Virus record (IMG/VR): IMGVR_UViG_3300037296_000329
Span: 1 to 35,241 of that record
DNA from: a virus
Strand: one strand, 5' to 3'
Length of the DNA stretch: 35,241 bases
Shown here: positions 1 to 35,241 of the stretch, one piece after another
Layout: each line of letters begins with the position of its first letter
Position numbering within the stretch: position 1 is the first letter of the stretch
Notes under the pieces: generated by a model
What the model was told of the DNA's origin: nothing
Seen by the model: only the letters and a program-made list of their open reading frames with translations
Database searches by the model: none
Position numbers and translations under genes: made by a program

Positions 1-281
1 CGGGCTAACTGACTACCTATAATTTATATTATGTTAAATAGACTATTTTATTATAAACACATGATTAGTGTAAGGGGCTGTTCATTCTTGGAATAATGAT
101 GGGATATGGATTTTCGCCCTCGCGTTTAGCAAACCCGCATTATTACTAGGCTTTGGTGGCCACGAGCGCAAAAACTGCTAAATTTAAATTACGCATGGTT
201 TTAGACGAAACCTGTTCAAACTGACTCATTCCCCAATCATTCCTGCTCATTATACGTTTAGAATTAGATCATTGTTGATCG
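1..281. other. Left flank without a convincing gene; possible host DNA
   Basis: I see no gene of normal size here. The longest item is a minus-strand reading frame of 27 codons at 146-229 starting MSQFEQVSSK, with only a weak ribosome site, so it may be a fragment or chance. The sequence does not read as a continuation of the phage head module to the right. If the phage end lies near 273 (a TGTT start just before the TTTAAA array), this stretch would be bacterial flank. That is inference; the matching right end is outside the window. Confidence 0.35.
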
Positions 282-354
282 TTTAAGTTTATTCAAACGG
301 TCTTTAAACGCCATTTAAACGCTCTTTAAATATTTATAACTGCCAATGTTTAAA
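282..354. repeat. TTTAAA 11-bp periodic array A1
   Basis: Hexamers begin at 282 (TTTAAG), 292 (TTCAAA), 303, 314, 325 and 349 (the last four exact TTTAAA). Successive steps are 10, 11, 11, 11 and 24 bp, so most copies lie on the same face of the helix. The array abuts and slightly overlaps the 3' end of the MuF-like gene. Copies at 303 and 314 are followed by CG. It belongs to a family of six such arrays in the window. Function unknown; binding sites for a DNA-binding protein are the natural inference. Confidence 0.8.
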
Positions 355-1492
355 GTTTTTCAGCTGCTACGATGGTATTAAACTGTGGGCCTAGTTCTAT
401 TGTGACCATGAAACCTTGATACGATAATTTTAGTTGATTACCTATATAAGCAAACGTATTTGGATTTTGAACAGCGTTCATTAGGTTGTGTATTTGCTCA
501 ATGCTAAGTTGCCCAGCTAACAGCTTTTCAATCTGAGAGCTGCTTATTGTAATAGTGCTACTATATATAGGTGCGTTTTTACGTGACAGTTCGTTTAGTA
601 AATTAACAGGCAAGTGCCCTAGCGTAAATTCTTGGCCATCTGGTACTGACTTATTAAGCGCTACCTTTGCTGCTTTTAAATTTACCTGCTTTATATAGTA
701 CTGCTGAGACTTTAAAACCGCTTCGTTAAATTGTGGTACCGCCAATGCTTGTAAATCCTTTGAAAGATTTATTACCGATTTCCCCGCAGAAATATCCGCA
801 CCTAACCATGCTTTGCCCGGATTATAATCCCAACCTAAGTCTATACCAGGTAACTTATTAAGTTCTTCGCCTGTTGATGAGTCTGTTACTTTGAACGACT
901 CCATAAACTTATTAACCGATTCTGGCTTAGTTACTGATAAGCCCATTCGTGCAATATCGCGTGCGTTAAGTGATACAACCTTACACCTACAGTTATAACC
1001 ATTTGGCGGATAATGCGTATCCCAAAACGGATGGTCAACTGGCAGTAAAATGTAATTCCACTTATTGTGATCAGGTCTTACACGACTATCGCCAGCGGTT
1101 AAATATAATAAGTAAGGTCTGCGCTCTTTTAAACGCGCTTGTTGTTGCCAACGGCCAGCCGCCCGCGCGGTATTTTTATTGTTCTGATAGATAACTTTTG
1201 AGCGCCAGCCACGCTTACCATTGTATGACCAACCATGATCAGCGACTATTTTGTCAAAGCGTTTTCTAAAGTCCGATATAGTTTCGCCATCACTAATTGC
1301 AGCATCAACGGCTTTATAAAAGTCATTAAGTATTGTGAGTTCAGTTGCTCCAGCCACAGTAAATGCTTTAGCGTGTATTAAGCCCTGCAAATCTTTATAG
1401 CTTTCGCTGGTAAGCTTAATTTTGTCTTTGAAGTGAGAAATGGCTTCCTTGAATTTAACAAGGTCGCCATATTGTGGAGCTGGTAAAGTCAT
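350..1492 (-). CDS. MuF-like minor head protein
   Basis: This 380-residue protein is a Mu F / SPP1 gp7-type head morphogenesis protein, a minor capsid component at the portal vertex. The family signature is visible around residues 135-172: R-P-D-H near the start, then D-H-P-F-W, PPNGYNCRC and V, with the paired cysteines typical of Phage_Mu_F domains. The region after residue 200 is less conserved. It starts 1 bp after the holin-like gene and is the last gene of the leftward block. Normally the protease and major capsid genes follow MuF; here they are on the opposite strand about 20 kb away. Repeat array A1 begins at its stop codon. Confidence 0.9.
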   Translation of the reverse strand: MTLPAPQYGDLVKFKEAISHFKDKIKLTSESYKDLQGLIHAKAFTVAGATELTILNDFYKAVDAAISDGETISDFRKRFDKIVADHGWSYNGKRGWRSKVIYQNNKNTARAAGRWQQQARLKERRPYLLYLTAGDSRVRPDHNKWNYILLPVDHPFWDTHYPPNGYNCRCKVVSLNARDIARMGLSVTKPESVNKFMESFKVTDSSTGEELNKLPGIDLGWDYNPGKAWLGADISAGKSVINLSKDLQALAVPQFNEAVLKSQQYYIKQVNLKAAKVALNKSVPDGQEFTLGHLPVNLLNELSRKNAPIYSSTITISSSQIEKLLAGQLSIEQIHNLMNAVQNPNTFAYIGNQLKLSYQGFMVTIELGPQFNTIVAAEKL

Positions 1493-1493
1493 T

Positions 1494-2036
1494 TTAGTAC
1501 TCTTTTAGAGACTGTTGAATGTCTTGAATTTCATTTCTACGTGAATTATCACGGCTGTTACCAAAGAAAAAGTTCAAGATTGACGCTATAACTGTGCCTA
1601 AAATAAAGCCCAGTATCGTATCTGCAAAACGTGTTGCAGTATCGGGTATAGTTATAAAGGTAATGCAACCTATGTATACCACAGTAGAAAACGACCAAAA
1701 CCACGCGTAATAATAAATAAAACGTTTCGAAAACTTATCATCTTGGTTTAATGCCTGAATTTGCATGGTGCGAGCACTTTGGGTATTTTTAAACGCTAAA
1801 TCATCAAGCTCTTTTTCACGGTTTAAAATGGTTTGCCTTAACTCTTGCTGCAAAGCACTTGATTGCTGAACAAGATTTAATGCTTGCTCAGGTGTGCCAC
1901 CATTGGTAAGGGTTTGTGCCATATCAACCACTTTAGACGCAACCTTTGCGCCATTGTCGCCCCCTATCCAACTGCCAATTTTTTTATCCAGGCCTGTGAG
2001 TTTTGCAAGGCCAAGTGCTATTGTTACTGGGTCCAT
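1494..2036 (-). CDS. Holin-like membrane protein (GTA_holin_3TM type)
   Basis: The 180-residue protein has a short N-terminal hydrophobic/amphipathic stretch, a charged middle with a helical Q/E-rich segment (residues 55-95), then two clear membrane segments at about 106-130 (aromatic-rich) and 140-160, and a charged C-terminal tail. This layout fits the three-TM holins of GTA and Mu-like phages, which let endolysin or lysis signals cross the inner membrane. It lies between a hypothetical gene (12-bp overlap) and MuF, about 5 kb from the endolysin, so lysis genes are not all clustered. A different membrane role is possible. Confidence 0.7.
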   Translation of the reverse strand: MDPVTIALGLAKLTGLDKKIGSWIGGDNGAKVASKVVDMAQTLTNGGTPEQALNLVQQSSALQQELRQTILNREKELDDLAFKNTQSARTMQIQALNQDDKFSKRFIYYYAWFWSFSTVVYIGCITFITIPDTATRFADTILGFILGTVIASILNFFFGNSRDNSRRNEIQDIQQSLKEY

Positions 2037-2482
2037 GGTGATACCTTTATATAGTCAGCAAAAGATTTGCCGCCAATTTTAATAAGCTCTAAATTTTCGA
2101 GCTTTTTATATTGGCGAACGAGGCTTTTAGCGGTTGAAAAATCACATACGTGGTATTCATTTTTTTCATATAGCTCTGGCATTTCTTTTTTTGCTCGACG
2201 TTTACCCCATATTTTTTCAGCATTTTTGATTGATTTAGACGTGTATTTGGCGCGGGTTCGTTTACGCCACACATCAGGAATACATGAAGGGCGTTCTTTA
2301 TCTTCAATAAACCAAGCACCCTTAATTACATCGTCTACGTACACAACTAAACTTGTTTTAGACTCAGATACACGGCCACGAGTGACGGTGATTTCAAACT
2401 CATCATATTTGAAAATGACAGAGCCATAAAAGCTTATTAAATGCTTTTCTATCTCCGCCCACTGCTCTTTTGTAATGGCCAT
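2024..2482 (-). CDS. Hypothetical phage protein, 152 aa
   Basis: I do not recognise this family. The protein is basic, with a K/R-rich stretch at about residues 70-100 (WRKRTRAKY, KIWGKRRAKK) and no membrane segment. The N-terminal half is predicted by eye to be beta-rich (ITVTRGRV, SLVVYVDD). It lies between the DUF3164 gene (10-bp gap) and the holin-like gene (12-bp overlap), so it is co-transcribed with the late block. The basic character would suit nucleic-acid binding, but that is only a guess. Confidence 0.7.
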   Translation of the reverse strand: MAITKEQWAEIEKHLISFYGSVIFKYDEFEITVTRGRVSESKTSLVVYVDDVIKGAWFIEDKERPSCIPDVWRKRTRAKYTSKSIKNAEKIWGKRRAKKEMPELYEKNEYHVCDFSTAKSLVRQYKKLENLELIKIGGKSFADYIKVSPWTQ

Positions 2483-2492
2483 AAGCGCCCCG

Positions 2493-3110
2493 CTACAGTT
2501 TTGCTATATCAAGTGAAATAGGTTGCTCAATGCCTTTATCGTCTTGTTTGTAAAAACGTATAAAGCGGCATGAATCGACAACACCAACCGACTCGGCAAT
2601 AATATTCATTGCCTTAGTCCACTTTCCAGAATCGTCAGATATTTCGAGTTTACGCAAGCCTAAAATACGCTGTGGATTAAGTGAGCCTTGCTTATCGGTA
2701 TTAAATACATTGCTAACAATAGCGCGAATATTTTGATTTCCGCCTTCAGTCCATTCGTCCAGGCATTGATCAATTAACTGCTTAGCAAGCGCTAATTCAG
2801 GGCCCAACTCAATACGTTCTTGTGTTTGAAGGGTTACTTTTAACTGGCTATCAAAGGTGCGCAGAGTCACATTGCCTTTTTTACCGCCAAGGTTTACGCC
2901 ATGTTCTTGCGCTAATAGCTCAATAAAGTCGTCGGCTTCAGCCATTAAAGCGAGCTTAAACTCGGCCAATTGGGTTTGCATATCTTCAGCGCACTTAATG
3001 GCTTTTTTTACAAACTCGTCTTTAATTAAATCAGTTGCTTTTACATTGGCAACAGCGACTAAATTGCCTTTGCCATCTTTTAAATAACCTTCAGGTACTT
3101 CATTCATCAT
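2493..3110 (-). CDS. DUF3164 family protein
   Basis: The 205-residue sequence matches the DUF3164 family of Mu-like phages: an N-terminal PEGYLKDGKGNLV motif, a helical D-E-F-V-K segment, the GGKKGNVTL(R)TFD strand motif around residues 76-89, and a C-terminal RFYKQD...I strand. Its function is not established. In Mu-like phages it usually lies in the early region near the transposase; here it sits in the late head operon between the portal gene (11-bp overlap) and a hypothetical gene. The start ATG at 3110 is preceded by GGAG at good spacing. Confidence 0.85.
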   Translation of the reverse strand: MMNEVPEGYLKDGKGNLVAVANVKATDLIKDEFVKKAIKCAEDMQTQLAEFKLALMAEADDFIELLAQEHGVNLGGKKGNVTLRTFDSQLKVTLQTQERIELGPELALAKQLIDQCLDEWTEGGNQNIRAIVSNVFNTDKQGSLNPQRILGLRKLEISDDSGKWTKAMNIIAESVGVVDSCRFIRFYKQDDKGIEQPISLDIAKL

Positions 3111-4602
3111 CTATCTCCACAGTTTTAGAATTAGCCTCATTCATACCCGCCATATACTCGTACTCCATTGCTGTTTGGGCTACTTGGGCCAAAGCAGTGG
3201 TTGAAATATCGGGAAATTGTGAGGTGATTTTTTGTTTAAGTTCGTCCAGGTCTTTAGATGCCTGAGCAAAATGAAAAAGCTTTTTAATGGTGTCGTCGGT
3301 AGCGTGATCAAACACATCAAATTCGTCAGTTAGCTCAACGTTGTTACTTAATGCTTTAGCAAACTCAGACTTAGCTGCCGTAGCAATGCCTTTACCTTCT
3401 TCGGGAATGTCTAAAATAGCTTCGTTGTCATTCGGTTTTGGTATGCCAAGTTCGTTGTAAGCCCAATCAACACCAATAGGCACAAGGCGTGCCGATTCGC
3501 GCACGCGTGTTACCGTTTCGCTGTTTATTTCGCGTTTATCTTTAAAAATAAATTTCGGGGGTTCGCCACCATCAAAATTTACTGTGTGCAGAGCATTGGT
3601 TATTTGATTACGAAAAGACGCTACAAGTGCCCTGTCTGATCGTTGATTATCGCCCGCACGTTTCGCGTGAGTTTCGCTGGCAGCACGTGCGCCACCGCCT
3701 TTTTGTTCAGTGGCTAATGTTTGGCTAGTGAGTGCTTTACTTATTTCGGCATTACAAAAGTTAACTAAGCGCTCAGGAACTGGCTCGCCCGATAATTTGC
3801 TTTCTATTATTTCAATTGTTGTATCATCAGGAATAGCAGCAATACCGTCTTGCACTAGTTTGGCAAGGCCATTTAATAAGTTGTCTATGTCTTTATCTTG
3901 TGAGCCAACCGGGTATTTACCCACCGGAAAAGGAATACCAAAACGCTCACACAGCTGTACAAAAAACTTAAAACCACCGTGTTTAAAGGTCCATGGCCAA
4001 AAGCAGCTGCTAAGTAATGCAATGCCATATGGGTTTTCGGCGCTTGGCATATGGCGAACACACGACCAACGACGGTGATCAACTAATTCGCCCTGTGGGC
4101 TTTCGCTGGTTTTTACCATCAGCTCACTATCGCTACTAAACGCAAAGCGACTATTGCGCCAGGTTTCTACATATTCGGGTTGCCAGTTGCCATTATGTTT
4201 TATGTATTTGCCCAAGTGGGTAACACTAAAACCGTTTAAAATAGCGCTGTAGTTGTGCCAATCCATATCGGCCCACTCGGTGTGGTGACACGGCTTTTTA
4301 GCAAAAAATGCCTTAGCAAGTTCATAGCTTTTTAAGCTTGCGGCATCGTCGCCACCTGGTACTAGCTCGGTATTAAAGCTAAATAAACCACTACGCAAAG
4401 AGCGCAGCTCACCAATTACATGCGCATCGCGCGAAATTTCTTCGTAAATAGCCGTGTTTTTACCTGCACGGCGTAAAATAGGGTCTGGATTAGGCAGCTC
4501 AGTAATAAGCGAGGTAAGGCTTGGATCTAATCGGTTTTGATCAAACATACGATTAAGTGCAGCGTATGCTTTAGATGTTATACGTGGCTTGCTTTTAAAC
4601 AT
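3100..4602 (-). CDS. DUF935 portal protein (Mu gp29-like)
   Basis: At 500 residues this has the length and features of the DUF935 (Mu gp29) portal family: an N-terminal basic segment with ITSKAYAALNRMF, the conserved RRAGK...YEEISRDAHVIGELRSLR region at about 43-70, a WKF-type HHTEWADMDWHNY core, and FKHGGFKFFVQLCERFGIPFPVGKYP at about 208-235. Portals form the dodecameric ring through which DNA is packaged. It overlaps the large terminase by 8 bp on one side and DUF3164 by 11 bp on the other. The C-terminal 100 residues are acidic and helical, probably the crown. Confidence 0.92.
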   Translation of the reverse strand: MFKSKPRITSKAYAALNRMFDQNRLDPSLTSLITELPNPDPILRRAGKNTAIYEEISRDAHVIGELRSLRSGLFSFNTELVPGGDDAASLKSYELAKAFFAKKPCHHTEWADMDWHNYSAILNGFSVTHLGKYIKHNGNWQPEYVETWRNSRFAFSSDSELMVKTSESPQGELVDHRRWSCVRHMPSAENPYGIALLSSCFWPWTFKHGGFKFFVQLCERFGIPFPVGKYPVGSQDKDIDNLLNGLAKLVQDGIAAIPDDTTIEIIESKLSGEPVPERLVNFCNAEISKALTSQTLATEQKGGGARAASETHAKRAGDNQRSDRALVASFRNQITNALHTVNFDGGEPPKFIFKDKREINSETVTRVRESARLVPIGVDWAYNELGIPKPNDNEAILDIPEEGKGIATAAKSEFAKALSNNVELTDEFDVFDHATDDTIKKLFHFAQASKDLDELKQKITSQFPDISTTALAQVAQTAMEYEYMAGMNEANSKTVEIDDE

Positions 4603-6334
4603 AATAGCCTCTTATTTGTTTAGTTACTTTGCGGCTACTTACACGCGGAATACCGCCTGCACCAGTGCTCGACACCATCCATAAAATGGCAAGTGCACAG
4701 CTTAAATCGTAGTGATGCGTGGTTTGTTTTTCGGGCCAGTTTTCTAGCTCGTCGAGCAGTAAACGGCACCGCGTATGAAACGCAATTTGAGCTGGTGTAT
4801 TGGTTACATAAGTTTCAAGTGAGCCTATGCGTTCTTCTGCAGGTATAGTTGCAGTAACTCCACGCAGTGGCAGTGCAATGCCTTGCTCTAACCCCGTTTT
4901 AATAAACTGGCTGCGCATAAAATCAAACGCGTTATTGTTTTCAAAACCCCACACACGGCAGTTATATTCTTTTTGCGCACGTATTAAATCGTTAAGCAAA
5001 CGGCTAGTACCACGTACTTTGCGGCTTTCGTATTCAACGTGCAGCTTTTGTAAATCTTGAGAATAAAATCCCACTAATATAGCGCTGGGGTCGGCTTTTT
5101 CGGTTTTACCCATACTTGGATCACATGCACCATAAGGTACCCACTCGTTTAAGCGATCTACCCAAAAATCGAATTGGTAAAAAATAGACTCTTCATCGCT
5201 TTTGGCAATGCCTTGCATTTCACGGTTAAATTCGCGTTTATTAGCTGCCCACATGCACATTAAATCGTAAAGCGTTCGCACACTTGGCCAGCTGGTTTTA
5301 GCGCCCTTAAGCATTTGCTTTTTATTTTTTAGCCAAAACTTAAACGACGGTTTAGCCTCGGTTGAAACGGCTTCGCCTTTGGCGGCAGCGCGTTTTTCAA
5401 AGCGCTTATCGTCGTGCACCATTAAATCGCGACATTGTTCCCATAAATCCATGCGTTCAGGCATTTGCTTAATGGCTTTAAAGCGGTGAACAATATGGCC
5501 AGGTGCTTCTTCGGCGCGGCTTATTGGGTCGTCATTATTTAAAACCGTATTAACACCTAAAAACTTAACGCTGCCATCAGGCGGGCCTAGGTATTGCACC
5601 GCGGCTTCTAAAAAGCGCCAACGGTTATCGCGCTCAGTCGGCGATTTAGCTTCAGCATCGGTAATAATGTCATCAGAGAGTAGTAACTTAGGGCGACTAG
5701 CTCCGTGGAACGTACCGCGAACTGACTGCTCAGCACCCCGGCTTTCAAAGCGCACACCTTGAGCTGTTACAAACTCACCTAATTTCCACACAGGTGATGC
5801 TGTGCACACCTCGGGAAAGTCCAGCGCCAAGTTATTATTGTTAAGCAGTTCGGTTTTAACTACCTCTAACGTTTTGGTTGGCATTTTGGTTTCTGCGCCA
5901 AACAAAATAACAAAGTCGATAAACTGCTCAAGCTTTGCAAGACCTAGCTCTTGGCATACGTCAGGGTCTTGTAATAGCGCTAATACCGCTACATACACAG
6001 GGGCTATTTTTACACCAAGGGTACTTTTACCCTCACCACGTGGGGCAACAAACCAGTTTTTCCAACCGTTTTTAAGTTTAAGTGCTTCGGGGAACCACTT
6101 CATAAAATAGCTTTGAAATTCAGACGCATTTTGGTCGTCATCAAGCCACATATGATGCGGAAAGTAGGTGTATACAAAAAACTCAAAATCGCCACCAAGT
6201 ACGCGTTTACGGCGCTGTTTAATGGCGGCTGGGCTTGGATCTATATTGCGCTCTTTTGCTTCAATATCGCGGCGCAGAGAACCGGTTATTTGCTCTATTT
6301 CAGCTAAAAATTCACGTGAGTTCATATCGGCCAT
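4595..6334 (-). CDS. Terminase large subunit (Mu gp28-like)
   Basis: This 579-residue protein is the packaging motor ATPase/nuclease. The Walker A-like motif is PRGEGKST at residues 98-105 and a Walker B-like LLLSDD is at 217-222. The C-terminal RNase H-like nuclease begins with the acidic strand GACDPSMGK (D405) and continues with VWGFENNN (E465) and a C-terminal acidic segment near DLSCALAILW. It begins by a TAATG overlap with the small subunit and overlaps the portal gene by 8 bp. Length is normal for the gp28 family. It cuts and translocates DNA from the integrated copy, so some host flank is expected to be packaged. Confidence 0.95.
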   Translation of the reverse strand: MADMNSREFLAEIEQITGSLRRDIEAKERNIDPSPAAIKQRRKRVLGGDFEFFVYTYFPHHMWLDDDQNASEFQSYFMKWFPEALKLKNGWKNWFVAPRGEGKSTLGVKIAPVYVAVLALLQDPDVCQELGLAKLEQFIDFVILFGAETKMPTKTLEVVKTELLNNNNLALDFPEVCTASPVWKLGEFVTAQGVRFESRGAEQSVRGTFHGASRPKLLLSDDIITDAEAKSPTERDNRWRFLEAAVQYLGPPDGSVKFLGVNTVLNNDDPISRAEEAPGHIVHRFKAIKQMPERMDLWEQCRDLMVHDDKRFEKRAAAKGEAVSTEAKPSFKFWLKNKKQMLKGAKTSWPSVRTLYDLMCMWAANKREFNREMQGIAKSDEESIFYQFDFWVDRLNEWVPYGACDPSMGKTEKADPSAILVGFYSQDLQKLHVEYESRKVRGTSRLLNDLIRAQKEYNCRVWGFENNNAFDFMRSQFIKTGLEQGIALPLRGVTATIPAEERIGSLETYVTNTPAQIAFHTRCRLLLDELENWPEKQTTHHYDLSCALAILWMVSSTGAGGIPRVSSRKVTKQIRGYYV

Positions 6335-6840
6335 TAGTCGTCTAACTCCTTATCGAGCCGTGGACCAAACGCCGTGAGTATTTCAACAAACTCAGGAGCA
6401 AACTCTGGGTATTTGGTTGATACAAACTTAGCCAAAATTTTAAGTACCTCGGTTGCAATAGTGCGTTTTTCAAGGCGTTTATTACCGCCCGACACTTTCA
6501 TTACTTTGCTCATCATGTCGGTTAGTGAGCTTAAAACCTTGGTGCGTTGTTCAAGTGGTAACGCAGCGCCTTCAGCTGACTTTAAAAGCTCAAAGGTTTC
6601 GTTTACTTGAATAGTAAACTCTTCAATAAAGTCGGTAGTAAACTCCCCTGCAGTGCCTTCACTTCGTCGGCTTGCTGCGCGGGCTAAATCCCAATCGTCG
6701 CCATTGTCTTTGGCTTCCATTTTCCAGCGTCGTGCGGTGCCATCGGCCACGCTGTGTTTAATACCCGCAACACTCAGTGCTAGTAGCTCGGTTACATAGC
6801 TGTGGCGTACTGCGTTTTTTTTCTCTGCGGGGTGTGCCAT
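6334..6840 (-). CDS. Terminase small subunit (DUF1804 family)
   Basis: The 168-residue sequence has the DUF1804 pattern: MAHP start, a helix-turn-helix at about residues 14-40 with DGTARRWK, then GDDWDLARAA. The rest is helical. DUF1804 proteins occupy the small-terminase slot in B3/D3112-type Mu-like phages and recognise the packaging start at the phage end. It is joined by TAATG overlaps to the coiled-coil gene upstream and to the large terminase downstream, showing translational coupling. This family, rather than the DUF3486 seen in Mu itself, is one reason for the B3-like assignment. Confidence 0.9.
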   Translation of the reverse strand: MAHPAEKKNAVRHSYVTELLALSVAGIKHSVADGTARRWKMEAKDNGDDWDLARAASRRSEGTAGEFTTDFIEEFTIQVNETFELLKSAEGAALPLEQRTKVLSSLTDMMSKVMKVSGGNKRLEKRTIATEVLKILAKFVSTKYPEFAPEFVEILTAFGPRLDKELDD

Positions 6841-7178
6841 TAGTTCATCAATCCATTTTTTACGGCGTAGGCGATTAACGTTACCGCCAAACCCGCAGAC
6901 CCACCCATAGCAGCTACTTTAAGCCGCTGGTTAGTAAGTTTCTCTTCAACACTTTTTAAGCGCTCATCGTGTTTATTAATGGCGGTAACTTGGCGCTTTT
7001 CGCTTTCTTTTATATCGGTTTTTAATGCGTCGGTGACTACTTTTTGGCGTGCTTCGCTTTTTTCGATACTATGATGAATGTCGGCTTTTATCTCAGCAAC
7101 ACTGGTTAAAATGGCCTCTTGGCTTGCTTTAATAGAGCCAATAGATTCAAAAAGTAGGTTTTCTTGTTCTGGGGTCAT
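6840..7178 (-). CDS. Coiled-coil protein with C-terminal membrane anchor
   Basis: The 112-residue protein beginning MTPEQENLLF is a long heptad-rich helix (residues 5-85, rich in E, K, A and I) followed by one hydrophobic segment near the C-terminus (VAAMGGSAGLAVTLIAYAV). This resembles XhlA-like accessory lysis or cell-surface proteins. The start at 7178 is chosen because AAGGAT lies just upstream; a longer reading into the endolysin gene, up to 7238, is open but would overlap it by 50 bp without a better ribosome site. It follows the endolysin directly, which supports a lysis role. Confidence 0.75.
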   Translation of the reverse strand: MTPEQENLLFESIGSIKASQEAILTSVAEIKADIHHSIEKSEARQKVVTDALKTDIKESEKRQVTAINKHDERLKSVEEKLTNQRLKVAAMGGSAGLAVTLIAYAVKNGLMN

Positions 7179-7188
7179 TGGCCAATCC

Positions 7189-7632
7189 TTACGGGTTAAA
7201 TACTTTAATGCCCGTCCACATAGGCGTGCGTACATCAAAATGAAACCAACTTACTAAACCTTCAATGGCGGTAATGTCTGGAAACTCTTCAGGGTGGGCT
7301 AATACGTAATCACGTACTTGTTGGGCGGTATGATTTTTAAAGCTGCAGTCAAACCCTTTGCCAAGTTTGTGCTGGCTGCGCTTAGCACCATCGGTGCAAT
7401 CAAGTGGACGATAACCACGGTATTGATTAGCGCCGCCCCAATACCAGTTGTTTACAGTGCATGGGCCAAACTTTTCACGTAGTTTTTGCAACATGCGCAG
7501 CGCACGAGCATCAAAGCAATTGATTAAAAATAGAGGTGAATCTTTAAATAGTTCAAATGTTGCTTTAGGTACCAGTTCTTGAAATATAAAGCTGGGTGCT
7601 AAAGGAACCGCCACACGTTGTTTAAGTGCCAT
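7189..7632 (-). CDS. Endolysin, M15-type peptidase
   Basis: A 147-residue zinc peptidase of the VanY/M15 type that would cut the peptide stems of peptidoglycan. The motif SQHKLGKGFDC gives zinc ligands H88 and D95 (SxHxxGxxxD pattern) and WFHFDVR supplies H131. There is no signal peptide, so release needs a holin. It overlaps the preceding 84-residue gene by 11 bp. Length is normal for single-domain phage M15 endolysins. The same family also contains non-lytic D-Ala-D-Ala peptidases, but the phage location makes lysis the likely role. Confidence 0.9.
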   Translation of the reverse strand: MALKQRVAVPLAPSFIFQELVPKATFELFKDSPLFLINCFDARALRMLQKLREKFGPCTVNNWYWGGANQYRGYRPLDCTDGAKRSQHKLGKGFDCSFKNHTAQQVRDYVLAHPEEFPDITAIEGLVSWFHFDVRTPMWTGIKVFNP

Positions 7633-7876
7633 GCTGTTTAGTCCTTGTGATTTTAGTTAAACGTTGTTTAGTTAGGACATAACAGGCAGGTAAGCGCGTA
7701 TTGCGAAGTGGTTTTTTAGCCGCAGGGTTAAGCAGCTGTTTAACACGGGCACGCAATGCTGGCAGGTCTTGCAGCGGGCAACGACGCGAAATAGCGATTT
7801 GCTCGGCTTTAGAACTGGCTTTAATTATTTGCTGAGCTAAATGCTCAATAATTGGGATATGCACTGTATTTGTCAT
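7622..7876 (-). CDS. Hypothetical protein, 84 aa, first gene of the late leftward operon
   Basis: I do not recognise a family. The N-terminal half is helical (HIPIIEHLAQQIIKASSKAEQIAISR) and the C-terminal third is strongly basic (KKPLRNTR, TKQRLTKITRTK). It has no membrane segment. It overlaps the endolysin gene by 11 bp and is the first gene after the 149-bp intergenic region holding a hairpin and repeat array A2, so the late leftward promoter is probably just upstream of it. Confidence 0.65.
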   Translation of the reverse strand: MTNTVHIPIIEHLAQQIIKASSKAEQIAISRRCPLQDLPALRARVKQLLNPAAKKPLRNTRLPACYVLTKQRLTKITRTKQHGT

Positions 7877-7935
7877 ACAGTAAGTAAATCAATTTAGGGG
7901 GAAATAAACCGCTGTAAAGTTGTTTTCAGCTAGGC

Positions 7936-7956
7936 GCTGTAGAGGTGTTATATTAG
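7936..7956 (-). promoter_or_regulatory. Possible late leftward promoter (-10 region)
   Basis: On the minus strand, TAATAT lies in this stretch upstream of the first late gene, with no good -35 hexamer at normal distance. Mu late and middle promoters need the Mor/C activators and lack a consensus -35, so this fits an activator-dependent promoter. The exact -10 and start site are uncertain. Confidence 0.3.
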
Positions 7957-7965
7957 GTTAAAGCA

Positions 7966-8000
7966 AATTGGCTTATGATTACAAGAGCCACAAGCCAATT
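7966..8000. other. Hairpin between the middle and late leftward genes
   Basis: AATTGGCTT at 7966-7974 is the perfect reverse complement of AAGCCAATT at 7992-8000, giving a 9-bp stem with a 17-nt loop. It lies just beyond the stop of the 74-residue gene, next to array A2. There is no strong T-tract on the minus strand, so it could be a weak terminator, a processing site or a dyad operator for the late promoter. Confidence 0.5.
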
Positions 8001-8002
8001 AG

Positions 8003-8041
8003 TTTAAATAAGATTTAAACAGGGTTTAAAGTAGTGTTAAA
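8003..8041. repeat. TTTAAA 11-bp periodic array A2
   Basis: Exact TTTAAA begins at 8003, 8014 and 8025, and a one-mismatch copy GTTAAA at 8036: four units with steps of exactly 11 bp. It covers the stop codon of the 74-residue gene and the start of the gap before the late operon. Same unit and period as arrays A1 and A3 to A6. Confidence 0.8.
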
Positions 8042-8250
8042 AGTTCGTTTAGCAGGTCGTTTACTTGGCGATCTGTAAGCGTGCCTTCTTCCAGTGCACC
8101 TTCAATTAATTGTCTCGCATCATCGTTTAATGCCATTTGGTTGTTAAAACATACACGGCGCAGACTACCGCCATTAATGTTCATGCCAGCGGTGACTTGA
8201 GGTGCCTCGCCTTCAAATTTAACTACGTAAGTTTGGTATTCAGATGTCAT
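8026..8250 (-). CDS. Hypothetical protein, 74 aa
   Basis: I do not recognise this protein. It starts with a beta-like segment (YQTYVVKFEG) and ends with an acidic helix (DRQVNDLLNELLTLL). Stop and start overlap by one base with the 63-residue gene upstream, so it is translated in the same operon. It is the last gene before the gap holding array A2, whose third repeat covers its stop codon. Confidence 0.65.
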   Translation of the reverse strand: MTSEYQTYVVKFEGEAPQVTAGMNINGGSLRRVCFNNQMALNDDARQLIEGALEEGTLTDRQVNDLLNELLTLL

Positions 8251-8441
8251 TATTTACCCTTGATTTCTTTATATGCTTCGCGGTATTCGTCCATCATGCC
8301 TGTTGTATCTAGGCCAAATAACTTGCGTTGGTTTATATACCGGTTAAACAAATTTAAACTGTGTTCGTACTGCCACGGCTTCGGCTTAGCGCCGCCGCTA
8401 AGCTGTAAAGCCGTGAGCAATACAAAGTTATTGTTTTGCAT
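8250..8441 (-). CDS. Hypothetical protein, 63 aa
   Basis: Unrecognised small protein with a KPKPWQYEHSLNLFNRYINQRKLFGLDTTGMMDEYREAYKEI-type helical core and no membrane segment or cysteines. It overlaps the zinc-ribbon gene upstream by 14 bp and touches the next gene, so it belongs to the middle operon that follows the Mor gene. Its position suggests a middle-gene accessory role only. Confidence 0.6.
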   Translation of the reverse strand: MQNNNFVLLTALQLSGGAKPKPWQYEHSLNLFNRYINQRKLFGLDTTGMMDEYREAYKEIKGK

Positions 8442-8679
8442 TACTTAAATGCGGTGGTATTTGTGTCCGCACTTCTTTATGCGTCGAAATTTTGAAAAAG
8501 CCACTGCCACAATGCCAACAGATCGATAACGTGTCCCAAACCACATCATTAGGTGGTTGAATTGTGCTTAACTCTTCATTACAGCACGGGCATTCAAATG
8601 CTATTAAAGGCACACCACGAGACTTTGCTTGATCAAAGTAATCTATTGCTTCTTTTCTTAAATCGCTTAGTGATTCCAT
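8428..8679 (-). CDS. Small zinc-ribbon protein, 83 aa
   Basis: The sequence shows two cysteine pairs, CPCC near residue 31 and CWHC near residue 55, spaced like a zinc ribbon, with FFKIS after the second pair. Such proteins bind nucleic acid or protein partners. It begins 9 bp after the stop of another small zinc-ribbon gene, with AGGGGA upstream of the ATG. Mu's Com protein is also a small zinc-finger regulator in a Mu-like phage, but I see no alignable similarity beyond the cysteines. Confidence 0.7.
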   Translation of the reverse strand: MESLSDLRKEAIDYFDQAKSRGVPLIAFECPCCNEELSTIQPPNDVVWDTLSICWHCGSGFFKISTHKEVRTQIPPHLSNAKQ

Positions 8680-8688
8680 GTTATTCCC

Positions 8689-8844
8689 CTAATAATCTGC
8701 ATCTAATTTTACTTGAAAGCTTTCATCACAGTGCTGGCAGCCTGCTTCCTCATCCTTTAATTCACTTTGATAAACCGTTGTTTCATTTTCGCAATGCGGG
8801 CATTTCGCATGTACATCAAACTGTGTTATTTCACCTAATTTCAT
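8689..8844 (-). CDS. Small zinc-ribbon protein, 51 aa
   Basis: This short gene encodes a 51-residue protein starting MKLGEITQFDVHAKCPHCEN. CPHC at about residues 15-18 and CQHC at about 36-39 form a typical four-cysteine zinc ribbon. AGGAG lies upstream of the ATG at good spacing, and the gene fits exactly between Mor and the 83-residue zinc-ribbon gene, filling what would otherwise be an unexplained gap. The cysteine spacing, ribosome site and operon packing make it likely real. Function unknown; a Com-like RNA-binding or DNA-binding role is possible. Confidence 0.72.
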   Translation of the reverse strand: MKLGEITQFDVHAKCPHCENETTVYQSELKDEEAGCQHCDESFQVKLDADY

Positions 8845-8855
8845 TTTAATAACTC

Positions 8856-9263
8856 CTACAAACTCAAATTGAGTTGTGTTTCGTGATTGCGCTCTAACTG
8901 ATACGCGCTGTAAATACTGGTTATTTGCTGACGCGTAATTTTAAAACGCATTACCAGCTGTTGAATGGTGCTGGTTTTGTTATCCAGCTCTTTGCATATT
9001 TCTTGGTTACGAATTTGCATTAGCACTTTGTGTAACATGGGCATTTGGTAATGCTTAGTTTCGTATTCTGCTAGTAGCTCGTTGACTACATCCATACCAA
9101 AAATTTTAACCACTTCGTGATCAGCTGTTGGCTGCTTGGGTATATAAAACATTTGCCCTTGTTTTTCGGTTAAAATAGCAATCGTTTTTTCAACCCCCAA
9201 GTGCTTAACTATGCTGCGCAAACCATAAGGCAATGCACGCATATCAATTGTTACTGAACTCAT
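8856..9263 (-). CDS. mor: Mor/C-family transcription activator
   Basis: The 135-residue protein matches the Mor transcription activator family: an N-terminal dimerisation region with VKIFGMDVVNELLAEY, and a C-terminal helix-turn-helix, STIQQLVMRFKITRQQITSIYSAY, at about residues 100-123. In Mu, Mor switches on the middle promoter and C, its paralogue, the late promoters. Only one such gene is visible here, so this protein may drive both. It starts by TAATG overlap with the 64-residue gene, with GGAGG upstream. The targets are probably the late leftward genes and perhaps the rightward structural operon. Confidence 0.88.
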   Translation of the reverse strand: MSSVTIDMRALPYGLRSIVKHLGVEKTIAILTEKQGQMFYIPKQPTADHEVVKIFGMDVVNELLAEYETKHYQMPMLHKVLMQIRNQEICKELDNKTSTIQQLVMRFKITRQQITSIYSAYQLERNHETQLNLSL

Positions 9264-9457
9264 TAATCACCCTCCAGTAAGTGTTCTAAATTATATTCGC
9301 GGTCAATTTCACGCTGCTCTTTGTAGGCTTCAACATTGCGCCTGGCTTTACTTTTTTTAACGTCGCCCGCTTTTACTGCGCGGCGATTTAACACCTCTTG
9401 GTACTGCGGGTTGCGTGGGTTAATAGTAAAGTTTTGGTACTCTTCGTAATTAGCCAT
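9263..9457 (-). CDS. Hypothetical protein, 64 aa
   Basis: Unrecognised, short and highly charged, with a basic middle (AVKAGDVKKSKARRNVEAYKEQ) and an acidic C-terminus (EHLLEGD). It sits between GemA and Mor and is coupled to Mor by a TAATG overlap and separated from the GemA stop by no bases. The basic helix could bind nucleic acid, but there is no clear motif. Confidence 0.65.
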   Translation of the reverse strand: MANYEEYQNFTINPRNPQYQEVLNRRAVKAGDVKKSKARRNVEAYKEQREIDREYNLEHLLEGD

Positions 9458-9856
9458 TTAAGCCCCCTGCTTAGCCTTTTGACGTGCAAGCCATTGCTTA
9501 AGCACCTCTATAATATGCGGCCACTGCTGCGCACTTTTATACAGGGTTTTACCTTGTAAATGTTTTTCGCAAAACGCGTCGCAAGCCTGCTTAGAATCTA
9601 CATTTACCGCGCCTGCTCGGTGCAGCTGCCCCCATAGGCTGTAAATCATTTTTAGCTGTGCAGGTAATTGCTTTTTACCTGCATTAGGGTTCATAGCGCG
9701 GTAACGAGCAAGCAGCTGCTGTTGTTCAAGTTTACTAAGCCCTGTGCATGTATTTGTGCGGCCATCTGCAATGTACGACACATTAAGTTGATGGGTATCT
9801 TGGTCGATACCCGCAGCCTTTTGGGCAATTTTGATTTGCTGTATTAAGTTGCTCAC
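9458..9856 (-). CDS. GemA-like protein (Mu gp16, DUF1018)
   Basis: The 132-residue sequence fits the DUF1018/gp16 family: an N-terminal helix with IKIAQKAAGIDQDTHQ, then LSKLEQQQLLARYRAMNPNAGKK and KMIYSLWGQLHRAGAV, ending in a basic helix. In Mu, GemA modifies host gene expression and replication. The gene overlaps the 119-residue gene by ATGA and precedes the 64-residue gene and Mor, the usual early-to-middle arrangement. Confidence 0.85.
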   Translation of the reverse strand: MSNLIQQIKIAQKAAGIDQDTHQLNVSYIADGRTNTCTGLSKLEQQQLLARYRAMNPNAGKKQLPAQLKMIYSLWGQLHRAGAVNVDSKQACDAFCEKHLQGKTLYKSAQQWPHIIEVLKQWLARQKAKQGA

Positions 9857-10212
9857 GCTATTTCCTCCTGGGCTACAAATTCGAAGGTTGGTGAGTCGGT
9901 AATGGCAATTATTTTAATGCCCCAGTCGTGCATACCTTCAGTAAACACCAGTGGAAAATGACGATAAATAGTATTAAAACGGCGTGCTGTATGGGCATGA
10001 GAATTAACCTCGTGCACGTGATGTATTGCAAAAAGCTTATCGGCAACTAAGGTTGCAAATGCCGCTTTTATATTACCGTCGCAGCTGTCGATTAACTCCC
10101 CCTGTGGGTCCATTTTTGCCAGTAGCGAAAACATGCTTTGGTTAGTAACGCGATCACTAAATGCCAATTGTGCTGTGTAACGTGCTGTGTTTAATTTTAT
10201 TGAAAATGCCAT
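9853..10212 (-). CDS. Hypothetical early protein, 119 aa
   Basis: Unrecognised. The N-terminal half contains AFSIKLNTARYTAQLAFSD and the middle a histidine-rich patch (AIHHVHEVNSHAHTARRF). There are no membrane segments. The start has AAGGAT upstream. Repeat array A3 lies immediately upstream, in the 36-bp gap after MuB, and this is the first gene after it, so a regulatory break may separate it from the transposition genes. Confidence 0.65.
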   Translation of the reverse strand: MAFSIKLNTARYTAQLAFSDRVTNQSMFSLLAKMDPQGELIDSCDGNIKAAFATLVADKLFAIHHVHEVNSHAHTARRFNTIYRHFPLVFTEGMHDWGIKIIAITDSPTFEFVAQEEIA

Positions 10213-10213
10213 G

Positions 10214-10253
10214 ATTAAATCCTTATTTAAATTATGTTTAAACGGCGTTTAAA
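10214..10253. repeat. TTTAAA 11-bp periodic array A3
   Basis: Exact copies begin at 10226, 10237 and 10248, spaced exactly 11 bp; a degraded copy ATTAAA begins at 10214. The last two exact copies are GTTTAAAC, an 8-bp palindrome. The array fills the gap between the end of the MuB gene and the next gene of the same strand. Confidence 0.8.
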
Positions 10254-11493
10254 CCGCTGGTTTATTAAGTACTGATGAAAAAATGCCATTTATTAAAAGT
10301 TTATCTATGGCCGTGTCTGGGTTTTTATTTGTGTGGTTCAGCAAATGCGGTAACAGGTTTTCAACCAGTTCACGTGCATTACCTTCAACGCGCTTGTGCA
10401 GCCACTGCCACCATTTTGCGTCGTCTTGGGCGAGTTTTACGGTGCCCTCGGTTAACTCTAAAAACAGGGTGCGAATGTCTTCTACGGTTATTTGGCCAAT
10501 GGGTTTAGGCCAAAAGCACACGCGGCTTGCTATTAGTTCGTAACGCTCTTGCGTTTGCAGTTTGTCGACCAGCTGAATGTTGCCAACCAGGGTTACGCCT
10601 ACTATGGCTTGGTCGCTAATGGTGCGCAGTGGGTCGAGTGAGTTAGGCTTGCACTTATCGGCTTCGTCTAAAATGATTAAACGGTCGGTATCGCGCAGTG
10701 CCATAATAATTTTTTGCATGTTTTTATACGCACTTGGGCAGCGCGATAAGCCCAGGGCTGCAGTTAACTGCTCAAGCACTTGGGTACTACTGGTTTGCTC
10801 GCTGCCGGCGATTAAAATGGCTTCTTTATTTTGGCGGCAATATTCATTAATACCTTTGGTTTTACCTAGGCCCGCTTGGCCTGCAAACACACTAAAGCGC
10901 TTACGTGCACGCGCTTGGTCGCACGCCATAGCAATAAGCTTAGAGGTACTAGTAGGAATAAAGCGTACATCGCCGTACACAATACTAATTTGCTTGCGCT
11001 CGGCGGGGTTGTTATTAGCCTTGCCTTGGTCAACATCTGCAGGGCAAATTAACGCCCAAATGTCGTGTAAGTGTTTAGTAGGTTTGGCGTTGTATTTACC
11101 GTTAATTAATTGGCTAATAGACGAGGTGCTTTTACCCATGCTTACGGCAATACTTGCGCTGGTAATGTTTTGGTCGCGTATTTCGGGCGATTGCAAGCGC
11201 AAACAAATACGTGATGCTAATTCGCGATCGGCTTTAGCATACGACTTATTAAAGCCGTTACGTTTTTCAATGTCGGTAATAGCCGCTTCACCAAAGAGCT
11301 TATGCCACATAGCTACAACTATTTTTTCAGGATTTATAGTGCATTTATTTGCCAGCACCTCTTTAACCGATTGCAGCGCAAAGCCACAATTAAGCTCCTC
11401 AATAGTCATGCCTGTGGTGCTCAGCTCTTGGTTAATAAGCTCAACACGTAGCGTTTGCTCGGGTGTGTATGGGAATGGTTGGTTATAGCTCAT
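10249..11493 (-). CDS. MuB-like transposition ATPase
   Basis: At 414 residues, this AAA+ ATPase is the target-DNA chooser and MuA activator. It has an N-terminal helix-turn-helix region (about 109-133, VSMGKSTSSISQLINGKYN), Walker A GQAGLGKT at 205-212, Walker B RLIILDEADK at 271-280, and a C-terminal helical domain of the MuB type. It is longer than Mu's own MuB (about 312 residues), mainly through an N-terminal extension of roughly 100 residues, as in B3-type phages. It overlaps the MuA gene by 11 bp, so the two are coupled. Confidence 0.93.
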   Translation of the reverse strand: MSYNQPFPYTPEQTLRVELINQELSTTGMTIEELNCGFALQSVKEVLANKCTINPEKIVVAMWHKLFGEAAITDIEKRNGFNKSYAKADRELASRICLRLQSPEIRDQNITSASIAVSMGKSTSSISQLINGKYNAKPTKHLHDIWALICPADVDQGKANNNPAERKQISIVYGDVRFIPTSTSKLIAMACDQARARKRFSVFAGQAGLGKTKGINEYCRQNKEAILIAGSEQTSSTQVLEQLTAALGLSRCPSAYKNMQKIIMALRDTDRLIILDEADKCKPNSLDPLRTISDQAIVGVTLVGNIQLVDKLQTQERYELIASRVCFWPKPIGQITVEDIRTLFLELTEGTVKLAQDDAKWWQWLHKRVEGNARELVENLLPHLLNHTNKNPDTAIDKLLINGIFSSVLNKPAV

Positions 11494-13147
11494 AGCTGTG
11501 TTCCTTACGTAAAAGTGGTTGGTCTAATAATTCGTTTAGGTCAATTTCGTGTTGTGGCACTGCAGGTGCTACGTCAAAATCAAAAATATTTACTGGGGTT
11601 AACTGCTCAGTAATGGCATTAACAGGCGCGGCCAGCTCAGTGACTGCATCGATATCAATAATGCGTGTACTGGCTTCTTGGGCGCGCACTTCTTGTAAAT
11701 GTACTTGTAAGCGTTTTTCGCGGCCTGTAAGGCGTTTTTGCTGTGCTTGTTCAACACGCGAAGACGGTATTGCATGGGTTTTGCTTTTTAAGTTAGCAAC
11801 CATTAAAAACTCACCGTTTAACTTATAAAGCTTGGTGTAGCTGTCGTCGTGCATGTCGTAGGCTGCAATTAGTTCTTGGCCATTAAACTGGTGCAAAAAG
11901 TCGGCACTGTAATCACGTTGATGCAAGCGAAAGCGGCCACGGCGAATGTTTACCGTTTCGCGCGGCAGCATTACAAAGTCGCCCTCTACCGGTGGTACGC
12001 GGTCAACGTTTTCATCCCACACTTGTTGGCGAGTTTTACCTTTAACTTCTGGGTGCTCACTGTTGTGGTAGTCGTTTAAAAAGGCTTTAAACTCAGCTAT
12101 CCACTCGTCAACACTTGGCAGTTTACGTTTGCCTTGCTTGGCTTCTTTTAGTACCAGCTGCTTATGGCGATCGTTATGATGGCGACCACAATAAGTGCTG
12201 AACTTTTTGCCTACACGGTCTTCCATGTGCAAAAAGAACCGCTCTATCCACTTGGCTCTGGCATTGCCAGGTATGGCAAAAATAACGTCTATTTCAAACT
12301 GGGCATAAAAGCCGGTGGTGTCGTCGTTCATTAGTTTGTTTTTGTAGCCAGAGCCGTTATCTAAATAAAACATGGCAGGCACGTTGTTATGTACTTTAAT
12401 AGCGCGGCTAATAGCGGCTAAAGTATCAATCGTGCTTTCGGCGTAGCCAAGTTCCCAGCCCACAATGCAGCGGCTTGCTACGTCTTGAAACGCGGTAAGT
12501 TCTGCACGGTATGGCTTGCCTGTTTTAGGGTGCGCTAAATACACGTCAATGGTGTGGCCATCGCCGTTATACATAACGCCAGGCTTAATGTTGTCGGTTG
12601 AGCGCAGTAAGTGATCTTTGTGCTTTTCGCGATACAGCTTTGCACCCATACGGTATGGGCTTTGTGGGCCTAGCTCATGGGGCAATGCATTTATAAAACG
12701 GCGTACTTGGTGGTGCTGTGCCTTGTAGCCCTCTTTATTTAGTTGGTCGCTCACTTGCGCAAAGCTTGGGCTGTTTGGGCTGTGGTACAGCTCAAGGCTG
12801 CGAGCAAGCCAGCTGTACTGGGTTTGTGCTTTGCCTTTATGGTTAGGTAATAAGCCATTAATGCCATTGTCTTTGTACGCATTACACCAGTTATATATAG
12901 TGGCGCGGCCAGGCAACTTGCCTAGTACTTCAATAGCGACCATTAAGGTGCTAGGCGCTAGGTTTGCACGGTAATTAGTTACAAGTAACTCAAACGCTTT
13001 TGGTAACCCGCCTTCTTGGGTAAGCAAGTGGCGCACAAGTACAGCACGGCTTTGGGCTTTTTTGCGGGCGGTTTCGCTGGCATTTTGCCAACTTAGTTCG
13101 CTACCTGTGCTTGGTAAGCGATTAAATCGTTGAACTGCAGGATGCAT
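11483..13147 (-). CDS. MuA-like DDE transposase
   Basis: A 554-residue transposase that would cut and join the phage ends during integration and replicative transposition. An N-terminal helix-turn-helix-rich region (about 30-160) would bind the ends. The catalytic triad is visible as D196 (NGDGHTID), D263 (YLDNGSGYKN) and E302 (KWIERFF), in the spacing of MuA. A beta-barrel follows (about 380-450) and a C-terminal MuB-contact tail (VTELAAPVNA onward). It lies between the 306-residue gene and MuB. A pair of TTTAAA sites 11 bp apart occurs within it near 12075. Confidence 0.95.
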   Translation of the reverse strand: MHPAVQRFNRLPSTGSELSWQNASETARKKAQSRAVLVRHLLTQEGGLPKAFELLVTNYRANLAPSTLMVAIEVLGKLPGRATIYNWCNAYKDNGINGLLPNHKGKAQTQYSWLARSLELYHSPNSPSFAQVSDQLNKEGYKAQHHQVRRFINALPHELGPQSPYRMGAKLYREKHKDHLLRSTDNIKPGVMYNGDGHTIDVYLAHPKTGKPYRAELTAFQDVASRCIVGWELGYAESTIDTLAAISRAIKVHNNVPAMFYLDNGSGYKNKLMNDDTTGFYAQFEIDVIFAIPGNARAKWIERFFLHMEDRVGKKFSTYCGRHHNDRHKQLVLKEAKQGKRKLPSVDEWIAEFKAFLNDYHNSEHPEVKGKTRQQVWDENVDRVPPVEGDFVMLPRETVNIRRGRFRLHQRDYSADFLHQFNGQELIAAYDMHDDSYTKLYKLNGEFLMVANLKSKTHAIPSSRVEQAQQKRLTGREKRLQVHLQEVRAQEASTRIIDIDAVTELAAPVNAITEQLTPVNIFDFDVAPAVPQHEIDLNELLDQPLLRKEHSYEL

Positions 13148-13156
13148 TGCTCTCTC

Positions 13157-14065
13157 CTACTTATGGGTTTTAGTTTGGTCGTTAAACATGGCTAGCATGT
13201 ATTCACGGTTTGCTTGGGCGTCTTGCCATTCATCCTCGGCAAATTGCGGTATGCAGTCAGCGCCGGCTAAATGCTCTGGGCCAAACTCGCCACTTAAACG
13301 GTTGAGCATATGGGTAATGCGTTGCTGTACCGCTAAGAATAAATGCCAGGTTGTTTGCGCTGCACCAATGCGGTGGTTTAAATCGAGGTCGCGGGCATTA
13401 CAGAGCTGCTCGGTCATGGCAATAAACTCTTCGAGTGACTCGTTAACAACGGCGTTGTGTGCAAAAGCCTTTTGGCGCACCTGCGCTACTAACATAGGTA
13501 ACTGGTACATTTGGGTTGGGGCTTTAGTTAAGCGCTCGTTTTCAAGGGCGTTTATAAGCGTGGCGGTTTGCTCTTCAAGATCAGTGTGCTTGTCTTTCAG
13601 CTTGCGAATTTCTTTACGAAACTCACGCACAGACAAATCATTTAGCGAGTCTAGATCCTCGTCATCAAGTGATTCCACGGTTTCAACTGGTAGGCGCGCC
13701 ATTTCAATCAGTTTGCTTTTGTTCATGTTTAAAAGCGCCGACGTCCGCGCTTTTGCCTCTGGCAACGCCAAAAACATTTTTGCGACAGCGATACTGCTTT
13801 GGGCTGAGCGTGGTGCAATAGTGTGTTCACGTAACTTGCGCTCAAATTCGCCGTGACCTAAATGCATTTTGATCGACATATACAGCAGCCCCCGTTTTGC
13901 GGTTTCTACCAACGCTTGCTCTTCCATACGCACAACCAGTTGCCATGCTTCATCAACCGAATCTGGCATAACTAGTTGTATGTGCCCCGCCATTTTTTCA
14001 ATTTTGGCACTGAGCTGCTGTTGCTCTTCGGCAGAGAATGCTTGCTCTGTTAACTCAGTGCTCAT
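13157..14065 (-). CDS. Early phage protein with long helical centre (DUF3102-like)
   Basis: The protein begins MSTELTEQ and is about 302 residues. The ATG at 14065 is chosen over an in-frame TTG at 14077 because GGAG lies six bases before it. Residues 60-110 (MSIKMHLGHGEFERKLREH, SAQSSIAVAKMFLAL) resemble the DUF3102/GEF-type helix-turn-helix found beside phage transposases. A heptad-rich coiled coil follows at about 140-180 (KDKHTDLEEQTATLI). It lies between an early 59-residue gene and MuA, overlapping the former by 11 bp. It is a candidate DNA-binding early protein and possibly a binder of the TTTAAA arrays, but nothing in the sequence proves it. Confidence 0.75.
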   Translation of the reverse strand: MSTELTEQAFSAEEQQQLSAKIEKMAGHIQLVMPDSVDEAWQLVVRMEEQALVETAKRGLLYMSIKMHLGHGEFERKLREHTIAPRSAQSSIAVAKMFLALPEAKARTSALLNMNKSKLIEMARLPVETVESLDDEDLDSLNDLSVREFRKEIRKLKDKHTDLEEQTATLINALENERLTKAPTQMYQLPMLVAQVRQKAFAHNAVVNESLEEFIAMTEQLCNARDLDLNHRIGAAQTTWHLFLAVQQRITHMLNRLSGEFGPEHLAGADCIPQFAEDEWQDAQANREYMLAMFNDQTKTHK

Positions 14066-14234
14066 AGCGGGCTCCAAAAGTGCTTGTTATCGATGAAACC
14101 GTGCCCGTTTTAAAGTTTGTTACCGATGTAAGTTGTGGCCTAACTACGCTTTTGTTGTTTGCTAACAGCATTACATCAGCCTCAATACTGCTAATTTGGT
14201 GTTTTTTAGACGGAGCTTGGTCTTTGATGGTCAT
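14055..14234 (-). CDS. Small early protein, 59 aa
   Basis: A 60-codon frame fills the gap between two early genes. It starts MTIKDQAPSK, with AAGG upstream, and its TGA stop overlaps the start of the next gene (ATGAGCACTGA), so it is translationally coupled. No family is recognised; the sequence is polar with a Ser/Thr-rich end. The packing is better evidence than the protein itself. Confidence 0.55.
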   Translation of the reverse strand: MTIKDQAPSKKHQISSIEADVMLLANNKSVVRPQLTSVTNFKTGTVSSITSTFGARYEH

Positions 14235-14281
14235 TGTTTTAGCCTTAATTTGGTTTTATAACGGGTGGTGTAATGGTGCTT

Positions 14282-14731
14282 TCATTCTTGGTCGTCGTTG
14301 GTGAGTAACGACTCGGTAATGTAGCGTTGCATGGCGGTGCGCTCTTCTATTTCCATTTGCAGCTCAGCGTGTTGTTGCAGTAGCTGCGAGCGCTGATCAA
14401 CCGCTTTAAATAAAATAGGTTTTAGCAACACATTGGCAGGCTCAGTTGAGCGAACGGCGTAGCACAGTGCAGGTAAAAAATGCATTGGCATGTAGTGGGC
14501 TTGGCTAGGTGCTAGCCACTTATTGAGTTTTGACTGATCAACCTCGTTGTTTTGCGAGTGCAAAGCGTCGTTCATACGGTCCGCTATTACTGGGCGGCTA
14601 AAGCCAGAGCGCTTCATGGCTGAGCATACGCTGTGAATAAACAAGTGATATATATCGCAGTCGGGTGCTACATCGGCTTCAAGTATGCTTTTAGTCATTT
14701 GGTTTTTTTGTGCCATTGTTAAATGTTCCAT
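14282..14731 (-). CDS. Early phage protein, 149 aa, HTH-like
   Basis: The sequence has an N-terminal region with a possible helix-turn-helix around residues 40-72 (GFSRPVIADRMNDAL, DQSKLNKWLAPSQ) and a helical C-terminal half with heptads (LLQQHAELQMEIEERTAMQRY). Similar proteins follow the Ner gene in Mu-like phages of gammaproteobacteria, where they are annotated as regulatory or hypothetical. It is the second gene of the early leftward operon after the Ner-like gene. I cannot name a function. Confidence 0.65.
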   Translation of the reverse strand: MEHLTMAQKNQMTKSILEADVAPDCDIYHLFIHSVCSAMKRSGFSRPVIADRMNDALHSQNNEVDQSKLNKWLAPSQAHYMPMHFLPALCYAVRSTEPANVLLKPILFKAVDQRSQLLQQHAELQMEIEERTAMQRYITESLLTNDDQE

Positions 14732-14772
14732 AGTAAAAAGTTCTCTAAAATTACCTTGCTTAGCTGCAGGAC

Positions 14773-15054
14773 TTATTCACATGATGTAGGTGCAAGCAAA
14801 GCGGCAAGTTCGGCTTTACGCTTGTTGAGATTGGCTTCTTGTTTGGTTTTACATTGATATGCAGGCACGTCTGGAAATACCTGCTCTACTGGCATATCTA
14901 TAGCTTTAGCAATGGCATTTGCTATAACAGATGAGGTATTACGGCGATGAATAATAGAGCTAATATGAGATGGGTGTTTGTTAATGCACTCAGCAACCAT
15001 GGCGAGGGTATAACCCTTTTTGTAAATTGCGGCTTTGATTTCTTCGTGATTCAT
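14773..15054 (-). CDS. Ner-like DNA-binding protein
   Basis: The 93-residue protein carries a Ner/Nlp-type helix-turn-helix: EEIKAAIYKKGYTLAMVAECINKHPSHISSIIHRRNTSSVIANAIAKAI at about residues 4-52. In Mu, Ner lowers transcription from both the early and repressor promoters. It is the first gene of the early leftward operon and starts just after the near-consensus promoter at 15129-15157. AAGG precedes the ATG. The C-terminal third is basic and variable. Confidence 0.85.
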   Translation of the reverse strand: MNHEEIKAAIYKKGYTLAMVAECINKHPSHISSIIHRRNTSSVIANAIAKAIDMPVEQVFPDVPAYQCKTKQEANLNKRKAELAALLAPTSCE

Positions 15055-15128
15055 TGTAAATTACCTTATTAATTTGTGAACCTGCTGGTAGCTGATACTT
15101 GTAGCGGGTTTATGTTTAAGACAACTGA

Positions 15129-15157
15129 ACTATAAGTGCACGTACGTGCACTGTCAA
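15129..15157 (-). promoter_or_regulatory. Early leftward promoter with palindromic spacer
   Basis: On the minus strand, TTGACA (15152-15157) and TATAGT (15129-15134) are separated by exactly 17 bp, a near-consensus sigma-70 promoter reading into the Ner-like gene. The spacer is almost entirely an 18-bp perfect palindrome. By analogy with Mu this is the early promoter, closed by repressor. Confidence 0.8.
15135..15152. promoter_or_regulatory. 18-bp perfect palindrome, probable switch operator
   Basis: AGTGCACGTACGTGCACT is its own reverse complement over all 18 bases. It lies between the divergent Ner-like and repressor genes and fills the spacer of the early promoter, so a bound dimer would block RNA polymerase. 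It should be the operator of the repressor, the Ner-like protein or both; which one binds cannot be told from the sequence. Confidence 0.75.
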
Positions 15158-15169
15158 TAAGAATTGAGC

Positions 15170-15565
15170 ATGTTTGTGCATAATATTTGTGACGCTATAA
15201 AATTTGAACGCGAAAGATTAGGGTTTACTCAAGAGCATTTTGCTAAATTATGTGGCGTGAGTCGCAGATCACAGGCTAATTATGAGTCTGGGATACGTGC
15301 CCCAGATGCTGATTACTTAACGGCAGCAATAAAAGCTGGTTGTGACCTTGAGTTTTTGTTTAATGGCACACGAAGCAAACAACTTGATGAAGCCGCACTT
15401 GAAGATTGCATAGAAATACTTGAAGACGCATTAGTATTGGCGGGTCGCAAGCTGACAGCAAAGCAGAAGGCACGCGTAATTTGCGTGCTATATGATGAAT
15501 ATACCGATGATGGTGTAGAACTAACCGCACAATCAGTAGTGAGGCACTTACGATTGGTGGGGTAA
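15170..15565 (+). CDS. XRE-type phage repressor
   Basis: The 131-residue protein (ATG at 15170; a TTG at 15164 is also possible) has an N-terminal XRE helix-turn-helix: FERERLGFTQEHFAKLCGVSRRSQANYESGIRAPDADYL at about residues 12-50. The C-terminal part is helical (ALEDCIEILEDALVLAGRKLT) and lacks the Ser-Lys peptidase of LexA-like repressors, so it is not self-cleaving. Divergent orientation to the Ner-like gene, and the palindromic operator just upstream, point to the lysogeny repressor. It would be co-transcribed with the membrane protein gene 19 bp downstream. Confidence 0.83.
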   Translation: MFVHNICDAIKFERERLGFTQEHFAKLCGVSRRSQANYESGIRAPDADYLTAAIKAGCDLEFLFNGTRSKQLDEAALEDCIEILEDALVLAGRKLTAKQKARVICVLYDEYTDDGVELTAQSVVRHLRLVG

Positions 15566-15584
15566 ACTTATTAGGCATTAAGTA

Positions 15585-16067
15585 ATGGACGATAAAAAAC
15601 AAAAGCTACGGGATGAACTTGCTCGGGCGCTAAAAGCAGAGTATGAAAACTCTGATAAACAGCAAGCCGCTGATGATGAAAAGGTTGATACCAAGCCAGA
15701 AGATAGGCATTTAAAAATAAACCAAAGCATTGTAGGCAGTAATAATAGTGTAAGCCAAAGCGTGAATTATATTGCAAGGGATGGGTTTGATCCTAATAAC
15801 CCTAATATAATTGAGTGCCCATGTTGCTGGAACCAAGCTAGTAAACTTGCTAATTGTATAAATTGCAATCTTGATATACCGGCGTACTTTCATTCTTTGG
15901 AAGTAGAGCGGCGCGAACAGATTGCTAAAAAGCAGGCAGAAGTTACCTTGATTGCGAGTTTAGCTTGCTTTGGGTTAAACTGGTTGACTGGTTATTCAAT
16001 GTTTATTGTTGCCGGTATAGGGTTGTTGTTTATTGCTACTTCACTAAGTAAGTTATCTGGTAAATAA
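15585..16067 (+). CDS. Zinc-ribbon membrane protein co-transcribed with the repressor
   Basis: The 160-residue protein has a charged N-terminal helix (DDKKQKLRDELARALKAEYEN), a segment INQSIVGSNNSVSQSVNY at about 45-62, a zinc ribbon (CPCC, then CINC) at about 78-94, and a C-terminal double hydrophobic hairpin, LIASLACFGLNWL and MFIVAGIGLLFIATSL. It ends beside a strong terminator. As it is in the lysogenic operon it should be made in the lysogen; superinfection exclusion is a reasonable guess, but I do not recognise the family. Confidence 0.7.
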   Translation: MDDKKQKLRDELARALKAEYENSDKQQAADDEKVDTKPEDRHLKINQSIVGSNNSVSQSVNYIARDGFDPNNPNIIECPCCWNQASKLANCINCNLDIPAYFHSLEVERREQIAKKQAEVTLIASLACFGLNWLTGYSMFIVAGIGLLFIATSLSKLSGK

Positions 16068-16082
16068 TTAGGTTCTATAAAT

Positions 16083-16110
16083 AAAAAAGCCCCTAGCTAG
16101 GGGCTTTTTT
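16083..16110. terminator. Bidirectional rho-independent terminator
   Basis: A 28-bp perfect palindrome: AAAAAAGCCCCTAG followed by its exact reverse complement. A GC core with A and T tracts on the two sides makes it work in both directions, ending the repressor operon (plus) and the convergent lipoprotein gene (minus), whose stop codon lies 3 bp beyond it. Confidence 0.92.
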
Positions 16111-16112
16111 AT

Positions 16113-16544
16113 TTAATTGAGTGGGGCTCTATAAGTCCAAACATCATCAAACTTTCTCACTGTCTCATTTAACTGGTTTACAGTTATAAACTGCCCGCCA
16201 TCAAAAACTAAATCATATCCGCCACGTACCGACCCACCGTAACTATTTGTTGCGTTATATGTATAAAAGTAACACCAGTAACCGTAATCATACTTTGGTG
16301 ATATGTTGTCTGTTACTCCCATATTGCTGGCATAACATTTATAAGCATTACTTATTTTAAGAAGCTTAAGAGAACTTGGGTCTTTTAATGTTGGTGCTAT
16401 AAATTGCTCTGCTGCAAAAATTGCTTGTTCATTCGTTGGTCTATCTGGATAGTTAAGTGTTTTAGCTTGTTCATAAGCTTGTCCTGTCGACTTACAGCCC
16501 CCAAAAACTGCCACAGCTGCGAGTGTTAAAAGTAGTTTTTTCAT
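16113..16544 (-). CDS. Small lipoprotein, accessory
   Basis: The 143-residue protein starts with a lipoprotein signal: MKKLLLTLAAVAVFGGCKS, with a hydrophobic core and a lipobox ending in Cys17. The mature part has a Tyr/Asn-rich segment (SPKYDYGYWCYFYTYNATNSYGG) and two further cysteines. It would be anchored in the inner or outer membrane facing the periplasm. It is a single gene ending at the shared terminator. As phage cargo, a role in lysogenic conversion or surface exclusion is plausible, not shown. Confidence 0.8.
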   Translation of the reverse strand: MKKLLLTLAAVAVFGGCKSTGQAYEQAKTLNYPDRPTNEQAIFAAEQFIAPTLKDPSSLKLLKISNAYKCYASNMGVTDNISPKYDYGYWCYFYTYNATNSYGGSVRGGYDLVFDGGQFITVNQLNETVRKFDDVWTYRAPLN

Positions 16545-16735
16545 GTTTTTCCTTTCTTGTATTTAATCCTACAGGCTACATTAGCGAGAGCCATTTTTTA
16601 TGTAAAGGTTTTTCCGGCAGTGGTTTTTACTGGGGTTGGTTATTGTGTATGCTAAGTTGATATTTAACTTTAAGGTTTTTAAATTATTAAATTTGTACTA
16701 TTGTAGGTTCTCAAAAATACACTAGAGGGAACTTT

Positions 16736-17692
16736 ATGAAAGTACGTATTATGGGGTTTACTATTGATCCTACCGAAAAGCCAAGTCTTAATGAATTAAT
16801 GGGCAGTATTCAAGCTGATTATATCGATACCAATAAAGACAAAGAAGAAAATATAAGCGGTGGTCGTTTACTCTTTATTGACGCTAGTACACATAATGAC
16901 TTTTATGTTGGCCTAGTTATTACAGCTAAAGATGCCAAGACATATTGCCAGTTAAAGAAGGATGCAGGTGGTGCTTTAAAAGTGGTTGTTGCTGATCTTG
17001 ATGATGATTCTAGCTTGATGGAATTTAACTTCTTTGTCATAAAAAAAGATAATGGTATTGGCCTTTATCAGCATTACCACCAGTCTTGCAGCATGAATGG
17101 CACAATGAAGCTACTTAAACAGCGTTTCAATATAATACATCGACAAAAGGTTGAAGAAGCTAAATCGCTTTATATTAATACTGAAAAACTCTCTAAAAAG
17201 AAAGCTACGACTAAAGCTAATGCAGAACACCATGACCGCTTTAAATGGCAAATGCTCGTCAGTGACGAAAAGCTAAACAAAATTCTTGCTCATATGAAAC
17301 GAATTAAAGCGTTAGAATTAAACTTCTCTACTTTAGAGGCTGAGGCCGATGAGTTTAGAGGATTGAAAGATCACGTTGTAAAAAATACTCAACGTTTTCT
17401 TTTTAGTCAGCAATCAAAACTTTTAGATTTAGTTAGAAATGTCATAACATGCGTAAATGATTCGGATGCTGATTCTGGCCGAGTGATTGCTATCGATATT
17501 AACGATAATGAGCAAACATTTGATATAGAGGAAAACTTAGATATTTTTGGTGTGTATGATTTTGATGATGTTAGCAAAAAGATTGATGCATTAGCCATTG
17601 ATGATTTTGCAAATAGCTGGATGATTAAAGAGTTAATTAGTATTTGTAATAAGCGTTCAGAGTACTTTAAAGCTAAACTTAAGAAAAAATAG
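16736..17692 (+). CDS. Soluble protein of a two-gene membrane system, RexA/KwaB-like in layout
   Basis: The 318-residue protein has no membrane segment or signal. The N-terminal half is beta-rich, with GGRLLFIDAS and DFYVGLVITA strands then SLMEFNFFVIKKDNGIGLY and an H-rich turn; the C-terminal half is helical and charged. The series of strands, the phrase resembling ESLGFPSFLFV-type strands in lambda RexA, and a small 4-TM protein directly downstream recall RexA and, by size, KwaB (DUF4868). I recall no strong identity and did not align them. It begins with GAGGG upstream, ends 11 bp before the next gene, and the pair ends at a terminator. Confidence 0.7.
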   Translation: MKVRIMGFTIDPTEKPSLNELMGSIQADYIDTNKDKEENISGGRLLFIDASTHNDFYVGLVITAKDAKTYCQLKKDAGGALKVVVADLDDDSSLMEFNFFVIKKDNGIGLYQHYHQSCSMNGTMKLLKQRFNIIHRQKVEEAKSLYINTEKLSKKKATTKANAEHHDRFKWQMLVSDEKLNKILAHMKRIKALELNFSTLEAEADEFRGLKDHVVKNTQRFLFSQQSKLLDLVRNVITCVNDSDADSGRVIAIDINDNEQTFDIEENLDIFGVYDFDDVSKKIDALAIDDFANSWMIKELISICNKRSEYFKAKLKKK

Positions 17693-17703
17693 AGGAATGT
17701 ACT

Positions 17704-18261
17704 ATGGCTGGAAAAAAGGTTCTATTTTACTGCTTTGCGGCTTCGTCCCTTTTTATAATTGCTATTTATGTTGCTAGTTTTTATTTTAATTTGGACCCTG
17801 ATAAGGTTGTTAAATTTTATCAGGTTAATATTCGTGGCAGCTTATTTGCTGGGTTTTTAACTCTTGGTGGTTTTTTACTCTCATTAAAAACATTCATTAT
17901 TGTAAAATTGAAAGAAAATGTTTATGACCATGATGAGTATGAAAAGCGCTTTGAAAGACAAAGCAAACTTAATAGTAAATTGGTATTTTATGCACCACTA
18001 AAAAACCTAAGCAACTTTTTATTTTGGACTGTTGTCAGTTGTATTGGTGCAGCAATATTACAACTAACGCTTGGGTTATTTAACTCTTTTTATACAACTT
18101 TGATTGCTGTAATGGCTGCTCTATTTGCTCTTAGTGTCCTTATGTATTCGTTATATCTTATCAAACTTTGCTTAAATGACTGGTTTGAATTTTTAGATAT
18201 GGCTAGAAAAGTTAAACTAAAAGAAAATAATGAAAGTAGAAAACAGAACGCTGCTGATTGA
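17704..18261 (+). CDS. Four-TM membrane protein of the two-gene system
   Basis: The 185-residue protein has four membrane segments at about residues 5-28, 44-68, 100-124 and 128-152, with a charged cytosolic loop (KLKENVYDHDEYEKRFERQSKLNSK) between the second and third and a charged C-terminal tail. RexB (four TM, about 144 residues) and KwaA (about 200) are the nearest analogues in plan. It would act as a pore or membrane sensor paired with the soluble upstream product. A spacing of 11 bp and GAGG upstream imply one operon. The order soluble then membrane is that of rexA-rexB, and opposite to kwaA-kwaB. Confidence 0.75.
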   Translation: MAGKKVLFYCFAASSLFIIAIYVASFYFNLDPDKVVKFYQVNIRGSLFAGFLTLGGFLLSLKTFIIVKLKENVYDHDEYEKRFERQSKLNSKLVFYAPLKNLSNFLFWTVVSCIGAAILQLTLGLFNSFYTTLIAVMAALFALSVLMYSLYLIKLCLNDWFEFLDMARKVKLKENNESRKQNAAD

Positions 18262-18293
18262 AACTATTCTAAATAATCTCTATATAGTATGAG

Positions 18294-18317
18294 AAAGCCC
18301 CTATTTGGGGCTTTTTT
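18294..18317 (+). terminator. Rho-independent terminator after the accessory pair
   Basis: AAAGCCCC and GGGGCTTT flank a 5-nt loop (TATTT), followed by a T run. It ends the two-gene operon. Confidence 0.9.
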
Positions 18318-18334
18318 AGTTTGAAGAACCAATA

Positions 18335-18499
18335 ATGCTCAGATTGCTAAAGTTATTTTTTACATACCAAGCGTGTGCAGATGAAATTAAAGTAACCGTT
18401 GTTGATGGAAGTCATTCTGTGGCTGATTTAAATTCACTTGCTATGAGTAAGGTTGTTAAACAGCAAGTAAAAAATGCAAAGTACTACGTTAATCCTTAA
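18335..18499 (+). CDS. Possible small protein, 54 aa
   Basis: A 55-codon frame follows the terminator: MLRLLKLFFTYQACADEIKV at the start, then a polar region ending in KYYVNP. The N-terminal stretch could be a short hydrophobic leader. The ribosome site is weak (GAAG) and there is no promoter that I can support, so this may be chance or a remnant. The remaining part of the 18262-18656 gap holds repeat array A4 and nothing else I can identify. Confidence 0.3.
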   Translation: MLRLLKLFFTYQACADEIKVTVVDGSHSVADLNSLAMSKVVKQQVKNAKYYVNP

Positions 18500-18574
18500 A
18501 AATACATTAACGCCTGTAAGCTATTTTAAGCGCCCTGCTTTGTTTTGTGGCTACATTGGCTTGAGTTGAAACCG

Positions 18575-18622
18575 TTTAAACACACCCAGTTGAATTTAAA
18601 CACGGTTTAAACATGGTTTAAA
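18575..18622. repeat. TTTAAA 11-bp periodic array A4
   Basis: Four exact TTTAAA units, all followed by C, begin at 18575, 18595, 18606 and 18617: steps of 20, 11 and 11 bp. Three of the four are GTTTAAAC. It lies in the gap between the accessory region and the 121-residue secreted protein, near that gene's 3' end. Function unknown, same class as A1-A3, A5 and A6. Confidence 0.8.
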
Positions 18623-18656
18623 CTCATTTGCGGGGTGTGTTTGTTAGATTTACTTG

Positions 18657-19022
18657 TTATAGCGCATTTAAGGCACTGGTTAAATTGGCTTTAGCTTTGC
18701 GAGTTGAGTAGTTTATTTGCTTACTTGAGCGCAATGGGTCTTTTAATACTATTTGTTGCTGGGCTATTGCTATGTATTCATCCGTTGAAATATAACCATC
18801 ACTAAAGCTGTTTTTAATTTTTGCTGTTAGTAGTGGGTTTGTGTTTTGGATAATGCGCTGCGTGAGGGTGTCGTACATGTTGGGCGATATTTCATTGGGC
18901 TTTCCATATTCAACATTTTTTATGTTGGGTTGTAGCAATAGCTGCTGCGAAGCAAATAATGCTGCAGCTATTAATAGTGTCACGAATAACGCTTTTTTGG
19001 TTTGAAGTATTTTAGGGAGCAT
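18657..19022 (-). CDS. Small protein with N-terminal membrane segment
   Basis: The 121-residue product (ATG at 19022, with AAGGAT upstream; an upstream TTG at 19028 is less likely) begins MLPKILQTKKALFVTLLIAAALFASQ, a signal peptide or signal anchor. The mature part has IIQNTNPLLTAKIKNSFSDGYISTDEYIAIAQQQI, which looks helical and polar. I know no family. It may be anchored in the membrane with its bulk in the periplasm. A cargo gene of the accessory region, on the opposite strand to the two-gene system. Confidence 0.65.
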   Translation of the reverse strand: MLPKILQTKKALFVTLLIAAALFASQQLLLQPNIKNVEYGKPNEISPNMYDTLTQRIIQNTNPLLTAKIKNSFSDGYISTDEYIAIAQQQIVLKDPLRSSKQINYSTRKAKANLTSALNAL

Positions 19023-19080
19023 GGCCAATCCTTGGTTGTACAGTTAGTATAATAAAAGACCTTAAAACTAACTTTGTCAA

Positions 19081-19108
19081 AGAGGGCTATCAATAGCCCT
19101 CTCTTTTT
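19081..19108. terminator. Hairpin with T-tract on the plus strand
   Basis: AGAGGGCTAT and ATAGCCCTCT pair perfectly around a 2-nt loop, and CTTTTT follows on the plus strand. It lies between two minus-strand genes, where the T-tract on that strand is short; it may attenuate leftward transcription or terminate rightward transcription. Confidence 0.6.
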
Positions 19109-19112
19109 ATAA

Positions 19113-19244
19113 CTATTCCTTGTATTTAGAAGCTGGAATTTCTAGTCTCCACATTCCACCATCTTTTCTAAAAATACGCTTACCTTTTTTAGTGATAAAC
19201 GGGCGATATATTACTACTACATCTTCTTTGGTTTTGCTAGACAT
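19113..19244 (-). CDS. Small basic protein, 43 aa
   Basis: A 44-codon frame begins MSSKTKEDVVVIYRPFITKK and ends LEIPASKYKE. The ribosome site AGGAG at ideal spacing, and the hairpin right after the stop, favour a real gene. The product is basic, with a short beta-like core (VVVIYRPFITKKGKRIF). No family recognised. The upstream stretch to 19388 holds a 9-bp A/T hairpin (19355-19382) and no other gene. Confidence 0.55.
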   Translation of the reverse strand: MSSKTKEDVVVIYRPFITKKGKRIFRKDGGMWRLEIPASKYKE

Positions 19245-19388
19245 TGGTATGTCTCCTAATTAAACGCCACTAATTGACATTTCACCAGGTTGCAACTATA
19301 CTCCGCTTGTCTAATTACGTAGCATATACGCGCTAAGTGTAGTTGCTATTGGTGTTTTTTACGTAGTGACTTTCGTAAAAAATACATT

Positions 19389-19418
19389 AAAAAAGGCGGG
19401 CTGCCACCCGCCTTTTTT
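19389..19418 (-). terminator. Terminator of the ImmA/XRE operon
   Basis: GGCGGG and CCCGCC around a 6-nt loop, with A and T tracts outside, form a strong rho-independent terminator just after the peptidase gene, functional on the minus strand. Confidence 0.9.
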
Positions 19419-19965
19419 AATTTCTTAATTTTCTTAATTTGGTTTCAGCTGCTGGTAAACTAATTCCATACTTAGCAGTTAGATCGACAGCTGTCTCCGT
19501 ACCTAGTAAATCTCTAGAGTCTATTAATAATTCTGACGCAAATTCATCTGCCTGCCACTCACTATCCTCATATACTTTATGGTTTTTGACTTCACCACGT
19601 GCGTATGATTTTGGTGCTTGATTTTTATGAAGAAACAGATGCCCTAATTCATGGGCAAGCGTGAATCGGTGAAATGGAATTCCATCACATGCACCATTAA
19701 AGACAGTTTGTTGAATCCTAATATGTTCTTTATCGGGGAACGTCTCTGCCAAGCGTACACCCAGTACATCATCATCAACGACTTCATATGTCAAAAGACC
19801 ATTATCCATTAGATGCTCATAAACAGATACAATTGGTACTTTATGATTTTTAATGTTTAGTCCTTCAATCAAGACCATTAATACTTCTCTCACTTTATGA
19901 GCTTTTGTGTGTATATCAATGGTTTTAAGCGGCGTGACTTTATGGCCTAATTTACGTTTATACAA
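19417..19965 (-). CDS. ImmA/IrrE-family metallopeptidase
   Basis: The 182-residue protein has the zinc-peptidase motif HELGH in FTLAHELGHLFLHKNQ (about residues 104-119), with a downstream acidic helix containing EWQADEFASELL whose glutamate is the usual third ligand. ImmA-type enzymes cut the partner XRE repressor to release lysogeny. It starts 4 bp after the XRE gene's stop and ends at a strong terminator, so the two form a dedicated operon. This is a second switch in addition to the one at 15.1 kb. Confidence 0.9.
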   Translation of the reverse strand: MYKRKLGHKVTPLKTIDIHTKAHKVREVLMVLIEGLNIKNHKVPIVSVYEHLMDNGLLTYEVVDDDVLGVRLAETFPDKEHIRIQQTVFNGACDGIPFHRFTLAHELGHLFLHKNQAPKSYARGEVKNHKVYEDSEWQADEFASELLIDSRDLLGTETAVDLTAKYGISLPAAETKLRKLRN

Positions 19966-19969
19966 AATA

Positions 19970-20323
19970 TTAATCCTCTAGTATTGCCATCAACTGCTGT
20001 CGCTTGGCTGGATCTAGGTTTTGATATGTTCTTGCAAAGCAAGATGCTAACTCACGATCTTTTGCAGAACTTTTCTTCAAATCTAGTTTAATCATAGCCT
20101 GTGACTCCTCTATCGTGTCTTTTAGGCGTGCGGCTTCATCTTTAGATAAGCCGAAATATTGACTCACATTATCAATCATTGAACTTGGTATATTCTTTTT
20201 ACCTAACTCTAACGCCGATAAATGTGATGAAGTTACACCCAAAGACTCTGCCATCTCTTTTAGATTAACTCCTTTTTTGATCCGTAATTTCCTTATAAAT
20301 TGACCAAATTTAGTTACATTCAT
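19970..20323 (-). CDS. XRE-family regulator paired with ImmA-type peptidase
   Basis: The 117-residue protein has an N-terminal XRE helix-turn-helix: FIRKLRIKKGVNLKEMAESLGVTSSHLSALELGKKNIPSSMIDNV at about residues 9-53. The C-terminal part is helical (DLKKSSAKDRELASCFARTYQNLDPAKRQQL) and would be the cleaved or contacted region. Divergent orientation to the structural operon, with shared palindromes in the gap, suggests it represses both its own operon and perhaps the protease operon. An antitoxin-like role with the peptidase is an alternative. Confidence 0.88.
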   Translation of the reverse strand: MNVTKFGQFIRKLRIKKGVNLKEMAESLGVTSSHLSALELGKKNIPSSMIDNVSQYFGLSKDEAARLKDTIEESQAMIKLDLKKSSAKDRELASCFARTYQNLDPAKRQQLMAILED

Positions 20324-20347
20324 TACAGTCCCCTGTCGCAGTTGTTA

Positions 20348-20367
20348 CATAGCTAATGTAAGCTATG
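20348..20367. promoter_or_regulatory. Inverted repeat in the XRE gene's leader
   Basis: CATAGCT and AGCTATG flank a 6-nt centre. It lies downstream of the -10 box for the XRE/ImmA operon, a position suitable for autoregulation. Confidence 0.5.
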
Positions 20368-20372
20368 ACAGA

Positions 20373-20401
20373 ACTATAAACCGTTTTTAGGTTGATATCA
20401 A
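20373..20401 (-). promoter_or_regulatory. Promoter of the XRE/ImmA operon
   Basis: On the minus strand TTGATA (20396-20401) and TATAGT (20373-20378) are 17 bp apart, a good sigma-70 promoter. The -35 box lies within the palindrome GTTGATATCAAC. Confidence 0.7.
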
Positions 20402-20440
20402 CTAAAAATCAGTTTATTTATCAACTTTATTTTAGTTGAT
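20391..20440. promoter_or_regulatory. Cluster of GTTGAT/ATCAAC operators
   Basis: GTTGATATCAAC (20391-20402) is a perfect 12-bp palindrome; at 20420-20440 the same half-sites recur as ATCAAC-9 nt-GTTGAT. Shared half-sites on both the XRE promoter and the side facing the structural operon are what a divergent regulator would need. Confidence 0.65.
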
Positions 20441-20497
20441 TTCATAATATTTAAAAATACTTGCTTACTTGTTCAACTCAATTTAGCCTATATAAGC

Positions 20498-20542
20498 AAC
20501 CCCAATACACCCGCTGTAAAGTCTATTCCAGCGGTTGGGGTT
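20498..20542 (+). other. Hairpin in the leader of the structural operon
   Basis: AACCCCAA (20498-20505) pairs with TTGGGGTT (20535-20542), and CCGCTG (20511-20516) with CAGCGG (20529-20534). The result is a 14-bp stem with a 5-nt bulge on one side and a 12-nt loop. It lies about 50 bp before the protease start and after a TATATA box at 20489. No long T-tract follows, so a leader or regulatory structure is more likely than a terminator. Confidence 0.6.
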
Positions 20543-20561
20543 CTCCTCCTCACATACACTG

Positions 20562-20587
20562 GTGCCACTTAGTTAGTTTATTGGCAC
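20562..20587 (+). promoter_or_regulatory. Hairpin abutting the protease ribosome site
   Basis: GTGCCA (20562-20567) and TGGCAC (20582-20587) form a 6-bp stem with a 14-nt loop, ending at the Shine-Dalgarno-like TAGGA right before the ATG. It could affect translation start; the stem is short. Confidence 0.4.
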
Positions 20588-20594
20588 TAGGAAC

Positions 20595-21764
20595 ATGGCA
20601 AACAAAACAAGCACAAACACCAAATTCAATTGGTTTGAAGTATTTAGAGCCGGTACACAAACCGATTCTAAAGGCGTAACACACACATTTAGCGACGCGG
20701 ATTTAAACAGCGTTGTAACCAACTTTAAACCTAAAACCGCGCCGCTGGTTATTGGCCACCCTAAAATGCACGATGCTGCATGGGGCTGGGCCAGTGATTT
20801 AAAAGCAGAGGGCGGCTCTTTGTTTGCTAAAGCAGACGATGTTTGCGCTGAATTTGCCCAAGCTGTAGCCGATAAGCGCTACCCTAACCGCTCGGTACGA
20901 TTAGAAAAAGTAGCTAATGGCTACCAACTTGCGCACATTGGTTATTTAGGTGGCAAGCCACCCGCTGTTGAAGGCCTTGCCTGGCAGTTTAACCAAACAG
21001 ATGATGCCGACACCCTTACTCTAGAATTTGCTGCCGGTGATATTGACGACATATCGCTGCACACATCAAACACCCTTACCCGCCTTATGAGTAATTTACG
21101 TGGCTTTATAACCGACCGCTTTGGTAGTGAAGCAGCAGATAAAGTTGTACCTAATTACGAAGGTGAATGGTTAAAAGAAGAAACCATTATTGCTGAGCAT
21201 GAGCGTGCTAAAGCCAATAGCGACAACAATACAGAATTTAATAAAGGCGATGATGCTATTAATACCGATGTAAATAGCAACGCCACCCCACCCACCCATG
21301 AGGACAATGCAATGGATGAAAAAGAGAGAAAGGCGCTGCAAGACCAAATTGATGCAGCGAACGCTAAAAACGCTAAGTTGGAATACGCGCAGCGTGTTGC
21401 AGCGGCCAGCACCTTTATTAATACCGAAGTAAACGGCGGTAAAGCGCCGCGTTTAACGAATACCGATGGTGTGGCTGAGTTTATGGCCAAGTTAAATGAT
21501 GGCGATGCCACGTTTGAATTTGCAGCCAGCGACGGTAAAAACCAAGAGCTTAAACCTGCGACCTGGTTTGAAGGGTTTTTAAAAGGTTTACCAGAGCAAA
21601 CTGGCTTAACGAGCGAGTTTAATAAAGACGATAAAAACGGCGAAGTAACTGACGATAGTGCAGAAACACTGGCAGCTAAGGCGCTTGATTATCAACAATC
21701 ACAATCTAGCAAAGGCGTGACTATTAGCATTACCGCTGCGCTGGACCACATTAAAAAGGCATAA
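20595..21764 (+). CDS. Head maturation protease with nested scaffold (Mu gpI/Z type)
   Basis: At 389 residues, the N-terminal 135 residues match the phage protease of Mu-like phages: WFEVFRAG, an APLVIGHPKMHDAAWGW segment with the conserved GHP, then NRSVRLEKVANGYQLAHIGYLGGKPPAVEGL. The rest is the scaffold, with a coiled coil at 240-275. Both cut-and-assemble functions are carried by one gene in Mu, and the same is visible here. It is the first gene of the rightward operon, though normally it would follow MuF. TAGGA precedes the ATG. Confidence 0.92.
   Translation: MANKTSTNTKFNWFEVFRAGTQTDSKGVTHTFSDADLNSVVTNFKPKTAPLVIGHPKMHDAAWGWASDLKAEGGSLFAKADDVCAEFAQAVADKRYPNRSVRLEKVANGYQLAHIGYLGGKPPAVEGLAWQFNQTDDADTLTLEFAAGDIDDISLHTSNTLTRLMSNLRGFITDRFGSEAADKVVPNYEGEWLKEETIIAEHERAKANSDNNTEFNKGDDAINTDVNSNATPPTHEDNAMDEKERKALQDQIDAANAKNAKLEYAQRVAAASTFINTEVNGGKAPRLTNTDGVAEFMAKLNDGDATFEFAASDGKNQELKPATWFEGFLKGLPEQTGLTSEFNKDDKNGEVTDDSAETLAAKALDYQQSQSSKGVTISITAALDHIKKA
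21312..21764 (+). CDS. Internal in-frame scaffold protein (Mu Z-like)
   Basis: An in-frame ATG at codon 240 of the protease gene begins MDEKERKALQDQ, with AGGA seven bases upstream. Mu makes its scaffold, Z, from an internal start in the protease gene, so the same is likely here: a 150-residue product with an N-terminal coiled coil and no protease domain. Confidence 0.6.
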   Translation: MDEKERKALQDQIDAANAKNAKLEYAQRVAAASTFINTEVNGGKAPRLTNTDGVAEFMAKLNDGDATFEFAASDGKNQELKPATWFEGFLKGLPEQTGLTSEFNKDDKNGEVTDDSAETLAAKALDYQQSQSSKGVTISITAALDHIKKA

Positions 21765-21768
21765 GACT

Positions 21769-22164
21769 ATGGCAAATCCAGGATTTATTAAAAACTTTGC
21801 GGCAACAGCTACTATTGCTGCTAACCGCTTGGTTGTTGTATCGCCAGTGGCTGACTTTGCTGTAGCAAGTGCGGTAGATGCAAGCGCAGCGTATGCCGGC
21901 GTAACTGAGCAAGGTACAGACGATCATTTACGAATAGATGTGGTTATGACTCAAAGTGCGCCGGTTGAATTTGGTGGTGTAATTGAAGCGGGTGATTTAA
22001 TTGTTGCAGACGCAGACGGTAAGGCCGTGGCATTTGACTTAGCTACGAGTGTAGGTGAGACACAAATACATATTGCAGGCTGGGCCATGGAAGACGGTGA
22101 CGTGGGTGTAATTGGTGACATATTTTTAGCACCACAAGTAATAGCGACTATTCCAACTGCATAG
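21769..22164 (+). CDS. Capsid decoration-like protein
   Basis: A 131-residue protein rich in small and hydrophobic residues with a repeated beta pattern (ANRLVVVSPVADFAVASAV, FGGVIEAGDLIVADADGKAVAF, GDVGVIGDIFLAPQVI). This is the layout of the DUF2190-like head proteins that lie between protease and capsid genes in B3-like phages. It starts 4 bp after the protease stop and 41 bp before the capsid gene, so expression should match the capsid. Confidence 0.75.
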   Translation: MANPGFIKNFAATATIAANRLVVVSPVADFAVASAVDASAAYAGVTEQGTDDHLRIDVVMTQSAPVEFGGVIEAGDLIVADADGKAVAFDLATSVGETQIHIAGWAMEDGDVGVIGDIFLAPQVIATIPTA

Positions 22165-22205
22165 CGCAGCTGGGTTAACTTAAATTTATATAATAAGGAT
22201 TTGTC

Positions 22206-23141
22206 ATGAGTAATGGTATGCCATTTACCCCTGATGTTGAGCAAACGGCGATTGCCATTGCTTACAAAAATAAAGCCTTGGTTGCAGATACACTTGCACC
22301 TTATTCACCGGTTGGGTTACGTAACTACAAATGGACCGAGTATAAAAAAGGCGAAAAGTTTACCGTTGTAGACGATAAAATTGGCCGTAAATCGTCCCCT
22401 AATCAAGTTGAGTTTAGTGTTGAAGATAGAACCGGCTCAGTTGTTGATTATGGCTTAGCGGATGTTGTGCCAAATGACGATGTTACGAATGCGCCAGCAA
22501 ACTATAACCCGCGTTTACATGCTGCTGAAAGCTTAACTGATTTGGTATTGCTTAACCGTGAAATACGCGTTGCGACTATGTACAACAAAGCCGCTAACTT
22601 TGGTAACACTCAATCATTAGCTGCGGGCGGACAAAAGCGTTTAGATGATGCAACACTGGATATTTTGCCGTTCTTTTTAGACATGCTTGATGCGCCGCTT
22701 ATGCGCCCGAATGCCATGACGCTATCGCAAAGTGTGGCCACTAAGCTGCGTACCCTCCCTAAATTACTAAAAGCGTTTAACGGTACTAGTGGTGACCAAG
22801 GCCTAGTGCCATGGAGTTATATTAAAGAAGTACTTGAGCTTGATTATATAACCGTAGGCCAAGCGCGATTGAACACAGCTAAAAAAGGCCAGGCACTTGA
22901 TCTGCAACGTGTGTGGAAAGATAGCTTGTCGTTTACTTACCACGATCCGCTTGCGTCGTTTAACAATAACCGTATGACCTTTGCGCTAACCGCCCGTTAT
23001 GGCTCGCGTACATCGGGCAACCGTGATGTAAGTGCCGGTTTAAATGGCGGTGTTGAAATTATGGTAGGCGAAGCCGTACAAGAGCAAGTTATTGCAAAAG
23101 ATTGCGGTATTTTACTTACCAACGTATTAACGCCTGGCTAA
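22206..23141 (+). CDS. Major capsid protein
   Basis: The 311-residue protein fits the HK97-type major capsid family of B3-like Mu phages. Visible features are the N-terminal arm (PFTPDVEQTAIAIAYKNKALVADTLAPYSPV), the E-loop-like segment YKKGEKFTVVDDKIGRKS, the spine helix AAESLTDLVLLNREIRVATMYNKAANF, and the C-terminal beta region with YGSRTSGNRD. The position, after protease and decoration protein and before a terminator-like hairpin, supports the call. AAGGAT precedes the ATG. Expected to be the most abundant virion protein. Confidence 0.9.
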   Translation: MSNGMPFTPDVEQTAIAIAYKNKALVADTLAPYSPVGLRNYKWTEYKKGEKFTVVDDKIGRKSSPNQVEFSVEDRTGSVVDYGLADVVPNDDVTNAPANYNPRLHAAESLTDLVLLNREIRVATMYNKAANFGNTQSLAAGGQKRLDDATLDILPFFLDMLDAPLMRPNAMTLSQSVATKLRTLPKLLKAFNGTSGDQGLVPWSYIKEVLELDYITVGQARLNTAKKGQALDLQRVWKDSLSFTYHDPLASFNNNRMTFALTARYGSRTSGNRDVSAGLNGGVEIMVGEAVQEQVIAKDCGILLTNVLTPG

Positions 23142-23173
23142 CGCTAGATTTAATTTTTCATTGTTCCCTAGTT

Positions 23174-23215
23174 AAAAGGCCTCTTTTTTTGTTTTTTTTG
23201 GGGCCTTTTTTTACT
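23174..23215 (+). terminator. Hairpin with T-tract after the capsid gene
   Basis: AAAAGGCC (23174-23181) pairs with GGCCTTTT (23202-23209), followed by further T. The loop is long (20 nt, mostly T), so it may be only partly efficient and act as an attenuator that raises the capsid to tail ratio. Confidence 0.7.
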
Positions 23216-23228
23216 AACTGAGGTGTGT

Positions 23229-23696
23229 ATGTTTACGACAGTTCAAGCAGTTATCGACAAAGTTGGCATTAATGTGCTGTTGCAATTTGCTACGGCTAAG
23301 TTTGCGGTGGCGGGCAGTCGCCCTACTCGTGACGATGTAGAAGCCGCGCTTTTAAGTGAAACGTATAGTGAGTTACAAGCGCAGATTAATGCTTGGTATA
23401 ACCAAGCGCAAAAAAATGTAAATTCAGTTATTGCGGGGTATGTAGCGCGGTTTGAGCTAAACCAACGCGACATTGATGGCTCGGTATTACCTGGCATAGC
23501 TAATGATTTAATGCATTGTGAACTTGCCCCTAACATTGCAGACGAACACCTTAAAAACCTTAAAAGCAGTGCTATGGCGATGCTAGACAAGGTTAGTAAA
23601 GGCGTGATCCAAATTAAGGAAGACGGGCCCGCAGCCACAAGAACAGGGATGCGCACGAGAGTTGCAGGCTCTCAATTTAATTGGCCAGGTTATTAA
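23229..23696 (+). CDS. Head-tail connector protein (DUF1320/gp36-like)
   Basis: The 155-residue protein (ATG at 23229, GAGG upstream; an upstream GTG at 23223 is less likely) has the DUF1320 pattern: FTTVQAVIDKVGINVLLQFA at the start, then EAALLSETYSELQAQINAWYN and a C-terminal IAGYVARF...LPGIANDLMHCEL. These are neck proteins between portal and tail. It is the first gene after the capsid terminator, ends 2 bp before the next start, and so is closely coupled. Confidence 0.82.
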   Translation: MFTTVQAVIDKVGINVLLQFATAKFAVAGSRPTRDDVEAALLSETYSELQAQINAWYNQAQKNVNSVIAGYVARFELNQRDIDGSVLPGIANDLMHCELAPNIADEHLKNLKSSAMAMLDKVSKGVIQIKEDGPAATRTGMRTRVAGSQFNWPGY

Positions 23697-23697
23697 A

Positions 23698-24120
23698 GTG
23701 GCGGGTGTATTTATAAATATAACGGGTAATGCGCTAACAGGTTTAACCCAAATTGCAAATACAAGTGGTGAACCCGCTGATGTATTGGATGATATTGGTG
23801 CCTTTTTAGACATGGACGTTACCACCCGATTTTTACGTGAAGTAACACCCAGTGGTAAAAAATGGGAGCAATCGCAAGCAGCCAAAGACCGTGGCGGTTT
23901 AACGCTTACTGATGAGCGTAACCTGGCAGGCTCGGTAACGCACAACGTAAACGGCAATACGCTTGAGCATGGTTTAGGTGAAAAGTATGCAGCAATACAC
24001 CACTTTGGTGGTGAAACTGGCCGGAATAAAAGTGTGACGTTACCAGCGCGTGAAATTATAGGCATACAAGTGCCACAAATAGCACACATTAACGGCATGA
24101 TCACCGATTGGTTAATTTAA
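23698..24120 (+). CDS. Virion morphogenesis protein (Mu G-like)
   Basis: This 140-residue protein matches the phage virion morphogenesis family: GEKYAAIHHFGGETGRN at about residues 100-116, then LPAREIIGI near the C-terminus. I choose a GTG at 23698 (MAGVFINITGNAL) because AGG lies 8 bases upstream and it follows the previous stop at once; a longer frame from TTG at 23662 is possible. It acts in head-tail joining or tail completion. Array A5 begins at its end. Confidence 0.8.
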   Translation: MAGVFINITGNALTGLTQIANTSGEPADVLDDIGAFLDMDVTTRFLREVTPSGKKWEQSQAAKDRGGLTLTDERNLAGSVTHNVNGNTLEHGLGEKYAAIHHFGGETGRNKSVTLPAREIIGIQVPQIAHINGMITDWLI

Positions 24121-24164
24121 ACATGTTTAAAGAGCATTTAAATGGCATTTAACTTTGATTTAAA
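24116..24164. repeat. TTTAAA 11-bp periodic array A5
   Basis: TTTAAA begins at 24116, 24126, 24137 and 24159 and a near copy TTTAAC at 24148: steps of 10, 11, 11 and 11 bp. It spans the stop of the G-like gene, the short gap and the first codons of the next gene. Confidence 0.8.
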
Positions 24165-24585
24165 CAACATAGAAACCTTGCTAAGCAACACTGTGCTTAA
24201 TGCAACCGTTGGCTTTGCAAGCGACTTTAACTACGTGCGTGAACATGCAGTACACAGTGCCCAGCTGTTTGTATTGCCACTGGCCGATGACAATATCAAT
24301 ACCAATGAAGTGCCTGGGCTTGATGAGTATCAGGTTAAAGATGTGTTTGCGGTGATGATTGTGATCCCCTGCTCTGCAGGGAATGCCACCACTGATGAAC
24401 AAATTAAACAACTGCGCAGTGATATTAAAACCGCCGTGGCTGGGTGCCAGTATGCGGGGTGGGATGCAATAAAACTTGATAAAGGCCGCACGATTGAGCT
24501 TAGCAAGAAAACAAATAATTTAATTTATCAGTGTCAGTTTAGTGTAACTGGCATACATACCGTAGCTGTGAGGGCAATGCCATGA
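24142..24585 (+). CDS. Tail terminator-like protein (DUF1834)
   Basis: The 147-residue protein fits the DUF1834 family (Mu gp37-like): VREHAVHSAQLFVLPLADD near the start, VKDVFAVMIVIP in the middle and LIYQCQFSVTGIHTVAVRA at the end. The family sits between the G-like gene and the tail tube and probably caps the tail tube. Its N-terminal codons lie inside array A5 (FNFDLNN), so DNA and protein constraints overlap. Confidence 0.78.
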   Translation: MAFNFDLNNIETLLSNTVLNATVGFASDFNYVREHAVHSAQLFVLPLADDNINTNEVPGLDEYQVKDVFAVMIVIPCSAGNATTDEQIKQLRSDIKTAVAGCQYAGWDAIKLDKGRTIELSKKTNNLIYQCQFSVTGIHTVAVRAMP

Positions 24586-24785
24586 GCAAAAAAACAGAGC
24601 CGCAATTAACCACGACTACCGACAGTAAAGCTGTGGAGCCTAAAGCCCCCGCTATGTCGCGAGCGATGACAATTGCACAAAACGTTAACCAAACTTTAGC
24701 AAATGCTAAAGGTAACAGAGATGAGCTAGCTGGCGCTTTTGATTTAAAGAGTGGTGAGCTAATTAAAGTGGAGGTTACGGCATGA
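24582..24785 (+). CDS. Hypothetical tail-region protein, 67 aa
   Basis: Small, charged and Thr/Lys-rich, with a central helix (MSRAMTIAQNVNQTLANAK) and an IKVEV C-terminus. It overlaps both neighbours by 4 bp (ATGA type), so it is coupled between the tail terminator and the tail tube. It occupies the gp38-like position in Mu-like phages but I see no domain to name. Confidence 0.65.
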   Translation: MSKKTEPQLTTTTDSKAVEPKAPAMSRAMTIAQNVNQTLANAKGNRDELAGAFDLKSGELIKVEVTA

Positions 24786-25681
24786 GCACGTGGCGATTTA
24801 AAGACAAACTCATTTTAGCAGATGCAGCTGGTACGACGCTAACTGGCCTACATGCAATATATGCCAGTGACGTGGAGTTTACGCCAGAGAGCGAAAGCGA
24901 AAAAGACGAGCTAGAAACCAGCTATAGCGGTGCAAGCATGGAAACCTTTTATGGCGAGCATGTAAGCCTAAACTTTAAAACACCGCTGGCAATGAGTGGT
25001 ACAGCGGGTACAGCACCAGCATATGCGCCACTACTGCTTGCCTGTGGCATGGTGCAAGTGGCTGATGTTAGCAGCGTTACCTTTACTAAAGGTGCGGCAG
25101 TGGCTGCTAAGTGCGCGTTACGCTTTGGTAAAAACACCCATAACATTACACAAATGAAAGGCAATGTGAGCTTTGCGCTTGAAAAAGGTAAGCCCATGCT
25201 TAACTGGCAGTTTAAAGGTTTGTTTAGTCCGCCGGTTGCAAGCAGTGCCCCGCCAAGTGTTGATTGGGATCGTTGGGTACGCCCCGAAGTGCTAGGCGTA
25301 AGTAACAGCTCTGACTTTAAACTAAGTGGCACCCAGCGCACGCTGCATAAGTTAACAGTTGATTTGGGTAATAACGTGGTGTTTGACCGTGCCATTAACC
25401 ACGAAGAAATTATGATTACCGGGCATGAAAGCAGCGCTAACTTTACACTAAGCGCCGATGAGCTAACAAACTTTGATCCATGGAAAGACGTGGGCAAAGT
25501 GCAAACGTTTGAGTTTACCCATGGTACTGCTATAGGTAAAAAAGTAACCATTATTGGGCGTTACCAAATGCCGTGGCCAAAATACACTAGCCTGGACTCG
25601 GAATTAACCGGTTACGAATTTGACGGCAAACTAGTACCCAGTGGCGCAGGCTATGACGAACTAACGATTGTTTTTGAGTAA
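24782..25681 (+). CDS. Major tail tube protein
   Basis: The 299-residue protein starts STWRFKDKLILADAAG and has an alternating beta pattern, with VEFTPESESEKDELETSYSG, a small-residue segment, then NFTLSADELTNFDPWKDVG and WPKYTSLDSELTGYEFDGKLVP. Its size and place before the chaperones and tape measure match the tail tube proteins of B3-like siphoviruses. There is no sheath gene, which is why I call a non-contractile tail. ATGA overlap with the preceding gene. Confidence 0.82.
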   Translation: MSTWRFKDKLILADAAGTTLTGLHAIYASDVEFTPESESEKDELETSYSGASMETFYGEHVSLNFKTPLAMSGTAGTAPAYAPLLLACGMVQVADVSSVTFTKGAAVAAKCALRFGKNTHNITQMKGNVSFALEKGKPMLNWQFKGLFSPPVASSAPPSVDWDRWVRPEVLGVSNSSDFKLSGTQRTLHKLTVDLGNNVVFDRAINHEEIMITGHESSANFTLSADELTNFDPWKDVGKVQTFEFTHGTAIGKKVTIIGRYQMPWPKYTSLDSELTGYEFDGKLVPSGAGYDELTIVFE

Positions 25682-25718
25682 TCGTTTTTAGTAACTCTTT
25701 TGAAAAGGTATTTAAACA

Positions 25719-26045
25719 ATGAAGTTAAAATTACTAAATGACTTAAAAAATGCGGTGGTAAAAGCCCCTCTTAATTTTGAGTTTGGGGGTGTGCTGTTTA
25801 AGTTTACCGCACACATAAAGCTAGTGCCAGAAAGCGAGCTAAAACTGCTGACTGAAAAGCAAGGCGCTAATGATGGTGAAATTGTACGTGAACTGCTTAT
25901 TAGCTGGGATGGCTTTGTTGATGACGGCAAAGACGTACCTTTTGCAAACGACACGCTTGAAGAACTACTGGCGTACAGCGGCATAACCGCCCGCTTAAGT
26001 GTTGAGTGTATTAATGCGCAGTACCGTATACACGAAAAAAACTAG
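25719..26045 (+). CDS. Tail assembly chaperone, zero-frame product
   Basis: A 108-residue protein: a beta-rich N-terminal part (LNFEFGGVLFKFTAHIKLV) followed by a helical stretch (TLEELLAYSGITARLSVECINAQYR). It ends with GAA AAA AAC and a TAG stop, which forms the slippery site. Position between the tail tube and the tape measure gene is that of lambda G. The upstream TTTAAA at 25711 is isolated. It is made alone or extended by -1 frameshift into the next frame. Confidence 0.85.
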   Translation: MKLKLLNDLKNAVVKAPLNFEFGGVLFKFTAHIKLVPESELKLLTEKQGANDGEIVRELLISWDGFVDDGKDVPFANDTLEELLAYSGITARLSVECINAQYRIHEKN

Positions 26046-26407
26046 CCGATGTTGCTAGGTGGTTTTTGGGCGACCTAGCAGCATCAAGTAAAACACTAGA
26101 TGACGACGAAGCCCATTTTGGTGCACCTAAAGCACCGCTTATAAAAGAAGATACATTATTTGTATTACCGCAAAACCACTGCGCTGTGATTGCACTTACA
26201 ACCGCGAGCAGCCAGTGGCAACGTGATAACGAAGGGGTAGAAATAGCCCTAGATTATGCCCGGGCAGATATAGCGTGGCGCTATGCAAATATAACGTTAA
26301 CCCCTAATGATTTTGAAAAACTACAAACATTAGAGCGCACCATAATAAACATAATAAGGCGACCCGATGAGCAACAAACTGAATTTGGCGTTACGCTTAA
26401 GTTATGA
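25719..26407 (+). CDS. Tail assembly chaperone fusion by -1 frameshift (lambda G-GT type)
   Basis: Zero-frame codons up to AAC (26040-26042) are followed in the -1 frame from CTA at 26042 to the stop at 26407. The predicted product is 229 residues: 108 from the first frame and 121 from the second (LADVARWFLGDLAASSK onward, a DUF1799-like sequence). The second frame has no good start of its own (TTG at 26066), as expected for the T part. The site is detailed in a separate feature. The short form and the fusion guide tail tube assembly round the tape measure. Confidence 0.8.
26036..26085 (+). promoter_or_regulatory. Programmed -1 frameshift site
   Basis: The slippery heptamer A AAA AAC is at 26036-26042, directly before the TAG stop. 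After a 5-nt spacer, GATGTTGCTAGG (26048-26059) pairs with CCTAGCAGCATC (26074-26085), 12 bp with one G-U, and a 14-nt loop. A-AAA-AAC is among the strongest known bacterial slip sites and the spacing is standard. Confidence 0.85.
26066..26407 (+). CDS. DUF1799-like downstream half of the tail chaperone
   Basis: This -1 frame carries 113 residues counted from its TTG, with a conserved DWRYANITL-like motif, reading DIAWRYANITLTPNDFEKLQTL near the end. It is probably not translated independently: its own start is a TTG without a good ribosome site, and the frame is open upstream to the slippery site at 26036. It overlaps the tape measure gene by 41 bp. Confidence 0.75.
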   Translation: MGDLAASSKTLDDDEAHFGAPKAPLIKEDTLFVLPQNHCAVIALTTASSQWQRDNEGVEIALDYARADIAWRYANITLTPNDFEKLQTLERTIINIIRRPDEQQTEFGVTLKL

Positions 26408-29315
26408 CGGTAAAGCGGTTAGTGCTGGTGCGCGCCAAAACGTAAACGAACTAAACCGCATACCCCAAGCAGTACAGCGTCAGGTGGCGGCTAACCAGCA
26501 ATTAGGCGCAAGCCAAGCCCGCATTATGCAACAGCAAGGCGCAATGACCCGCCAATTGGGGTTAATGAATACCGCGTATGGGCAAATAGGTGCAACCCTC
26601 ACGACCTTAGTGGGTATTGGTACCGCGACTATGTTTGTGCGTGATACCGGCGCTGCACAATTGCTAGATACTCGCTTAAAAGGATTAACGGGCTCAGCTG
26701 AAAATTACGCCAAAGTACAAGAGTATTTATTTGCTACATCTGATCGCTTAAATACCAATTACACTACGCTTGCTGATTCGTACAGCCGCGTTTTAACCTT
26801 GCAAGAGTCTGGGTTAGTGACTAACGCACAAGGTAAAGCGATATTAGAAGGTTTTGCCAATGTAGCCGCTAAAACAGGTGCCAGTAATGTACAGCTTGGG
26901 CAGAGTTTGTTTGGTATGACTCAAGGGATGACTGCCGGCGTTTTACGTGCAGAAGAGTTAAACCAAGTAACTGAGCCATTGCCAGGCTTAATGCAAAAGC
27001 TTGATAAAGCCAGTGGTGGTGTAGCAGGTAGTTTTAGGAAAATGGTGAATGCTGGGCAAGTCACCAGTGCCATGTTTAAAACCACATTAATAGCCGCGCT
27101 GGGTGATTATGCCGGTGCTGCCGAGGCCACTGAGGGTAAAATAAACGCCAGCTTTGCGGAAATGGGGAATGAGTACCAGCGCTTAATACGCAAATATGAA
27201 GAGCCTGTAAACTTTGCTGTTACCAGCGTGGTTGATTCTATTACCGATACCATGGCGTATTTACGTGAGAACGAAGACGCCGTAGATAGCTTAATGGTAA
27301 CAACAGGTGCATTAGCTACGGTACTTACTGGGCATTTAGCATCTGCTTTAGCTGCCAGTGGTAAAGGGTTTATTGCAAATATAGCCGCGAAGAATAAAGC
27401 GGTTATTACCGATGCTGCCTTAGCCAAGCAAGCAAATATAACGGCGATTGCTGAACACAAACGCGCATTACAAGATATAGAACGTGCGAAGCATAATGTA
27501 ATATTGGCGCAAACATCACAGCAACGCGCAGCAGCCCAAACTGCCGTTAATGTTGCAGAGCAAAGAGGTGTAATTACAGGCAATGCGTTAACCGCAACCA
27601 CTAAGGCGTATACCGTCGCAGCAGGCAGCGCCACGATTGCATCGCGTGGGCTTGCGACTGTTATGGGGCTTTTAGGTGGGCCAGTTGGTTTAGTGGTCAC
27701 TGCGGGTATAGCCCTGGCTTATTTTTTACGTGAGAGTGAAAAAGTTGAAAAACAAACACCCAAGTTAGAAGCCAAGCTTTATGATTTAGGGACTGCATTT
27801 GACTCTATAGATAATAAAAAAGCCACGACACAGTTAAGACAGACACAAACTGAAATTAATAAATATACGACCAACATTGAGCAAGCCTATAAAAAAATAG
27901 CGGATTTAAAGGCACGACAAGAAACCGCAAAAGGCACTCGCTTTGTTAGTTTATTCCAAAATCAAATAAATGAAACACAACAATATATAAACGAGCAAGC
28001 TAAGCTACGCGCAGAATCAATGAAGACAGCAGCTGAAATTGCTAACATAAAACAAAACCTCGACGCACTCGATTGGACTGACGCCACAGCAAAAACGAAA
28101 GGTGCAGCGAGTGCCCTACCCGATAACATTAAGCGTTTAGAAGTCAGCTTAATGGGCGAAGAGGCTCGCTTAAAAGACAGCTACGATAAACGTAAGCAAA
28201 TGGTGATCACCGCTCGTAGCAACGATGCTGGTAATAAAGCTAAATACGATGAAATTTTAAAGCAGCTTGATATTAAGTACAGTGATGACTTAAAAAGCAT
28301 AGCTGTTAAGCGCGAAGCTGATAAAACGCGGATACAAAACCAAGCAGAAGAAAAGCGTAAAAATGACTTACAACGTGATTTAGAAAACCGTATTGCCGTA
28401 GTTAAAGGCTTTGCTGGGCGTGAAGCGCTGGCTGCTTACAACAACGAACTGAGTGTTGAGCAAGCTAGGCAACAAGCCAGAGTTGATGCAAAACGCCGAG
28501 CACAAATTGGCTTGGCGGCTAATGATGATGCGGGCGAACTTGAATACAATGCTGATAGCCAAATTAAGGATTTGGAACGACAGACAGAACTTAATGCAGC
28601 TAACGGTTATTACAGCCAGCGCGAGGCTGACGAGGCAGCTCATCAAGAGCGGTTAATGCAAATTAAAAGCCGTAATACAGGTGCTTTACAAAGCAGTATT
28701 GTGGCCTTTGCTAACTTTGAAAAACAAACCGAAACAGAAAAAGCGGGTGCTATTGTTGGTTTAGGTGCTGCCACATTTAAAACAATGGCAGGACAAAGTA
28801 AAACAGCCTTTAAAGCGTATAAAGCATTTGCTATAGCGCAAGCAGTAATTAATACATATGAAGGTGCTACAGGTGCTTATAAATCGTTGTCTGTAATCCC
28901 CGTTGTTGGCCCCGTGCTGGGTGGCGTTGCTGCTGCAGCTGCTGTTATGCAAGGTATGCAGCAAGTACGGCAAATAAAAGCACAGCAACCAGCGGGTATT
29001 GCTCACGGTGGTTTAGACTATGTACCTAACGAATCTACTTATGTACTGCAGCGTGGTGAGCGTGTATTAAGCCCGAAACAAAATACCGAAATTAGCCAAA
29101 TGGCACGACGTTATAATGGTGGCGGCGCTGCTAATGATGCTGGTTCTGGCGGGGTTAGTATTAGTATTACCAACCAAATTACGGTGCAAGGCTCAACTAA
29201 TGAGCAAAACTCGCAAGCTGTTGGCCAAGACATAGCACGCAAGGTTGTGGGTGTTGTGGTAGCTAATATACAAGAAAACGGCTCGATTATTAGAGCAGTA
29301 CGTGGTGCTGCTTAG
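26367..29315 (+). CDS. Tape measure protein
   Basis: At 982 residues this sets tail length. The N-terminal coiled coil (20-60) is followed by the tape-measure domain (about 75-250, with MFVRDTGAAQLLDTRLKGL and YAKVQEYLFATSD). A hydrophobic segment lies at about 430-456 and another near the C-terminus (IPVVGPVLGGVAAAAAVM). A long coiled-coil middle (about 460-750) and the C-terminal GGLDYVPNESTYVLQRGERVLSP are typical. At about 0.15 nm per residue the tail would be roughly 150 nm, an inference. The start follows AAGGCGACCCG and overlaps the chaperone. Confidence 0.93.
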   Translation: MSNKLNLALRLSYDGKAVSAGARQNVNELNRIPQAVQRQVAANQQLGASQARIMQQQGAMTRQLGLMNTAYGQIGATLTTLVGIGTATMFVRDTGAAQLLDTRLKGLTGSAENYAKVQEYLFATSDRLNTNYTTLADSYSRVLTLQESGLVTNAQGKAILEGFANVAAKTGASNVQLGQSLFGMTQGMTAGVLRAEELNQVTEPLPGLMQKLDKASGGVAGSFRKMVNAGQVTSAMFKTTLIAALGDYAGAAEATEGKINASFAEMGNEYQRLIRKYEEPVNFAVTSVVDSITDTMAYLRENEDAVDSLMVTTGALATVLTGHLASALAASGKGFIANIAAKNKAVITDAALAKQANITAIAEHKRALQDIERAKHNVILAQTSQQRAAAQTAVNVAEQRGVITGNALTATTKAYTVAAGSATIASRGLATVMGLLGGPVGLVVTAGIALAYFLRESEKVEKQTPKLEAKLYDLGTAFDSIDNKKATTQLRQTQTEINKYTTNIEQAYKKIADLKARQETAKGTRFVSLFQNQINETQQYINEQAKLRAESMKTAAEIANIKQNLDALDWTDATAKTKGAASALPDNIKRLEVSLMGEEARLKDSYDKRKQMVITARSNDAGNKAKYDEILKQLDIKYSDDLKSIAVKREADKTRIQNQAEEKRKNDLQRDLENRIAVVKGFAGREALAAYNNELSVEQARQQARVDAKRRAQIGLAANDDAGELEYNADSQIKDLERQTELNAANGYYSQREADEAAHQERLMQIKSRNTGALQSSIVAFANFEKQTETEKAGAIVGLGAATFKTMAGQSKTAFKAYKAFAIAQAVINTYEGATGAYKSLSVIPVVGPVLGGVAAAAAVMQGMQQVRQIKAQQPAGIAHGGLDYVPNESTYVLQRGERVLSPKQNTEISQMARRYNGGGAANDAGSGGVSISITNQITVQGSTNEQNSQAVGQDIARKVVGVVVANIQENGSIIRAVRGAA

Positions 29316-29369
29316 TTGTTAAGATACTGACATTAGTGTAAAAAGGAGTTTTTAAGCGAGGGAATGTTT

Positions 29370-30191
29370 GTGAGTAAAACTGTAAATCAGAATCATGCTG
29401 GAATTTTAGCTGTTTTAATTGCTGTAATATCAATTTTAATTTCATTATCCATATTCTTTAATCGATTTGGTATGAACTTAGATACACCAATAAAGAGTTG
29501 GGTAGATACTGCGGTCTATTTTAATAACGTTTTAACTCCAGTACTGGCTTTAATAACGGTTGGGCTATTAGCTTCTAACCTTAAATCGATGAAAGAAGCA
29601 AATAATTTAGTTATAAATCAGATCGGGCTAGATTTATTTGTAAAACAAGTACAAATAACAAGAGATCAATTTCTTGATGACAACTTATTTAGCTTTAAGT
29701 TAGATGTTTGCGGCAAATTATCTGATGTATTAGGGGATAACTCTTGTCTTAAAAGGAAAGTTGAAGAGTTTGACGGTATAAAACCGCTAACGATTAATAG
29801 CCTTGTTAACAAAACAATAGATATAAAATTTGATGTGAAAACTTGCTTACAACTATACAAATATTATAAGAAAATTGATAAACCCTTAGATGTTGTAGGG
29901 CTGATTAAAAATTCAGATAATCTTGAGAAAGTTTTACGCCCTTTAATGGGGGAGGTTATAGTTGAAAAAATTTCAAATTTTGATAAAGATGAAAATATTA
30001 CAAATGTAGCATTAAACAGTTTCAAATATTTGCTTGAGGAGTTGTACAAGCAAAAGGAAGAGGCACTCTATACTCTTTATATAAAATCCTTTAAGATGAA
30101 CTTTGACACGGATTTGGTAAGTTTGATATTCGAATTTGATACAAAACTTTTAAATAAAAACTTAAAAGAAGAACTTGAAAGATATATGTAA
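29370..30191 (+). CDS. AT-rich moron protein with two N-terminal membrane segments
   Basis: About 273 residues. The GTG at 29370 is preferred over ATG at 29364 because GAGGG lies 7 bases before it and only 1 base before the ATG. Two hydrophobic segments (about residues 12-33 and 47-68) are followed by a charged helical domain. It is visibly more AT-rich than the tail genes on both sides, which also favours A/T-ending codons. It sits between the tape measure gene and the Dit-like gene, where such phages usually have nothing. A superinfection exclusion or anti-phage role is plausible; no domain recognised. Confidence 0.7.
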   Translation: MSKTVNQNHAGILAVLIAVISILISLSIFFNRFGMNLDTPIKSWVDTAVYFNNVLTPVLALITVGLLASNLKSMKEANNLVINQIGLDLFVKQVQITRDQFLDDNLFSFKLDVCGKLSDVLGDNSCLKRKVEEFDGIKPLTINSLVNKTIDIKFDVKTCLQLYKYYKKIDKPLDVVGLIKNSDNLEKVLRPLMGEVIVEKISNFDKDENITNVALNSFKYLLEELYKQKEEALYTLYIKSFKMNFDTDLVSLIFEFDTKLLNKNLKEELERYM

Positions 30192-30231
30192 ACCCCTTTC
30201 CAGCCAAAGAGTTACCCATTAAATTTTATAC

Positions 30232-30267
30232 TCGTTACCAGTGTTTAATCTTGAAACCTGGTAACGA
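30232..30267 (+). promoter_or_regulatory. Hairpin ending at the start codon of the next tail gene
   Basis: TCGTTACCAG (30232-30241) pairs perfectly with CTGGTAACGA (30258-30267), a 10-bp stem with a 16-nt loop. The last base is the A of the ATG, so the start region is in the stem. It could limit translation until melted, or be a remnant of the cargo insertion. No good Shine-Dalgarno is visible outside it. Confidence 0.6.
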
Positions 30268-30872
30268 TGCAACCTCTTCCACTCCCAAAACGGCCTAAGT
30301 TATCTAACTTTACGTTAGTGCCTAATAGCCAAACTCATTTAAATAAAGCCAACAATGCCACTGAGATTTACGACTTAGAAGGTGCTTATTGGGAGTTTGA
30401 AATTGAACTTGCCAATGTGCCTGAGCGCGATGCGTTGGCGCTTGATGGTTTTATTGCCAGCCTGCGCGGCCAAGTGGGTACGTTTACCTTAATTGATTAT
30501 CGCCGTGAGCAGCTAGATAAAGACTTTACTGGCTTTGTACGTGGTGCAAACCAAGATGGCAACATATTAAATATTGATGGCTTACCCGCTAACAAAACCT
30601 TGCTGGTTGCTGGCGAACGCATGCAAGTTGGCGTTGGGCAAAGCACTGAGCTTAAAATATTAACGGCTGACTTGGTAAGTAATTCGATTGGCCAAGCAAC
30701 GGTTAATTTTGAATCTCCTGTTCGCAAAATACCTGCAGACAATACCCTAATTACGTTTAAGCAACCCGCTGGCTTATTTAGACTTGCTGATAATAAGCAA
30801 GGGCTTGCGAGTGCTCAATATAAAAAAGGTATTGTTACCAGCTGGAAAATTAAAGGTCGGGAGGCGTTTTAA
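30267..30872 (+). CDS. Tail protein, Dit-like position
   Basis: The 201-residue protein starts MQPLPLPKRPKLSNFTLVPNSQTH and continues with EGAYWEFEIELANVPERDALALDGFIASLRGQVGTFTLIDYR, a pattern of distal-tail or minor tail proteins that join tube and tip. The order (tape measure, this, DUF2163, NlpC-like, tip) is the standard one in B3-like and gene-transfer-agent-like tails. It ends with a 1-bp overlap with the next gene. The AT-rich cargo gene and the hairpin separate it from the tape measure gene. Confidence 0.75.
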   Translation: MQPLPLPKRPKLSNFTLVPNSQTHLNKANNATEIYDLEGAYWEFEIELANVPERDALALDGFIASLRGQVGTFTLIDYRREQLDKDFTGFVRGANQDGNILNIDGLPANKTLLVAGERMQVGVGQSTELKILTADLVSNSIGQATVNFESPVRKIPADNTLITFKQPAGLFRLADNKQGLASAQYKKGIVTSWKIKGREAF

Positions 30873-31462
30873 TGGAAAGCTTAAATGCTGCTTTACTTGC
30901 TGATTTAGCTAATAGCGGCCGTGCCCGCTACTTTGTGCGCTTAGCCTTTAAAAGTGGTGATGTTTTACTGCATACAGGTGTTGGTGAGCGCCGCTTTAAA
31001 AACCGTACTTGGCATGGCGTAGGTATGTTAGGCACGGTAAGCGAAATACCGGCCAGCGATAAAAATGACAGTGCCCGTATTCGTTTAACTTTACACACTC
31101 AAGACCAAGCTGTTTTAGCTGAGGTTGCCGAAAATGACCCGATTAGCCTGGGCTGCGAAATTTACCTTGTAACTGTTGATGAGCATTACCGCGTTAGCCA
31201 AAGCCAAATACTTGAAAGCGGCTACATTGTTGCGTGCGATGTTGAACGTGGTGACGTGTCGCAAATTCAATTGAGCATAGCGGGTGAAAGCGAGCGTTGG
31301 AAAGATGCACGATTACACCAACGCTGGAACGATGCAACCCAAAAAGCGCTGCACCCGGGCGATAAGTTTTTTAGTGAGCAAACAACGGCAAACAAACAAA
31401 AGCTACGTGACACACAACCGGGTAAATACATAGGGGATAATCGACATGAACGCCAACGCTAA
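30872..31462 (+). CDS. DUF2163-like baseplate hub protein
   Basis: The 196-residue protein has the family pattern: ARYFVRLAFKSGDVLLHTGVGERRFKNRTWHGVG at about 18-51, VSEIPASDKNDSARIRLTLH, DPISLGCEIYLVTVDEHYRV and the RWKDARLHQRWNDATQKALHPGDKFF end. Such hub proteins connect the tail tip. Start is by a TAATG overlap. The stop overlaps the NlpC-like gene by 17 bp. Confidence 0.82.
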   Translation: MESLNAALLADLANSGRARYFVRLAFKSGDVLLHTGVGERRFKNRTWHGVGMLGTVSEIPASDKNDSARIRLTLHTQDQAVLAEVAENDPISLGCEIYLVTVDEHYRVSQSQILESGYIVACDVERGDVSQIQLSIAGESERWKDARLHQRWNDATQKALHPGDKFFSEQTTANKQKLRDTQPGKYIGDNRHERQR

Positions 31463-31856
31463 ACTTGCTGCTTTTGTTACTCAGCGTAACTGTGAACCTT
31501 TTAAATGGGGTAAAAATGATTGTTGCTTATTGATTGCCGATTGGGTGTTGTTTGCAACGGGCAATGATGTTGCAGCTGACTTTAGAGGCGCTTATCGCTC
31601 AAAAACGGGGGCATTTAAACAATTGTTTAAACGCGGTTTAAACGATGTTCAAAGTGTATTTAAAGACCGTTTAAACCCTGAAGTACCGATTGCTTACGCC
31701 CGCCGTGGCGACATTGCATTAGTTGAATTTAATAATGAATATGTGGGCGGCATTGTGACTGTTAACGCGGTGGTATGTGTTGGCGAAAATGGCTTAGTGA
31801 CTTTACCAATCGACACGGTAAAAGCGGTTTACCCATTGGAGCCGCGAAATGTCTAA
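31446..31856 (+). CDS. NlpC/P60-like tail peptidase (DUF6950)
   Basis: A 136-residue protein with FKWGKNDCCLLIADW near residues 18-32, where the catalytic cysteine would lie, and a second segment ARRGDIALVEF at about 79-89, as in DUF6950 tail-tip proteins that cut peptidoglycan at entry. The expected histidine is not evident: IVTVNAVVCV stands where GxH would be, so it may be inactive. Array A6 is encoded inside it (residues 57-77). It overlaps the tip gene by 8 bp. Confidence 0.78.
   Translation: MNANAKLAAFVTQRNCEPFKWGKNDCCLLIADWVLFATGNDVAADFRGAYRSKTGAFKQLFKRGLNDVQSVFKDRLNPEVPIAYARRGDIALVEFNNEYVGGIVTVNAVVCVGENGLVTLPIDTVKAVYPLEPRNV
31614..31675. repeat. TTTAAA 11-bp periodic array A6 (intragenic)
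   Basis: TTTAAA begins at 31614, 31626, 31637, 31659 and 31670, and a one-mismatch TTCAAA at 31648: steps of 12, 11, 11, 11 and 11 bp. It is inside the NlpC-like gene, where it reads as AFKQLFKRGLNDVQSVFKDR. A period of 11 shifts the reading frame at each unit, so the regularity is a DNA, not protein, property. Confidence 0.88.
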
Positions 31857-34800
31857 GGTAGTTGATACAGTTGTAAATGTTGTAGACAGCATATTTGAAG
31901 TAACAGGGCTGGGCGCGCTTTGGGACTCACTATCTCCTGATGTGCCTGAAAAAGATTTAGCAACGCTTGGCCAAGGCTTGCAAAAAGGCATAGACCAACC
32001 CCGCCGTATTACCTTTGGCCGTGACCGCGTTGGCGGTGTTATTGCCCACCAAGCGGAAGTTGAAAAAGGCGGTAAAAAATGGATGCAGTTAATTGTACTG
32101 ATTAATGGTGCCCCCATTGATGCTCTTGAAGAAATATACATTGCTGATAAAAAGCTAACCGATTACCCACGAGAAAGTTGGGATTACTCTTTAAGTGATG
32201 GCCGCCAAACCACCGCTAACGCAAAAGCGGTGGCTAAAATGGCGGGATGGACGAGTGAACATGTTGGTTTTGGCCAAAGCTATCTTTTTATTGAAATGGA
32301 AAATAATCGTGAAGTGTTTGAAGATGGCATAAACGATATGGGCTTTTTAATACGTGGTGCCCGTGTGTGGGACCCAAGAGATACAGCCCAAAACCCTAAT
32401 GATGAGAGCACCTGGCTTTGGAGCCAAAATGCGGTGTTATGCGCCCTGCACTATGTACGTTTTTATGGAGCCCATGAGGTCCCTTTTGAACGTTTACCGT
32501 TACAGTGGTGGATTGCAGCCATTAACGTATGTGATGAAGATGCCGAATTTACCGATGCTGAGGGCGTTGTTACCACCGAGCCGCGCTACACAACCAATGG
32601 TAGTTTTACATTTAGCTCAAAGCCGCTTGAAGTACTAGGCCAGCTTGAAGCCTGTTTCGCGGGTAAAATTTTTAGGCAAATGGGCCAATGGTATGTACGT
32701 GTGGGGGCTTGGTATGGCGAACCGACCTACACCATTAGTGCTGATGATGTACACGGTAACATTAAAATAAAGTGGCATGCTGATTTACGCGATCGTGCGA
32801 ATGTTGTGAGAGCGACGTTTACCGATCCAATGCAAAATTACGACCGTACAGATGCCCCGCCCGTTGTGTCTGCTGGGTATCAAGCTATTGATAATCAGAT
32901 ATTAGAAAAGTCGATTACGTTACCGTTTGTGCGCAGTGGCACGACGGCCCAGCGCCTGGCAACAATCTATTTAGAACAAACCCGGTTAGGTGAAATCGAA
33001 CTGCCGCTTAAGCATAAGGGGTTGGCTGCAGCTGTTGGCCGTACGGTGTATTTAAACCTACCGAGTGAGTCGATAAACAATAAAATATACCGTGTAGTTG
33101 AGCGCCGCTTTAGATTAGACGGCGGCGTGACATTGATGTGCGTTGAAGACGGCCCTGATTTATGGGCTGATAATTTAGTACCTGGTGCGCAAGATTTAAC
33201 GCCAAATAGTGACTATTTAGTGAGTAAGCCACAACCTATTTTTGATGTACGGGTTACGATTGATGGGGACGGCAATGGCATTATTAAATGGAACCACCCT
33301 GCGCCGCTTGCTGTTAATGAATATGATATTGAGTTTATTAATACTGCGGCTGATGAGCAGGTGTTTAAAACCTCTGTTACCTACACCCAAGTAACGATTC
33401 CGAATTTACAACTGGGTGAATACACCGCACGTATTAGTGCTAAAAACATATTTGGACAACGCTCCTTACTTGTAGCTGTGCAATTTAGTGTGCTTACCCC
33501 GACTTTACCTACCGTTTATGTAACTGCAGATTACAACCAAATAACGCTAACTGCTGACATAGCTACAGCAGGTATTGGCACTGCGTTTGAGTGGGAGTTT
33601 TTAGGTACCACAGAAAGTCCGCAAAGCGGTGAGCGTGCGTTGGCGCAAATATACAACCGTATTGGCCTAAAAAGTGAAACTGAGTATAAGTTTAGAGTGC
33701 GCAGCGTTAACCATTTGGGTGCTAGCGCCTGGGTAGATGTTATAGCAAGTACCACGCTTGTGGATTTAACCGAGTTTATTAATGGTGTTGAATTAACTCA
33801 ATTAAGCCCTGATGCGCAAACGCTAATTGAGGATATGAACACGCAAGTTGATCGCTTGCGTCCTGAAACCGAGAACAATTTACCCGATGTAATAGCCCAA
33901 GCAGTAAGTGAGTTAAACCTTGAAAAACAAGCCCGTGTTGATATTGAAAAAGGTGTGTTTGACTTATCTGCAAATTACACTAATTGGCGGCAGGAGTATG
34001 AGCAGCGCCAATTAGGTAATGAGCGTTTAATAGATGCGGCTGTCTATTTTGATCGTGATAGTGGAACAATTGTTAATCGTGCTTTTGCTCATACTGAGAA
34101 TGCGTTTAACGAGGCTACTTTAAAAATTAATGGGGTGAATGCCAGCGTTGCTATACAAGCAAACCGTATAACTCAAAGCGATAAACGTATAAGCCAAGCT
34201 GAAGCTGAGCTTATTGTACAAGCCGGGCAAATTACACAACGCGCTACGTTTAGTGAAATGCAGAGTGAAATAGCTGGGGCTATTGAAGCGTTAAGCCCTG
34301 CTTATAGCTGGCAATTTAATAGTAACAATGAAGGGTTTACAGGTGTTCAAAGCCACAATATACAAGGCTACATTACGGCTCTAGGACAAATTACAGCCCC
34401 TGTAGTAAGTTACTTAGCCGATGAAAACCCAATGTTTAGGTTGCGTGTACGCTTACACTTAGATAAACAATGGTTAGGACAAATTAGTTTTAATAGTGCT
34501 GCCGCTATAATTAATATACCGGCACCTGCGAATAACGAGTGGCAAACGCTGCAAGTTGACGCGACTGGAACGGAAGGTTACACCGGATTAATAACTGCCC
34601 TCGCCTTTAATTTGGGTGAGTGTGATGTCGATTTTATTGAGGTGGGTAAACGTGGCGCTAATGATTTGGCGCTTAATGATATTACAGTTCGCACATCTAG
34701 TTTAGAGAATGATATTAATGCGGGTACGGGTATTATGGCCCAGTACGCGACGACAACGTGGGTGAATGCTTTAGGTTATCAAACGCAATCTAGCGTTAAT

Positions 34801-35241
34801 GAAATACTAGATACCTTTAACACTACGTATAAAGTTAGCGCCACGCTACAAGCCTTCAATGACGCGGGAACGCTTGAAAAAGCCAATAATGCTCAACAGT
34901 TTATTAATGGTGCTGAAGCATACATAAAGAACCAGGTAACGGTTTTTAATGCCGCAGAAGGTGGTATTGATGCACAGGTTTCTAATGTTGAGCAAAAACT
35001 TGATGCAATTGACGGTACGATTAGTCAAAACATAGTTCAAGTTCAAGGCCTTGAACTTGATTTGAAACAGGCGAATTTAAACGATATTTTAAACGCAGCA
35101 AATCAAGTTATTCAAAATCAAGAATTTGCTCAGCAAAATATAAAGCTATCGCTTGCGCAGTCGGCTTTAGAAGCAAAAACAACCACTTTAGAGTCTGTAG
35201 CTAGCCAAACACTAGCGTTAGCAGCGGTGTTTAATAAGAAC
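31849..35241 (+). CDS. Tail tip / host attachment protein (J/TipJ-like), partial
   Basis: The frame begins ATG at 31849 and is open to the end of the window (1131 codons so far, no stop). The N-terminal part is tail-hub like (ITFGRDRVGGVIAHQAEVEKGGKKWMQLIVLINGAPIDALEEIYIAD). Two fibronectin type III-like domains lie at about residues 462-640 (FDVRVTIDGDG, WNHPAPLAVNEYDIEF, YTARISAKNIFGQ; then YKFRVRSVNHLGAS). A coiled-coil and beta region with repeated SxxxEIAGAIEAL, and Q/A/N-rich heptads toward 34200-35241, follow, as in central tail fibres. It recognises the host receptor. The C-terminus is missing from the window. Confidence 0.88.
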   Translation, partial: MSKVVDTVVNVVDSIFEVTGLGALWDSLSPDVPEKDLATLGQGLQKGIDQPRRITFGRDRVGGVIAHQAEVEKGGKKWMQLIVLINGAPIDALEEIYIADKKLTDYPRESWDYSLSDGRQTTANAKAVAKMAGWTSEHVGFGQSYLFIEMENNREVFEDGINDMGFLIRGARVWDPRDTAQNPNDESTWLWSQNAVLCALHYVRFYGAHEVPFERLPLQWWIAAINVCDEDAEFTDAEGVVTTEPRYTTNGSFTFSSKPLEVLGQLEACFAGKIFRQMGQWYVRVGAWYGEPTYTISADDVHGNIKIKWHADLRDRANVVRATFTDPMQNYDRTDAPPVVSAGYQAIDNQILEKSITLPFVRSGTTAQRLATIYLEQTRLGEIELPLKHKGLAAAVGRTVYLNLPSESINNKIYRVVERRFRLDGGVTLMCVEDGPDLWADNLVPGAQDLTPNSDYLVSKPQPIFDVRVTIDGDGNGIIKWNHPAPLAVNEYDIEFINTAADEQVFKTSVTYTQVTIPNLQLGEYTARISAKNIFGQRSLLVAVQFSVLTPTLPTVYVTADYNQITLTADIATAGIGTAFEWEFLGTTESPQSGERALAQIYNRIGLKSETEYKFRVRSVNHLGASAWVDVIASTTLVDLTEFINGVELTQLSPDAQTLIEDMNTQVDRLRPETENNLPDVIAQAVSELNLEKQARVDIEKGVFDLSANYTNWRQEYEQRQLGNERLIDAAVYFDRDSGTIVNRAFAHTENAFNEATLKINGVNASVAIQANRITQSDKRISQAEAELIVQAGQITQRATFSEMQSEIAGAIEALSPAYSWQFNSNNEGFTGVQSHNIQGYITALGQITAPVVSYLADENPMFRLRVRLHLDKQWLGQISFNSAAAIINIPAPANNEWQTLQVDATGTEGYTGLITALAFNLGECDVDFIEVGKRGANDLALNDITVRTSSLENDINAGTGIMAQYATTTWVNALGYQTQSSVNEILDTFNTTYKVSATLQAFNDAGTLEKANNAQQFINGAEAYIKNQVTVFNAAEGGIDAQVSNVEQKLDAIDGTISQNIVQVQGLELDLKQANLNDILNAANQVIQNQEFAQQNIKLSLAQSALEAKTTTLESVASQTLALAAVFNKN

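Follow-up and report, generated by a model that had tools for sequence, protein, structure and literature searches.

The window analysed here, the whole 35,241 bases of IMG/VR virus record IMGVR_UViG_3300037296_000329 (42.2% G+C), contains two consecutive open reading frames in a −1 relation to each other (25719-26045 and 26042-26407, plus strand) just before the tape measure gene, and raises the question as to whether these are two ordinary overlapping genes or a single gene whose distal part is reached by programmed ribosomal frameshifting. Such an arrangement is reportedly shared by many phages, Xu, Hendrix and Duda being said to have described in 2004 the lambda G/G-T −1 frameshift together with its counterparts in long-tailed dsDNA phages. 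The genome context is that of a Mu-like-head siphophage of the Pseudoalteromonas type: the window encodes a Mu transposase (PF09299), a Mu portal protein (PF06074), a Mu F protein (PF04233) and a major head protein that matches phrog_1005, as well as a siphovirus-like tail block composed of a tail terminator (PF23840), a probable tail tube protein, the two ORFs of interest and a tape measure protein. The gene at 24782-25681 (plus strand) is assigned by position as the probable major tail (tube) protein; it has no Pfam match, and its positional counterpart in Vibrio phage vB-Vv-ZX4290 bears the annotation tail tube protein. The 982-residue tape measure protein (26367-29315, plus strand; PF20155 TMP_3, E 3.2e-38) begins within the second of the two ORFs, overlapping its end by 41 nt (26367-26407). 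In its build the window resembles the PSA-HS6-like Pseudoalteromonas phages (PMC5498523), in which Mu-like head and transposition functions are joined to a siphovirus tail in genomes of ~35 kb and ~40% GC; the terms 'frameshift' and 'chaperone' do not occur in the main text of that description.

The upstream ORF, hereafter G-like, runs from ATG to TAG over 108 codons (25719-26045) and its 3' end reads ...GAA AAA AAC TAG. The heptamer A_AAA_AAC at 26036-26042 is phased as a tandem −1 slip requires, the run of seven A residues to which it belongs extends from 26035 to 26041, and the TAG stop codon (26043-26045) directly adjoins it. The −1 frame stays open from 26015 to 26407 and continues for 121 codons beyond the heptamer, such that conceptual translation of 25719-26042 followed by 26042-26404 yields a fusion of 229 residues with EKN-LADVAR at the join; the −1 frame extension, hereafter T-like, thus occupies 26042-26407 (121 residues and a stop). 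An earlier note had proposed a frameshift cassette at this position, and its heptamer directly before the TAG, its −1 frame open from the site to 26407 and its 229-residue product with KNLADVAR across the join are all borne out, the last as a translation (...EKNLADVAR...). The accompanying claim that the −1 frame has no proper start is nearly right, in that the TTG at 26066-26068 is the only ATG, GTG or TTG of that ORF as far as 26068, but this codon lies in a hairpin loop where every one of 55 loci compared has a start-like TTG or GTG, a point to which we return below.

The heptamer by itself is unremarkable, AAAAAAC being observed 16 times in the window versus 25.7 expected, and its frequency lends some colour to the idea that an A-rich heptamer merely happens to lie beside two ordinary overlapping genes. 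Among 83 in-frame heptamers of the form X_XXY_YYZ, drawn from all ORFs of at least 60 codons on both strands, only that at 26036 has a stop codon directly behind it. Chance juxtaposition is refuted as far as a sequence can do so by the conservation, covariation and synonymous suppression described below, all of which count against it, and we regard its probability as close to negligible. We note in passing an in-frame AAAAAAT at 6861 on the minus strand, located 12 nt before the end of ORF 6840-7238, where the −1 frame extends for 173 codons without a stop into gene 6334-6840; this is probably an ordinary gene overlap.

The G-like protein matches phrog_569 (E 5e-8) and phrog_313, 'Tail assembly chaperone' (E 0.0045). 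Within its family, phrog_569 is matched by 22 of 24 members, and phrog_313 and phrog_8233, both named tail assembly chaperone, by six of 24 each; phrog_569 and the T-like match phrog_680 both bear the label tape measure protein. Its AlphaFold model is of high confidence (pLDDT 93.4), and a comparison with viral folds ranks an unnamed protein first (E 4.8e-4) and the tape measure chaperone of Klebsiella phage Solomon second (E 1.8e-3), with the chaperones of Salmonella phage 9NA and Enterobacter phage Ec_L1 further down. Among solved structures, a PDB fold ranking places 3fgx first (Z 5.5), 3klu (YqbN) second (Z 4.5) and 2ob9, the HK97 tail assembly chaperone, fifth (Z 3.3), with Z scores that are low and too weak to stand alone; a Foldseek search of the PDB gave no match at E<=0.001, and a sequence search of solved structures gave nothing convincing, the best match being a flagellar P-ring protein at E 0.038. 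The modelled fold of the upstream protein resembles that of phage tail-assembly chaperones. The T-like protein matches phrog_680 (E 4e-9), and although its score against DUF1799 (PF08809) is 14.5 bits, under the curated cut-off of 26 bits, 22 of 24 relatives match that family at E<=0.1, the best at 1.9e-5; judged by sequence comparison, it is a relative of DUF1799 and not a filed member. The model of the T-like domain is poor (pLDDT 63.5), too poor for a fold search.

Conservation among relatives establishes that the cassette is real. The comparison of close relatives includes 55 loci (the window, L048-L095, L126, L044-L047 and L146), from which we omitted L001-L043, L096-L125 and L127-L143, as these represent the same places or contigs again, and L144 and L145, which repeat L044 and L047. 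The 55 loci overlap in origin, some being one prophage in two collections, and the better numbers are the 22 distinct 60-mers and 50 distinct gene pairs that they contain. Recruitment patterns included the stem-encoded peptide DVARW[FY][LV]G with any synonymous codon permitted, so that the choice of residues is biased and the choice of codons is not. Sites were located by the pattern AAAAAAAC followed by a stop codon; no locus failed, and the first of two candidates was taken in L048. All 55 loci have GAAAAAAAC followed by a stop codon, which is TAA in 29 and TAG in 26. In 18 of them a TGA in the −1 frame ends exactly at the 5' edge of the heptamer, and a change of frame ahead of the 0-frame stop is therefore possible there only within the heptamer itself.

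Synonymous variation is depressed in the same region. In the 50 distinct gene pairs, for which 1,119 of 1,225 pairwise sequence comparisons were used, the ratio of synonymous difference to expectation is 0.00 at the codons GAA, AAA, AAC and CTA. Ten-codon windows average 1.06 (sd 0.35; n 215), and those on the heptamer and stem have values of 0.20 (26034-26065) and 0.28 (26051-26083). Values below these, including the lowest of the whole pair, occur only at 26366-26404, where a dip is expected because the T-like ORF and the tape measure gene overlap, and which therefore serves as a positive control. One contig, represented by L033 and L095, holds a prophage copy in which the loss of one base disrupts the G-like ORF close to its start and leaves the heptamer and stem intact; L095 enters the 50 gene pairs as a 67-codon piece of the broken 0-frame ORF. 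The relatives in named genomes (L044-L047) are all four in Pseudoalteromonas, and of 394 genomes searched within one order, three gave a T-like match, one of them being the L044 genome. Neither a tblastn search with either protein nor a search with 15 kb of window DNA recovered a close relative among named phages.

A strong hairpin follows the heptamer. RNAfold gives −25.7 kcal/mol for 26036-26100 (z −4.73, with none of 200 shuffles as good), and the 45-mer at 26043-26087 ranks sixth by folding energy among 23,464 overlapping windows; when 161 nt are folded the same stem is kept in the minimum-energy structure and the z score falls to −2.72. The stem in the window comprises 13 base pairs including one G-U (26048-26060 with 26073-26085), and three further pairs form within the 12-nt apical region (26061-26072). 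The conserved core is shorter, with 10 base pairs between a 5' arm at 26051-26060 and a 3' arm at 26073-26082, and starts 8 nt past the heptamer (spacer 26043-26050). The three outermost pairs (26048-26050 with 26083-26085) are kept only in the window's own group and are not conserved. A strong hairpin had been predicted, but as a 12-bp stem with a 14-nt loop behind a 5-nt spacer; the 5 nt result from counting the three non-conserved outer pairs, and the dimensions are better given as 13 bp for the window's own stem and as 10 bp with an 8-nt spacer for the conserved one. With that spacing the covarying stem falls within the 5-9 nt beyond the heptamer at which a structure is looked for in RNA-stimulated −1 frameshifting. 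A separate and stronger structure, at 8371-8418, is the strongest short hairpin of the window, with 45-mers down to −28.4 kcal/mol on both strands, and lies near the overlap of the minus-strand ORFs 8250-8441 and 8428-8679.

Pairing in the core stem is preserved without exception, all 220 cells (22 distinct sequences by 10 pairs) being standard pairs. At three of the pairs both sides have changed (U-A to G-C, U-A to C-G, and G-C to A-U), in 10 cells altogether. The covariation score of 0.234 compares with a shuffled mean of 0.143, is reached by none of 500 shuffles and exceeds that of slid partners (<=0.141), whereas the bare count of three doubly changed pairs is matched by 47 of the 500 shuffles. 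No Rfam family matches near the site above its gathering score, the best chance match there having 16.8 bits versus 36. We also considered whether the stimulator is a pseudoknot and not a plain hairpin, with loop bases UGGGC (26067-26071) paired to GCCCA (26111-26115). The five pairs could form in 47 of the 55 loci and would involve the invariant loop G at +32, but the other eight loci, which fall into three groups, break the interaction without compensatory double changes, and the bases involved also code for conserved residues. A pseudoknot is unlikely on this evidence.

One feature, in the apical loop, does not follow from plain frameshifting. A start-like codon stands at heptamer +30 in all 55 loci (26 TTG, 29 GTG), even though TTG accounts for 14% of Leu codons and GTG for 22% of Val codons in the two ORFs. 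In 51 loci it is preceded at a distance of 6 nt by AGG (26057-26059 in the window), and in the other four by AAG (three) or GGG (one) in the same place, with pairing kept. The invariant codon could be an internal start, or it could include a loop base needed for a tertiary contact. If the former, the T-like domain would arise by its own initiation at 26066 with AGG as the core of a Shine-Dalgarno sequence, either in place of the fusion or as free T besides it, and an ATG at the equivalent position in L148 and L151-L154 could be taken in the same sense. Such a start would nevertheless be buried in a strong hairpin, its AGG is already required by the stem and is altered in four loci where the pairing is kept, and the heptamer with its abutting stop would be left unexplained. 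Among 21 more distant loci, moreover, the +30 codon is not ATG, GTG or TTG in 16, and nine lack any such codon in the −1 frame between its last stop and +60, so that an internal start is not a general route to T. We therefore consider independent initiation distinctly improbable. To a hairpin with a dual role, acting as the −1 stimulator and presenting an internal start in its loop (AGG-N6-TTG/GTG) for a free T-like third product, we give a very slim chance; if this were true, the levels of G, G-T and T would be set by one RNA element that is opened and closed by the passage of ribosomes.

The distant loci also bear on how the two frames are joined. The T-like ORF of Vibrio phage vB-Vv-ZX4290 has relatives in 19 loci, with best-segment identities of 35 to 99% to its protein, and all 19 have an in-frame AAAAAAC; the stop codon abuts it in 18, and in L167 it follows 3 nt later. 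Both L147, from the same order, and vB-Vv-ZX4290 itself (L148) have the heptamer, an abutting TGA and a hairpin, with z scores of −3.58 and −3.64 respectively. The stems of the distant loci are unrelated in sequence to the Pseudoalteromonas-type stem and vary in strength: folding is very strong in the L159 group (−27.3 kcal/mol) and weak behind the heptamer in L157, L158, L161, L167 and L169 (−12.4 to −16.7 kcal/mol), such that the stem is not uniformly strong in this group. In the record of vB-Vv-ZX4290 (PV485168.1; 2921-3268 of L148) the corresponding pair is entered as two hypothetical proteins, the second of them starting at a GTG beyond the heptamer; they are likely a frameshift pair.

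One of the distant loci, L152, has eight A residues instead of seven at ~1499, which joins both chaperone frames in a single frame of 250 codons; the eighth A may be a mutation or a homopolymer sequencing error. Together with the run of seven A residues in the window, this copy is what might be expected if RNA polymerase were to add an A within the run and the fusion were then made by normal translation. Efficient transcriptional slippage usually requires longer runs. The run here has only seven residues, and six in many distant loci (for example L157-L169 and L147) in which the phase of the heptamer is intact; furthermore, the covarying stem lies 3' of the run and presumably could not form in nascent RNA before the run had been copied. 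Transcriptional slippage is thus highly improbable as the source of a fusion.

The frameshift reading put forward in the earlier note is accordingly supported by the heptamer and its stop codon, the covarying stem, the synonymous suppression, the chaperone fold of the upstream product, the DUF1799-like T domain and the tape measure gene next to it. We consider it very probable, judging from the comparative sequence data, that a −1 programmed ribosomal frameshift of the lambda G/G-T type occurs at 26036-26042, and we infer the production of the fusion, slippage at a rate of a few per cent, a tandem-slip route and a role in assembly. Points that count against this reading are the low shiftiness of A_AAA_AAC in Escherichia coli (below), the poor model and sub-threshold DUF1799 score of the T-like domain, the weak folding behind the heptamer in five distant loci, the lower z score of the 161-nt fold and the start-like loop codon. 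Most ribosomes would translate the G-like ORF to the TAG at 26043 and release the 108-residue protein, while a minority, delayed by the 10-bp hairpin 8 nt past the heptamer, would move back by one base with AAA and AAC occupied by tRNA-Lys and tRNA-Asn, respectively. The shifted ribosomes would pass the TAG and read to 26407, adding the T-like domain to make the 229-residue fusion. If the roles are as in lambda, both proteins would bind the tape measure protein through their G part, and the less abundant fusion would use its T part to recruit tail tube subunits.

The likeness to lambda G/G-T extends to the two ORFs in a −1 relation between the major tail and tape measure genes, the heptamer that ends the first of them, and the pairing of a chaperone with its fusion. 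The window differs in having A_AAA_AAC with an abutting stop codon and a strong, covarying hairpin; lambda's own slip site is a different one, and the structure there is weak. In lambda the ratio of gpG to gpGT is 30:1, gpG is found on the tape measure protein and T binds the tail tube protein, according to a review that also describes A_AAA_AAC as much less shift-prone than A_AAA_AAG in Escherichia coli (PMC5009743); such low shiftiness would fit a low ratio aided by a strong hairpin.

The same heptamer has been described in several other tail-chaperone genes. In Acinetobacter phage Loki (gp12/gp13) AAAAAAC is directly adjacent to the stop codon and an 'identical motif' is noted in IME_AB3 (PMC5313236), the available text of that account mentioning neither a downstream hairpin nor a comparative test. 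A_AAA_AAC is likewise the slip site of the tape-measure chaperone pairs of two unrelated viruses, Caulobacter phage phiCbK (gp93/gp94; PMC3556154) and the haloarchaeal virus HCTV-2 (PMC5009743), and possibly of the tail chaperone of Paenibacillus phage Dragolir (AAAAAAC; PMC6003738). It is among the consensus heptamers listed for a cluster of HK97-type tail chaperones, two members of which gave 6% and 7% in reporters; the main text of that study does not mention Pseudoalteromonas (PMC3711429). Phage B3, a relative by its head genes, has a single chaperone ORF and a tail module of another kind, and the authors of the KS10 report, in its available part, state that no frameshift site was found. 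The literature searched, which excluded most subscription papers, contained no paper on the Pseudoalteromonas site. The mechanism is thus a known one and an AAAAAAC abutting a stop codon in a tail-chaperone gene has already been published for Loki; the site in the window is a new and unusually well-supported example.

Although the site opens no new mechanism, it provides a large and clean set of marine transposable phages in which a tail-chaperone frameshift signal can be compared; the hairpin covaries, and a stop codon always abuts the heptamer in the close loci. It also points to a host genus that must be able to use an A_AAA_AAC site, and it puts right the annotation of the Vibrio relative, where the T-like ORF is entered as a hypothetical gene of its own starting at GTG. 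If frameshifting does occur here, one gene would give rise to both a short and a long tail-assembly helper protein, as is known for tailed phages.

Follow-up and report, generated by a model that had tools for sequence, protein, structure and literature searches.

Helically phased TTTAAA arrays in a Pseudoalteromonas-type Mu-like prophage and in other transposable phages, a possible tag for phage self-recognition

The stretch analysed here, referred to as the window, comprises the 35,241 nucleotides of an IMG/VR virus record (IMGVR_UViG_3300037296_000329) and holds most of a Mu-like transposable prophage. It encodes a MuA-type transposase (Pfam rve and Mu-transpos_C), a MuB-type AAA+ ATPase, GemA, Mor, a Mu-like F protein, terminase and portal, and a tail gene region that includes a DUF6950 gene. 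The first 68 bases are host DNA, while the right end of the phage lies beyond the window. Relatives named in the genome collection are all Pseudoalteromonas. The gene order differs from that of Mu, since early genes through portal and F run leftwards and the protease, capsid and tail genes run rightwards from the middle, a layout shared by the relatives. A 306-aa protein encoded upstream of MuA is conserved across this superclade and in Curvibacter phage TJ1. It has no Pfam hit and yielded only a low-confidence helical model (pLDDT 66), and is possibly a target selector. Table 1 gives an overview of the features.

Table 1. Features of the window. Positions are those of the window; units are of the TTTAAA type.
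Position	Strand	Feature	Details
12..39	+	Host dif-like 28-mer	29 bp outside the left phage end
69..77	+	Left phage terminus	TGTAAGGGG
292..330		Array A	4 units, non-coding, about 220 bp inside the left phage end; conserved in relatives
350-15054	-	Early genes through portal and F	Leftward block
8003..8041		Array B	4 units, upstream of the endolysin operon
10226..10253		Array C	3 exact units, overlapping the 3' end of the MuB gene
10249..11493	-	MuB homologue	Extra N-terminal helical part, HTH at about residues 103-149, AAA+ ATPase at about 168-412; proposed array binder
11483..13147	-	MuA-type DDE transposase	Pfam rve and Mu-transpos_C
13157-14077	-	306-aa protein	Upstream of MuA
18595..18622		Array D	3 exact units, intergenic
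20595-35240	+	Protease, capsid and tail genes	Rightward block
20702..20729		Weak array-like site	Middle unit TTGTAA, inside the head protease gene; below the strict threshold
24126..24164		Array E	4 units, across a gene junction
31446..31856	+	DUF6950 tail-region gene	Pfam PF22262; carries array F
31614..31675		Array F	Units at 31614 (12-bp step), then 31626, 31637, 31648 (TTCAAA), 31659 and 31670 at 11 bp, inside the DUF6950 gene

A sequence-only reading had noticed six units at 11-bp spacing, one of them with a mismatch, within an NlpC-like gene, and had proposed that codon and amino-acid choice is bent to preserve the DNA repeat. The presence of the repeat was confirmed with two small corrections. 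The first unit is 12 bp and not 11 bp away from the second, thus five units (31626-31675) are in strict 11-bp register, and the mismatched unit is the one at 31648. Furthermore, the gene belongs to DUF6950 (Pfam E 1.4e-35) and is not a recognised NlpC family member. The array is one of six strict arrays of at least three units in the window, whereas none was found in 250 Markov shuffles. When synonymous codons were redrawn for the fixed protein, the observed chain was reached in 37 of 20,000 draws. Although the coding fraction of the window is 0.93, two arrays contain no coding base, one has 5 of 28, two are partly coding and only array F is fully coding.

To test for conservation, 27 relatives were fetched by means of the DUF6950 protein. 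All 27 records contain the pattern, while the backwards-read control pattern gave zero hits in all of them. In 21 records (the window and 20 relatives) chains of at least three units number 118 at period 11 and 0-1 at each other period from 7 to 18. The arrays recur at the same map positions (about 0.3-0.9, 8, 10-11, 18-20, 24, 31-33 and, where covered, 43-48 kb), in orientation with the genes. Nevertheless, array spacing along the genome is not significantly more regular than random, except in one genome. The unit is a symmetric 8-bp palindrome, R-TTTAAA-Y, followed by three uninformative positions. Among 64 palindromes tested only TTTAAA forms such arrays, and only at 11 bp; no other palindrome served as array core, also in array-negative groups.

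The comparison of homologues suggested by the sequence-only reading supports its interpretation. At codons whose amino acid is conserved in 25 distinct homologues, third positions vary in 0 of 9 codons inside TTTAAA cores, in 6 of 7 in spacers and in 49 of 58 in the rest of the gene (Fisher core vs. rest 1e-6; as the sequences are related, this P is only indicative). No homologue keeps the protein segment without the pattern, and even the 57%-identical homologue L031 keeps it in degenerate form. A 37%-identical homologue in Vibrio phage ZX4290 has neither the array nor the F-K residues, so amino-acid choice seems to be shaped too. One copy of the gene (L032, in genome G027) has an in-frame stop after the middle of the array segment, from a frameshift or a sequence error. 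However, the sequence-only view was too local, since the array belongs to a genome-wide set found in many transposable phages.

Indeed, in eight whole Pseudoalteromonas genomes exact three-unit arrays lie nearly all within about 45 kb of a MuA gene, and the clear exceptions are simple repeats. Of 369 gammaproteobacterial genomes only the query genome had an exact four-unit array, located in its Mu-like prophage. In IMG/VR four exact units at 11 bp occur in 111 stretches, against 9 for AAATTT at 11 bp and 14 for TTTAAA at 12 bp. Outside the clade, 22 of 85 of the 11-bp stretches carry Mu-like core genes in the part fetched, and 9 of 36 further contigs have Mu-transpos_C against 0 of 14 control contigs. 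Very divergent Mu-like phages, one of 55% GC, carry 5-8 arrays each, while five non-transposable phages with a DUF6950 relative have none.

Loci were also fetched by the MuB protein sequence alone, which revealed an about 50-80-fold enrichment (151 arrays). For SuMu-type MuB 92 arrays were counted in 80 loci (mean of other periods 1.9), and for Mu-type MuB 59 arrays (mean 0.75). RcapMu-type MuB lacks the N-terminal helix-turn-helix (HTH; median 35 residues before Walker A against 96 and 101), and here 0 arrays were found in 40 loci and 551 kb. Within the GC class 0.50-0.60 there were 14 arrays in 542 kb against 0 in 450 kb. Likewise, D3112, RcapMu and RR1-B lack both the HTH and arrays. Nevertheless, the query alignments included some array-bearing phages and HTH loss is a clade trait, so that this is an association confounded by phylogeny and not proof. 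VW-6B and phiRTG5 have the HTH but no TTTAAA arrays, and many Mu-type HTH-bearing phages lack strict arrays. Covariation of the recognition helix with the arrays looked suggestive by eye, but helix columns did not stand out when compared with the other MuB columns. Classical Mu has four weak, degenerate period-11 arrays, compared to one in all 19 other periods together and none in 60 shuffles. The one at the MuA/MuB junction is kept with changed spacers in several Mu relatives.

MuB is among the few proteins shared by array phages. The MuB profile matches the solved MuB N-terminal domain 2mqk (E 1.8e-12), and the model of the window MuB matches MuB filaments 8xvb (Z 23.1; profile E 3e-92). In the AlphaFold model the window MuB has the matching helices, but the structure search covered mainly the AAA+ part and the HTH therefore rests on sequence profiles and helix positions. 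In this clade MuB has an extra N-terminal helical part of about 90 residues before the HTH, which is absent from Mu and SuMu MuB.

The ends of the prophages were inspected as well. The phages have TGTAAG termini, and 5-bp target duplications were read from genomes G031 and G030, and from G028 if its left end starts 3 bases further out. Prophages of this clade (ends in the window and in genomes G003-G008, G011, G019, G024 and G027-G031) sit on one side of a dif-like 28-mer at gaps of 20, 21, 22, 29, 32, 33, 34, 46, 66 or 67 bp, always on the XerD side with the left phage end towards it. The 28-mer was identified as dif from its XerD arm TTATGTTAAAT, which probably matches that of E. coli dif. 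In the window-type phages whose right end was read (genomes G011, G012, G017 and G020) this sequence, a perfect XerD half-site, is present about 50 bp inside the right terminus. In G030 a second, partial F-gene and left-end copy with an array lies just outside the right end (G030:C2:254671-255132), suggesting a nested or earlier insertion near dif. The position of the prophages of this clade looks like transposition aimed at dif, in the manner of res-site hunting by Tn5053-type elements; no such phage was found in the papers searched.

According to these data, the arrays are best explained as protein-binding sites with one symmetric 8-bp contact per helical turn, 3-7 units long and placed at 5-8 spots along the genome including near both ends. 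That a protein binds them is inferred but very likely. That this protein is the phage's own MuB, the AAA+ target-capture ATPase, acting through its N-terminal lambda-repressor-like HTH, is about as likely as not; no binding data exist. Arrays would load MuB filaments onto phage DNA, mark it as self, block self-insertion (Mu genome immunity) and/or gather the genome and its two ends into one domain; this role is possible but remains tentative, as does the explanation as a whole. Where an array falls inside a gene, codons and residues seem to be chosen to keep it. A published ChIP study found MuB throughout Mu and MuA only at the ends, with no known sequence feature to explain the strong MuB binding (PMC2837660), and the arrays are a candidate for this feature. 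On the other hand, MuB is described as a non-specific DNA binder and its deletion only mildly breaches genome immunity (PMC7350765).

Among the alternatives, dispersed operators ("stoperators") of a phage repressor or another transcription regulator, which would shut down or block transcription across the prophage, are unlikely but survive best. The sites are palindromic with an HTH-type logo, several arrays lie in gaps or at operon boundaries, and the stoperators of mycobacteriophage L5 probably represent a precedent. However, phages that keep the same arrays have different repressor-type genes: in G006 (L053) ner is 43% identical and HTH15164 gives no hit, while MuB is 94%. Moreover, the motif is the same across very divergent phages, whereas immunity operators usually diverge, and arrays also lie in structural genes. 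The L5 sites are also probably single and asymmetric, in contrast to the tandem, helically phased and palindromic units described here.

Binding of the MuA-type transposase, giving whole-genome cis-immunity, is slightly less likely. Arrays lie near both termini in several phages and MuA-type genes occur in array phages, but MuA ChIP in Mu found no binding inside the genome (PMC2837660), and RcapMu, RR1-B and D3112 have MuA but no arrays. Similarly doubtful are sites for a host nucleoid protein or xenogeneic silencer, exploited or suffered by the phage. The AT-rich flexible TpA steps and published work tying the Mu domain to IHF, Fis and HU (PMC3820752) would fit, but host chromosomes almost lack the arrays outside prophages (only exact arrays of at least 3-4 units were tested), the five non-transposable phages lack them, and arrays follow MuB type within the GC 0.50-0.60 class. 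Intrinsic bending or flexibility without a dedicated protein is very unlikely despite the helical phasing, since phased T3A3 tracts are presumably not of the curved type (AnTn bends, TnAn does not) and the AAATTT pattern of equal composition is rare. Coincidence of FK/LN codons, although TTT and AAA are the commonest F and K codons here, or recent tandem duplication is practically excluded by the absence of arrays in shuffles, the differing spacers and the lack of synonymous change in the cores.

In Mu genome immunity and the Mu prophage domain (PMC2837660; PMC3820752; PMC7350765) the whole transposable-phage genome is likewise treated as self, with MuB bound throughout and paired ends. No description of a cis-acting repeated sequence was found there, and the arrays are strong here and only degenerate in Mu. 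In the open-access literature searched, no report of these arrays was found. Plasmid centromere repeats such as the ParR sites of R1 seem to share tandem 11-bp units for a dimeric, polymerising DNA-binding protein, but a plasmid would have one centromere, while there are 5-8 arrays per phage and no partition gene was recognised. OmpR/PhoB-family boxes may show a comparable 11-bp register of a 7-bp motif (7+4 bp direct repeats) but as directional units in promoters, while the unit here is symmetric, dispersed, often not at promoters and rare in host DNA.

How a transposing phage avoids jumping into itself is an open question. Published work states that MuB coats the Mu genome without a known sequence reason and that most genome immunity depends on unknown factors (PMC2837660; PMC7350765). 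It is not excluded, though rather doubtful, that transposable phages across several MuA/MuB lineages carry a shared DNA "self" mark, read by the HTH of MuB, and that this is the missing sequence feature behind strong MuB binding and genome immunity in phage Mu. The arrays represent a specific, countable DNA motif shared by distant transposable phages, with degenerate copies in Mu itself, which makes this directly testable in E. coli. It would also give the MuB HTH domain a DNA-recognition role and show a non-coding code imposed on protein-coding sequence.
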